64,000 nt of DNA. Origin: Hydractinia symbiolongicarpus. Lineage: Eukaryota; Cnidaria; Hydrozoa; Anthoathecata; Hydractiniidae. This document shows, piece after piece, positions 1 through 64,000 of this stretch. The position numbers and the translations under genes are program-made. The stretch is from the NCBI RefSeq assembly GCF_029227915.1, contig NC_079886.1, positions 8,556,001 through 8,620,000 of the forward strand, given 5' to 3'. Numbering within the stretch: position 1 is the stretch's first letter; every line of letters begins with the position of its first letter. The notes under the pieces were generated by a model that saw nothing but the letters and a program-made list of their open reading frames with translations, made no database searches and was not told the DNA's origin.

Positions 1-45
1 AGTTTACGCAATTACTATTTGCTATCTCTTTTTTAAAGACCTATA

Positions 46-217
46 CAGTGGAATCTCTCTATCTCGACTACTCTCTATCTCGAATTTCCCTCTATCTCGA
101 GCTATCTTGGTCCTTTTGTGGTCCGCCTAAGGTGTTTTCCTTTCTTTATCTTGAACTTTCTCTATCTCAAACAAATTTTTTGGTTCCTTGCGAGTTCGAG
201 AAAGAGAGATTCCTTTG
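46..217. mobile_element. pogo/Tigger-like MITE
   Basis: The left end reads CAGTGGAATCTCTCTATC, preceded by TA. The right end, reverse complemented, reads CAAAGGAATCTCTCTTTCTC and is followed by TA. The arms match over about 28 bp with a few differences and repeat the word TATCTCGA internally. A CAGT start plus a TA target duplication is typical of pogo/Tigger elements of the Tc1/mariner superfamily. No transposase is encoded, so this is a non-autonomous copy of about 172 bp. The small open frames inside it are not genes. The rest up to 413 shows nothing recognisable. Confidence 0.65.
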
Positions 218-413
218 TATTTCTATTTTTCCTGTGTGTTTTTAAGAATAATACGGGGCTTATATTTCTGTTATCCAAGAAGAAGGAAAAGAATGCTGAA
301 TCATGACTTTAAATTTCAAATGTCGCAGTAATTCAAAACAAAATTCAATCTGACGCAGATTTGACAATATAACCTTCTCAAGTATATTTACGCATATGGA
401 ATATTCTTCTTAC

Positions 414-3400
414 CTTAGTTTTCACCATATCAGGTCTTTGGTCTCTTAAATGCTCCAGTGTGGCAGCCATATCAATTTCTTTCGTGCCTAAAACAACATG
501 GACACAACCACGTAAATAAAAACGATGATTGTCACGTCAGTTTGTCAAATATAGTGGAAACATACCCTTAATCATTTTATTCAAGACCATATCAAGAAGA
601 ATGTATGTTCCTGTCCTTCCGACACCATTATTGCAATGAACAATTATAGGACAGGCATTTCCACGATAGCATTTGTTAACTTTCCTAACAAAAAAATTAG
701 AATTGTAAATAAAAACTACATGAAAAATAATACATTGAATAGAAAGATTTCGTCAAATTCAAAAACAGAACAATGAATCCTAAAAAACACATACTGATTT
801 TGAAATTTTGTTTTTAGGTAGTAATTCTTATAAACAAAAAATACCATCAAATTAGTTCCTACGAAATAATTTGATTGTATTTCCTCAGCTTCATCAAATA
901 CCTCCCAAATGAGTGTCCCTTGCGATCACTTTTTATTAAAAAAACGCCCCTTTTTGAAAATTTAACAAAATATTACATACCTTCTAAATTCCAGTAATGG
1001 CTTTGTGGAGTTTGGGACATCTAGATCAGGCCATGCAAGAAAGTGAAATTGAGTGATTGTCCGTGTTTCACCAGTCTACAAAAGTAGAAGTAACAGATAA
1101 AAACAACAACTAAGAAACCATAATACACCATCGCAAGAAGGAAGAGAAAATGAAAAAATATATGCGGCAAAAAGTCAAATAAACGGATGGAAAAACAGTT
1201 AATAAAGGAAACACATACCTGAAGATTTTTTAAATATAAACTTCGGACTAAATAATCATCGCACCAAATGTGTTCAGAAATCAGATGAACCTACAAAAAG
1301 TTTTTGTATTAGTTCTAGTACACTCTGTATTATTAACAAAGTACCACAAAGAAATAAAATGTTTTTTAACATGCAATGGTCTCTTCTTTTTATAACAGTT
1401 TTATTAAAAACATTTTTTTCGGGGAAAAATAATGCATACACTTTTTTAAAAAAGAAATGATTTTTTGCACTTCGCCCCAAACATTGTTAAACTACTTAGG
1501 GAAAAACGCCATAAAATATTGTTTAGTTATCATTTACCAGGTATTTTGAGCCAAAAGTGTTTAAAGTCACAACATTAAAGTTAGCAAATTATTATTCATT
1601 CAAAGGAAACCTACTCAATTTAGCCCCACCCCCTCCCCCCAAATTCTTAAAGCATCATGGAGAACTGCTTATTTATGGTAAGGATTGTGCAGAAGACTTC
1701 AAACATTTCAAGCAAATAGTCCTATTTTTGACTATTCATCCGAATTGTTTAGCAATTGAGTAAAATTTCGGCATTTTTTAGGACCATTTTTTAAATTTAG
1801 CATTGTGTTTAAAAAAATTGTATTGAATTAAAGTTGTCTAATCATACCTCGTATATGTGATAAACTTCACTTCCATCTTCTGGCCAGTAACGATGACATT
1901 GTGGCTTAAAAGAACACGAGGTTCATAATTATGACATAATTATAAACGGAGCTACACAATATTTAGCGGTTCTACACTTACCAGTCCCAAATCTGATAAT
2001 TTTGTAAGATTGACAATCACAACAATACCCTGTTCCCAGACCATCTAAAACAAGACAATGTTTTCATTAGACTTTTCTATATAATTGCAAGCCATTGCTA
2101 TTTACAGGTCGTGAATACGATTTTCAAGCAAGAGAAATAATATCACACAAAGTCTAGTGATTATCACGAGTGACGTTTTTAGATACCGAAGGCTGACAGA
2201 ATTCAGTCTAAGAAATGACTATAAATATTATACAAAACATCAAATACTTTATATTCAAGCAGTATGAGTTCAAGCCTATGGGAAAATTCATGGGTTGTGG
2301 ACTGCTAGCCATACATATCCAGTCCTTAGAATTTTCGCCCATCGTACATACTCTTGGCATCACTATTTCGCGCATTCTTAGGGCAAGGTAGTGATTCGGT
2401 TCCATTTTGAATAAAATACGGGTATTAACATAGGAGACTAAAAACCAATTCTCTAACAATATTAACAATGTAAAAAATAAGATGTTTATTTCTACACAAC
2501 CCCAAACACGTTTGGTGCTTTAGATAAATGTTTTTACCTCAAATTTGAATATTAATTAGTATATAAAACTAGTTGTTAGCCTGTGGAAAATCCACGGCAG
2601 TTTTTTTGTCGATAAATTATATCGCATTTGTAGCTTCAAGTTTTTGTTACAAACATTTGTTAGCGTTACAAACATAAAGATGTACAACAGCTATTATTAT
2701 CGAGAAAATTATTCACATATTATTCAGACATTCTTAAAGTACCAGTTTTCCAGTCTTACCTGCCAAAAGTCTGCTGTAGTTTTTTCAAGAGGTCCTTGAG
2801 TAGCAATGTATTCAGGTTTTCGTGGGTTGGCGTCAGTCTAAAAATAATTGGTTTCATAAAAGAATAATGCATACACAGACAGTTAGGATATAAGTAGAAA
2901 TCTTTCAGTGATATCGACTCACAATAAAGCTTGCATTAATGTAGTCTGAGTGATAAGCATTTGTCAATTCATGAAGCTTTACACGGTTTGTATCATCTGA
3001 AAAAAAAGTATAAAAAATACCAATTACAAGCACATAACCAATGAAAAATATGAACAACAATATGAACAAATTTGATAAGAAATGAATCTATTTTATCTAT
3101 TTATTTTAAAAACTAAAAAACCTTTTTCACACTATCGTGAACTTATACAGTGTTAATTACAAGAACCTAGCTGTAAAAGGAATTTTCCTACAGAAATTTA
3201 GGGCAAATTCGAATGATAGAGCATCGCTACAATTTTTTTTTTACAAAATATTTGTATTTATAAGATTTTTTATTCCCATTTTTATACAACACTAATCTGG
3301 TTTTCTTAGTATAGTGTATATAGTGCAAAATACGGTTTCTGAAACTGCCATTTTACACAAACTTTACTAGTGAATATGGTCTATTATATGCCCGCTCTGT

Positions 3401-6400
3401 GTGCTGCCTTTCTCCACAATTACTATGAAATTAGAACTTTAAAAACTATAAAACTATAAAAAATAACAACATTAGTTTAGAAAATTACATGGCAAAACAT
3501 CAGCATAACGATTTTTGGAGGTATTCCTGGAATCAGCACCAATATTTTTCTCTCCGTTGTCAACTTTATAGCTACACAGTGCCTATAACAATAACAAAGA
3601 ATAATATTTAAAGAAAGCATTACATGGACTAAAAAAAACAAGAAACAATACCAGGAGAAGAGAGAGATGCTACTTGAAACATTGTAGTACAAACTGGTTG
3701 CCAAACTAATACATATTATTTAATTTATTTGTTTTTTTTATGATTATTCACTGTGGACAGACTTTTCAGCGTCTATTGTATTGTTACCACAGAGGCCCTA
3801 GCAAAGAATTTCTCGGCACAATTAAAGCTGCATTAGAGCTACAGAAGATCCGGCAAGATTCACCCTATACTAATCTTATCCCGATGCTAAATCCTAAGCA
3901 TAAGGATCAATTCAAACTTTTAAGACTCGGCTAGGGTTTAAAGCCTTTGGAAGCAGTACTATACCACAAGACTAGTGGTCAGTAAACCATGTGTGAATGA
4001 AAATATAAACACATTTCACCTCCCACTCTTTGTTTAGTCTATCTTCATTTTTTAAGTGATCTTCCATATATGCCTGCAAGAGGAAAAATAGAATTATATC
4101 TTCTTAACCGTTCGTTGAAAGCATTATTCTGATGAGACTTTCAAGCTCCTTACAATAGATGCAACAGATTCACAAATTTCTGAAAAAAAAATTTTGTGCA
4201 TGCAATGCTGACGTCATCAAAATTTCTAAGACCTCTACCTTATCCATTGTTTTCCTGTTAAAATAGATTTTTTCACAAGCTTATCGCCTATTTTTTTTTA
4301 TTTCGCAAATTTTAAAAAGGCTGAATGAGTTTAATGTTTTAAGCTATTAAACAAATTTAATTCTAGCCTTCTTTATGAATACCATGCAATGTTCAATTGT
4401 TCTATGCACGAATAAACAGTAAAGTTTAAGTGCACATCCTACCTAGATAAAAATACCTAATGCAAACCAGTAAAGGAGAACAAAAAGCAAGTGTAAATTT
4501 ATTACATACCAAAATCACGTGACCTGTTGTGATATCCATGTTGTATGGAAAAGTATCATCATTCCTGTAAGGAAAACATCACCAATTTTAAAACGTTAAA
4601 ATTTACACCCCTATATAACCTGCAAAAAAGACTTTAAGATGAATATCCCATACCAAGCGTTCCTCATTGTATTTTCTTTTTCAATATCGTCTTCCTCTGG
4701 TTGAGAGTTCACTACGGACATTTGAGTCCGGCACAATTCCTGCAAAAAGTGTCGTACTGCAGTTTTTAAATGCAATAAAAAATCAGTTATCTGTTCCATA
4801 ACTTAAAAGCTTAATTTTCACGTACCTACACTACAAACACTAATAAGAAAATAATGTTTTATGAATACATGGAATTATATTTTATGCACAATGCACCAAA
4901 GCAATTAAAAAAAGGAATAAAGTCTGGCTTGTGTGTTTTGATCTTAATTAACATAATTGAGGATATTTTTGAAAATTTTATTATCATTTAGTAAAGGTAT
5001 AGTTAATGCCTATGTCAATTAACGGGAGCATTTAAACACAGTTATGTTGTTAAATGAAATGCGTAGTCTAAACATAAAGTGCAGTCTTAAAACAGTACCT
5101 GGTAATCTTCTACCGCTTCTTGCTTCTTAAACGCAACAGGGGTGTCCTTTCCTCTCCTATTTAGATAAAAAAACATAATAAAACAAAGATAGTCCAATAA
5201 TATCTTAGGTACTAAAATAAAGATAAAATAAGGCTTAAAAATTATTAATTATACACAAAATGAGCAAAAGAAAAGTAACAAACGAAAAATGTAAACAAAA
5301 AATTAAAATTTTACTTTTTCACTGAGCAAACAATAAGAGCAACCACAACCAAAGCTAGTGTACAACCACCAATAATAGCTGTCAACAATGTAAGACGATC
5401 CCACGCTTTATTTGGTGCGACTTTTATGGGGGAGGATTTTCCCTAAATAAGTTAAACAATAACATTATGTAGGAGTAAAAGGGTAAATATACAGACTTTT
5501 ATTTTCGAAAATTGCGGGACCTGTTTGATATCATCTAACGCCCTGGTTAGTAATGATTCACAGCAGTAGCTTTTATTTTAAAACACATAACCAGATAATT
5601 TTATTGGCAGATTTTTCTTAAACTTTCTCTTATTCTGAATGAATTTTTACAAAACTTAAGTTAAAATTGTGGTTACTAATCACACCACTACCTAATTAAA
5701 CAGCATTAATGAGGTATATTAGAAATGATAGTAAATACCCATACTCTACAAACATAAACTCTGGATTAGCAAAGTGTTTTCACAAACTAATCAACAAAAC
5801 AAGCAGTTGAAAACCAGAGCATTAACCGCAATAAATGTGCATTTACTTACCAAGGGAGCTTGTGAAGAAGCTGAAGTTACAGTAATTCCTGTAGCTGCTT
5901 TTATTTTATTCTTTAAATCTGAAAGACAAAATAAAAATAAAAATGCAGGTAAAAAAGCTTTAATTTATAATTAACACAGCACAAGCAGATTAAAATTTAA
6001 CATGCAACATATTAAGATGTGCATCCGTTATTATTTTTTGTTATTTTTATATGATTACACAATTTTTTAGCCTTGTTTTTTACATTAAATACCTCAGAGT
6101 GCACAAAAATGCTTATCTCAATTTTTTGATGCATTTCAGTTAACTAAGGTCAATTTTTTGCGTTCCTTAGTGTGTATTTTTCAAGTATGTATTAACCCCA
6201 TCTTAAAATTAGGAAAGACAATAGAAAAAGTACAAGCACAGGTCAAACATATTGTATTAATTCTGCCCCTATTTCAACACAACGCTTGAATTCTCTCAAA
6301 ACAAAATAATTTTTTTAATATTTTGTTGCACTTAACTAAGCAGTCAAAAAGAAAGTTAATTTTGACAAGGTGAAATGATTTAAAGCAGAAGTATTGATCT

Positions 6401-9400
6401 GTGAAATAGTGCACATATCAAATCATACCAGTGTTCTTACCTTGATCTAACTTGTTAACAACAGTGCTAGCATCGTCAACAGATTCAAACCAGGTTGGCT
6501 GTGTTACCATATGATATTTCACTGCATTCTGATTCAAACTGAAATGTAAACCAACGTTTGTTTTCAAGCTAAGAAATTTTCAATCCTCTTATCAGACAAA
6601 ATCATACAAGCAACATTTTTAAATATAATATAATTAAAAATTGATAACCATATCATAACATTCAACTTTAATAAAATAAAATAGAAATATAAAAAGTATT
6701 TAAAATAAAATAATAAGCTTAAATGTCTTGCTTTATTCTTATCATTCAAAAGGTTTTTGTACACATCTCATAAAACTGAGTTTTTTCATTCTATTTAGTG
6801 TTCATTTAAGACATCTAAACAATAGGTTTTTACAAAATTATAACAATAATGATGGGCTACAAAGAAAACACCATAACAACAACTTTTTCACAAAAGTATA
6901 ACAAAAGTGAATCCAGACAAAATAGAAAACTTCTGGTTATCATCTTTTTTTGGTTTGAATGGTTTTTAAGGGCTTTCATTTTTCCTTATTGTATTTTATT
7001 CTTTTTTTCTTAAGCCACTAATTTTTTACTACCCCCTCCCTCCCCTGTTTAGCCTCATTAAGTTCTATCATATTTAGAACTACAAAAAAAATAACTTGGC
7101 ATGGTAAAAAAATTAAAACTGACAAACATCTATTAATCCAAAGAATAAAATTTTTTTTAAAATGACGTACAAAAAAATTTCTGTCTGAGTAGAGCTTGTA
7201 TAATAGTTTAATTGGCTTTATTAAAAATTATCATGCATACCCCATATAAAAGGGTCCCTCTACTAATTTCTGAAATTTTTAGTCACTTTATTTGTGTGCA
7301 ATTATTTATACTACACATCTCCTATAATCATATCAACCCAAATACATCAAAAAATAAAAAAGTTCAAAATGAATGCTAAACTGCACCGACAATAAAAAAC
7401 TGTGGCATACTTTTCAAGAGTGAATATCGTATGATCTGCAGCTTTTATGTTCCACAAGAGTTCTTGAAGTTTTTCAACAAGTGTTTCAGCTTCACTGTTT
7501 GTAAGGCTATAATAAAAAACGCCAGAATAACAAAAACTATTACATGATATTATAGGCCAAAGAAAGTTGATTATCTGTTTTGTGTGATGGCTTCGAAAAC
7601 ATTGTAATGCGGTGCGTTGTACTAACTTAAACATAGAAACGCCCCACTCACATTTTATGAACTCAAAAATCAAATTGTGTTTTTTTAAAATAGAAGAAGA
7701 AACCATTTTTAGGAAATACTTTAAAAAAGATATACCAAAACAGTAAATACATACTATACACAATGAAAAAACGACATAAATTTAAACTAAAAATTCAAAT
7801 AAATATTAGAAAATTGATTATGAAAAGATTGATGAACAGTGAGCTATTTTTTTGATAATGGAATGAAAGATACGGTAAATAGCAACAAAATGCACTGTTT
7901 TGAGTATACGATCAGTGTGCATGTTGACGCACAACAGATAATTCACTCTCTTTGGCCTTACAACCAATGGACTGCAAAACTTTGATGATTGAGCCATTTT
8001 AAAGTTGATTAGTCTGTTTAGGGCTCAAATTAAACATTATTTATACACTAAATGTATCAACATGCAATATTTTAATTGCATTGTTGGTTAACGATGTCGC
8101 ACAAAGCTATGTGGAGGGCTTGCCACAATTCTAACCATATATATATATAAAAGATTTGTAAGCTTTGATTAAAATAAAAACACAGGTCATTGCAGTGTAT
8201 ATTTGCTTCAAAATGACCGAGAAAATATATTTAAAATTACCTTTTTGTTGCTTTGAGGGTTAAATAACCTTTGTCTTCTTGAGTATCTACAAGATATGTT
8301 TTTATGTTAAAGTATGATTTCACAGAGGCAACACGAATCTAATTGAACACGAAACTTCATGCTGTGAAAAAATTTATGATGAATTTATGATAAAAAGTTA
8401 TGATGATGCTAAAGCACATTACCATACATACTTCAAAGTATAATTAAATATACAAAAAAAACTTAATCAGGGGTAATGCAAAAATCTTGTAGGTTAGTAT
8501 TGTTTAAAACATGTAACCTTATACAGACATTGAAACCAACACAGGAATTTCAAAAACAGAAGAATATCTTAAGCAAATGCATACCAGATGGATCCTTAGA
8601 TGTTGTCTCCGGTTCTACGTCACTACGCACAAAGACTGGCACGGCTACTTCTTCCCTGTCTTTCGAATATAAAGTTGTAGATTCACTATTAAAATTGTTT
8701 TTATTCAAAAATACTTTTTTAACTTTGACAGTGAAGGGATTATTTCGATCAGAAGTGTCTTTATTCAATTTAGTTTGATCAGAATCTGAAAATTCTTTCC
8801 TTTGAATTATTTTGTTTAGGAGATGTACTGCATCATGTACTAATATTTTGTTCTTTTTAACGGATTCTGTATTTTCAATATCAGATACAAATCTTCTTGG
8901 GGTCCGATAAAATAAGGTATTCTTTATAGGTATTTCACTTTCGTAGTTTTTTTTTATATTTTCTTCCAGACTTTCACGCAATGACTCCTTTTTGTAAGCC
9001 CTATAAATGTCTAAAACTCTTGAAATTCTGTCAGTTTGTAATTCCTTTGAACTTTTCTTTGCAATAAGTTCTCGTTGCTCGTAGTCTGGATAGCTTCGTT
9101 TGTCAAACAAGCCTGGAATTAATGTTTTTAAAATACGTTTTTGTAAAACTTGTGTTGAATCAGGTGGATTCCAGTCCAATGTGGTTGACGCAGCTTTGTC
9201 TAAAAAACATAGTCCAAAAGATAAACAAATAAAGCAAGTAATCAATGCCAGTAATGAGAAGCAATAAAAAGAGAAAAAAAAAACAATAAAATTAGTTGTT
9301 ATCCCAAAAGAATGTGAACTTACCAGTTATAAAACTATTATCATCCAATACATATTTGTGGACACACTTTAAAAAGAATGCTAAAGAAAAAAAAATAGAA

Positions 9401-12400
9401 AACGTAAATAGAATCAACAGTCACAGATACTTTATAAGGAATTATAATTTTTTATGGGTTTATTTCTTTATTTCTTGGCAAATTAAGAAACTAGCATTGG
9501 ACACTTAACACAACTAAAAATTTGTGCAGGGTTCATGCTACAAGGAGGGGGGATTCCATTGTCCCCTTACATTTGGATTGTATTGTTGTTTTTCTGAGAG
9601 AAAGAAAATTGACTACCGTGCAACACGAAACTTCTTATACAGGCCTTATGTAACCTACCTTTTACCTAGTACTCGCTAGTGAACAAAGGAAGTATCTCTT
9701 AAAAAGTTATTTAAGCAGAACCTATCCTGCAAGTAACACTTCCTCCAACACATCACCTAAATAACAAAAGCTCTTGACTATCTCCAACAAGTAGCTTTGG
9801 TACATCATTAAAGGTAAAAACTCTGTAATCTATAATCTTCCTTTGCAATGCTTATAACTGGATGCCAGCTCTTAACTTCCCTACAATACCACTGCACTTC
9901 TTTTGTACCCAATGCTTAGAAACCTGACAAAAAATTAAGCTACTATCAACCCCTTTCCTGGAAACTTCACAATGTCAATTTATAACTACAAGTAATCACA
10001 TCATATCACACTTGGCTTCAGTTCTACCAATCAACACTTTAGACCCCTTCTCTTTCACTGCATAATCTGCATACAATAACTCCCATGCACGCCTTGCTTT
10101 AATTCTGTTAACAACGCTGTTAAGGCTAAAACAAACAAAAAAGCTTATAGCAGCTTCAACAGTCATACTGTTTCAAAACTTGTCTTACGCACTAGTTACC
10201 TTGAGTACAAAGATGAAGCTATAAGTACAAGCATAACTTTTGAGTAACTTCTGCGTATGTTTAGTTAATTGTTTGACTACTTGTCTATTTTTATTCTTTA
10301 TATAACAAAACTATGAATAATTTTTATAACCAAAGCTGAATAACTTCCATACGTTTTCGTTTTCTGCATAGCTTTAATAAAATAAATGTCATTCCATGTT
10401 CTTTTTTGATAAATATATTTTGTTTATAAAGCATGTTTTTTTTACCAGTAGCACGCCACCTTTTTTTAATTTTTTTATTTCTGCTTTGATTATCTGCCTC
10501 TTTGTGGTCACATCTGCTTGAATTAGAAACTACTTTGTATTTTATCTTAATATTGTTTGGTCAAGTAAGAAATGGTAGAAATGGTGGACAACAATTTGGC
10601 TGTCTAAACAAAACACTCATATTTTACTTTAAAGCATGACTAAACAATAAACAACATTGCTTTATAAAATGAACCATCTTGCCACTTATCCACACCTAAT
10701 TTTCTCATAGCCCAGCAATAAAATAGATGTGGCGCTCTATCAAAAGCTTCCTCAAAACATAGAAAGGCAAAATTGAGATTTTTTTTCTAAATACTTTTCC
10801 TGAAGTTTAAACATATTGCATCTGTTGTGCCATGCCATGGAACAAAACCAAACTGCATCCTATCTATATCAATTCTTTTTCAAAGTAACTTATCAATCAC
10901 ACTTTCAATAACTTCCATTACTTGGCCAGCCAAATTCGAGCCTCCATAATTAACAGTTTCTAAGACATTGAAACAACTGACTATTAAGCTAGACTGCCAG
11001 ATCTCAGGATAATAACATCCTTTATAATCTAAAATAAGCTCAACTGCAGTATTTTCAGACTCTTTACCATCTCTACAACAGCACCTCACACTCTACGGCT
11101 TTGGTAATCTTCACTTTTCTAATAGTCTCTGCTATCCGTTTTGTCTTTATCCACACATCTGGCTATTTGACTGCAGGCAAAAAATCCTTATCACGATTAA
11201 AGTCTGATAAAACTCTTTAACTTTATCTCCTCCTCTGTACTAGCCAAGACAATTCATTGTTAGAATACACTTCTCACCTACAACATCTTGATTAGCTATA
11301 CTATCATTAACACTGCATTACACTTGTCTTCCCTTCTTAAGACATCTACAAATCTGTTTCTCTCTGTTTCTAACTTTGCCTTATACATTGCTGTACGAGC
11401 ACAGTCCTTAGATTGTAAGTACATATTTTTATTTGACTTTCACTCTTTTTCTTTATACACCAGTCTGTTTATGACAACCAATCATTTTTTCACTTACAAG
11501 TATCATCAGAAGCATCTAGATAACAATTGTTCTAAACATTGTCCAATATGACAAACCATTAACCTATGCTGGGAAACACTCTCTTCCCCTGATAAAACTT
11601 TCACATCCTTCACCACCTCTTGTTTAAGACTTTCAAGCTCAGCAATAATCAATATATCTGCATCTCACAACATCCTCACTCTTGTGTTCTTGCCTACTCT
11701 GTGTCTTAACTGAATGTTATGTTGCGAGCCAATGTGCCGGTTGCCATTTTTAACACCAACAATCTCTCACCTTGTTGATTTCTAATTCCCCATCCATAGC
11801 CTCCATGTACATTTCTATAACCTTCAGCTGACTTCCCAGTACAACCATCAAAGTTGTCACATACTGTGACAAGCTTACTTTCTCCAAACCTTGATGTTCC
11901 TGCCATAAGCTCATTATAAAACTCATTCTTGTCCTCTTCACAGAGTCGACACTGTGGAGCTGATTAAAAAGTGATTCCATTATCTATCAAAAAACTTAGT
12001 CGCTATAATACCAACATGCACATAACATCATGAATTTGTTTACCCACTTTTCTGTAATGAGTATGCCAACTCCTACATATCCATCACAATTAGCAATCTA
12101 AAAAAGCTTATGCCTTGCTATCCTACCTACGAAGGAATCTCACTGAAACTTCTCTTTACATTACTTCCTGAATACAACACATATTACCAGATCTACATTA
12201 AACAATTTCAGCATTCTCACCTGCTCTACCTCTCTGTGCATCAACATTTACACTAGCCATCTTTAAACTAGTTTACCTTGCCAAGTGATAGCTGGGCAAC
12301 AGTCTCATAAAGCTCACACCTGATAAATGTCCTGTCATGCACGACAAACTCCCTAGAGTTTCAGGCCTGTTTTTGTCGTTTATTTGACAAATGTATGGTA

Positions 12401-13485
12401 TCCAGTAAAAAAAGCTAAAAACAGGTTAAACATTTCAAATTATATTGATTATTTTCTCTTATATATAATAATTTTGATGAATGAATTTGTAACTGGAAAT
12501 AGACTCCCCTCAGTAAAAAAAAACAACACCCCCACCATCCCTTCCCCAAAAAATCACAATTCAAAATATTTTGTGAAGAGAAATAAGATGAGGAAGCAAT
12601 ATTATTATCACTTTTAGATTTTATTAAAATTAAACAGAAAATTTGTGTAGGTTATTTATTCGGCAAAGACCAAAATCAGAAAACTTTTGACGATGTCCTG
12701 ATGCATTGAAGATCAATGAAGGTATAGAGTATGCAACCATAAAAATATTTAAAGATCTAATCACATCTTCTATACTGTTGTGAGAAAAAATATTTTAAAA
12801 ATATTGAATTTTTATACCTTATACATTATACATTATTAGGAAGCCAATATTTGCTTTCGTAAAAGAATCTAACTTTTTTGATAAAAATCCCACACAGTTA
12901 TCTATAACAAATGTTTTTTAAGTATATATAATTTTTTGTTTGAATATTTCCTGATGATTGCTCATTTGGAATTTTATTCCATGGTTTAACCTGAGAAATT
13001 ATTTGTGTAACTTTTCTATCGCTTTTATTTCCTTCTCTTAAAACTCCTCCGACATAACATAAATGTTCTAATTAACTCTTCCCAATTGTAAGAGGGAAAA
13101 TAACAATGGGGCAATTAAAAACAACAACAACAACAAAAATAATTTCCTACAGAAAAAAAGAAAGATTTGTTGCAGGTGCAGACACTTTGTTTTGTAGAAA
13201 GTGGACAATGCAATTTAAATGTTTTACTTATTTACCTAAACAAAAATTTTAACTTTACTTACTGTAAACGCATGCATGTACACTATTGGACTTACTATAG
13301 ACTAGCCAATGGAAAAATTAGTAGTACTTAACCTGTGGGGGGCCAAGAATGAAGCTGCCCACAACCATTTTAAAGAAACAAAATACAGTTATTAAATAGA
13401 TAAAAAAATATTAAAAAATCTTTATCACCTTTATCATCAACACACCACGGATCTCTTTTACAAACTGATGCCAATGTTTCGCATT
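414..13485 (-). CDS. PTPRN: Receptor-type tyrosine-protein phosphatase-like N (IA-2/phogrin family), partial
   Basis: Twenty-one exons on the minus strand, 5' to 3': 13429-13485, 9324-9380, 8585-9199, 8241-8338, 7411-7506, 6441-6538, 5851-5918, 5315-5442 (transmembrane helix), 5099-5156, 4654-4739, 4510-4564, 4020-4073, 3489-3582, 2923-2996, 2760-2837, 1982-2044, 1848-1904, 1219-1290, 981-1075, 566-684, 414-487. All have AG/GT borders, and phases agree at every junction except 8585/8338. Domain order is a RESP18-like Cys motif, a luminal region, an SEA-like ectodomain, one membrane helix and a PTP domain. PTP landmarks are [36 protein letters not shown] and [15 protein letters not shown]. Family diagnostics are [18 protein letters not shown] and [18 protein letters not shown]. 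In other animals IA-2 is a dense-core vesicle protein needed for peptide hormone secretion. The signal-peptide exon was not found, and the last exon lies left of the window. Confidence 0.93.
9830..12370 (-). pseudogene. Non-LTR retrotransposon (LINE) relic
   Basis: On the minus strand, many stops and frameshifts break what was one endonuclease plus reverse transcriptase reading frame. At 11706-11906 an apurinic endonuclease segment is visible ([17 protein letters not shown], then [10 protein letters not shown]). Around 12,100-12,240 there is an upstream endonuclease start resembling [10 protein letters not shown] and MCCIQE. At 10,807-10,863 lies the RT motif [15 protein letters not shown]. 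At about 10,690-10,770 lies [12 protein letters not shown] followed by MRKLGVDKW. At about 10,050-10,090 lies ELLYADYAV, where the catalytic YADD has become YADY. Order and orientation fit one insertion, in the opposite sense to the window's plus strand and inside the second intron of the PTPRN gene. It is clearly dead. The exact ends were not resolved. Confidence 0.85.
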
Positions 13486-14688
13486 CTAAAAGATACAAAA
13501 ATGGTTCAAAACCTTAGCAGTCTATTTTAACCACATACAATCACCAAAGAAACATTTTTTAATATTATTGTATACTGCTCCTGGCTTAGTTGACAACCAG
13601 GCGATATTTTTAAGAAAGTTTTAAGAAAGTGTACTGACAACACTGCTTGTCTTGTATGTGCTTATTAAAATATCATCACAATGTTGACACTCTATTAATT
13701 GAGCACCAAATATAAAAACTACCTGCCCTAAAGGTCATGGCCTACCAAAAAATAATCTCAGGGTTTTGTGATGGTTCTAAAAGATTATTAACAACTTTTA
13801 TTCTCCAAAGAATAATTTCACAAAGCAATTGGAGTTAGAACATTAACGACACTAACTTATTATTTTTTTTATCCAATTTAATTTGCAAATATCATCATCA
13901 AATGCTTGGTCATGGAATTGACCAATCACTTTTCATTGCAAAATATATAATTTAAAAACTTTAATTAGGAGAGCACTTGCCAATTCATGCTTAATTACAT
14001 ATACTTTTGGTATTACAATGTGTTACACCGTCTGAAGCATGCTCTATACCCAAAATGGGAAGTTTATGGTTTTGATCCCTTGCAAGAAACAGGGTCACTT
14101 TTACATAGGCAGTGACCAAGCACTGTTGTTACTAATAATTCTATACAATTTTTACCCCCAAAATTCTGGCAATTGGATTTGTGATTTCGCCACAGCTTAA
14201 TCAAAACTATTTAATTTGAATAACTTAATCCTAACGATCATTTAGATTTTGAATTGATGAACATTCGAATAAACATAATAGGAGATTTATTTCACTATAT
14301 TATTAAGGGTGGATAAGGAAAACTGACTCATTCATGGGGCTGACAAACCATTTTGTAGAACCACTAATAAAAACTTTGCATTTTTTTATTCTGTTTCCTT
14401 TTAAACACTCTTATGCAAAAGCACAACCCATATTAAACAGAAATCTTTTGGAATGTGCTCTCATACACAGAGACCTGATCTTGTATATGTTATTACATGT
14501 ACATAAGTTTTAAAGAAGAAATCCTCCCTGGGGTGCAAAAATTCTAAGGAGATTTTAAATCGCAAAACAACTTCCCATCAGGGTTTCCCAGAATAAAAAA
14601 TCTGAATATATCTTAATGAAAACACCATTTAACACCCTGCATAGAGTTTTATATACCTGTTCATGTTTAGTAAATTGTACAATATATA
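13486..14688. other. No gene seen (upstream of first found PTPRN exon)
   Basis: AT-rich sequence with no convincing coding exon on either strand. An upstream PTPRN exon ending in phase 1 and encoding the signal peptide should lie here or further right on the minus strand, but none could be singled out. Confidence 0.5.
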
Positions 14689-16388
14689 TAGTACTGGAAT
14701 AAGGACACCTAACATCGTGAGGGCGTATCATGCACAACACGAACAATCTGCGATCTAATCGTGAGCAACGCGATAGAAAAAATGTTAACGAAGAACTTCG
14801 TGATAGTCGCAATGTATAAAAAAATAACAATGTTATCGCGATCGTAACCATTGATTGTGATTGTCACAATGGATCGTGAATAACAATAAAAATATTAAAC
14901 AATAAATGCGTATAATCTTGTGTCTTTGTTTTTTTTTACATTTAAAAATTCTTCTGCATCTTGTATTATAATTTCATCAGAAGTTGGATTTTAGAAGCTT
15001 ACGGTTGGTCAGTCGGTCGGTGAAATAAATATAATTTTATCGAGAATGTATGGTCAGAACAACAAAAATAATAATCAAGAAATAACAACAAAGGAGGGTG
15101 TTACGACAAGCATATTTTGCATTTGTTTTTTTAATTCTTTTTAATTCAAGCTAGAGACAAGTACACTCTTGAACTCCAAACATGTTTGAACTAGAGACTC
15201 TCTCAGTATTAACATCTCTGTCTCTGATTGCCGAAATAATAATAAATAACATAATAATTATCATGGATTGTCTATAAAAGCGATGTACATAACATCCTTT
15301 TCTAATATTTATATAATTTTGTTATCCATTTACATCTCAGCAATCACAGTGTGCATCATAATAAAATAAATTGCAGCAATGAGGAGATAGTTGCACATGC
15401 CTTATTAATTGTTTTTTTAATTCAATTTTCATATTTTCAATGGTCACTTGTTGCTTGAAGGTAGCTAAGATAAAAAGAAAATTATCATCTATACATATAA
15501 TTTTAAATTTTTCAATATTTTTACCAGAAATTAATATTAAAGTCCTGAGCACTTGGTTGTGAAATAAATGCCAATAACACCTAAAAATGTTACCTGTTAC
15601 ACTGCTCTATTACCAGAAGCAAATCATTTCAATGTGCTCAATGTGATTGCAGAGATATAAATAGATTAGAATTACATTCAACACAAAAGAAAAATGATCT
15701 CCTGAATTGTGTTTTAGAGAGAGCTTGTAAAAGGGGCACTGGCACGCAATATATAAGTATATAGTTATGCAGCAAGAATGTTTCTTTTTTTGTTTTAAAG
15801 TTATACTTGGGATGTTTTGAAGTTTATACAGCAAGTTATTCTCTTCCTCTTAAAATAATAATAAAAAAAAGATATTTGATAGTCTTTTAGACTAAATTTA
15901 AGTGTAAAATACTTTTACGGACTATAGTTTAGTTGACAATATTTAAAGTCTTTTGCGGCATTAAAACTATTTATTTAGATTCACAAAGGAGGAGGGTGTT
16001 ACAACAAGCGTATTCTACCTTGTTTTTATTATTTTTCCTAAATGGTATCGACTAAAAAATTTTTGTAATTACAAAATTATCGCATTACACATTTTAGTTT
16101 CATCTTTTGTTGTTCTTTAAAACTTTTTTGCCTGATGTTATTATTTTTTTGTTTTGATGATAAGGGTGAGTCAGACCCGAAGAACAACTAGTTGGAGTTG
16201 TCTTAACAAGAAAGATGGTGATGACGAAAATATTTTCAAAAAAATCATGACACCTCGTGAAAGTCAACCCTACGATGGATTGCAACTTTCACAATGCTAA
16301 AAAATTTTACTATCGTGATAGCATCCCAAATCGTGTGTGACACGCATGATACGCGTCCATTATGTTAGGTGTCCTGATTCCACTACTG
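14689..16388. mobile_element. Non-autonomous hAT-like DNA transposon
   Basis: The left arm (from 14689) contains TACTGGAATAAGGACACC and the right arm, reverse complemented, contains TAGTGGAATCAGGACACC. Similarity continues through CTAACAT and GCGTATCATGCA, giving imperfect terminal inverted repeats of about 47 bp. The internal 1.6 kb has no transposase but carries an internal direct repeat (GGAGGGTGTTACGACAAGC near 15,094, with a relative near 15,989). The CAGTRGTGGAAT-like end recalls hAT elements, but no clean 8-bp target duplication is visible. The open frames at 14,555-14,851 and 16,100-16,285 lie in it or across its edge and are not genes. Confidence 0.6.
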
Positions 16389-17099
16389 TAGTTGCTACAC
16401 AAAAGAAACGAAAAGAAGGACTAATAAATAGTTATATTGTTGCAACTGCATACCTATAATGCTTTTTTGCATCCCTTAAATAGTTTTGGCTGCAATAATC
16501 AACACACGTCATTGTTAATTTGAGAGAGTGATGTGAGCCTGTATATCTCAGCTTAGACAAGCTTATAAACTTTGGGTAGGCTTAAAGTTTAAAAGCACAT
16601 CTATGTGTTTTGTAGTTATATTTAAGTAACTTTGCAGATGTTTTTGGTATACTACAGTGAACTCTACTACAGTGAATTCTTACATTGTTTTTAATTTTTC
16701 CCACATGTTCAAAGAAACATGACACATGCAGTGAGTACTTTCAAACATAACAACTTTTTTAATGACGTTTTTACGCGTTTCTACTTTATCTTCAGGTTAA
16801 CAAGCTTACAAGTTTGCTAATCTAATTTCCACTGTGTTAGAATATTTCACAATACTTATTAAATACAAAGGTTTCAGGATTAACTGGTGATTGGTGGTGT
16901 TCAATTATGTAGGTCGCTTTAAATTGTTTATAAATCTGTTTAAAAATATATATTTTAGAATAAGTAGAACCACATTAGGGATTGTCTTCACGATTGTTTA
17001 AAGAATAATCATTTTAATTTTGTATAATATATTTAAAAAGATCTATATATATATAATTTTAAAAGAAAATTTACCAAAAATTTATAAAAAAATAGTGTC

Positions 17100-18600
17100 A
17101 AATTCCTTTAATCGCTTTGTTGTAATGAAAATCATGTTGCAATTGTTTAAAAAAATCAAAATTAAGTCGTCTTAACACTTTGTGGAATTGTTCAAGTTTA
17201 AATTGTTTCAAAATCGCTCCTTACACATATCATACATCATTGATTTCTAAAGAATTTTAATTATCAATTTTTTTAAATCTTTGCATTCTTTGTTAGAAAA
17301 ATATCAAAACAAGATTGCAGAATGCTGAGACGTCTTTGTAAATTGTTTCAAAATTATCAAAATGGAATAAATGGGATCACAGGAAGTAGATTGCATGAAA
17401 GGTCACCTTAAGATCATTTGAAATTATAGCAAAAACACCACCCAGATTATTTCAGAAAATTCTAATGACATATCTGTAGATTGTTTAAAAACAATCAAAA
17501 GCAGATTATAGGAAAAAAAAACAAGGTCGAAAAACTTTTAAAAAATTTCAAAAGGGGATAATAAAAAGTGAATCAAAGTGTCTGATGCACTGGTACCGTA
17601 CATTGAAAAACTAATGAACTGGTACCGGATTTCTCCAGCTCACAACTAGTGAACCAGCAAAGGATTTTCCAGCAAACTTCCTAGTTTTTGTGTAAAATTT
17701 TATTTTGACAACAAAGATGATAAAATAAGTATTACTAGAAATGATAAATTCTCGCACCTTAATAATTCAACTTGAAGAGGTTCTTGCGAAATACATGTTT
17801 AATCCGTTGGCCGTTTCAACCATTTTAATAGAATGATTCATTTCAAAGAAGCAAAAGCCTGGTTTCTATTTCAAGGATGCAAACCCTTACATATTAAGTA
17901 AAAGCTTAGATAACAAGACACTTGAAGTTTCATTGAAGAAATCAACCGTACTGCTTTCATACGCAGAAAAAGATTATTTTTTTTCACTTAAGAATTTTAA
18001 ATTTTAATATATGGCATCTCAATAGGCATAAATTCACTATGTCGATTATAGTATACTTTTGTTGGAGAAAATTATTGACTTTTCAGGAATTAAAAATATA
18101 ATTATATAGATACATAGAAAGAATTTTGTTGATGTCTACGTTAGATAACGCAACAAGGAAAGCTGGAAATAAAGTTTAGATCCCGCGTAGGTGCACTAAA
18201 TTTACAAATATGGGGTCCAGTGGTAAAGTTTCATTACTGGTGCAGTAGTTCTGAAATCTACAAACCCGGTCCCGGTTCAGTAGTTTTTTAACGTATGATT
18301 CTGGTACTGGTGCAGCAGACACTTCAAAAGTGAGAACATTATACTCATAGATCATTTAAGAAGTATCATAACGTGATTGAAGAAAGTAAAAACATTGCTG
18401 TAAATCATTTAACTACGATCAAAACAAGATTGTGTGAAGGAAACACATTCACTTAAATTGTTTAAAAAACTACCAAAAAAGGACAAAATTGCCTTAGATT
18501 ACTTGATAATTATCAACAGGAAGCAAAAAAATGCTGTAGATTGATTAAATAACAAAAAGGAAAAGTTGATCTAGAACATCCCTTGTGGTCCCTCTTGAAA
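17100..18600. repeat. Degenerate interspersed minisatellite
   Basis: The phrase GTAGATTGTTTAAAAACAAT and variants such as AAATTGTTTCAAAATTATCA recur roughly every 60-90 bp. They are often followed by ATCAAAA and a variable spacer. Copies occur near 17,140, 17,200, 17,340, 17,470, 18,395, 18,455 and 18,535. The array is old and is interrupted by the inverted-repeat element at 17576-18324. Confidence 0.45.
17576..18324. mobile_element. Inverted-repeat element (MITE, about 750 bp)
   Basis: The left end reads AAGTGTCTGATGCACTGGTA. The right end, reverse complemented, reads AAGTGTCTGCTGCACCAGTA. Similarity continues for about 55 bp through AAAAAACTA.TGAAC.GG.ACCGG. The flanks may carry a 4-bp duplication (TCAA). 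No coding capacity was seen. It is inserted in the degenerate minisatellite. Confidence 0.6.
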
Positions 18601-18646
18601 ACAATTGACAGAGATCCTTTGGAATTAGTGGAGGCTAACAACATTT

Positions 18647-18988
18647 TAGGGCCTTCGAAAAAAATTTTTGGGCCCTGTTAGCGGGATATCGCCGCTAAGA
18701 TTTGAACCCCCTCCTTTCCCCTCTTTTAGCGGATTTCCGTTCGTCAAATACAAACACTTGGATAAATCTTACAAGGCTCAGGGGCATGTTTTGTAGATAC
18801 AAGTTATCGAAATTGATGAAAAGGGGAATTATGCTTACTAATGACAAAGAATTTTCTGGCCATGAACAAATTTTTGAAATTTCTCAATCCTTAGCGGATT
18901 TTTTTATCAAACTTTAGCTCCCCTCCCCCCTCTCCCTTAGCGGCGATATCATGCTAACAGGGCCCAAAAAAAATTTTTTTGGGCCCTG
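18647..18988. mobile_element. MITE with long terminal inverted repeats
   Basis: The arms contain GGGCCCTGTTAGC followed by GATATCGCCGCTAAG at 18670-18700, and the mirror at 18936-18965. An outer GGGCC...AAAAAAATTTTT extension is also present on both sides. The interior is about 235 bp and has TTAGCGG words in both arms. It has no coding content and is AT/GC-patterned unlike its surroundings. Confidence 0.7.
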
Positions 18989-19034
18989 AAAAAAAAGAAA
19001 AAAAAAGGCCCCTTATATATATATAAAAAATGTA

Positions 19035-19493
19035 CAGTTCTGGAGATGACACTAAAAGGGAAACGGTTTCCCATGTTTTATAGGGAAATTCCCATTTCAT
19101 ATAGGGAAATGGTTTCCCATATAGAAAACTGTTTCTTAAACTATTTTATTTTTATTTTAATTTGGGTTTCCCTTTTGGGAAACCGTTACCCATTCTCAGA
19201 ACCATTTTACGGAATTGCGGAAAGAGGCTACGATAATTTTTTTTTTCCTTTGGTGAAAATTTGTAGGAAAGTATTCCCTTTCTATTTGTTAAAAAAATTT
19301 GTAGTGCGCTTCTTAACCAGCTTGTGCACAGATTCCTTTTTATTTTGGTGGTTTCCCTAATTGGAAACCATTGCTGTATTTCTGGCCTGTTTAGACTAAC
19401 ATTTTCCCAAATGGGAAACCGTGAAGTTTCCCAAATGGGAAACCGTTTCCCAGATGGGTAGTGGTTTCCCTTTTTGACTCGACTCCTGAACTG
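19035..19493. mobile_element. MITE with many GGGAAACCGTTTCCC palindromes
   Basis: The ends read CAGTTCTGGAGATGACAC on the left and, reverse complemented, CAGTTCAGGAGTCGAGTC on the right, each followed by AAAAGGGAAAC. ATGTA flanks both sides as a 5-bp target-site duplication. The interior repeats GGGAAAC and GTTTCCC about a dozen times in both orientations (for example near 19,060, 19,105, 19,170, 19,410 and 19,435). The frame at 19046-19360 is incidental. The superfamily is not assigned. Confidence 0.75.
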
Positions 19494-20690
19494 ATGTAAG
19501 CTATAATCACATGGAAATTAGTTCCCAACAACTCCAAGCTACACATTACTGAATTATGGTAAATTTCTAGTTAATTTACCCCACAATTTCTTCATTTTGA
19601 AACTTTAGTAGCGGTTGGATTTTTTGATAAAAAGAAAACACAACATACCGTGTACTTTTAAAGAACTGGCAACTTTCAAAATTAACACAAGTATTAAGTA
19701 TAACAAGCGAATTATGGACATTTGGTCATTTGCCCTTCTTGGGCAATATAGATTAATCGAATCTTCTGCAATACCACATTTCTTTTCTTGGCACACTTCC
19801 GATCAGAATGTTCCTCTGAAATTTATCCTGCTTCAAAGTGTTCTATATTATTATTGGCTTGATGGACCAGCTGCCGTGAACTGATTTCCGATATGTATTT
19901 CAGTGCGGGAAGATATAGAATCTAAATATATGTCACGTGGTATATAACAAATGTTTGTAACATCACATGGTAAATTTTTATCAGCGTTGCACAAAATATG
20001 AAGCTCTTCAAAATAATAGTTAAACTCGATTTCTTCACGCTGCAGATCTCAGGCCGTTGCTCATAAATGTAGCTCATGGTAAGTGGTTGCTTGCCTTGTC
20101 TTGTGCTCAGGAACTTGATTCCTTACAATCAAGTTCTTAACTTATCATTAGGCAATTGATGAAGGATGTATAACCCTTTTTTGTTCATTCAACCCTCATT
20201 GTTCATTTCTCTAAGAAACGTCTGTGGTACTCAGTTTATAGCTAGCTAGCTACATTGAATATGACTTCAGTGCTAATTTTTGATACTTGATCTAAAAGTT
20301 CTGGAGATATAGAAATATAGGAGGAAAACCGACCAAGCAAAAGTACTGAATAACTTTCTGGTTGATAAAGACAGACCAGTCGAATCCCCGCTAATAAAAT
20401 GTTTGCAGACAATTATTGGCTGTGGTAATAATTTGGCTAAACTTTAGAATATCCCCTTAAAATAGTAAATTAAATTTAATACAACCAACAACCAACTTTT
20501 TTGTAAAATGATTAATCAAAATAAAGCTATATGCAACATCTTCGGCACTATCACGTTAGCGCCTATGCATCTTTTAATTCGTTGATTCGCACAATGCCAC
20601 GACATCATATCCCATGTTAAAAGTAACGACCGTTTATTAAAAAGTCATTCTTGTAACAAACGGCTTCGCATATCTATCACCTATATCTTT
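19494..20690. other. No gene seen
   Basis: AT-rich intergenic sequence. An 89-codon open frame at 19615-19884 has no recognisable motif, no splice context and a composition like its surroundings, so it is not called as a gene. Confidence 0.5.
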
Positions 20691-20694
20691 TATA

Positions 20695-22424
20695 ATGTAT
20701 TCTTCAAAACCAATTATTAATTCACAACCTGAATTAAACTCAAGATTTATTAATCATGACGTCAAGTATGAAAACGTGCTATCCGAACAATTGTTTACAT
20801 ATCTTAACAATAAAGCAACAGCTGTAGGTACAAACATTGGATATGTTCTTGCTTCCGTAATAACTACAGCTAATCATTTGACCGCTAAAAATCAAGGTTC
20901 GATTAAAATAAGAACAATTTTCTTGTTTGTTGCACAGCAGGAAAGTGGCCTGCTATTAAGATGGCAGTTAACCAACCATTAAAGGCTATGTAAGAAGATA
21001 CAGACCTTATATCTAACACCACCACATCTGGCTTGACAAAGTGCCTCTGTACAAGAAAATGTGCATACATTGTAAATGCCAAAATACAGGAGTACTTGTA
21101 CAAAATATTGAAAAAAAGCGATGAGAGTTACACCGGGGATATGGAGATTCTGTCGAAGATTTTTAGTGGAGAAAATGTGTCTATTCAATTCAGTACTAAA
21201 AATAAGAGATATATACCTGAAAATTGCACATTGTGCATATTAGGTAATTATTTTTTATTTATCCTTTTCCCTTTTCTCCTTATGCAACGCATACCGTAAA
21301 TGACGGATTAAGCGCCCCATGCTCAATACGCCCCCTGATGAATAAGTGTCCCAGGGTTAGGGAAATAATCGTAAATAAGCGGCTCGGGACCTTAATCCGT
21401 TATTTACGGTATACGCAGATGAGGTTTTTTAATTATAACACCTCGTTCATACCATCCGATGCCCAAGGAACAACAAATCACCCAACAATCCTCAACAACC
21501 AACGATATCAAGGATATTTATGCCAACTATATGTACACATAGATAATACAATATTCTATTTTGACGAAAATGCGTTAAAGTAAGAAGATTTTTAATAATT
21601 TTAAACTTTAAACATGGCATGATAAATAATCTCTTCTTTCTTTTCTTTAATTCTATTTCCCCCTCTTTAATTTTTTTTACCAATTTGTATAGACTGTACG
21701 ACAACATGGAGACACAGTTTTTGACCGATCTAAACAAGATCTTTTGCACGGCAGACCAACCAGCAAATCTAAAAAACCAGAGTTAATTCCAAAAGTAGGG
21801 GATGCTCTACACACAGTGAAATACTTTTATAATGCCCTTTTTAATGAAGTTGAATTTACATGTCTACCAGAAGCTATTTCCTTGCCAACATTGGAACATG
21901 CCACAGGCAATTTCTTGAATAAAACTATGCCAAAGCTACAAAAAGCACCCTCTAAAAAAATTACGAGTGCTATGGTGTGCGAAAAATCACACTAGTAAGC
22001 AAAATTTACAAGTGCGATTCACACTATTTGCAAGTGTGATTCACATTTGAAGAATATAATGTTTTTCGATTTGTTACTGAATTGGTTAGTACCAGCAAAA
22101 CACCAACTTCTAACGAATATAAAAAAGCCTTCGTCACATACAGATCCTTCAAGTACATCAAAAAGATTTCTCGGTTTACTATCCCAAGAATTTGTTAAGT
22201 TTATAGAAAACGTTATTGACAAAGACATTGGTCGTTTGGCTAGTGTAAAAGCAGTTGTGTCGTCAAAATCATCAAAAGTATTCATTAAAAAAGAATTTAG
22301 GGACTTGCCATCCGAAATAAAAAATTGCTTACAAGAAAGTGAATATGAAGCAAAAAGGCTCGCCAAACATCCTGCGTGTATTACGGATTGGATTATCGAG
22401 TCTATTAATCTTGAAATTCATTAG
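20695..22424 (+). pseudogene. Degenerate DUF3987-like gene, probably from a transposable element
   Basis: Fragments in successive frames read as one protein. At 20695-20930 is IGYVLASVITTANHLTAKN with a following hydrophobic strand. A frameshift near 20,930 leads to GKWPAIKMAVNQPLKAM, at the place where a P-loop would be expected. At 21,000-21,240 follow TTTSGLTKCL, YIVNAKIQEYL and SGENVSIQFSTKNKRYIP. Then come PSDAQGTTNHP and a run to 21,580, KVGDALHTVKYFYNALFNE at about 21,800, and a C-terminal stretch at 22047-22424. This order resembles DUF3987 primase/helicase-associated proteins, but the family assignment is from memory of the pattern and is moderate. Stops, frameshifts and a MITE at 21292-21411 show it is inactive. 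Confidence 0.45.
21292..21411. mobile_element. Small MITE, TA-flanked
   Basis: Arms are TACCGTAAATGACGGATTAAG on the left and the near-perfect mirror on the right (one mismatch in the first 20). Both ends overlap TA, consistent with a TA target duplication. It interrupts the DUF3987-like pseudogene and is about 120 bp. Confidence 0.7.
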
Positions 22425-23289
22425 CAAAAACTTTTCAAATAATTCTTTTTCTATATCCATAGAATAAGTTGTTCTTACTTATAAAAAAGTTTACAAATTT
22501 ATCAACACCAAAATATATAGGTTATAACAAACTTAATCGGCTTTAAAATTGTAAATTTATTAAACTTATTTTACTCGATTGAAAAATTGTATACAGATAT
22601 GCCGAGGCAAAAAAGTGCTTGAAAAATAACAACAGATAACATCAGATAAATGTTTTCTGTTTCTTATAAAAAGTTGCTTGTACATGAAAAGTGTAAACAC
22701 TGTTCGGAAATTTGCGTAACATTTGAGTTGTGTTCAGCATGTTTTTACTATTATTTGTATTGCTTAAATTTAGTCACGTTTTCTTATTTTCTGTATGATT
22801 AATATGAGTAATTGTAAAAAAAGTTTCTGAAGACAAGTCATGTGTTTTTGATGAATCTTTTAACACTACAAGAGTAGCTAAAATTATGCAATGTAAGAAA
22901 TTCATTAACGTCCCATTATCTGACATAAGCTTTTCTGTGTATCACGAATGACAAATACTGTCTGAGAAATTACAGTAAGGGACCATAGTAAGTACATTTT
23001 CTATTATTTTATAATTATATTACAATTTAACGATTTATCATTCGTTCTTCAAATATACATATATTCTTTGATACAATAATTTCAATAACTTGCAAAGGAG
23101 TTGATTAATTTCTGATTAAATCGTAACTTGATTACCCACCATTAAAAAGATTAAGAAGCCGGGGGACACAATGTGGTGTTAATAGAGTTAGTCGTGACAA
23201 ATCAAAGCAATTTGGACCTTCAAATAACAGTTATGATCGTTTTATCCGCTCATCCGATAAAACAGCATTTACATACAACACACAAATAC

Positions 23290-24140
23290 TTAATCACAAA
23301 CATCATGAATACCAAAGAGAATGCCTTATCGTGGTGTTTTGATAACAATTTGTTAATCAAACAAAGAAAATGCGATAAATGTAGCAATGACATGAACTTG
23401 TCTAAGTGCAAAAGTTCAGATGGAATTAGATGGTGTTGCCAAAAGAATGGTCATTTTATTGAAACGTCAATTCGCAAAGGTAGCTGGTTTGAAAAGTCAT
23501 TTGACGATAGAAGAGGTGATTGAAATGACGTATTGGTGGACCACTGGTATCATTCAAAATCAAATAGCCAAACAAATGCGCATATCAAGTTCTACTGCTG
23601 TTGACTGGGATATGTTAAAGGTTTACAAGTTCAAATGCGGTAAAGCGGTAAAGGTTTACAAGTTCAAATTGACGAGAGTAAGTTTGGAAAGCGTAAATAT
23701 CACAGGGGCCATCGTGTAGATGGACAGTGGGTTTTTGGTTGTATAGAAGAAGAATCGTGAAAGAACTTTCTTGTAGCAGTAGAAAAGAGAAACAGAGAAA
23801 CACTGATACCTATCATAAAAAATTGGATCCTGCCTGGTACAACTATAGTTTCAGATTTTGGAAACCATATGATATTTAAGTGAATTAGATTTTGAACATT
23901 TAAAAGTTAACCACTCAGTTGAATTTGTTAACTGTAACGGAGATCATACAAATAAAATTGAAGGACACTGGAGGCAAGTTAAATCAACATTACCATCATT
24001 TGGAGTAAAAAAATCCCACTTTTCATCTTACGTGGCGGAATTTATGCGGAGATATGCTAACAAGGATCAAGATTTATTTTCGAAATTCATTTGCAACTTA
24101 TGTTCTGTGTATTTGTCAAATGAAATTTTTGCATTAATTA
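23290..24140 (+). pseudogene. Merlin-type (IS1595/ISXO2-like) transposase relic
   Basis: The translated fragments follow the order of an ISXO2-like transposase. They are ENALSWCFDNNLL, a CxxC zinc-binding segment (CDKCSNDMNLSKCKSSDG), IRKGSWFEKS, IEEVIEMTYWWTTG with a helix-turn-helix-like segment, DESKFGKRKYHRGHRVDGQW (first Asp), LIPIIKNWILPGTTIVSDF (second Asp), VNHSVEFVN, then NKIEGHWRQVKS (the Glu) and SYVAEFMRRYAN. Merlin elements are the eukaryotic relatives of this bacterial family. Frameshifts near 23,515 and 23,690, an internal duplication of TAAAGGTTTACAAGTTCAAA at 23,616-23,669, and several stops make it a pseudogene. Terminal repeats were not located. Confidence 0.8.
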
Positions 24141-24554
24141 CATAAATTACTTTCGGATTTTTTCAATGGATTCTTAATTTAAATTGGAAGATAAAAAGTT
24201 TTTCAAAAATTTTGTTACAATTTTAAAAAAAGGCTTTTTCTTCGTTCTTTTTATTTAACTTTAAAGATTTCCATTTGAGCTTAGATACATTTCCACTCAA
24301 GAACAGACGGATAGGAGAATCAATCCTTCTGTACAAACTGATATTTAAAATCAATTCGACTGTCCTTGCAGATATATTTTAATCTTGGATTTGACAGGAA
24401 CAAAAAATATTAACTATAAATTCTATGCTGGAATCCTTTTAAACAATTTATCACCAGGCTATTATTTTTGTGTATTTAATTAGCAGTTAATATGAAATTT
24501 TAAAATTTTAAAATGTTTTATCCACCTACTAGGATTTATAGATTTATATAGTTA

Positions 24555-24872
24555 ACATTGGTCGTTGGCCATTGGTTCATAACCATTTGTTGCTCGTAAT
24601 CGTTTCGTTGGTAGTTGGTCGTTGGAACATAACAAATAATTTTTCCTAATTGTCATCGCTGGTCATTGGTCTTGGGCCGTTGGATGATAACAAATGCTTT
24701 TTCTTGATTGTCATCATTGGTCGTTGGTCGTTGGCCGTTGGATGATAACAAATATTTTTTCATGATTGTCATTGTTGGTCGTTGGTCGTTGGCCGTTGGA
24801 TGATAACAAATACTTTTTCACGATTGTCATTGTTGGTCGTTGGTCGTTGGCCGTCGGGTGATAACAAATACT
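24555..24872. repeat. 58-bp minisatellite
   Basis: The word GGCCGTTGGATGATAACAAA recurs at 24,676, 24,734, 24,792 and 24,850, exactly 58 bp apart. Two more divergent copies lie upstream from 24,555. Each unit also contains GTCGTTGGTCGTTGG and ends in TTTTTC.TGATTGTCAT. Confidence 0.9.
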
Positions 24873-25000
24873 TGGATAGATAATGTTTTAAATAATATGA
24901 TAGTAGGTCGTTGGTTATTTGTATTACTGTCTTCTGCTTTAAAGGGGAATTTCTAAAACCGCTCCAATGATTCAAAAGCCACACCAAACCTGATAACGAC

Positions 25001-25464
25001 GGTGCCGATAAGCTGCATTCGCCGTAAAAAGTGCGGCCGTTTTCGGGCAAGTTTGGCGTTTTAAAAAAAATTCAAGTATTGCTCGAAAAAACCCGCATGG
25101 GCCTGAACAATGCCCGAAAAAAGACTAAAAAAACAGACACTCTATAATTATATTCAAAAAAACTATAAAAATTAAAATAAACTTACTAATTGGTAGCGAA
25201 GTTCCTAAAAGAACTGTTTTTAATGGTTTTTGATAAAGTTTACTTTATAAATAACTTCGATATAAATTTTATTAACTCCTTTATCTTCAAGCGCCTTCTT
25301 CCCAACTATCGTCCGCATGGTTTGTTACAAGGAATTGCATTTCGGGAATGTCCCGGGTGAGTTTGGGAAAGTGTGGGCGGTTTGGGGGGACAACCGCCAG
25401 TTTTATTTGAAAAGTTGCCCGAATTCGCCCGTTTATATCCGCGCATTTGTGGCTTATCGGCACC
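25001..25464. mobile_element. MITE, GC-richer than surroundings
   Basis: GGTGCCGATAAGC at 25001 is matched by its exact reverse complement ending at 25464. The interior has inverted blocks of CCCG/CGGG words (for example GTTTTCGGGCAAGTTTGG and TGTCCCGGGTGAGTTTGG). Open frames within it on the minus strand are not genes. Confidence 0.6.
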
Positions 25465-25779
25465 CTCTTAGCAGATATTGACAAATTTTTAGTGACGGAC
25501 TTATGTGGGCATTTATAGGTAATCCCAAAAGAGCGGGATTATAAAAATATGTCTGAAAAGCTGATTTCTGAGGAACTAATCATTCAAACACTATCTATTT
25601 AAAAATAAGATTAACTTTAATATTTTAATGTCAAACCTGATCCCCTGTGATAACACAACTGCCATTTATTTTGCTTTTGTTTGGTTTATAAAATTTAAAG
25701 GGCTTCTTTTGTACATGTGTAAGTTTTTAGAGGGTGCCGTTTTCCCAGACTGATAAAAGTTATTTCTAGACCTCTTTGC

Positions 25780-26430
25780 AAGCCAGCAGGATGAAAGACA
25801 CTGTTCTGTGCAGATTATGAATGCTGCTCAGATTATGAACGCTGCCCAGATTATGTACGCCAGCTTGTCCCCTTTATAAACAGGGCTGAAAATACATAAT
25901 TAGAATAATCAGGACTGGTTGACTATCATTCGTCATCATTTCCGACTAGCAAATCGTCTCTGTGGCAAAGTTGTTGTTGTTCTCAAATTGGATGAAATTT
26001 CATGGAAACTAAATTTTGGGATTTGCATGTTTAATAACTTCACCAAACTAAATTCCTGCAAGCTGAATAATTTAGGTCATCCCCAGAATTTAATTCCTTG
26101 CAAAAAATAAAAATAAGCCCAACCATCCGCAAAATCTAGTTCTGTGAAATTTAGTACTTCAAAGTATATTATGTTGAAATGTACTCAAAAGAGTAGTTTA
26201 GACTTTTTCTTTCGCCATGCCTAGTTTTCAATGGTGTTTTATCTTGCAGATCATTCACAAAAGTTCGGACAAAATGCCAATCTGCCTGGCCAGCCAATAT
26301 ATCAGCGTTCATAATCCGGTCACCATGACATAATCCGAGCAAAAAAACATAATTGGGCCATGCGTACATAATCCGGCTGTCCTGTTTATAAACAGGCCGC
26401 ATTCGCAATCTCAGCACCACGACATAAAGG
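25780..26430. mobile_element. Probable non-autonomous DNA transposon with subterminal repeats
   Basis: CAGATTATGAACGCTGCC-like 18-bp words occur three times in tandem at 25,815-25,862. Related words (GCGTTCATAATCCGG, GCGTACATAATCCGG) occur in inverted orientation at 26,303-26,375. Each side has a palindrome next to it (CCCTTTATAAACAGGG at 25,870 and the perfect CCTGTTTATAAACAGG at 26381-26396). Exact ends were not resolved. Confidence 0.45.
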
Positions 26431-27246
26431 TTTTTTTACCATAATCTAACTTTTTTAGTGCCTGTTGTTGTGCTTGATTTTTTCATGTATGCACACAAAT
26501 CCTGTCATTCCTAAATTTTTTTTCATTGCAATATTTTCCATTTTAAAGGAAATTGTTAGCGTTAAGAAAAACTGTTTATTTTTAGTTTTGAAAAACTGTT
26601 TTATGATATTTATGATAAAAGATGTTGTTGATGATGCCAATGTTGTGTTGAATAAAAGAAAGAGAACCAATAATTTTATATTTATATATAAGTTTAATTG
26701 GTTTTTAATTAGTTCAACATTGTTTCAAAATTTCCGCTAGACTGGTTCATTCTTCATGTACTTGCATTAGTTAGATTGACACTTTTAATCTGACTACTAT
26801 TTGTAGCTCTTTTGTTTTGTTATGTATACCCAAAGCGCAAATAAACATTTTAATTTTTTCTTTTTTTGTTACATGATAACAAAAAATTGTAACTTGTATT
26901 CTCATATGACTTTATGCTATAAAAAAACAGGTGTTATTAAAAAAAAAAATTTTATGGAAAACTTTATATATTTTGGAAAAGTTTTCTTAAATATTATTTT
27001 TAAAAATGGCAGTAAAGCTAATAATCTTCTTTTTATACATGCTATATGGTGACAATATTTGCTTCTCTCCATATGAAATTGCTTATTAATACTTCGTTTG
27101 TTATAAGTGTATAATTTTATATGAAAATTCACATGTTAAATCCTAAAGTGGTTTTGTACCTACACATATACTTTTGTTTCTAGCAACTAAAATTAAATTA
27201 GTGTGTATCGAATTCCTGTTGTTGGAACATTGTTGCTGAAAACAAA
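26431..27246. other. No gene seen; upstream region of ATP synthase epsilon
   Basis: Very AT-rich. Several overlapping short frames on both strands show only low-complexity Phe/Lys/Asn content. A possible acceptor (TTTTGTTTCTAG) at 27,172-27,183 lies just before the 5' leader of the next gene. Confidence 0.45.
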
Positions 27247-27435
27247 ATGGTTGCATACTGGAGACAAGCTGGACTAAATTATTTACAATTTTCTCGTATT
27301 GCTGCCCAGGCAGTTAGAAGGTGTTTGAAGCCTGAATTTCAAACTGAAGCCATGATAAAGAAAGAATCCGGTTTAAAGTTAACAAAATGGGAAGGTGGAA
27401 AACCGACAGGTGAAACTAAACAGATCAAACTGTAA
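27247..27435 (+). CDS. ATP5F1E: ATP synthase subunit epsilon, mitochondrial
   Basis: A single intronless frame of 62 codons starts MVAYWRQAGLNYLQFSRIAA, nearly the family's invariant start (MVAYWRQAGL in vertebrates), and continues QAVRRCLKPEF as the second helix. The epsilon subunit is a tiny component of the central stalk of mitochondrial F1-ATPase, where it contacts gamma and delta. It normally has no cleaved presequence, as here. The C-terminus (WEGGKPTGETKQIKL) is about ten residues longer than in vertebrates and is Lys-rich. The ATG follows AAAACAAA, a good animal start context. It stands alone in its neighbourhood. Confidence 0.96.
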   Translation: MVAYWRQAGLNYLQFSRIAAQAVRRCLKPEFQTEAMIKKESGLKLTKWEGGKPTGETKQIKL

Positions 27436-29366
27436 CAAACTTTTTCCTTTGTGGATAGTTTTAGATTGTATAGTCATTTTGTTATTCAGCGTTTAAAAGA
27501 AATGTGATCATGACTAACAAAGTGTTTTTTCTGTTAAATTTTTTTGTTAAATATTTGATTGCAACAAAGACAGTTTATTTACTGCTGAGATCTTAAGTTT
27601 ATTACATATGCTTAGTATCCTTAGCCTAAGTCTAATTTGAATTTTGCATGTGTTTTGATTTGCGGTTTGATTTTTAAAATTGTTGTCTTCTTAAAAAAGG
27701 TGAAAATAATTTATCACATAATTTAGTCCTGCTCAACAATGTGACCAAGCAACACAGAAGTGTGTGTGTAAACTTAAAATGGTGGTGAGCCAAGTAATAT
27801 CATGAACAATTTTATTTAAAATCAAAGCAGGCTGATATATTCTTCAATAGAATATTTGTGTGCAATATTGTTTTGAACACAGGCATTTGAAGGAAACATG
27901 TGTGATGTTGATATTTTTTAGTTTAAGTTAGTTGTGAAAAACGAAAAAAAGTTAATAATTTAAGTTGTTTTATTCTGCTTTGTATAAGGACTTAGCGTGA
28001 TAATTATTTTTAAGTAAAATTTATTTAGTCTAATGTTCTTATAAAAAATATTCTTATGAAAAAAGTAGAAGTCATCTATACCTTAGCTGGTCAATTTTTG
28101 TGAAGACTTACTGCGGAGACTTACTCGCGAATCAGTCATGTGGAGATATTTTACGAAGATGTTTCTTGCAAATGTAGTATTTTTTCGCAACTTCAGTTTA
28201 TGTCAGGCCTAAAGGATAACCTTTAATGAAGTTGCTCATATCACAAGCAACAAATACCAGCCAATAAAATCTATGTGTGGCCAGGCTAGTGGACTTGTGA
28301 CTCAGTCCCATTGTGGTTGTTCTTATGCTGCTTTATATTTCAAATTTGTTTTGTCTTTTTAGCCTTTTTTTAACTTTGTTGTTAGTTTGTCTTTTTTATT
28401 ATTATTTTATCTAGTTTAACTATGTTCGTTAACCTACTAGTATTATAAGAAAGTAGGGAATAGGGTTTTTTAAAATTAAGTGCTTACAAGGCATTCCAGA
28501 GAGAGTGAGTTTGAACACAGGTTGACTTTGTTTTATGTTTTTTGTTTGCCTTTCTTTTAAATGTTTTTAGTCTTTGAAGCCTAATTATTAAAAGTGTCTA
28601 TCATGTGGAGGGAATAATATTCGGTACTTATTGTCAGACACCTTTACTGGAAATTGGCATTTCAAAAAACCCTATAAAAATTTCTGCACTTAATTATAAT
28701 TTTTTGTGAGTTGCCAAGCTAGGTATCTCACATATATATTTATTTTTGTGGGTGATCAAAAATTAGCATATTTTTTTTAGAGTTAGATTTGTTTTAATTG
28801 TAAACATTATATAGCCAATTAAAGATTTATTTTTAGGGGTCATTGGAAGGGGTTGTCTAGGAAGTAAATTCCATGAATACCACATAATTTCTTTAACCTT
28901 CTTTACATTTTTTTAAACAAAATTTCACATTTCAAGACTTCTTTGTGGTGTACTCAGCGCAGTAAATTTATTATAATAATTCTCAATTCTATTTTTATTC
29001 TGTGTTCAAGGCAAGATAAAATTTGTGAGAATTATCTTTTTTACTTTTGTGTGAAGAACTCTATTTCTATGATAGAAGTAGTGGGGCCAATAACAGGATG
29101 GAAATACTATTTTTAAACATAACTTTCTGCACAGAGTATTAACATCTTCCTTAAAAAGCGGAACTTGCTCATGAAGTTTTGAAGTCAACAAGATTTGTTT
29201 TGTGTGATTATAACGATAATTTATGGATGGTGCTTGTTTGAGATGACAAGGAGAGCAATGGCAAATAGCTATACTGTTTATCGTAAGTGTTTTTTGTTTA
29301 TGTTATAACACAGTATCAGAAATACCTTCAAATGTATTTAAAAGCCAGATACTAATTTTTATAGTT
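27436..29366. other. No gene seen; 3' flank of ATP synthase epsilon
   Basis: AT-rich sequence without a supported exon on either strand. A minus-strand frame at 29006-29191 has no recognisable features. Confidence 0.45.
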
Positions 29367-29574
29367 TTATGAAAAAATTGCTGGTGTTATTTGCATGCCA
29401 GGTTTGTTTACATGGTTGGTATTCACATCAGCATTTGCTAAGTGCTGATGTGAATTATCTGTATAAACCACTTTTCGTGCAACGTAATGTTTTAATCTTG
29501 CATTGAGATCAATGGCTGATGCACTTATTCCTGTAAAAAGAAGATGTAAACAACAGACCACAAAAGTCAAATTA
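29367..29574 (-). CDS. Possible 3'-terminal exon, unknown protein
   Basis: On the minus strand a strong acceptor (CTTCTTTTTACAG) precedes an open stretch of about 60 codons running to a stop at 29367. It reads ISASAIDLNARLKHYVARK and later VNTNHVNKPGMQITPAIFS. Upstream in the same frame the sequence is hydrophobic but has only a GTG at its start, so a separate first exon would be needed. I do not recognise the protein. A perfect 13-bp inverted repeat (29421-29433 and 29443-29455) lies within the coding stretch, which may mean the frame is accidental. Confidence 0.2.
29421..29455. repeat. Perfect hairpin, 13-bp arms
   Basis: ATTCACATCAGCA, a 9-base spacer, then TGCTGATGTGAAT. The arms are exactly complementary. 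Confidence 0.85.
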
Positions 29575-29600
29575 ATCCATGTAAAAAACGAATTATTCAC

Positions 29601-30326
29601 ATTAAATAAATAAAAAATAATTTCAGTGTCTTTAGAATCGTTTGCTTCAAAAAATTTGTCTAAAATTCAATAATTGCACCATATGGTCCTGCTTTTTCAC
29701 CTGTAAAAAATGTGTGTGAATGTACTCTGCCAGTTTCATTAGCTTTTGTAAACAAAAACCAAGTTGATTTCACATAAAAGAGCTTGTAAATTTGTATAGG
29801 TTTTTGCTTGATTTAAACAATTTTGATGGATTTAGAAGTTTTGTCATTATGCTAAAAGTATGCCGACATCTTAATTGTTTAAAGAAAAAACTTAACCATC
29901 ATTTTTTTTTTGAAAGAAGAACACTTAGCAACTGCACCGTATCCCTTTCGAAAAAGAAAACTCAGTGACGTAAAATCAACATTGCAACATTTCAGAGAAG
30001 AAGGACAAAGATTATTACAAATATGACGCAACTCCCATTTCCCAGAATTGAGAATTTTATTGGGAAATATTGCTCCATTGAATGATAAATGCTGATTTTT
30101 ATCTTTTTTTTCAAACATGCACAAGTAAAGCAGGATATTTCAATAAGAAAAACCTCTAAAGTAAATATAAAACATGGAAAATTTTAGAAAATACATAGAA
30201 GATTTAAGAGACACTCAATTAAGTAAAGTGGCTTTAAAGGATGACAGAAATTTTTCTCTTTTTATGGTGGCACAATGTTTGACCTCACTTGATAATAAAA
30301 CGAATAAAAAAACATGCCCAAATTTA
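29601..30326. other. No supported gene
   Basis: A minus-strand frame at 29879-30124 contains Cys-bearing segments (HICNNLCPSSLKCCN) but has no start in context and no clear splice sites. It is recorded here only as a possibility. Confidence 0.35.
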
Positions 30327-30468
30327 TCTATATTATAATACCCGTATACGTCTGTCTGTCTATCTGTCACACAAAATGGTAGCTAAGCAGCACAGGTAGG
30401 GAGACACACGCAGTGCTGTAGAAAGAGGACGGACGAACCCGTAGATTTTACCACGGGCTGTCGACTAG
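30327..30468 (+). mobile_element. Miniature Helitron
   Basis: The 5' end is TCTATATTATAATACCCG, matching the TC(T)MTAYTA Helitron start. The 3' end has a stem-loop (CCCGT, loop AGATTTTACC, then ACGGG) followed by CTGTCGA and CTAG. The element sits exactly between A (30326) and T (30469), the Helitron insertion rule, without target duplication. At 142 bp it has no coding capacity, so it depended on a helicase supplied elsewhere. Confidence 0.8.
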
Positions 30469-31520
30469 TTTACATAAATTATTTTCCATTAATATACAGC
30501 AACAAATTAGAAAGTAACTTCTATATATCAACTGAGTACACATTTTTTTATAAGAAAAAATATTTATAAGCACTTTTAACTGCTAACTTGGAAAGTATTG
30601 AAAAAAATAAAAAAAGTCAATTGATAGATAAACAGCAGTCTGACTCAATAACATTTCAAAAAATCTCCATTGAAATTAAGAAATATTAACCTATCTTTTA
30701 AAAAAAGACCAGACCAATTTCATTTTGCAAGAACTGATCTTTTAAGCCGTTACAATGATTTTTTTCTATTTTGGAGTTGACCAATTTACTTTACTAAATT
30801 TTCAAAGAGGCTTCTAGTGCATTTTTTTTTAAATATAGAATCTTAATCTGTTCGTAGTATCTGAAGTGGCCACTTTCCTTTTTACTCAAGCATGGTTGTG
30901 CTTCCTCCACTTTCAAAGTTTTGTTGCAGAAAAGGTTACTGGTTATATTTTTGCAAGTGTGTGATATTCATACCGATTTGTATACAAGTGCCATAATTCA
31001 AAAATCTTTACATAGGTAAATATAACTCACAACTATAAGTGTATACTGTGTAGTCCTTTAATGTCTTTTTTATTTCCGGTCTAGACTTTTAAAGAAAATA
31101 TATTTAAAGGTTAAGGTACTCAATGACGTACAAGCTTGAGGGGCTGAACATAATAATTCCCTCTCCTTTTACTCCCAGTAGAGCAGCTAGTAAGGAGCTT
31201 AAACCTGAGTAATATTTGTCAAAAGCTAATTAAAAAATGTACACAGAAATTTCTGCAGCTATAACCCTAAAGGTATTCAGAAAAACTTCAGCAATTTTCT
31301 TATATTTCATTTTATATTTTATTTCCTCTATTATGCCTGCCCTAATTAGATGTCCCCCAGAAAACTTGATACCCTAGGTTATCCCAGTCTGTGTCTATGT
31401 TCATTCCTGTGTCTGTTGATTGTTAGCTTGCTAAACTTAGTTTAAATGAAAACTAAAATGTTCAGTGCTTATAAATATATTAGAACATTTATGAGGTGTT
31501 TTGTAAATACACTCTTTTTC
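30469..31520. other. No gene seen
   Basis: AT-rich intergenic sequence downstream (on the minus strand) of the first Cys-rich peptide gene. No exon or structured repeat was recognised. Confidence 0.45.
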
Positions 31521-31799
31521 TTAAATAGGACTACATTTATCCAAATCTTTGACACAGATATATTTACAGGTGCCATTCAAACAAATATTACTGCAAACAG
31601 GCTGGCATGTTGCTTGAGGTTTAACTTCTCCATAATCTAGTAATTCGTCATTTACGTCATTTTCTGTTAGGTCTTCATATAGTTCAGCTAATGCGTCTTC
31701 ATCCAATTCATTTTTATTCAAATTTATATGGCGTTCTTCAGAGAAGGTGATCAATATCAGCAAGCTTGCCAGTAGGAATGCTATCAAAGAAGTCTTCAT
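31521..31799 (-). CDS. Secreted six-cysteine peptide precursor (peptide 1)
   Basis: A 92-residue precursor. Residues 1 to about 20 (MKTSLIAFLLASLLILITFS) form a clear signal peptide. A strongly acidic segment follows (many Asp/Glu, about residues 21-60), then a short Cys-rich end with spacing C-x3-C-x3-C-x4-C-x3-C-x6-C, beginning CQPVCSNICLNGTC. The acidic part resembles an anionic propeptide. An acceptor (TTTAAACTTCTAG) lies two bases before the ATG, so the 5' leader is spliced and this start is favoured over the upstream in-frame codons. No named family is recognised. An antimicrobial, toxin-like or signalling peptide are all possible. It pairs with the similar gene at 34.9 kb. Confidence 0.75.
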   Translation of the reverse strand: MKTSLIAFLLASLLILITFSEERHINLNKNELDEDALAELYEDLTENDVNDELLDYGEVKPQATCQPVCSNICLNGTCKYICVKDLDKCSPI

Positions 31800-34700
31800 A
31801 GCTAGAAGTTTAAAGAAAGATCTTAATTGAGGATAAACAGTTGTATTTGAACATACATATCTTTTGGAGGAATTGCACATTGAGGTACACCTTTATATTT
31901 TTTTATATTTTTATTTAAGTTTCTTTGCTGCATTTACTTTGTTTACTAAAAAAGTGAATATAGTACGTTTTATGTTTTGCAATTTTTACCTTATTTATAC
32001 TTTTTTTCAGAAGAATTGCTTTCAAAACGAATAATGCAGGATTTGGTTCAGGGGATTTGCCACTGTGTTTTGATCAGCAACATCTTTGTCCTGCAAAGAA
32101 TTAGACGTGGAATCTCTTACGTGTATATGTTGAAAGCACTTGTACGACAAATTCTTTAATCAACAAAACAAATTTATACTTTCTCTAGTTCTAATCACAG
32201 TATTTATTGTGCATGAAAACAATTTAAAAATCAACCAAACATTTTTTTGATTCTTGAGAAATATTTTTTCTAAATAATAAATAAATTAAAATAATTTTTT
32301 TTATTTTTGGTCAAATTGCAAAAAAAAATTGTAACCTAATTTAATACTGAATTATCAAAAAAGGTAAAAATGATGTGATTTTTGTTCTGGGATCAAAGGT
32401 AAAACAGTACATTGATCTAAAAATTTGTCATATAACTTACCTCTCTAATAATTCTTCTAACACTGCGTTTACACACTTGTATTTCACGAAATTCTTTTCT
32501 ATTGTCAATTCAACATTATTTTTCCATTTTTATATTTATGTTGTGTCAACATATGTGGTTTTGTTTCCCCCTGATCTAATTTTTTGATTACTCTGTAGAA
32601 TTGGTTGGTTAAATAATACAACTCGAACTGTAAACATTGTGTGGATAAAAAGAAATGTGTGTGTGTTGTGTCCTGGTAACTAAAGAATTCTAATGAAGTA
32701 CTCTTTTTAGCACTGTTTGTTTTGCAGGCCTAATATGTTATAGGCTTCCCACTGCATTATCCATTTAGTGTAAATTTCTTTCGGGGTAAACAACATTTTC
32801 CAGGAGCATGTCAATGCCTTTTATTGTGTCATTTTATTTTGGAATATCTTGATGAATATTTGTGAAATTAGTGAAAGCTTTTACTTCAGATGAAGCAAGT
32901 TTTGTGTGTTTAGAATATTATGATAAGCAACAAAATAAATATTTGCACTTTCTTTCACAAGTGTAATCACTCTATCCAATCGCTTTGTGTCTCTACAATT
33001 TTCTTGTTTAACAAGTATTATAGAAACCTTCTGTCTACGTTTTATATTTGTTTTGGAGATTTGTTTTCATTGAAATATATCCTGCTTATTTGTGCGTTAT
33101 TTGATAAGAAAGATAAAAAGTCAGCATTTAAATTCTGATGAAACAATATTTACCCCATAAAATGCACAATTTATGGTAAAGCCCATTTCTGTGGAGGGTC
33201 ACATTGGTGAATAATCTTCATAATAAGGTTATTTCCATCTTTTTGTCTGAATTACTGCAATAATTTTAGTTTCAGTTGAGTTCCAATTTTTGAATGCCAT
33301 AGAGTGTAGAAGTCGAGTTATTTTTTACTGACAAACAGATTGTTAAAAAAAATGTTAAAATTTGGGTTAAGTTGCTTAGCAACTTAATTTTTTCTCTCCA
33401 ACTTCTATGTTAAAGATATGCAGTACTGAAAGCATCGTATATTTTAAGCGTTCCCTTTTACTTAATTGCCTATACCGTTTTTAATTAGTTGATGCTGAGT
33501 TTAAATTTGTTTATGATGAAAAAAATTGTAGATGGACTTTTAGCATCGAGACATTTTTTATCAATATACGACCTCATTATGGATGTTTATATGTGATATA
33601 CAGAGCAAAAGTTAAAATAGGATTTAGGGGGAGGCATATCTTGAAAAGAAACAATTTCTTTATAAAAAGCTCCTCGCTCTCTCCTTGGTGGGCGTTAATA
33701 ATGTTGAAAAGTCCAATAATTTTCTCCAAGCAGTTTTAAGCTGCTACAGTCAGTATTTTTACCCTTTTTAAAACTCCTATTTCACAGATGCTCTTTCTTA
33801 CCGTTGCGTTTGAGATAAAGACCCATGCTCCAAAGGGAGGCTTTTATTTTCAATAATAATTGTTAAAGTATATGATTATTTAAGTTCTATTTTTTAGATG
33901 CTATGTCTAGCAATTTTTTAAAAATTTTATTAATTTACGGGTTTTTGTCACGAAGATATATGCATGTTTCTGAGTTTCGACTATCAAGACTGAATTTATG
34001 TAAAAAAAAAAAAAAAAATTATAATTAAAAATGAAGACCATAGCCAATAATTTGCGTGACATTTTAAGGCACCTCAAGGATTCACTTTTAGCGAAAAGTT
34101 AAATATTGTCGATTGGAAAAAATTTTCTGTTGTTAATAATTTGACTTAAATTGTGGTTACCATTAAGGACAACCATCTGGATAAGATGCCTTGTATCTGC
34201 CCAAAACTTTACAATATTTCTAAAAAGTTCAGGACTGGAGCCAAAAAATATAGAGATTTGGATAAAAAATGGCGTTCAACGTTCTTGCTACAAATGTGCT
34301 TTTTGTGGTTACTTTTAGACGTATTTTTATGTACAACACAAGACCAAAAAATGTGATTTTAAAAGAAGCAATCACATCCCTGTGTTATTCTTACACATTT
34401 GCTTATTTCGAGGTTAACCATAAGTATATTAACTTTAATTTTTTAGATATATCTTACTACTTGTATTCAATTAAATTATAGGTACTTATTGTTTGAAGTA
34501 GGTGAAATAGTTTACGCCCTTCGCTACTAACACCCATTCTTAAATTTACGCCCACGCTTGATGATATTTTCTTAATTCATTCATTTTACAGTTTTAGCGA
34601 GTTTGGCGCTCTGTGAAATTTTTAAACAGTGTTGATGGAAGACAGTATTTTTTTTTCTTGCAAATCCTATAATATATTCTGCCATCTGTGTTTGACAATT

Positions 34701-34931
34701 ACTTTGTCCTAGTCCATCCTTATTTTCTCATGTTCTAGTAATGTGAAAATGGAGAAAAGAAGACAATACAACCATAATTTCGTAAGAATTATTTTGAGTA
34801 TAATTATACATAAATACATAAATATTCCTAATAACATCTTTAAATGCTCCTACCACAGCTGCATGCTTTTTTAGATATAAACACAAACAAAACACGTTTC
34901 ACGGGTCTGGGTACTAGGTTGCGTGTTACAG
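31800..34931. other. No gene seen between the two Cys-rich peptide genes
   Basis: AT-rich with several unconvincing short frames on the plus strand (31977-32159, 32375-32587, 32920-33138, 34153-34481). The 5' leader exon of peptide 1 must lie a little above 31,815 but could not be placed. Confidence 0.45.
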
Positions 34932-35649
34932 TTATTTCGTTTCCTTAAACAATGGTTTGCATTCCTTACTTTTTAAAAAACACAATTTTCGACATCCGTT
35001 ATAGCAAATAACGCGACAGTCGTAAATCTCCTTGCATGGAGTGCCTCCAGCAGCTCTTTTGAATATGTCTGCAGCAATCGCCTTGTCAAGGTCGTGTGAA
35101 GCTTGTTGGAGTTGCTTTTTGTAGGCAGTGCTGATAACTCGATAGTCTTCCACGAATTGGTGTGTGTTTGCAACTTGCATTTCATCACTCTTTGCCACGT
35201 GTCTTCCATTTGAAGTGTGAAGAGCGAAAGCGAAGATGGAAAGTATGATAATATGGAACTCCTAAAAACACGAAAGTATTTGTGTCGAACTTAACTGTAT
35301 TTGTGGCATCTTCTGTATATATGGAACCACAAGTGAGAATCCACCTGGTCGCCACACTTCTAAGATCTCCTAAGTAACCTAAAACAAATTTGACCCTAAA
35401 ACCTCCTAAATTCTCATAAAATCTCCTAAAATTACGAAATTTTATCTGTGGCCACATTTTCTATAATCTAAATAACCTAAAATTTAGACCCACTCCTAAA
35501 ATTTGACCCTGAAACCTCCTAAATTCTCATAAGATCTCCTAAAATTACAAAGTTTTATATCTGTGGCCACCATACTACTGTTTTTCTTTTTTAAAAAAAA
35601 ATATCTAGTTCTTTCAATTTTTGATAATGAAGAATAATATACCTACCAT
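34932..35649 (-). CDS. Secreted six-cysteine peptide precursor (peptide 2), two exons
   Basis: The start codon (35649-35647) ends its exon and is followed by a strong donor (GTAGGTATA). The acceptor (GTGTTTTTAG) precedes 35261, and the rest of the frame runs 35261-34932. The product is 110 residues. Residues 1 to about 20 are a signal peptide (MEFHIIILSIFAFALHTSNG). A charged helical-looking propeptide follows and ends in KR at DIFKR. The mature part then carries Cys spaced C-x5-C-x3-C-x3-C-x3-C-x6-C. The last five Cys are spaced almost as in peptide 1, and the Cys-rich end is basic. Family and activity are unknown. Confidence 0.72.
35350..35570. repeat. Tandem duplication, 113-bp period
   Basis: GACCCTAAAACCTCCTAAAT and the following 45 bases (35392-35456) recur at 35505-35570 with few changes. 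CTCCTAA words pervade both copies. It lies in the intron of peptide 2. Confidence 0.85.
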
Positions 35650-36543
35650 GTTGTTAACCTGACACTTTGTGAATACTAGTGGTAGAAATTATTTTCACCA
35701 GTCACCTGGCTATAAGTTTTTATTATTTACTCTTTCCATCTATTTCATAGAACGCTGGATTAGTTTTCTATTGGTGTGGTAATTCGAAAACGTTTGTTTT
35801 ATGTTTGCAGTTCTCATTTTGACCGTGTGGTATATTTAAAAGCGTTTTTTATTTTATATATTTATTATTTAAATATTTGTTCCTGTAACGTGTAGATTGC
35901 CCCATCTAGCTAACCCACATTTTGTTGGTTTCCAATTTTTTTAGTTTCTGTAGGTTTTGACCTTTCGTGATATTTCATCAGTTTGTATGTTTCTGTATGC
36001 TTTTTATCGAATCTCTTGTTATGTTAAAAATCGTTTCTGTTGTTATGAATAGCGTTCTTAATTTTCGTATGGACAAGAAGTCCAGGTGATTGAAGCTCAA
36101 AGTCATTAAAGAAGTAATACCGGCCTCTTTTTGTAAGACATACAATTCTCGCAGTATAGGTTATGTTTGGTATAACATAAATACTAAAACTCATCGATTT
36201 AGGGCTTCTCGTACGTTACCACTATAGAAAAAGTGTTCATGGTCGGAAAAGAAATTAAAACAATCTTTTCCCCACTCAAATTTTTGCTCTGAAATTATAT
36301 TAGCGTCAATGCGCCAAATTCTGTTTTTAACTAAGAGAGAAGGAGAGAGCCAAGTCGCTTTAGAAAATTGTACTGAATATTGTGTTAAAATATTAAATTT
36401 AAAAAATATTAATTTACAGCACTAAATATGCTCTTTTATATTGCATTGTCTTTTGAGTTAACGAGTTTCTGTTTGAAATATTCTCTGTCTATCACCTCAA
36501 AGTTTCAGGCCGTTACCACACAATTAGTCAATGCATTTTACAG
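35650..36543. other. No gene seen
   Basis: AT-rich sequence upstream of peptide 2. It presumably includes its promoter and 5' leader on the minus strand, but no motif could be assigned. Confidence 0.4.
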
Positions 36544-36675
36544 TACCGTATTTCCTCTAATAAACGCCTTGGGTGTTTATAAAATTTATAAGATTTTTAG
36601 GTGGCTTTTATCAGATAAAGGGCGTTAATAAAAGATGAGTGAAAAAATAGGGGCGTTTATTGGTTAAAATACGTA
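36544..36675. mobile_element. Small MITE (TACCGTATTT family)
   Basis: The left end TACCGTATTTCCTCTAATAA is mirrored at the right end, which reverse complemented reads TACGTATTTTAACCAATAAA. Both are followed by ACGCC. It is about 130 bp. Its ends resemble those of the MITE at 21292 (TACCGTA start). Confidence 0.6.
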
Positions 36676-37070
36676 TCTGTTAAAGTAAGGGCGTATGTGT
36701 TTGATTTAAAAGTTTTATTTTATAGAGCAGATAATATATTTTTTATACTTTATTACAACCTCTTACGATTAACATAAAATGTTTATGCACACAGATCAGA
36801 ACGAAGAAAGTCGCGATGAAGGTTTGTGTAAGTTCTGTTTGTTTTTCCTTTCCAATCAATATTTTGACAGTCAAAGGGGTTAGTTGCCTTGGAAGAATAA
36901 ATTTTTGCGAGAATTAAATCAACATTTTATGCCACTTATTGCTAAAATATAGTGCAATTTATACGTTATATAATAATTAGATATGATTTCTTAATCATTC
37001 GCCCAAATTGAATTCTTGTGAACTCTAAAAGAATGGCTTATTTTTTTATTCGCAAAGTTGTGAACGTTAG

Positions 37071-37150
37071 TTCTCGCGAAAATAAGTTCTCGCAAAAATA
37101 CGTTCTCGCGAAAATTAGCTCTCGCGAAAATGAGTTCTTGCGACAATTTA
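37071..37150. repeat. 16-bp tandem repeat carrying TCTCGCGA, just upstream of C2orf69
   Basis: Five consecutive 16-bp units starting TTCTCGCGAAAATAAG, at 37071, 37087, 37103, 37119 and 37135. The fifth is degraded. The core TCTCGCGA is part of the palindromic TCTCGCGAGA element seen in some vertebrate promoters. The array ends 20 bp before the C2orf69 ATG. It may be regulatory or simply a satellite fragment. Confidence 0.8.
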
Positions 37151-37169
37151 CTCCCTTACGGCACGTTTT

Positions 37170-40100
37170 ATGCTAGATTGCCAAACTTTGCAAAGACAAA
37201 AGATCTTGCACCAAGTTTCCGGTAGAGAAGGCTGTTTTAATGATGTTGTCATCAGCCGTAATGATGAAGTCAATCATGTGGTCATTCTGTTTCCTGGTGA
37301 CGCTCAGGTACGGTATGTCTTGGTTTGTATTAATGTTATACCTTGTGGACCTACCCGGTACAGGTGAGGTCCTATAAAATGACCTGTGTCCGTCCGTTAC
37401 CTGCTTTTCTCAGAATTGTGTAATTAGTTTTTACTTACTTTTTTGTACAAATATAGAGAATAATAGACTCTCGAATGTGACGAAGTCGGTTTTTTGAGAA
37501 AAATCTTATCGCTTCAAAATGGCGGATTTATGCGCAAAATAAGCCAAAACGGTCCAATAAATACGATTTAACGACATTTCTCAGGATTGGATCATTAGTT
37601 TTTTCTGATTGCACTCAATGCACAAATATTGACAAGAACTGAACCTGATATATGACGAGGTCAGTTTTTTAAGAATTTGTTTTTCCGACCAAATAATGGC
37701 GTAGTCGTGGTCAAAATGAGTCGGAACAGTTCAAAAATTGGATTTTAAAACTTGGAACTGCGATATAAGTTGTTTTAATAAATTTACAAAATATTTGATA
37801 ATGAATACCAATGACACTATTTATTGTCCCTTTTTTTGAAAAATTGGATGGTGTTGTTCCAAACATGAGTTAATTAATAATTCTAAGTAAATCCATTGAA
37901 ATTTCGCTTGTTTTGTTTAGAAAACGGGGCTTTTTATTTTACTTGATTTTGACTAATACATCTCTGAAAAGTAACTAGTGTTCTATTCTTTAAGATAGAA
38001 AATCTTCTGTGAAGTTTTTGTAAACCAGTTTCTTATAAGAAATCGTGTAATGTACTTATTTGTATTTTTCTTTTTTTTTCACAGTTCAATATTTTTATAA
38101 GAAACACAATGTTTCTTAACCCAGGCTGTGATTATAGACATTTTTAACAGGTAACTTGCAAAAAAAATTGAGAAAATTGATAAACTCGCATATCTCATCT
38201 TAAAAGTATTTTAAATGTATATAAAACCGGGACGTGGCTCTACAGATTTTTAGAATATGCCCTTAAATGTTCATCCATGCTGATCTTAAAATTCATGTTT
38301 CTCATAAATAATGTGGTCTGTCTTAAACAAGAACTGTCTGAACAAGTGAGTCAAACGCGCATCTCAAATCCAACATGAAGTACTTCCAGCGACAATTACT
38401 GACATTTTAACAAAACAGGCATGCAAATAGCATACCACCTCGGCAAACTTTTTAACGACGTGAACAAACTTGAATTAAAAAGAACGTAACTATTTCTGGT
38501 TTTATATCTATGATCGAACTGCGAGTCGAAAGACAAATATGATGTGGTAGTGTTTGGATAATTTTGGGAAGTGAAAGTTAAACTATTTCATGCTTACTTT
38601 CACGCTTTTTATTCACATTGTCTTCTACTTATTTTTATTATAAACAACGATAAAACTTAAACAATCAAAATAAAAATTGTTTTAGTTATAGACGCTTCTT
38701 TCACAATTCTGCTGGGTAACTAAGGCTGCATAGCAAAATTTAAATAAAAAATGGTTTACTCGCGGTTGTAAACAGTCTAATGTAAACATCCCTCTTAATC
38801 AATCAATCAATCAATCAATCAATACAAAACAAGCTTGCATCAATCACATGAGAACAGCCTGCCTAACGTGACCGGGACAATGAAACGAATCTTGGCATAA
38901 CGTGGTTAAAAACAACATGAAACTTAATGCTCCTTAAGAAACATGCTTGTACGGGGCAAAATACAACAACTAAGACCGACATTGCACAACATGATCCATT
39001 GTAATATTAATTGGTCAGCTGACTACTTTTTCAAAAATTATATTGATTGTAAAATAAGAATTTTGGACGTCTATTTTCCAATTTTCTTTTTTTAGGATTT
39101 CACCCAAAATATGACTAATCACAGAGACAATTTCAGATGGAAAGAATATTCACTTGAAAACACGTCACAAATGATCAATCGAAAATATCCTCATGCATGC
39201 GTATGTCTTGTGAAGGCTAGCTATCTACACTTGAGAACATTCGCCTGTTACAGAAACTTCACAGAGTGTAACATGTTCGGCGTCCCTACATATACTTCGG
39301 TCAATTTGAATGCTTTTAGTCAACTGTTTGGTTTGTTTAAAGGCATATGTAGACAAGGTTGGTCTCTTTGCTAAAAAAATCACATATGGCAGAGTGGCCA
39401 ACAAATTAAACATTTTCAATATTTTTTGATTTCTATCTGCGTGATTGGTCGGTATAATTTTGGTTAATCAATGCTAAATTCATTGAGTACAAGTGACCTA
39501 GTTGTACAAACCTCGACTGTGCAGATATTTGAAGAATGTGTAAAAAACTCTGTAGAAATACATAATTTTTTTTCAAAAACTTGTGCCAAAATCTCTTGAT
39601 CCCCTAACGTTTATATTAAACGACTGGCCTATTTCTACGAGATTACGTTAGCATCTTGCTTCTTCAAACATAACCGCTGTTCTAATTCTCTTAAATAAGA
39701 ATCACTGTAAATTGGATCCTACGTATCGTGGTGAATTAGGAATTAACTTTTTCCCATTGTTTTCTTTCAGATCATATAAGTGTTATTGTAATGGCATATG
39801 TTTTAATTTTGACCGTGGTTTTTTTCTACGGTTGTCACTTTCTATTATGCTATAGAACTGTTCTACGTTCTCCACAGGATCTATCCCTTTCTTTTAGAAT
39901 CACTGAAAGAAGATTTACCTGTAACTTTGATCGGCTTCAGTAAGGGTTGCATTGTGTTGAACCAACTTCTGTACGAACTACCTGCTCTCTTGGAGTCTTC
40001 AGAGACTGCCATCAAATCATTCTTCAGCAACGTGCGTTCGTTTCTTTTGTTAGATTCGGGTGTTTCCGGTTCGTCTGGAGCGTGGGTAACAGATAAGAAA

Positions 40101-40364
40101 TACATCCAATCTGCTGCTCAGAACGTATCAGATATTCAAGTTCATCTCACTCCATACCAAATAAAAGACAAAATGAGGCCGTGGATAAATAAAGAGAAAA
40201 AACAGTTTGTCGAGGGATTAAAAGAGTATGGCGGTAATGTTTATGAGAATATGTATTTCGATGACCATTTGCCACAGTTGGCAGATCATTTTGCTTTACT
40301 GAGAAGCTTTGAACCTCTTCGTTGTACAAAAGAGTTTCTGCACAAGCATACGGAAATGCAGTAA
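37170..40364 (+). CDS. C2orf69: C2orf69-family mitochondrial protein
   Basis: Exons 37170-37307, 39096-39357 and 39856-40364 join in phase (0, then 1). This gives about 302 residues. Exon 1 ends HVVILFPGDAQ, the family's beta strand before its conserved loop. Exon 2 has NFRWKEYSLENTSQMINRKY and HLRTFACYRNF followed by NMFGVP. Exon 3 has LPVTLIGFSKGCIVLNQLLY, where GFSKG resembles a serine-hydrolase nucleophile elbow. It also has LTPYQIKDKMRPWI with KEKKQF, the family's C-terminal signature. Human C2orf69 is linked to mitochondrial function, and its enzymatic activity is not settled. The exon 3 acceptor could instead be at 39878, but only 39856 keeps phase with the donor at 39357. The N-terminus is shorter than in human, so an upstream exon may be missing. 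Confidence 0.9.
37405..37740. repeat. Imperfect tandem duplication, about 175 bp, in C2orf69 intron 1
   Basis: TTTCTCAGAATTGTGTAATT near 37,408 and TTTCTCAGGATTGGATCATT near 37,579 start two related segments. Each continues through CACAAATAT-like, GACGAAGTCGGTTTTTTGAG-like and AAAATGGCG-like words in the same order. Confidence 0.55.
38796..38823. repeat. (ATCA)n microsatellite
   Basis: Six to seven perfect AATC units. It lies in C2orf69 intron 1, which otherwise holds nothing recognisable from 37,741 to 39,095. Confidence 0.95.
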
Positions 40365-40961
40365 TATAGCATGTTTTGTATGTTCTATGTAGGATGCTGT
40401 GCATATAATTATATATATTCTATATTTCTTTCGCATTAGATTTTATTTAATTTTTTAAAATTATTTATATAAGCACGTTACTTTTAAAAAAACATTTAAA
40501 AAAATAAATTGTCCCTAAATTAAGAAGTTTTGCAAGTTTAAAATTTCTGGTGGTTCTTAAAAATCTTCATATCTAAGCGTTTGTCTTTTTTAAATTACAA
40601 ATTTGCTTCAAGACGAGGAAAAAAGTTCTCAATATTGCAGCAGCACGCTAAGTGTATTCAGCGAGTGTTACTAAGTTTCGCGTTAGACGCGTAAATCTCT
40701 TTAACGCACCGTTGTTTTTTTATTTTATTTTAAGCAGTGACCATTGTAGCTAATATAATTTTCTTCCTACAAGTTCTTCTACAAACCCATCTTTATGTGT
40801 GATGTAAGGTATGGCATGCAGGTGTAGCGGAACTGAATGGTAACGTGTAGAGTCAGTAGTTCCCAGTTTTTTGTTGACATTCACAGGCTTGGATTCAGTG
40901 GACACTTCATAGTTGGTATATTATAGGTACAACCAATCTAATCCGGAGATAAACAAAGTAT
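40365..40961. other. C2orf69 to POMK intergenic spacer
   Basis: About 600 bp holding the 3' end of C2orf69 and the promoter and 5' leader of POMK, both genes on the plus strand. No distinct motif recognised. Confidence 0.5.
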
Positions 40962-42420
40962 ATGTTTTCACCAGTGATCACATGGAGGATGATGATTCTA
41001 TGCGTGATAATGATAGTATTCATGCCACGAGCAGTTTTAACCGATGGGTGTACGAAGAATATGTACCTGCACAATGACGGAAGTTGTCATCCTTTTATTG
41101 ACTGTCAACATATGGACAGTGTTGTTATTCAACATGATTTGTCAACGATTGGTTTCGTAAAAAAATTGTTTCGTGCAACGGTGGATAATATGGCTGTGGT
41201 GTACAGCTATCCAATAAATAAAAGTGTGGAGAATGATTTTTTGCATGGAATTAGGATGTTAAGAGAATTTCAAGGTTCGTCACTTGTTGCAGAGATGATA
41301 GGATACTGCGATGAAAAAGAAAAATTACAAGTAATTTTTTTAATTTCTTAAACGCCCTGTTACACCTGTTCTAAATTAACGCCTGTCTTTTTACGCCTGC
41401 TGTTCTTGGCGTAAATTTTGTTGACGGAAAATGCTCATAGATAAGCATCTAACGCTAATCTGACGCTACGTTTTGATTTACGCCATGTTTCAAACATTTA
41501 CGCCATGTTTCGAATATATACGCCATGTTTTAAGTATTTACGCCATGTATCAATTATTTACGTTTTAATGTTTACGCCATGCTCCAGATATTAACGCTCT
41601 TTATTGCTTGTATAAAAAGGGTCGATATTAGGTGTATATACAACAGAGAACTTACAGACACAATACTTGGTTGCACTAAATGTCGCACTAAAACAAATAG
41701 AATGGTCTTTTGTCTATTCTTAAAATTTTAATGTTTCTTTACTTAGCGTTCCTTGATATTTGCAGATTTGGACGTTTAAATGCTTGTTTTTTCTGTTTTT
41801 AATGTATCAACCTGTAAGTTTGTATTTTTCAGCTTTTAACAAAGTATTATAAATATGGTTCCGCAGATCGTTTGAAGGACATACTGGAGAAGAAATCGTT
41901 ACGCGAACAGTTACAGATCAGACTGAATTTTTGTTATGATTACTTAGCAGCGCTTAAATTTTTGCATGATAGTCCACTTGGTGTAAGAGTAATGTGTGAC
42001 AGCAACGATGTTACGAAAACATTATCGCAATTTTTAATCACGGACGATTATCGATTGGTCATGGTTGATTTGGATGCGTTACCGGAAGTGGATCTCGAAA
42101 ATAATGTTACCGTAAAATGTGGACATAGACAATTATTTGGTGATTTTGTAGCACCAGAACAGCTGTGGCCACACGATCATCTTGTATTCGACGATAGGAA
42201 GATGCCTGGCTACGATGAAAAAACGGATGTGTGGAAGATTCCGAACGTACTATCGTATATTTTAGGGACTACTTCTATGGCGAAACAAGTTAGATTTCGT
42301 ATGTTTGACATATTTCGACAATGTAAAGAGTTGGAAAGCTGGAAAAGACCTACGGCAGGTTCTGTTTTAAGAACACTTGTTGATGTTGTAAAAACATTGA
42401 ATTTAAAGATAGAATTATAA
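40962..42420 (+). CDS. POMK: Protein O-mannose kinase
   Basis: Two exons, 40962-41330 and 41833-42420, joined in phase 0, encode 318 residues (human about 350). An N-terminal hydrophobic segment (MMILCVIMIVFM, residues 10-21) fits a type II signal anchor. A lumenal kinase-like domain with Cys-bearing start (GSCHPFIDC) follows. Diagnostic stretches are DFLHGIRMLREFQGS, FLHDSPLGVRVMCDSND (replacing the usual HRD loop), MVDLDALPEV (DFG equivalent) and VKCGHRQLFGDFVAPEQLWP with YDEKTDVWKIP. In animals POMK phosphorylates the 6-position of O-mannose in the core M3 trisaccharide on alpha-dystroglycan in the ER/Golgi. All family-specific motifs visible are intact, so activity is likely. Confidence 0.95.
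41477..41597. repeat. 20-bp tandem repeat in the POMK intron
   Basis: TTTACGCCATGTTTCAAACA-type units start at 41477, 41497, 41517, 41537 and 41557, and after a shortened unit at 41571. Related ACGCC words extend upstream to about 41,350. Confidence 0.9.
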
Positions 42421-44833
42421 CACGAAATTGTTTGCGAAACACCCTTCCAATCTAGAATAAGGATACAAAGGTATCGGCAAAGCGTTATGTACCAAGGGAC
42501 TACAAAACCGCTATTAGGTTTTCGACTTTAGTGACACAAAAATCGGGTTATTACCAGTGGAAAAGGTTAGGATCACTAAGGACGTAACAACATCTAAACC
42601 AACCTCGACCTCCCAGCTCTTTGTCTCTTTTTTATAACGGACAAATTCTACTGCACCGTTGATTTTCGGAAGTCTTTTAGAAAAGTAGAAAACTTTTCAA
42701 AATAGGAATAAGTGGAAACTCTCACTATTAGTTCTTTATTATCTCTTTTTATCTCGAACAATCCCACAGCCCCGAGAAAGACATAAAATATACTCGATAT
42801 TGAAAACAACCCTGGAAATATCAACTTTCCAAAAGGCGGACACCTCTGCTTCGCCGACAGATATTTCTTTTACACCAATGTTGTCCACTAATTGAGGAAA
42901 CTTTTGTACTATAGACTGGAGAAACGCATCTATATTTTGTCTGAATATTTACTATTTTCTCCTAGTCCTTTGGAAGAGTATTTAAACTTGCGCGAAAATG
43001 CGTGCAATATGTTATATTCCCATCGCGGGAAAATTAATATTCGAGAAATAGATTTTGTCACTGCGCGAAAATTTATACATATTGAAAATCAATACGAATA
43101 AGGTAGTATTAGAAGGGAGAATTTACACTTAGATCGCCTCTGGGTTAATTTCCAGTAATACATCGATTTACGCAAAATAAACATTCGTTATTAAGACGCC
43201 AGAAGATAGATTTATCACTTTCACTCACAGAAAGAGAGTAAAACGCCTGAGTTTTATGTTTCGTTAATCTGTTTAGAATGAACAGTGAGCTTATGAATCG
43301 CGTCGTAAACCATCAGAATAGCAGTCATTCAAACTCATCTCTTGACGATTTTAGTATCTAAGAAGAAGAGTAATCACCTTTTTTTGCGAAATAGATCCTA
43401 TTGTGTTTATGCAACTATGCATGTATATTCCGTGTGTTACCGGTAATGTAGTTGGAAAAAGATAAAATATGTTTTTTATGATAAATTTATTCCTTCACAC
43501 CTTTGTAAAGTAATTCAATCTTTTTCATTGACGGATGTATTCAGACACCATTAGTTGTGGAAAGTATGTGAAAATATTACCAATAAATACGTTTTTATTT
43601 TATTGTATTCTGTGGCTGGGCTTGTAAATCGTAGTATATCGTCACTTGTTTTATTTGTACGCGATGCGAAAATAAATGTCTTTTTATATGAGAGTAAACG
43701 ATATTTGTGTTGGCTGCTCAACGACTTAGGTATAAGAACATTCTAAATTTTTTTTGTGTAATTTAAACATATGTTTATATAAAATACATCTTAAGTAATA
43801 AAGAAAAACTCTACCTGGAAAAGCTAGAAATATATGGAATTTATTTGACCCCTGGAAATATACATTAAAAACAAGGGTTTTCAGTAAAAAACACCTGGAA
43901 ATACCTATGGAAAAAATGAAAGTAATGTTCCTATTTTTTCTAAACAGTTTGAGTTTACTTGTTTAACTAATTTTATATCCTTTTTTTCTTGTTTTGTCAA
44001 CTTATTGCTTAACCTGATTTACTGTCTCCAAATATTACCTGTAAAGTTTACTCTGTGTAAAAAATTATCGATTTGCATAATTATTTTTCTAGGATAGATG
44101 GCTGTTTTTCCTCAGAAAGGATATTTTTATATTAATTCTTGTAGTGTTGTATTCTTGTCGATGTATACCAACAATGCGTCTTATATCTTCCCATACTTAA
44201 AAGTATTGCGAAACTTGATAACCTTAGAGAAACTCAACACGACCTCAATAAAGTGTCAATCATGAGAGGTGTGTACGACGCAGTTTTTCAAAACTGACTT
44301 AAATTGATACAAAACCTGCTCTTGAGTGTCATGGTTAAGTGATCTCGATTGAAGGTTTTTACCTTCAGCATTTTAAATTCGCCACATAGTTTTTGTTTCT
44401 CAAACAAAATTAAAGCCTGTTTACAGTTCACAATTCACCTTGTGGAAATCTCCAGCAGAAAAACAGGCATAGTTATGGGAAGAAATTTTAGCAGACCCAT
44501 CAGGGGAAAAACTGAAAATAATTTATTTATTTTTTTTGTAAAAAAATAGTTCCCCAAGGTGTAAGTTTTTGATAAGAAATACGTATTTTCAGGAGTCTTT
44601 TTACTGTCTCTGTCCTTGCCGACTCGATATAAAAAATAAAAGATATAAAAAAAAGCTTATTTCCTCTGATTGGCTGAAATAGCGTGAAAAACCTTGCATA
44701 ATTCATGCAAAGTTTTTACTTTACACAATTCTCCTCTCACAGAAATTTTTTTTTGATTGTTATCGTGAGCAGGATTTGTCAGTGTTTTTTTCATAATAAA
44801 AACATAGATTCCATTGGAAAGAAAATTTAAATG
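42421..44833. other. No gene seen between POMK and tRNA-His
   Basis: AT-rich. Near 42,720-42,780 there are TATCTCGA-like words resembling the interior of the Tigger-like MITE at the left edge, possibly a decayed relative. Frames at 42892-43101, 43555-43746 and 44349-44549 have no recognisable motif. Confidence 0.45.
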
Positions 44834-44905
44834 TGCCGTGACCAGGATTCGAACCTGGGTTATTGCGGCCACAACGCAATGTACTAACCACTATACGATC
44901 ACGGC
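44834..44905 (-). tRNA. tRNA-His (GTG)
   Basis: On the minus strand the cloverleaf is complete. The acceptor stem GCCGTGA pairs with TCACGGC, and the discriminator is A. The D-arm/A box is TAGTGGTTAGTAC, and the anticodon stem GCG/CGC carries loop TTGTGGC with anticodon GTG. The T-arm is CCAGGTTCGAATCCTGG (B box). A TTTT run follows within 12 bases as a Pol III stop. There is no intron and no encoded CCA, as expected for a nuclear eukaryotic gene. Confidence 0.97.
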
Positions 44906-45965
44906 TCTGGCACCGAGCAAATATTATTAGGATAAATTACAAATTTTTTAAGAACATCAAATCTAGACATCAAATCTTTAAATGAATCATATTTACTTCA
45001 AAAGTTAAAAATAAATTTATTCGTACAGAACATGCAGTTTAGCAAATAACAAAAATTGTGGGTCGATGTTGTTCATCATTGGTTTACAACTAATGGCAAT
45101 GCTTTGAAAGACGCATCACATGATCACAAAACGGACGTCTGCTGATAGCGCTGAAACCCACTTTACTTTCGTTTTGCAGCTGGGAGCGAGCAGTTGCACG
45201 CAGCAAAGAAATTGTTAGTTTAGTTTTTCTTTATTGTTATTTAATGTCCATAAATCTTGACTGTAACTAATTGACAACGCTTCTGTAGCTTTGTAGCTAT
45301 ATAGCTCAACTTGCAATATAATTCAGGCTAAAAATGTTATCAGTGACTATAAAAGATTAGCCAGCAGTAGGCATCGATCATGATATAAATTGTGATTGCA
45401 TTTGAGTTATAATAACTACATTTTTTTTAATTTTCGAACTGTATGTGCTTCTGTATGCGGCTACTTTGGTTTGTGTTTCCTGTTTGCAGCTACTTTGGTA
45501 TTTACAAGTCTATCTATTTACTCTGCTATTTGGCTTACTAAATCCCTTATTAAGCTATATCATAGCAAACTAGCTAAGTTACTTTTCGCTAACACTAGGT
45601 AACTATTGCAAGCTACAGAGCTTCCTACCTAGCTACATTTCTGTGGTAATACGTTTAGTTTGATTCAGATTAGTTTGGACAATATAAGTTGATTTTAATG
45701 TCAAGTTGTAGGAGCTATTGCCAAAGTATATTTCATAGTCAAACACTTATACACCTGCTGCTTTTACTGGTTATTTTGTTATGTTCTGTGAAAGATGACT
45801 AAATAATTTACATTTTCCTGTCAGCATTTCCAATTTAATTGAACATACTCTAATACGTATACCAACATGTTAACTACACAGGCAGCAGGAATCGTGCCTT
45901 GCGTGAAACTAATAGTAATGCTTGCTAACTTTGTTATAAAATTTTTTTTTCTTTTTTAATTTTAG
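44906..45965. other. Upstream region of the progranulin gene
   Basis: Presumed promoter and 5' untranslated exon(s). A polypyrimidine acceptor (TTTTTTAATTTTAG) ends at 45965, immediately before the first coding exon, so the leader is spliced. The upstream leader exon could not be placed. The frame at 45396-45602 is not supported. Confidence 0.5.
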
Positions 45966-45993
45966 ATCTGTTATATAAACTAGCATTAAAGAA

Positions 45994-46056
45994 ATGAAAA
46001 ATGGCGAAATGTTGGAAATCCATGTTGTTGTTTGCTTTCCTTGTGATTTGTGTTGA
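45994..46056 (+). promoter_or_regulatory. Upstream ORF overlapping the progranulin start
   Basis: An ATG seven bases before the chosen start opens a 20-codon frame that stops inside exon 1. The downstream ATG is preferred because it alone encodes a signal peptide and joins exon 2 in phase. Leaky scanning past the first ATG would be needed. Confidence 0.4.
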
Positions 46057-49000
46057 AGCATCAAAGCATCAAACTGCAAAAAAGGTATTAATTATATACC
46101 AATAAAAAATTTGTTCAGCCCTTAAAATTTATTTATTGTGGTGGCAAGAAATGTATCTATTTAGTAATTTATACATTTTTAAAATAAGTATATACGTGCA
46201 ACATATATGAGGGTTCGAATTATCATAATATAAAAATGCTTCGCATATGTTTTATTTTTACTAGTTCAGTGTCTCCCAAGCGCAAAGTAAACCAAAGTAA
46301 AATTTTCAATTTTAGGAGTTTAGATTGTCAGAAAATGCATTTCCAGCATATTTAAACACTGTAATGGTATAACATATTTGTATGATTTCATTTTTCTACT
46401 CACCAGTGATGGATTTAAAGAACAGATTTCTTGTAAAAGCAATAAACACACACTAGTTGTTCAGCAATCACAATGTCTGGATATTTTTTTTTGTTTGTTC
46501 TCATCGTGCATTCTCACTTTTTTACAGTGGAGTAGTTACAAATAACTTCTTTCTCAGCTTCTCTGTTTCATTGAAAAAATAATAATAAGAGAAGTGGCAA
46601 TAAGTTGTGACGTACTAAATGTCGGGGAAAGTGAACCAAAAGTCATCGAATAATTTCCTTTTTATTTTAGAAAATTTCCAACTTATAAAAATATTTTTTT
46701 ATTAACTAATAAGTAAAAAAGTGTTAATTCACCATTCTCATGCATCGACTTTGCTGAAAGATAGTCGACGAGCGTTCAACAAGATGTTATTCCACAAATA
46801 ATACGGCTAAAAATCAATGACGTTTTTTACACCGACCTAAAAGTTTTCGATACTAATTCATGGCTTGATGTATCTTAACATTAAGAAAATGCTAGAAATT
46901 GCATCGCATTTTTGTCCCACTTTTCAAAATCACTTTGCATTATAGATAGATGTGCTTATTTTACATGGCTAGCCTGAGAAATATCAAGGAATATACCCTG
47001 TCTATTATTTGCAGGAGGGGCTTAGATGGATAGTCCTAGAGTATTTAATGCTCATTTTGAGCTACGCAGACCCAATTAGGGCCTACACTCTACTAGACAA
47101 CTCTTCGCAACATCCAACGGCCCACACAGTGTGCCATCTTCCCAATTTCCCTCACATGGTGTGCGTTAACCCGGGGCTATGGTAACATTCACTCGCCCAT
47201 GTTGAATCCCCGTCAAGAGAAATCGAACCCTGGTCTCCCGCACAGAGTAGGAGAGTTATAACCACAATCTACGACGCCACAATAAACACTAATCTACAGT
47301 GCCACCATAGATTAGTGCAAGTGACAGTGACTGTGGGTACTTTATCATCTACAAATGTTTCCCAAGTCTTAAAATGGTATGCTATATCTATCAATTAAAT
47401 TATGTCAAAACATGATGTTGCAGACAAGAGCGGTTCTTGTGTTTGGGGTTCACGAGTTGAAACGTCCCCCACTTGTCTCCAGCATGAAAAAACAGAACAC
47501 ACACACATGTTTATAAAATGATTAGAGTAAGTAAAAAGACGCAGGATTTTTTTTAACATGATGCGGGTTATGCAAAGGTGTGGGTAAGTATAACAAATTG
47601 ATTAAAATTTTATGCAGTTTATATGAAGGTGCGGGCTATCTGATAGCATCTAGTTTATAACTCCCTAAAAAAGCTTAGCTGAGGGTTATGCGATGTGCGG
47701 GTTATATACCGGAAAATATGGTACATCAATACTTTTCATCATCGCCAGGCTTATTTTTTTTAAATTTGAATCTCATTTCACATCATCTCATCATTCAATC
47801 CTCAAGTTAGTAAAGTAGGTGGTCACATTTTGACTGCATAAATCAGTTGTTTTGTTTGCCATTGAAATTGCTGATATTTTAGGTTGTCTTCAAAGGTAAA
47901 ATGTTTTGTAAATTTAACAAACACTAATTGCATTTTAGGAGCAGAAATCCCAGAGTCAAAATGGAAGATTCTCATTCTTATCAAAATTAAAATCACTCCA
48001 TCTCAGTGGTTTGGGCAATGTTATATGTCCTGATGGAGTAACTTCTTGTAATGATGGATATACTTGTTGTTTGCTTTCTGATGGCAGATATGGTTGTTGT
48101 CCTTACCCAAATGCAAACTGCTGCAATGATCACATACATTGTTGTCCATATAATTATTATTGTCAAGTTCCATACTGCAATCCAAGGCGGAAGTTTGAGA
48201 AAAAGACATTGACACTTACTAAAACAGTTTCAAAAAAACCTAGTAACTATTTACTTCACCTGTATGGTGCTTATAATGCAGTGATATGCCCTGATAAGAG
48301 ATACACATGTCCTGGAGGCCATACATGTTGCAAAAAGGAAAATGGGGAATATGCCTGCTGTCCCTTTGTAAATGCTGGTTGCTGCAGTGATGGTGTTCAT
48401 TGCTGTCCGAAGGGATTTTATTGTGACTACAAAGAAAGAAAGTGCAATAAAGAATTAGTACGCATGCCTCTGGGTATTAAAACAAGGGCTAAGCCTATTC
48501 CTAAGTTGCTGCAAGCATTCTTAGGGTTAAAAAAGAAAGAAATCAGCAAACCAAACACTGTAAATTGCTCTGGTGGCATATATTATTGTAAGACTGGAGA
48601 GACATGTTGTTTAACATCAAAAGGCGTGTATGCTTGCTGTCCATTGCCCAATGCTGTTTGCTGCTCAGATCATCAACATTGCTGCCAACATGGAACTAAA
48701 TGTGATGTAAAACAATTGAAATGCGTGCCAAAAAATGGAGGACTAGATCAAGAAATTTTAAAAAAACATCCTGCACAAATGCATAAGCATATTAGCTCTA
48801 AATTTCCTGTTCAATGTCCTGATCACACTCATTATTGCCCAGCTGGATCAACATGTTGTTTGACCTCCGCTGCTAGTTATGGTTGTTGTCCAGTTCCAAA
48901 AGCTGTTTGTTGTGAAGATGAAAAGCATTGTTGTCCAGAAAATTCAAAGTGCTTTTCTGGAAAATGTGCATTTTCTAATGGCAATGTTGTTACTGCTCTT

Positions 49001-52000
49001 GTAAAAATGCCAGCAAAACCAATGACCATATGCCCTGATGGACACACTTCATGTCCTGACAGTTGGACTTGTTGTAAATCTGAACAAGGGTATGGGTGTT
49101 GCCCTCTTCCAGATGCTGTTTGCTGTGATGATCTTAAGCATTGTTGTGAGAATGGTTATGAATGTACAGCAGGTAGAGTTTTTGATTTTTTTTTATTAAA
49201 TCATGTCTATGCATGCTTCAAATCAAATTACTTGGCATTATCATTGAAAAAAAATTCTGCAAACCTTTGTTTATCTTTATGCTTTTGTGTATTACACTAA
49301 AATTGTTCTGGTTGTTGTTTTTTTAATTCAAAAAATATATATACTGAAACAAATTTTTCAAATGCAAACCAACCACATTATTAAGCAAAATTATGGATAA
49401 CCATGATTTTAAAGGACCTGATACACTTGTATAATATTACTGAAATATACCTTATAATATCAATATAATTTCTTAAAATATGGTTATAATTTCTTATAGT
49501 TATAATATGTACAATTTTTAAACACCTGGAATGTGCATCAAAACCTCATATAATTTGCTGCATGGTTATAATATTTGAATAAAATAAATATGATTTTAAT
49601 AATATTGTTGGTAATCTGGTTTCGAATGCCTTTTGTTTGTGTGACAATAGATCTATTATCTGCTAGCGTTGTTGTGGCAACGATGTCATGAAATTAAATG
49701 AAATTATAACGATATTACAACAAATTATAAGTATAATGTAGATAAATTATAAATATATTTTAGAATATATTTAATGATATTATACAAGTGTATCCTGGCC
49801 TTACAAAGAATGTGGTAGGTGTCTATACTTCTCTGTGAGAAGGTTGTTTAAACTAAATGGAATAATCATAATTCAGTAAGCCAGATCTATATTATAATGA
49901 TTTTCTACTCGGTTTTCTTAGGGGTATGTCACCTTGGCACGACACAGAAGTCTATGGTAAAGCATGTTTCAGGATATGTTATCAGAAGCACAGATACTGA
50001 TCAAATTAAACTCTGCTCTGATGGGAAAACGAAATGTGATGAATCCAAAACATGCTGTGATAAAATATTGAATGAAAGCTACTGTTGCCCCTTCCCTAAT
50101 GCAGTCTGCTGTCTTAATAACAGTCATTGTTGCCCACAAGGCTTCACTTGCTCTCAACATGGTAGGAGATTATTTTATACTAGTTGATAAGGTGATTTTA
50201 CCAATGACCCGTCAATAAAGAATTGAGTTTAAAAGTTTAACATCATTGACTTGCCTGTTTGGAAACAGGTGGGTTGACCCAGGCTTAGTTAATTGGTCCC
50301 AGGTGATGCCTGGTAACCCAAGCAATGAAAGTTAAGTGATGTCACCACCCTGTTTCCAAGTTGTTTGGCCTCAAAGTTATAAGTACTATGCAATGACTTA
50401 ACTAATCTTATTAAAAACATAGACACTATTCTAATGTGTTAAGTCATAATTTAACATCAGAAAAGTTAACAAATAAGACGTTACTAATTTGCTAAATTGA
50501 TGGAGAATGAAGTTGTCTACTTTGGTTGTTACAGACTTTGTCTTGTGTTTGACATTATCGCCTGTTTTAACCAAACTATCACTTTCTAAATGGGCTAAAT
50601 TTCATTTTGCATGTTGCTCTATGTGTAAGGTGATACAACTCTAACATATCCAAACCCTAATTTGTAAGTTTTTTAGAACTGGAAAGGCAAATAAAGTACA
50701 GTTTACAGCCTTTTGATTCATTAAATAACAAGAACATATTCTCTTTAAATCCATTCTTGCAGGGCTGGAATTAGTCATTTTGCAAACATTGACTAATGTG
50801 GAGAACAAAAACCTCTTTGCTGCTCTGGTTTGGAAGCATAGGCCACTTGCCATTAATCCCTTGTAAATAGTTTTTTGTTGTGACAACCATTATAGAAGCA
50901 GGTGATACAAATTTTATTGTAGAATAATTCACAATGACAGGATTTATTTTGCAAATTCCAATTTGTCAACTGCTAATTCAAACCCTTTCGTTTCCCTTCT
51001 GAAGCTTATCTTTTCCCCTTTTATTATTACTGATTTGACAGTCAGCCTAAAGTATCAGGAATTGAAGATTGACATGATATTTTCTGTTTGTAGTGTTGCA
51101 AGCACACCACATCAATTGTTGTCCCAATACAAACTTTTTCCAAAAAAAGGCATGCACATCTGCAGCACCCATGTACAAAATGATCTAGGCATCCTATTAA
51201 TGGCACGTGCAAAATGCTAATGTTCTCAAAACTTGACCATAACTAATACATCTCTGTAATAAAATATTTCCATTACAGCCTGAAGCCTTTGCCAGTAATT
51301 TCTAATGTATTTTTCATATGTATAACCATTAACAAATATTAGAAAATGAAGAATAACTAATACTATGTCATTTCCTTTTGCAGGAATTTGCAACAAAAAC
51401 GGTGTGTCAAAATCACCATTTAGAAACATTTTCTCACAAATTTGTCCTGATGGTGTAACAGAATGTCCATCAAACAACACTTGTTGTAAATTATCTACTG
51501 GGGGATATGGATGTTGTCCTTTGCCTCAAGCTACTTGCTGTTCTGACGGTGTACACTGCTGTCCGAATGGTTATTCCTGTTCGGCAGGTACTTTTCATTT
51601 TAATTTTTCGTGCTTTAGCGTCTTCATTGCATATTTCCATTGGTAAAGGAATCCGCCGGGAACGATTAATGCATTGTGGAAACCTCTGCTCCATGGCAAA
51701 TTCTTTCTCCGTCATTCTTAATTGGAAAAGTGACTTATAAAGGGTTTTGAGCTTTTCTAAAATATTCCTTTCGTTTGGCCCTTTATATTGTTTACTACAT
51801 TTATCACACCAGCATGTCTCAAGTAGTAAATCTCCCTGCTATCTTTGTTCACATGTGAAATGGCTGGTTAAAGTTTATGTGTTCCATGTTAGGTTATTGT
51901 GTGAAAGGAGACGAAAGAATCGAAGCATCAAGACATACCAGTGGCATAAAAAAAGCCTTGGTAGTATGTCCAGACGGAGTGTCACAATGCCCTTCAGGAA

Positions 52001-55000
52001 GCACGTGCTGTAAACTGTCTACAGGAGGCTATGGATGTTGTCCCCTGCCCAAGGCTACCTGCTGTTCTGATGGTGTTCACTGCTGCCCAAACGGTTATTC
52101 TTGTTCAGCAGGTACGTTTTATGAGAATTTTACGCCTCTTAATATTTCTTTTGCATTGCATGGTTGGTAAAAAGAGCATGGAAAAGACTTGCAGCCTTTT
52201 GTGAGTCTTCTGTGTTCCTAGAAAACGGTGCGGTCCACTCGTAATGGCAACTTAGTTGAATTCATGCTTCTTCCTGTCCCTATGTACATTGATCTGATAA
52301 GATGTTTTCCGCTAGGTTATCGTATGTAATCTTGTCCTTTTACATTTCGAATTTATAATAGCACTTTAGGGTTTGTGTTTTATGTTAGGTTCCTGTGTGA
52401 AAGGAAAGGAACAAATTGAAGCGTCTAAACATACTAGCTCTATAAAGAAAGCCTTGGTAGTATGTCCGGACGGCACGGAATGTGCGACTGGGAGCACGTG
52501 CTGTAAATTATCTACTGGGGGATATGGATGTTGTCCTTTGACTCAAGCTACCTGCTGTTCTGACGGTGTACACTGCTGTCCGAATGGTTATTCCTGTTCG
52601 GCAGGTACTTTTCATTTTAATTTTCCGTGCTTTAGCGTCTTCATTGCATAATTACATTGGTAAATGAATCAGCCGGGAACGATTGATGCATTGTGGAAAC
52701 CTCTGCTTCAATTGGAAAAGTGACTTATAAAGGGTTTTGAGCTTTCTTATGATATTCCTTTCGCTTGGCCCTTTATATTGTTTTCTACATTTATCACACC
52801 AGCATGTCTCAAGTAGTAAATATCCCTGCTATCTTTCTTCACATGTGAAATGGCTGCTTAAAGTCTACGTGTTCCATGTTAGGTTATTGTGTGAAAGGAG
52901 ACGAAAGAATCGAAGCATCAAGACATACCAGTGGCATAAAGAAAGCCTTGGTAGTATGTCCAGACGGAGTGTCACAATGCCCTTCAGGAAGCACGTGCTG
53001 TAAACTGTCTACAGGAGGCTATGGATGTTGTCCCCTGCCCAAGGCTACCTGCTGTTCTGATGGTGTTCACTGCTGCCCAAACGGTTATTCTTGTTCAGCA
53101 GGTACGTTTTATGAGAATTTTGCGCCTCTTAATATTTCTTTTGCATTCCATGGTTAGTAAAAAGAGCATGGAAAAGACTTGTGTGTTCCTAGAAAACAGT
53201 GCGGTCCACTCGTAATGGCAACTTAGTCGAATTCTTGCTTCTTCCTGTCCCTTTGTACATTTATCTGATAAGACGTTTTCCGCTAGGTTATCATATGTAA
53301 TCTTGTCCTTTTACATTTTGAATTTAAAATAGCACTTTAGGGTTTGTGTTTTATGTTAGGTTCCTGTGTGAAAGGAAAGGAACAAATTGAAGCGTCTAAA
53401 CATACTAGCTCTATAAAGAAAGCCTTGGTAGTATGTCCGGACGGCACGGAATGTGCGACTGGGAGCACGTGTTGTAAATTATCTACTGGGGGATATGGAT
53501 GTTGTCCTTTGCCTCAAGCTACTTGCTGTTCTGACGGTGTACACTGCTGTCCGAATGGTTATTCCTGTTCGGCAGGTACTTTTCATTTTAATTTTCCGTG
53601 CTTTAGCGTCTTCATTGCATAATTACATTGGTAAACGAATCCGCCGGGAACGATTGATGCATTGTGGAAACCTCTGCTCCAATTGGAAAAGTGACTTATA
53701 AAGGGTTTTGAGCTTTCTTATGATATTCCTTTCGTTTGGCCCTTTATATTGTTTTCTACATTTATCACACCAGCATCTCTCAAGTAGTAAATATCCCTGC
53801 TATCTTTGTTCACATGTGAAATGGCTGCTTAAAGTCTACGTGTTCAATGTTAGGTTATTGTGTGAAAGGAGACGAAAGAATCGAAGCATCAAGACATACC
53901 AGCTCTATAAAGAAAGCCTTGGTAGTATGTCCAGACGGAGTGTCACAATGCCCTTCAGGAAGCACGTGCTGTAAACTGTCTACAGGAGGCTATGGATGTT
54001 GTCCCCTGCCCAAGGCTACCTGCTGTTCTGATGGTGTTCACTGCTGCCCAAACGGTTATTCTTGTTCAGCAGGTACGTTTTATGAGAATTTTGCGCCTCT
54101 TAATATTTCTTTTGCATTCCATGGTTAGTAAAAAGAGCATGGAAAAGACTTGTGTGTTCCTAGAAAACAGTGCGGTCCACTCGTAATGGCAACTTAGTCG
54201 AATTCTTGCTTATTCCTGTCCCTTTGTACATTTATCTGATAAGACGTTTTCCGCTAGGTTATCGTATGTAATCTTGTCCTTTTACATTTCGAATTTATAA
54301 TAGCACTTTAGGGTTTGTGTTTTATGTTAGGTTCCTGTGTGAAAGGAAAGGAACAAATTGAAGCGTCTAAACATACTAGCTCTATAAAGAAAGCCTTGGT
54401 GGTATGTCCGGACGGCACGGAATGTGCGACTGGGAGCACATGCTGTAAATTATCTACTGGGGGATATGGATGTTGTCCTTTGACTCAAGCTACCTGCTGT
54501 TCTGACGGTGTACACTGCTGTCCGAATGGTTATTCCTGTTCGGCAGGTACTTTTCATTTTAATTTTCCGTGCTTTAGCGTCTTCATTGCATAATTACATT
54601 GGTAAACGAATCAGCCGGGAACGATTGATGCATTGTGGAAACCTCTGCTTCAATTGGAAAAGTGACTTATAAAGGGTTTTGAGCTTTCTTATGATATTCC
54701 TTTCGCTTGGCCCTTTATATTGTTTTCTACATTTATCACACCAGCATGTCTCAAGTAGTAAATATCCCTGCTATCTTTGTTCACATGTGAAATGGCTGCT
54801 TAAAGTCTACGTGTTCCATGTTAGGTTATTGTGTGAAAGGAGACGAAAGAATCGAAGCATCAAGACATACCAGTGGCATAAAGAAAGCCTTGGTAGTATG
54901 TCCAGACGGAGTGTCACAATGCCCTTCAGGAAGCACGTGCTGTAAACTGTCTACAGGAGGCTATGGATGTTGTCCCCTGCCCAAGGCTACCTGCTGTTCT

Positions 55001-58000
55001 GATGGTGTTCACTGCTGCCCAAACGGTTATTCTTGTTCAGCAGGTACGTTTTATGAGAATTTTGCGCCTCTTAATATTTCTTTTACATTCCATGGTTAGT
55101 AAAAAGAGCATGGAAAAGACTTGTGTGTTCCTAGAAAACGGTGCGGTCCACTCGTAATGGCAACTTAGTCGAATTCTTGCTTCTTCCTGTCCCTTTGTAC
55201 ATTTATCTGATAAGACGTTTTCCGCTAGGTTATCATATGTAATCTTGTCCTTTTACATTTTGAATTTAAAATAGCACTTTAGGGTTTGTGTTTTATGTTA
55301 GGTTCCTGTGTGAAAGGAAAGGAACAAATTGAAGCGTCTAAACATACTAGCTCTATAAAGAAAGCCTTGGTAGTATGTCCGGACGGCACGGAATGTGCGA
55401 CTGGGAGCACGTGTTGTAAATTATCTACTGGGGGATATGGATGTTGTCCTTTGCCTCAAGCTACTTGCTGTTCTGACGGTGTACACTGCTGTCCGAATGG
55501 TTATTCCTGTTCGGCAGGTACTTTTCATTTTAATTTTCCGTGCTTTAGCGTCTTCATTGCATAATTACATTGGTAAACGAATCCGCCGGGAACGATTGAT
55601 GCATTGTGGAAACCTCTGCTCCAATTGGAAAAGTGACTTATAAAGGGTTTTGAGCTTTCTTATGATATTCCTTTCGTTTGGCCCTTTATATTGTTTTCTA
55701 CATTTATCACACCAGCATCTCTCAAGTAGTAAATATCCCTGCTATCTTTGTTCACATGTGAAATGGCTGCTTAAAGTCTACGTGTTCAATGTTAGGTTAT
55801 TGTGTGAAAGGAGACGAAAGAATCGAAGCATCAAGACATACCAGCTCTATAAAGAAAGCCTTGGTAGTATGTCCAGACGGAGTGTCACAATGCCCTTCAG
55901 GAAGCACGTGCTGTAAACTGTCTACAGGAGGCTATGGATGTTGTCCCCTGCCCAAGGCTACCTGCTGTTCTGATGGTGTTCACTGCTGCCCAAACGGTTA
56001 TTCTTGTTCAGCAGGTACGTTTTATGAGAATTTTGCGCCTCTTAATATTTCTTTTGCATTCCATGGTTAGTAAAAAGAGCATGGAAAAGACTTGTGTGTT
56101 CCTAGAAAACAGTGCGGTCCACTCGTAATGGCAACTTAGTCGAATTCTTGCTTCTTCCTGTCCCTTTGTACATTTATCTGATAAGACGTTTTCCGCTAGG
56201 TTATCATATGTAATCTTGTCCTTTTACATTTTGAATTTAAAATAGCACTTTAGGGTTTGTGTTTTATGTTAGGTTCCTGTGTGAAAGGAAAGGAACAAAT
56301 TGAAGCGTCTAAACATACTAGCTCTATAAAGAAAGCCTTGGTAGTATGTCCGGACGGCACGGAATGTGCGACTGGGAGCACGTGTTGTAAATTATCTACT
56401 GGGGGATATGGATGTTGTCCTTTGCCTCAAGCTACTTGCTGTTCTGACGGTGTACACTGCTGTCCGAATGGTTATTCCTGTTCGGCAGGTACTTTTCATT
56501 TTAATTTTCCGTGCTTTAGCGTCTTCATTGCATAATTACATTGGTAAACGAATCCGCCGGGAACGATTGATGCATTGTGGAAACCTCTGCTCCAATTGGA
56601 AAAGTGACTTATAAAGGGTTTTGAGCTTTATTATGATATTCCTTTCGTTTGGCCCTTTATATTGTTTTCTACATTTATCACACCAGCATCTCTCAAGTAG
56701 TAAATATCCCTGCTATCTTTGTTCACATGTGAAATGGCTGCTTAAAGTCTACGTGTTCAATGTTAGGTTATTGTGTGAAAGGAGACGAAAGAATCGAAGC
56801 ATCAAGACATACCAGCTCTATAAAGAAAGCCTTGGTAGTATGTCCAGACGGAGTGTCACAATGCCCTTCAGGAAGCACGTGCTGTAAACTGTCTACAGGA
56901 GGCTATGGATGTTGTCCCCTGCCCAAGGCTACCTGCTGTTCTGATGGTGTTCACTGCTGCCCAAACGGTTATTCTTGTTCAGCAGGTACGTTTTATCAGA
57001 ATTTTACGCCTCTTAATATTTCTTTTGCATTGCATGGTTGGTAAAAAGAGCATGGAAAAGACTTGCGGCCTTTTGTGAGTCTTCTGTGTTCCTAGAAAAT
57101 GGTGCGGTCCACTCGTAATGGCAACTTAGTCGAATTCTTGCTTATTCCTGTCCCTTTGTACATTTATCTGATAAGACGTTTTCCGCTAGGTTATCGTATG
57201 TAATCTTGTCCTTTTACATTTCGAATTTATAATAGCACTTTAGGGTTTGTGTTTTATGTTAGGTTCCTGTGTGAAAGGAAAGGAACAAATTGAAGCGTCT
57301 AAACATACTAGCTCTATAAAGAAAGCCTTGGTAGTATGTCCGGACGGCACGGAATGTGCGACTGGGAGCACGTGTTGTAAATTATCTACTGGGGGATATG
57401 GATGTTGTCCTTTGCCTCAAGCTACTTGCTGTTCTGACGGTGTACACTGCTGTCCGAATGGTTATTCCTGTTCGGCAGGTACTTTTCATTTTAATTTTCC
57501 GTGCTTTAGCATCTTCATTGCATAATTACATTGGTAAACGAATCCGCCGGGAACGATTGATGCATTGTGGAAACCTCTGCTCCAATTGGAAAAGTGACTT
57601 ATAAAGGGTTTTGAGCTTTATTATGATATTCCTTTCGTTTGGCCCTTTATATTGTTTTCTACATTTATCACACCAGCATCTCTCAAGTAGTAAATATCCC
57701 TGCTATCTTTGTTCACATGTGAAATGGCTGCTTAAAGTCTACGTGTTCAATGTTAGGTTATTGTGTGAAAGGAGACGAAAGAATCGAAGCATCAAGACAT
57801 ACCAGCTCTATAAAGAAAGCCTTGGTAGTATGTCCAGACGGAGTGTCACAATGCCCTTCAGGAAGCACGTGCTGTAAACTGTCTACAGGAGGCTATGGAT
57901 GTTGTCCCCTGCCCAAGGCTACCTGCTGTTCTGATGGTGTTCACTGCTGCCCAAACGGTTATTCTTGTTCAGCAGGTACGTTTTATGAGATTTTTATGCC

Positions 58001-61000
58001 TCTTAATATTTCCTTTGCATTGCATGGTTGGTAAAAAGAGCATAGAAAAGCATTGCAGCCTTTTGTGAGTCTTCTGTGTTCCTAGAAAACGGTGCGGTCG
58101 ACTCGTAATGGCAACTTAGTCGAATTCTTGCTTATTCCTGTCCCTTTGTACATTTATCTGATAAGACGTTTTCCGCTAGGTTATCGTATGTAATCTTGTC
58201 CTTTTACATTTCGAATTTATAATAGCACTTTAGGGTTTGTGTTTTATGTTAGGTTCCTGTGTGAAAGGAAAGGAACAAATTGAAGCGTCTAAACATACTA
58301 GCTCTATAAAGAAAGCCTTGGTGGTATGTCCGGACGGCACGGAATGTGCGACTGGGAGCACGTGCTGTAAATTATCTACTGGGGGATATGGATGTTGTCC
58401 TTTGACTCAAGCTACCTGCTGTTCTGACGGTGTACACTGCTGTCCGAATGGTTATTCCTGTTCGGCAGGTACTTTTCATTTTAATTTTCCGTGCTTTAGC
58501 GTCTTCATTGCATAATTACATTGGTAAACGAATCAGCCGGGAACGATTGATGCATTGTGGAAACCTCTGCTTCAATTGGAAAAGTGACTTATAAAGGGTT
58601 TTGAGCTTTCTTATGATATTCCTTTCGCTTGGCCCTTTATATTGTTTTCTACATTTATCACACCAGCATGTCTCAAGTAGTAAATATCCCTGCTATCTTT
58701 GTTCACATGTGAAATGGCTGCTTAAAGTCTACGTGTTCCATGTTAGGTTATTGTGTGAAAGGAGACGAAAGAATCGAAGCATCAAGACATACCAGTGGCA
58801 TAAAGAAAGCCTTGGTAGTATGTCCAGACGGAGTGTCACAATGCCCTTCAGGAAGCACGTGCTGTAAACTGTCTACAGGAGGCTATGGATGTTGTCCCCT
58901 GCCCAAGGCTACCTGCTGTTCTGATGGTGTTCACTGCTGCCCAAACGGTTATTCTTGTTCAGCAGGTACGTTTTATGAGAATTTTGCACCTCTTAATATT
59001 TCTTTTACATTCCATGGTTAGTAAAAAGAGCATGGAAAAGACTTGTGTGTTCCTAGAAAACGGTGCGGTCCACTCGTAATGGCAACTTAGTCGAATTCTT
59101 GCTTCTTCCTGTCCCTTTGTACATTTATCTGATAAGACGTTTTCCGCTAGGTTATCATATGTAATCTTGTCCTTTTACATTTTGAATTTAAAATAGCACT
59201 TTAGGGTTTGTGTTTTATGTTAGGTTCCTGTGTGAAAGGAAAGGAACAAATTGAAGCGTCTAAACATACTAGCTCTATAAAGAAAGCCTTGGTAGTATGT
59301 CCGGACGGCACGGAATGTGCGACTGGGAGCACGTGTTGTAAATTATCTACTGGGGGATATGGATGTTGTCCTTTGCCTCAAGCTACTTGCTGTTCTGACG
59401 GTGTACACTGCTGTCCGAATGGTTATTCCTGTTCGGCAGGTACTTTTCATTTTAATTTTCCGTGCTTTAGCGTCTTCATTGCATAATTACATTGGTAAAC
59501 GAATCCGCCGGGAACGATTGATGCATTGTGGAAACCTCTGCTCCAATTGGAAAAGTGACTTATAAAGGGTTTTGAGCTTTCTTATGATATTCCTTTCGTT
59601 TGGCCCTTTATATTGTTTTCTACATTTATCACACCAGCATCTCTCAAGTAGTAAATATCCCTGCTATCTTTGTTCACATGTGAAATGGCTGCTTAAAGTC
59701 TACGTGTTCAATGTTAGGTTATTGTGTGAAAGGAGACGAAAGAATCGAAGCATCAAGACATACCAGCTCTATAAAGAAAGCCTTGGTAGTATGTCCAGAC
59801 GGAGTGTCACAATGCCCTTCAGGAAGCACGTGCTGTAAACTGTCTACAGGAGGCTATGGATGTTGTCCCCTGCCCAAGGCTACCTGCTGTTCTGATGGTG
59901 TTCACTGCTGCCCAAACGGTTATTCTTGTTCAGCAGGTACGTTTTATGAGAATTTTGCGCCTCTTAATATTTCTTTTGCATTCCATGGTTAGTAAAAAGA
60001 GCATGGAAAAGACTTTTTTGTTCCTAGAAAACAGTGCGGTCCACTCGTAATGGCAACTTAGTCGAATTCTTGCTTCTTCCTGTCCCTTTGTACATTTATC
60101 TGATAAGACGTTTTCCGCTAGGTTATCATATGTAATCTTGTCCTTTTACATTTTGAATTTAAAATAGCACTTTAGGGTTTGTGTTTTATGTTAGGTTCCT
60201 GTGTGAAAGGAAAGGAACAAATTGAAGCGTCTAAACATACTAGCTCTATAAAGAAAGCCTTGGTAGTATGTCCGGACGGCACGGAATGTGCGACTGGGAG
60301 CACGTGTTGTAAATTATCTACTGGGGGATATGGATGTTGTCCTTTGCCTCAAGCTACTTGCTGTTCTGACGGTGTACACTGCTGTCCGAATGGTTATTCC
60401 TGTTCGGCAGGTACTTTTCATTTTAATTTTCCGTGCTTTAGCGTCTTCATTGCATAATTACATTGGTAAACGAATCCGCCGGGAACGATTGATGCATTGT
60501 GGAAACCTCTGCTCCAATTGGAAAAGTGACTTATAAAGGGTTTTGAGCTTTATTATGATATTCCTTTCGTTTGGCCCTTTATATTGTTTTCTACATTTAT
60601 CACACCAGCATCTCTCAAGTAGTAAATATCCCTGCTATCTTTGTTCACATGTGAAATGGCTGCTTAAAGTCTACGTGTTCAATGTTAGGTTATTGTGTGA
60701 AAGGAGACGAAAGAATCGAAGCATCAAGACATACCAGCTCTATAAAGAAAGCCTTGGTAGTATGTCCAGACGGAGTGTCACAATGCCCTTCAGGAAGCAC
60801 GTGCTGTAAACTGTCTACTGGAGGCTATGGATGTTGTCCCCTGCCCAAGGCTACCTGCTGTTCTGATGGTGTTCACTGCTGCCCAAACGGTTATTCCTGT
60901 TCAGCAGGTACGTTTTATCAGAATTTTACGCCTCTTAATATTTCTTTTGCATTGCATGGTTGGTAAAAAGAGCATGGAAAAGACTTGCGGCCTTTTGTGA

Positions 61001-64000
61001 GTCTTCTGTGTTCCTAGAAAATGGTGCGGTCCACTCGTAATGGCAACTTAGTCGAATTCTTGCTTATTCCTGTCCCTTTGTACATTTATCTGATAAGACG
61101 TTTTCCGCTAGGTTATCGTATGTAATCTTGTCCTTTTACATTTCGAATTTATAATAGCACTTTAGGGTTTGTGTTTTATGTTAGGTTCCTGTGTGAAAGG
61201 AAAGGAACAAATTGAAGCGTCTAAACATACTAGCTCTATAAAGAAAGCCTTGGTAGTATGTCCGGACGGCACGGAATGTGCGACTGGGAGCACGTGTTGT
61301 AAATTATCTACTGGGGGATATGGATGTTGTCCTTTGCCTCAAGCTACTTGCTGTTCTGACGGTGTACACTGCTGTCCGAATGGTTATTCCTGTTCGGCAG
61401 GTACTTTTCATTTTAATTTTCCGTGCTTTAGCATCTTCATTGCATAATTACATTGGTAAACGAATCCGCCGGGAACGATTGATGCATTGTGGAAACCTCT
61501 GCTCCAATTGGAAAAGTGACTTATAAAGGGTTTTGAGCTTTATTATGATATTCCTTTCGTTTGGCCCTTTATATTGTTTTCTACATTTATCACACCAGCA
61601 TCTCTCAAGTAGTAAATATCCCTGCTATCTTTGTTCACATGTGAAATGGCTGCTTAAAGTCTACGTGTTCAATGTTAGGTTATTGTGTGAAAGGAGACGA
61701 AAGAATCGAAGCATCAAGACATACCAGCTCTATAAAGAAAGCCTTGGTAGTATGTCCAGACGGAGTGTCACAATGCCCTTCAGGAAGCACGTGCTGTAAA
61801 CTGTCTACAGGAGGCTATGGATGTTGTCCCCTGCCCAAGGCTACCTGCTGTTCTGATGGTGTTCACTGCTGCCCAAACGGTTATTCTTGTTCAGCTGGTA
61901 CGTTTTATGAGAATTTTACGCCTCTTAATATTTCTTTTGCATTGCATGGTTGGTAAAAAGAGCATGGAAAAGACTTGCGGCCTTTTGTGAGTCTTCTGTG
62001 TTCCTAGAAAACGGTGCGGTCGACTCGTAATGGCAACTTAGTCGAATTCTTGCTTATTCCTGTCCCTTTGTACATTTATCTGATAAGACGTTTTCCGCTA
62101 GGTTATCGTATGTAATCTTGTCCTTTTACATTTCGAATTTATAATAGCACTTTAGGGTTTGTGTTTTATGTTAGGTTCCTGTGTGAAAGGAAAGGAACAA
62201 ATTGAAGCGTCTAAACATACTAGCTCTATAAAGAAAGCCTTGGTGGTATGTCCGGACGGCACGGAATGTGCGACTGGGAGCACGTGTTGTAAATTATCTA
62301 CTGGGGGATATGGATGTTGTCCTTTGCCTCAAGCTACTTGCTGTTCTGACGGTGTACACTGCTGTCCGAATGGTTATTCCTGTTCGGCAGGTACTTTTCA
62401 TTTTAATTTTCCGTGCTTTAGCGTCTTCATTGCATAATTACATTGGTAAACGAATCCGCCGGGAACGATTGATGCATTGTGGAAACCTCTGCTCCGATTG
62501 GAAAAGTGACTTATAAAGGGTTTTGAGCTTTCTTATGATATTCCTTTCGTTTGGCCCTTTATATTGTTTTCTACATTTATCATACCAGCATCTCTCAAGT
62601 AGTAAATATCCCTGCTATCTTTGTTCACATGTGAAATGGCTGGTTAAAGTCTACGTGTTCCATGTTAGGTTATTGTGTGAAAGGAGACGAAAAAATCGAA
62701 GCATCAAGACATACCAGTGGCATAAAGAAAGCCTTGGTAGTATGTCCAGACGGAGTGTCACAATGCCCTTCAGAAAGCACGTGCTGTAAACTCTCTACAG
62801 GAGGCTATGGATGTTGTCCCCTGCCCAAGGCTACCTGCTGTTCTGATGGCGTTCACTGCTGCCCAAACGGTTATTCTTGTTCAGCAGGTACGTTTTATGA
62901 GAATTTTACGCCTCTTAATATTTTTTTTCCATTGCATGGTTAGTAAAAAGAGCATGTAAAAGACTTGCGGCCTTTTGTGAGTCTTCTGTGTTCCTAGAAA
63001 ACGGTGCGGTCCACTCGTAATGGCAACTTAGTCGGATTCTTGCTTATTCCTGTCCCTTTGTACATTTATCTGATAAGACGTTTTCCGCTAGGTTATCGTA
63101 TGTAATCTTGTCCTTTTACATTTCGAATTTATAATAGCACTTTAGGGTTTGTGTTTTATGTTAGGTTCCTGTGTGAAAGGAAAGGAACAAATTGAAGCGT
63201 CTAAACATACTAGCTCTATAAAGAAAGCCTTGGTAGTATGTCCGGACGGCACGGAATGTGCGACTGGGAGCACGTGTTGTAAATTATCTACTGGGGGATA
63301 TGGATGTTGTCCTTTGCCTCAAGCTACTTGCTGTTCTGACGGTGTACACTGCTGTCCGAATGGTTATTCCTGTTCGGCAGGTACTTTTCATTTTAATTTT
63401 CCGTGCTTTAGCGTCTTCATTGCATAATTACATTGGTAAACGAATCCGCCGGGAACGATTGATGCATTGTGGAAACCTCTGCTCCAATTGGAAAAGTGAC
63501 TTATAAAGGGTTTTGAGCTTTCTTATGATATTCCTTTCGTTTGGCCCTTTATATTGTTTTCTACATTTATCACACCAGCATCTCTCAAGTAGTAAATATC
63601 CCTGCTATCTTTGTTCACATGTGAAATGGCTGCTTAAAGTCTACGTGTTCCATGTTAGGTTATTGTGTGAAAGGAGACGAAAGAATCGAAGCATCAAGAC
63701 ATACCAGCTCTATAAAGAAAGCCTTGGTAGTATGTCCAGACGGAGTGTCACAATGCCCTTCAGGAAGCACGTGCTGTAAACTGTCTACAGGAGGCTATGG
63801 ATGTTGTCCCCTGCCCAAGGCTACCTGCTGTTCTGATGGTGTTCACTGCTGCCCAAACGGTTATTCTTGTTCAGCAGGTACGTTTTATGAGATTTTTATG
63901 CCTCTTAATATTTCCTTTGCATTGCATGGTTGGTAAAAAGAGCATAGAAAAGCATTGCAGCCTTTTGTGAGTCTTCTGTGTTCCTAGAAAACGGTGCGGT
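46001..64000 (+). CDS. GRN: Progranulin with a giant tandem array of granulin exons, partial at 3' end
   Basis: Exon 1 (45966-46084, ATG 46001) encodes signal peptide [20 protein letters not shown]. Exon 2 (47939-49172) carries five granulin domains. Exon 3 (49922-50161) and exon 4 (51384-51587) carry one each. Then type A exons (219 bp) start at 51893, 52883, 53854, 54825, 55796, 56767, 57757, 58747, 59718, 60689, 61679, 62669 and 63659. They alternate with type B exons (216 bp) at 52389, 53360, 54331, 55302, 56273, 57263, 58253, 59224, 60195, 61185, 62175 and 63165. All splice sites are AG/GT and phases agree, giving 2,400 codons so far. Each domain has the 12-Cys granulin pattern (CPDG, TCC, GCC, TCC, HCC). 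Progranulins are secreted growth and lysosomal factors cut into single granulins. The linker carries IKK before each domain as a possible processing site. The 3' end is outside the window. Confidence 0.95.
47015..47300 (-). mobile_element. tRNA-derived SINE in progranulin intron 1
   Basis: On the minus strand the head reads like a Pol III promoter. A GTGGTTATAACTC A-box-like word is followed about 30 bases later by GGTTCGATTTC (B box). A non-tRNA body then continues through CCCGGGTTAACGCACACC and TTGCGAAGAGTTGTCTAGTA. No other coding or structural explanation fits this GC-richer block in an AT-rich intron. Confidence 0.65.
47287..47317. repeat. 10-bp inverted repeat
   Basis: CACTAATCTA, an 11-base spacer, then TAGATTAGTG, exact complements. 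It adjoins the SINE head. Confidence 0.85.
51384..64000 (+). repeat. Tandem exon-intron array (A/B granulin pairs, 971 or 990 bp)
   Basis: Successive A exons are 990, 971, 971, 971, 971, 990, 990, 971, 971, 990, 990 and 990 bp apart. The 19-bp difference is one indel in the A-to-B intron: long forms contain CGGCCTTTTGTGAGTCTTC and short forms lack it. Introns after A (277 or 258 bp) and after B (about 278 bp) are as conserved as exons. Exon 4 has a B-type second half and is followed by a B-type intron, so it is the left boundary unit with a diverged first half. The array runs off the right edge. Confidence 0.97.
54250..61700 (+). repeat. Higher-order repeat of four A/B pairs (3,922 bp) within the array
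   Basis: Private variants recur in the same order 3,922 bp apart. LTQAT occurs in the B exons at 54331 and 58253. ISFTFHG after the A exons occurs at 54825 and 58747. FYQNF after the A exons occurs at 56767 and 60689. CFSIF after the B exons occurs at 57263 and 61185. This shows a block of eight exons was duplicated after the basic A/B pairs had spread. Confidence 0.85.

Follow-up and report, generated by a model that had tools for sequence, protein, structure and literature searches.

A 42-exon progranulin gene of Hydractinia symbiolongicarpus with an array of alternating granulin exons, probably grown by unequal crossing-over

Hydractinia symbiolongicarpus, a small colonial relative of jellyfish, carries a progranulin gene of 42 exons, which on the evidence of its exon and intron sequences has very probably grown by unequal crossing-over of a two-exon unit. 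The analyzed window is a stretch of 64,000 nucleotides (C12:8556001-8620000), and the contig was read on to position 8639000, 19 kb past the window; positions called window-extended continue the numbering of the window. The gene lies on the + strand from position 46001, and its 29 exons inside the window form a single open frame, which is translated into 2400 aa with 0 stops. According to the 12-cysteine pattern, 32 granulin domains are encoded in the window, namely 31 complete domains and one without its twelfth cysteine at the window edge. The parts of the gene are the following.

46001-46084, + strand: exon 1, with start codon and phase 0 donor, in a splice-consistent frame and identical to NCBI protein P0121
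47939-49172, + strand: exon 2, five older, diverged granulin modules in one exon
49922-50161, + strand: exon 3, sixth older granulin, 240 bp, phase 1/1, in frame
51384-51587, + strand: exon 4, seventh module, a chimeric exon at the array boundary with its acceptor at 51384
51893-63877, + strand: exons 5-29, array of 13 B exons (219 bp) alternating with 12 A exons (216 bp)
63878-64000, + strand: intron at the window edge, with 8 further array exons beyond
window-extended 64155-71880 (C12:8620155-8627880), + strand: part of the gene past the window, with the rest of the array, granulin exons, tail and stop

Exon 1 codes for a hydrophobic N-terminus, which by eye resembles a signal peptide. Exon 2 ends in phase 1 between Cys 11 and Cys 12 of its fifth module, and a Pfam scan of this exon revealed Granulin in five stretches (E 1.3e-62). 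On the 3' side of the array lie two granulin exons, which are separated by an exon with the degenerate domain; two short tail exons follow, and the stop codon is located at window-extended 71880. The whole product comprises 3251 aa with 514 cysteines (about 334 kDa) and contains 42 twelve-cysteine granulins and one degenerate domain; its frame runs from start to stop through all 42 exons without an internal stop. Exons 3-41 have lengths which are all multiples of three and are all of phase 1/1, and the introns from after exon 2 to before exon 41 each separate the two final cysteines of a module. Several short genes in a cluster were rejected as an explanation, since 41 of 41 introns show GT-AG borders and are in phase, and one start and one stop codon bracket the exons.

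The degenerate granulin (window-extended 68765-69040, C12:8624765-8625040) is located between the last two full modules. It has eight cysteines and an unusually long linker. The protein ends in GGYVTF (C12:8627840-8627880), a short aromatic-hydrophobic tail which resembles those of two Hydra progranulins (KKDFVLF and KKDYVMF). Tails of this type are possibly conserved sorting or receptor tails.

The search for granulin domains in the genome supports the assignment to progranulin, which had been made in an earlier note on this DNA. Using the Pfam Granulin profile (PF00396), 45 candidates were scored, of which 42 pass, all in one locus (C12:8604062-8626311). In this one profile search, scoring the best candidates only, it is the only progranulin locus detected in the H. 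symbiolongicarpus genome. The modules match the solved granulin chains 2jyt (E 1.4e-17), 2jyv (8.9e-16) and 2jye (6.3e-14), and the matches to solved structures comprise 5 distinct sequences in all. The assignment thus stands on 42 modules with the 12-cysteine pattern, the same number of profile matches and the similarity to solved granulins; a chance or low-complexity artefact was rejected in view of the 42 Pfam matches in one continuous frame.

The gene is already present in databases under a wrong name. Its NCBI entry is P0121, "fibrillin-2-like isoform X2", with 3171 aa; it corresponds to our gene model minus the 80 aa of exon 3 and is otherwise identical. Exon 3 is probably a cassette exon, because it is absent from this isoform. 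Fibrillins are characterized by calcium-binding EGF and TB domains. Since PF00396 is the only precomputed Pfam domain listed for P0121, identity as a fibrillin was rejected; two scanned pieces of the gene likewise gave Granulin alone. In the open-licence literature, no paper was found for Hydractinia symbiolongicarpus together with granulin, and the sole match for Hydractinia with progranulin was a review on planarian single-cell work in which each term occurs once. For granulin in cnidarian cell types, 19 of the 20 matches listed from this literature were without granulin, and in further open-licence searches one paper (PMC4527844) was the sole directly relevant one among the matches listed.

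Several other features were observed in the window. The - strand carries a tRNA gene at 44834-44905, which precedes the start codon of progranulin by about 1.1 kb. Part of a C2orf69-family gene was identified at 39813-40364 on the + strand (Pfam E 3.8e-34). Two neighbouring frames at 40953-42420 on the + strand by eye resemble pieces of a kinase-like protein; the Pfam scan of these frames gave no match. On the - strand, short frames at 31521-31892 and 34932-35261 combine a hydrophobic stretch with a cysteine-rich end and by eye look like small secreted proteins; they, too, were without a match in the Pfam scan. At 23873-24145 on the + strand an ISXO2-like transposase domain is matched weakly (E 5.2e-4, below the cut-off), and a 58-bp tandem repeat is located near it at 24605-24873.

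The array exons of the window alternate strictly between B and A, as the earlier note had described, and its counts of seven older domains, 25 array exons and at least 32 domains are exact. Each array exon encodes Cys 12 of the preceding granulin, the linker, and Cys 1-11 of the following granulin. In the window, the array introns have lengths of 258-278 bp, and the array exons are of phase 1/1 throughout. The array had been described as continuing at the window edge. This is true for 8 more exons, but the array is finite: its end, at window-extended 67819, is about 4 kb outside the window. In full it consists of 33 exons (17 B and 16 A), i.e., 16 B-A dimers and a final B, and covers 16,436 bp. 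Only 5 distinct peptides are encoded by the 25 array exons of the window and 6 by all 33. The array was unreported by Tandem Repeats Finder, the period of the dimers being longer than the 500-base limit of this tool. The following copies and blocks were used in the comparison of the units.

51893-52388, + strand: first B copy, consisting of exon 51893-52111 and its intron
52389-52882, + strand: first A copy, consisting of exon 52389-52604 and its intron
54825-57756, + strand: dimers U4-U6, paired with U8-U10 at an offset of 3922
58747-61678, + strand: dimers U8-U10, partner block of U4-U6

The growth unit comprises a B exon, the B intron, an A exon and the A intron (971-990 bp) and was very probably multiplied by unequal crossing-over. 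The dimers have lengths of 971, 972 or 990 bp, owing to two different small deletions in intron B. The 16 complete dimers differ on average at 18.6 bases (1.9%). This difference tends to rise with the separation of the dimers, though unevenly, with 18.2 at lag 1, 14.4 at lag 4 and 27.0 at lag 15. Dimers U4-U6 show only 1, 2 and 2 mismatches to their partners in U8-U10, and other close pairs are U2/U4 (2 mismatches) and U12/U14 (3 mismatches). Whereas the dimers are 1.9% apart in DNA, the A-B protein identity to the two best-scoring other proteins is 63-64%. The array thus bears the marks of unequal exchange, namely block duplications and dimers which are closer within the gene than to other proteins. 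The tandem exon amplification claimed in the earlier note agrees well with these blocks and near-identical dimers. Its view of a very recent, possibly ongoing expansion or concerted evolution is supported in part, namely for recent turnover, as indicated by the low mean difference and the pairs with 1-3 mismatches.

Given the phase 1/1 exons and the position of the introns between the last two cysteines, the gain or loss of a complete unit leaves the reading frame intact. Identity between A and B exons is about 80-83%, whereas the first B and the first A intron share only a 20-base local match (one intron pair, compared without a shuffle control). Since the exons are related and the introns are not, exchange would stay in register, and such in-register exchange alone could keep the strict alternation without selection for it. 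The units would be homogenised by block duplication and probably also by short gene conversion. A 4-bp patch carries A-type bases in 9 of the 17 B exons, which probably points to gene conversion. The borders of the array are also of mixed origin or more diverged. Exon 4 is composed of an older 5' part and an A-type 3' part: in comparison to four A copies there are 5-8 differences in the last 125 bases compared and 11 in the first 56, and the downstream intron is A-type (16-18 differences in 278 bases to four A copies). Both the A-type patch and this chimeric exon would fit continuing homogenisation of the copies, as in concerted evolution. In the last B exon the second half is more diverged, with 9 differences in 109 bases versus 2-6 in 110 in the first half (three B copies compared).

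Arrays of near-identical units might also arise when haplotypes or few real units are strung together by the assembler. The heterozygosity of the sequenced strain of the species was estimated to be high, at 1.33% (PMC11067881), which is of the same order as the 1.9% between the units. The published chromosome-level assembly (483 Mb in 84 sequences) is based on HiFi reads with 66x coverage and an N50 of 13.2 kb (PMC10411563). The genome analyzed here (G000, 480.9 Mb in 76 contigs) is taken, by inference, as a later version of that work, so that these read data apply to it by inference as well. Inside the 16,436-bp array the longest exact repeat is 1593 bp (all offsets of at least 100 bases). 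This is well below the read length, and read overlaps should therefore resolve the array. As the array (16.4 kb) exceeds the HiFi N50 in length, its copy number rests on such overlaps and is well supported, not proven. In addition, the array is flanked by non-array sequence on both sides and the joined 83 kb contain 0 N. The NCBI protein P0121 agrees with the model as well, though it was derived from the same contig and is hence not independent. An assembly duplication of the array is unlikely, and units merely strung together by the assembler appear highly improbable in view of these data.

The copies also show signs of selection. Among the variable codons of 16 A and 16 B exons, 4 of 16 are amino-acid changing versus 77% expected (binomial 1.5e-5). 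This test is approximate because the copies share ancestry, whereas the sites are treated as independent, and B codons 17-18 form a single patch; the codon count excludes the last B exon, which would add 3 amino-acid-changing and 8 silent differences. The pN/pS ratio is 0.07 for A, 0.19 for all 17 B exons and 0.23 for B without the last one. Synonymous divergence amounts to 0.027 in A and 0.057 in B (0.039 without the last exon) and is at or above the divergence of the adjacent introns (A 0.016, B 0.035). That so few differences among the copies affect the amino acid indicates translation of the peptides and constraint on them.

In the mechanism that we propose, the copy number of the array would act as dosage. 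Alternatively, the array may be mostly a neutral by-product of unequal exchange, in which granulin copies pile up and become uniform, purifying selection acts only against misfolded modules, and the number of copies is without meaning for dosage. It is a possible explanation, which we hold tentatively: the strict alternation could be explained by in-register exchange alone, and the module number varies widely among animals (PMC4527844 and predicted proteins), the examined Hydra entry having 11 modules and the Clytia entry 10, the latter being incomplete and ending inside a module. On the other hand, very large chains occur in nemertean, echinoderm, chordate and mollusc entries, i.e., in four other phyla, and are taken as independent, which suggests that long forms are repeatedly tolerated or favoured.

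All 33 array linkers contain a KK pair shortly before the next module, and a dibasic pair is present in 37 of the 41 linkers of the whole Hydractinia chain. The KK pairs are compatible with proteolytic release of single granulins, although they are not proof of it. A polyneuropeptide precursor contains many copies of one peptide with dibasic cleavage sites between them. The Hydractinia gene is similar in its many copies and in one KK per array linker; it differs in that each of its units is a folded domain of about 50 aa. The peptide-amplifying design suggested in the earlier note would be plausible. Progranulin is processed to 6 kDa granulins in some instances (PMC4527844), and for this reason the release of about 33 near-equal granulins is the most natural reading. 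The precursor would be secreted or sent to lysosomes and then cut in the linkers, so that one transcript would give rise to about 33 nearly identical granulins of two types. For the cutting step itself we regard the chances as even.

The full-length chain could instead remain uncut and form a cysteine-rich extracellular polymer, as in matrix, mucus or an adhesive, rather than a precursor of small peptides. Such a function would fit the extreme repetition and the high number of cysteines (514 in 3251 aa), and the linkers of other giant progranulins are mostly non-dibasic (a dibasic pair in 4 of 38 linkers in Patiria, 2 of 34 in Nucella and 2 of 27 in Diadema). The conservation of KK in every array linker and the known processing to small granulins argue against it, and we consider a polymer rather unlikely. 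Among eleven other proteins with at least 28 modules, linkers with a dibasic pair range from 2 of 34 to 31 of 32. KK sites were therefore rejected as a general mark of giant progranulins, on the basis of the Patiria and Nucella linkers.

Near-identical or identical tandem modules are a recurrent feature of progranulins, described for Aplysia, oyster, sea urchin, Nematostella, amphioxus, Xenopus and zebrafish, and the number of modules ranges from one to more than 30 (PMC4527844, 2015). For comparison we used 226 proteins (the best 120 of 989 matches and at least 106 from a second search), including the Hydractinia protein. A third search with a higher length limit gave at least 57 matches, with candidate proteins of up to about 5,550 aa. 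The module counts for other animals are derived from predicted proteins, some of which are flagged as partial or low quality. By the same count, the matches listed include Lineus (nemertean) with 40 modules, Patiria (starfish) with 39, an amphioxus hybrid with 38, Haliotis with 34-37, Nucella with 35 and an electric fish with 29. In Patiria, 29 of 39 modules are at least 90% alike, and in Nucella 33 of 35 are alike. The Hydractinia gene is the largest among the first 226 proteins compared. As the largest known array it was rejected, because the predicted amphioxus protein P0227, among the matches listed in the third search, has 58 modules in 4635 aa. The earlier note had set the gene against the vertebrate protein with 7.5 domains; this contrast is misleading, as 29-58 modules are predicted in a fish, molluscs, echinoderms, a nemertean and amphioxus.

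Periodicity was determined for 26 of the 226 proteins, hand-picked mostly for size and including the Hydractinia protein. A two-module periodicity, shared with Hydractinia, was found in Diadema antillarum P0139 (likeness of 0.67 between neighbours versus 0.89 between next-but-one modules) and Haliotis asinina P0156 (0.61 versus 0.80), and P0125 shows a period of three modules. A-B alternation is thus not unique to Hydractinia. Diadema and Haliotis differ from Hydractinia in their linkers and belong to other lineages, and the amplification of dimers was therefore probably independent. One could go further and assume that strict A-B pairing is selected as an obligate equimolar A/B pair, that the dimers of sea urchin and abalone are convergent and that array length tunes the dose; we regard this as a very doubtful extension.

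Other known progranulins resemble the Hydractinia gene in part. In amphioxus (Branchiostoma), likewise, one very long chain carries many near-identical granulins, with up to 31 repeated modules and more than 30 in all, and an exon type without the first and last cysteine of the module is marked (PMC4527844, Table 2). It differs in that the repeats lie within a large exon and not as one module per exon (PMC4527844). Aplysia californica likewise has multiple exons, and 11 of its 13 modules are identical, but it has fewer modules and split N, C and CN exons in contrast to the symmetrical one-per-module exon of Hydractinia (PMC4527844). Of the 225 other proteins compared, P0130 (EukProt gene3771) matches A-B with the highest score. 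Its linker is the most similar among those compared, sharing VKGD...KH...KK, and seven identical module copies near its C-terminus are like the repetition in Hydractinia; it differs in having 26 modules with last copies of a single type. Mammalian GRN shares tandem 12-cysteine modules with short joining sequences, but it has 7.5 modules, each from two exons split in the middle of the module (PMC4527844). Judged from these proteins, the size, the repetition and the dimer structure of the Hydractinia gene all have precedents.

The picture of progranulin evolution is unchanged by this gene, since such arrays arise repeatedly (PMC4527844). It is an extreme example of an already known kind of enlargement, which is also found in lancelets, starfish, ribbon worms and snails. 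Our analysis corrects a database name, as the "fibrillin-2-like" gene is the only progranulin locus detected in H. symbiolongicarpus. With its exon-by-exon array, in which freer introns lie beside constrained exons, the locus is a good site for measuring unequal crossing-over and gene conversion, and the array is suited to a test of whether granulin copy number sets dose. H. symbiolongicarpus is one of the main models for the study of stem cells and regeneration in animals, and such a growth factor would be worth testing there.
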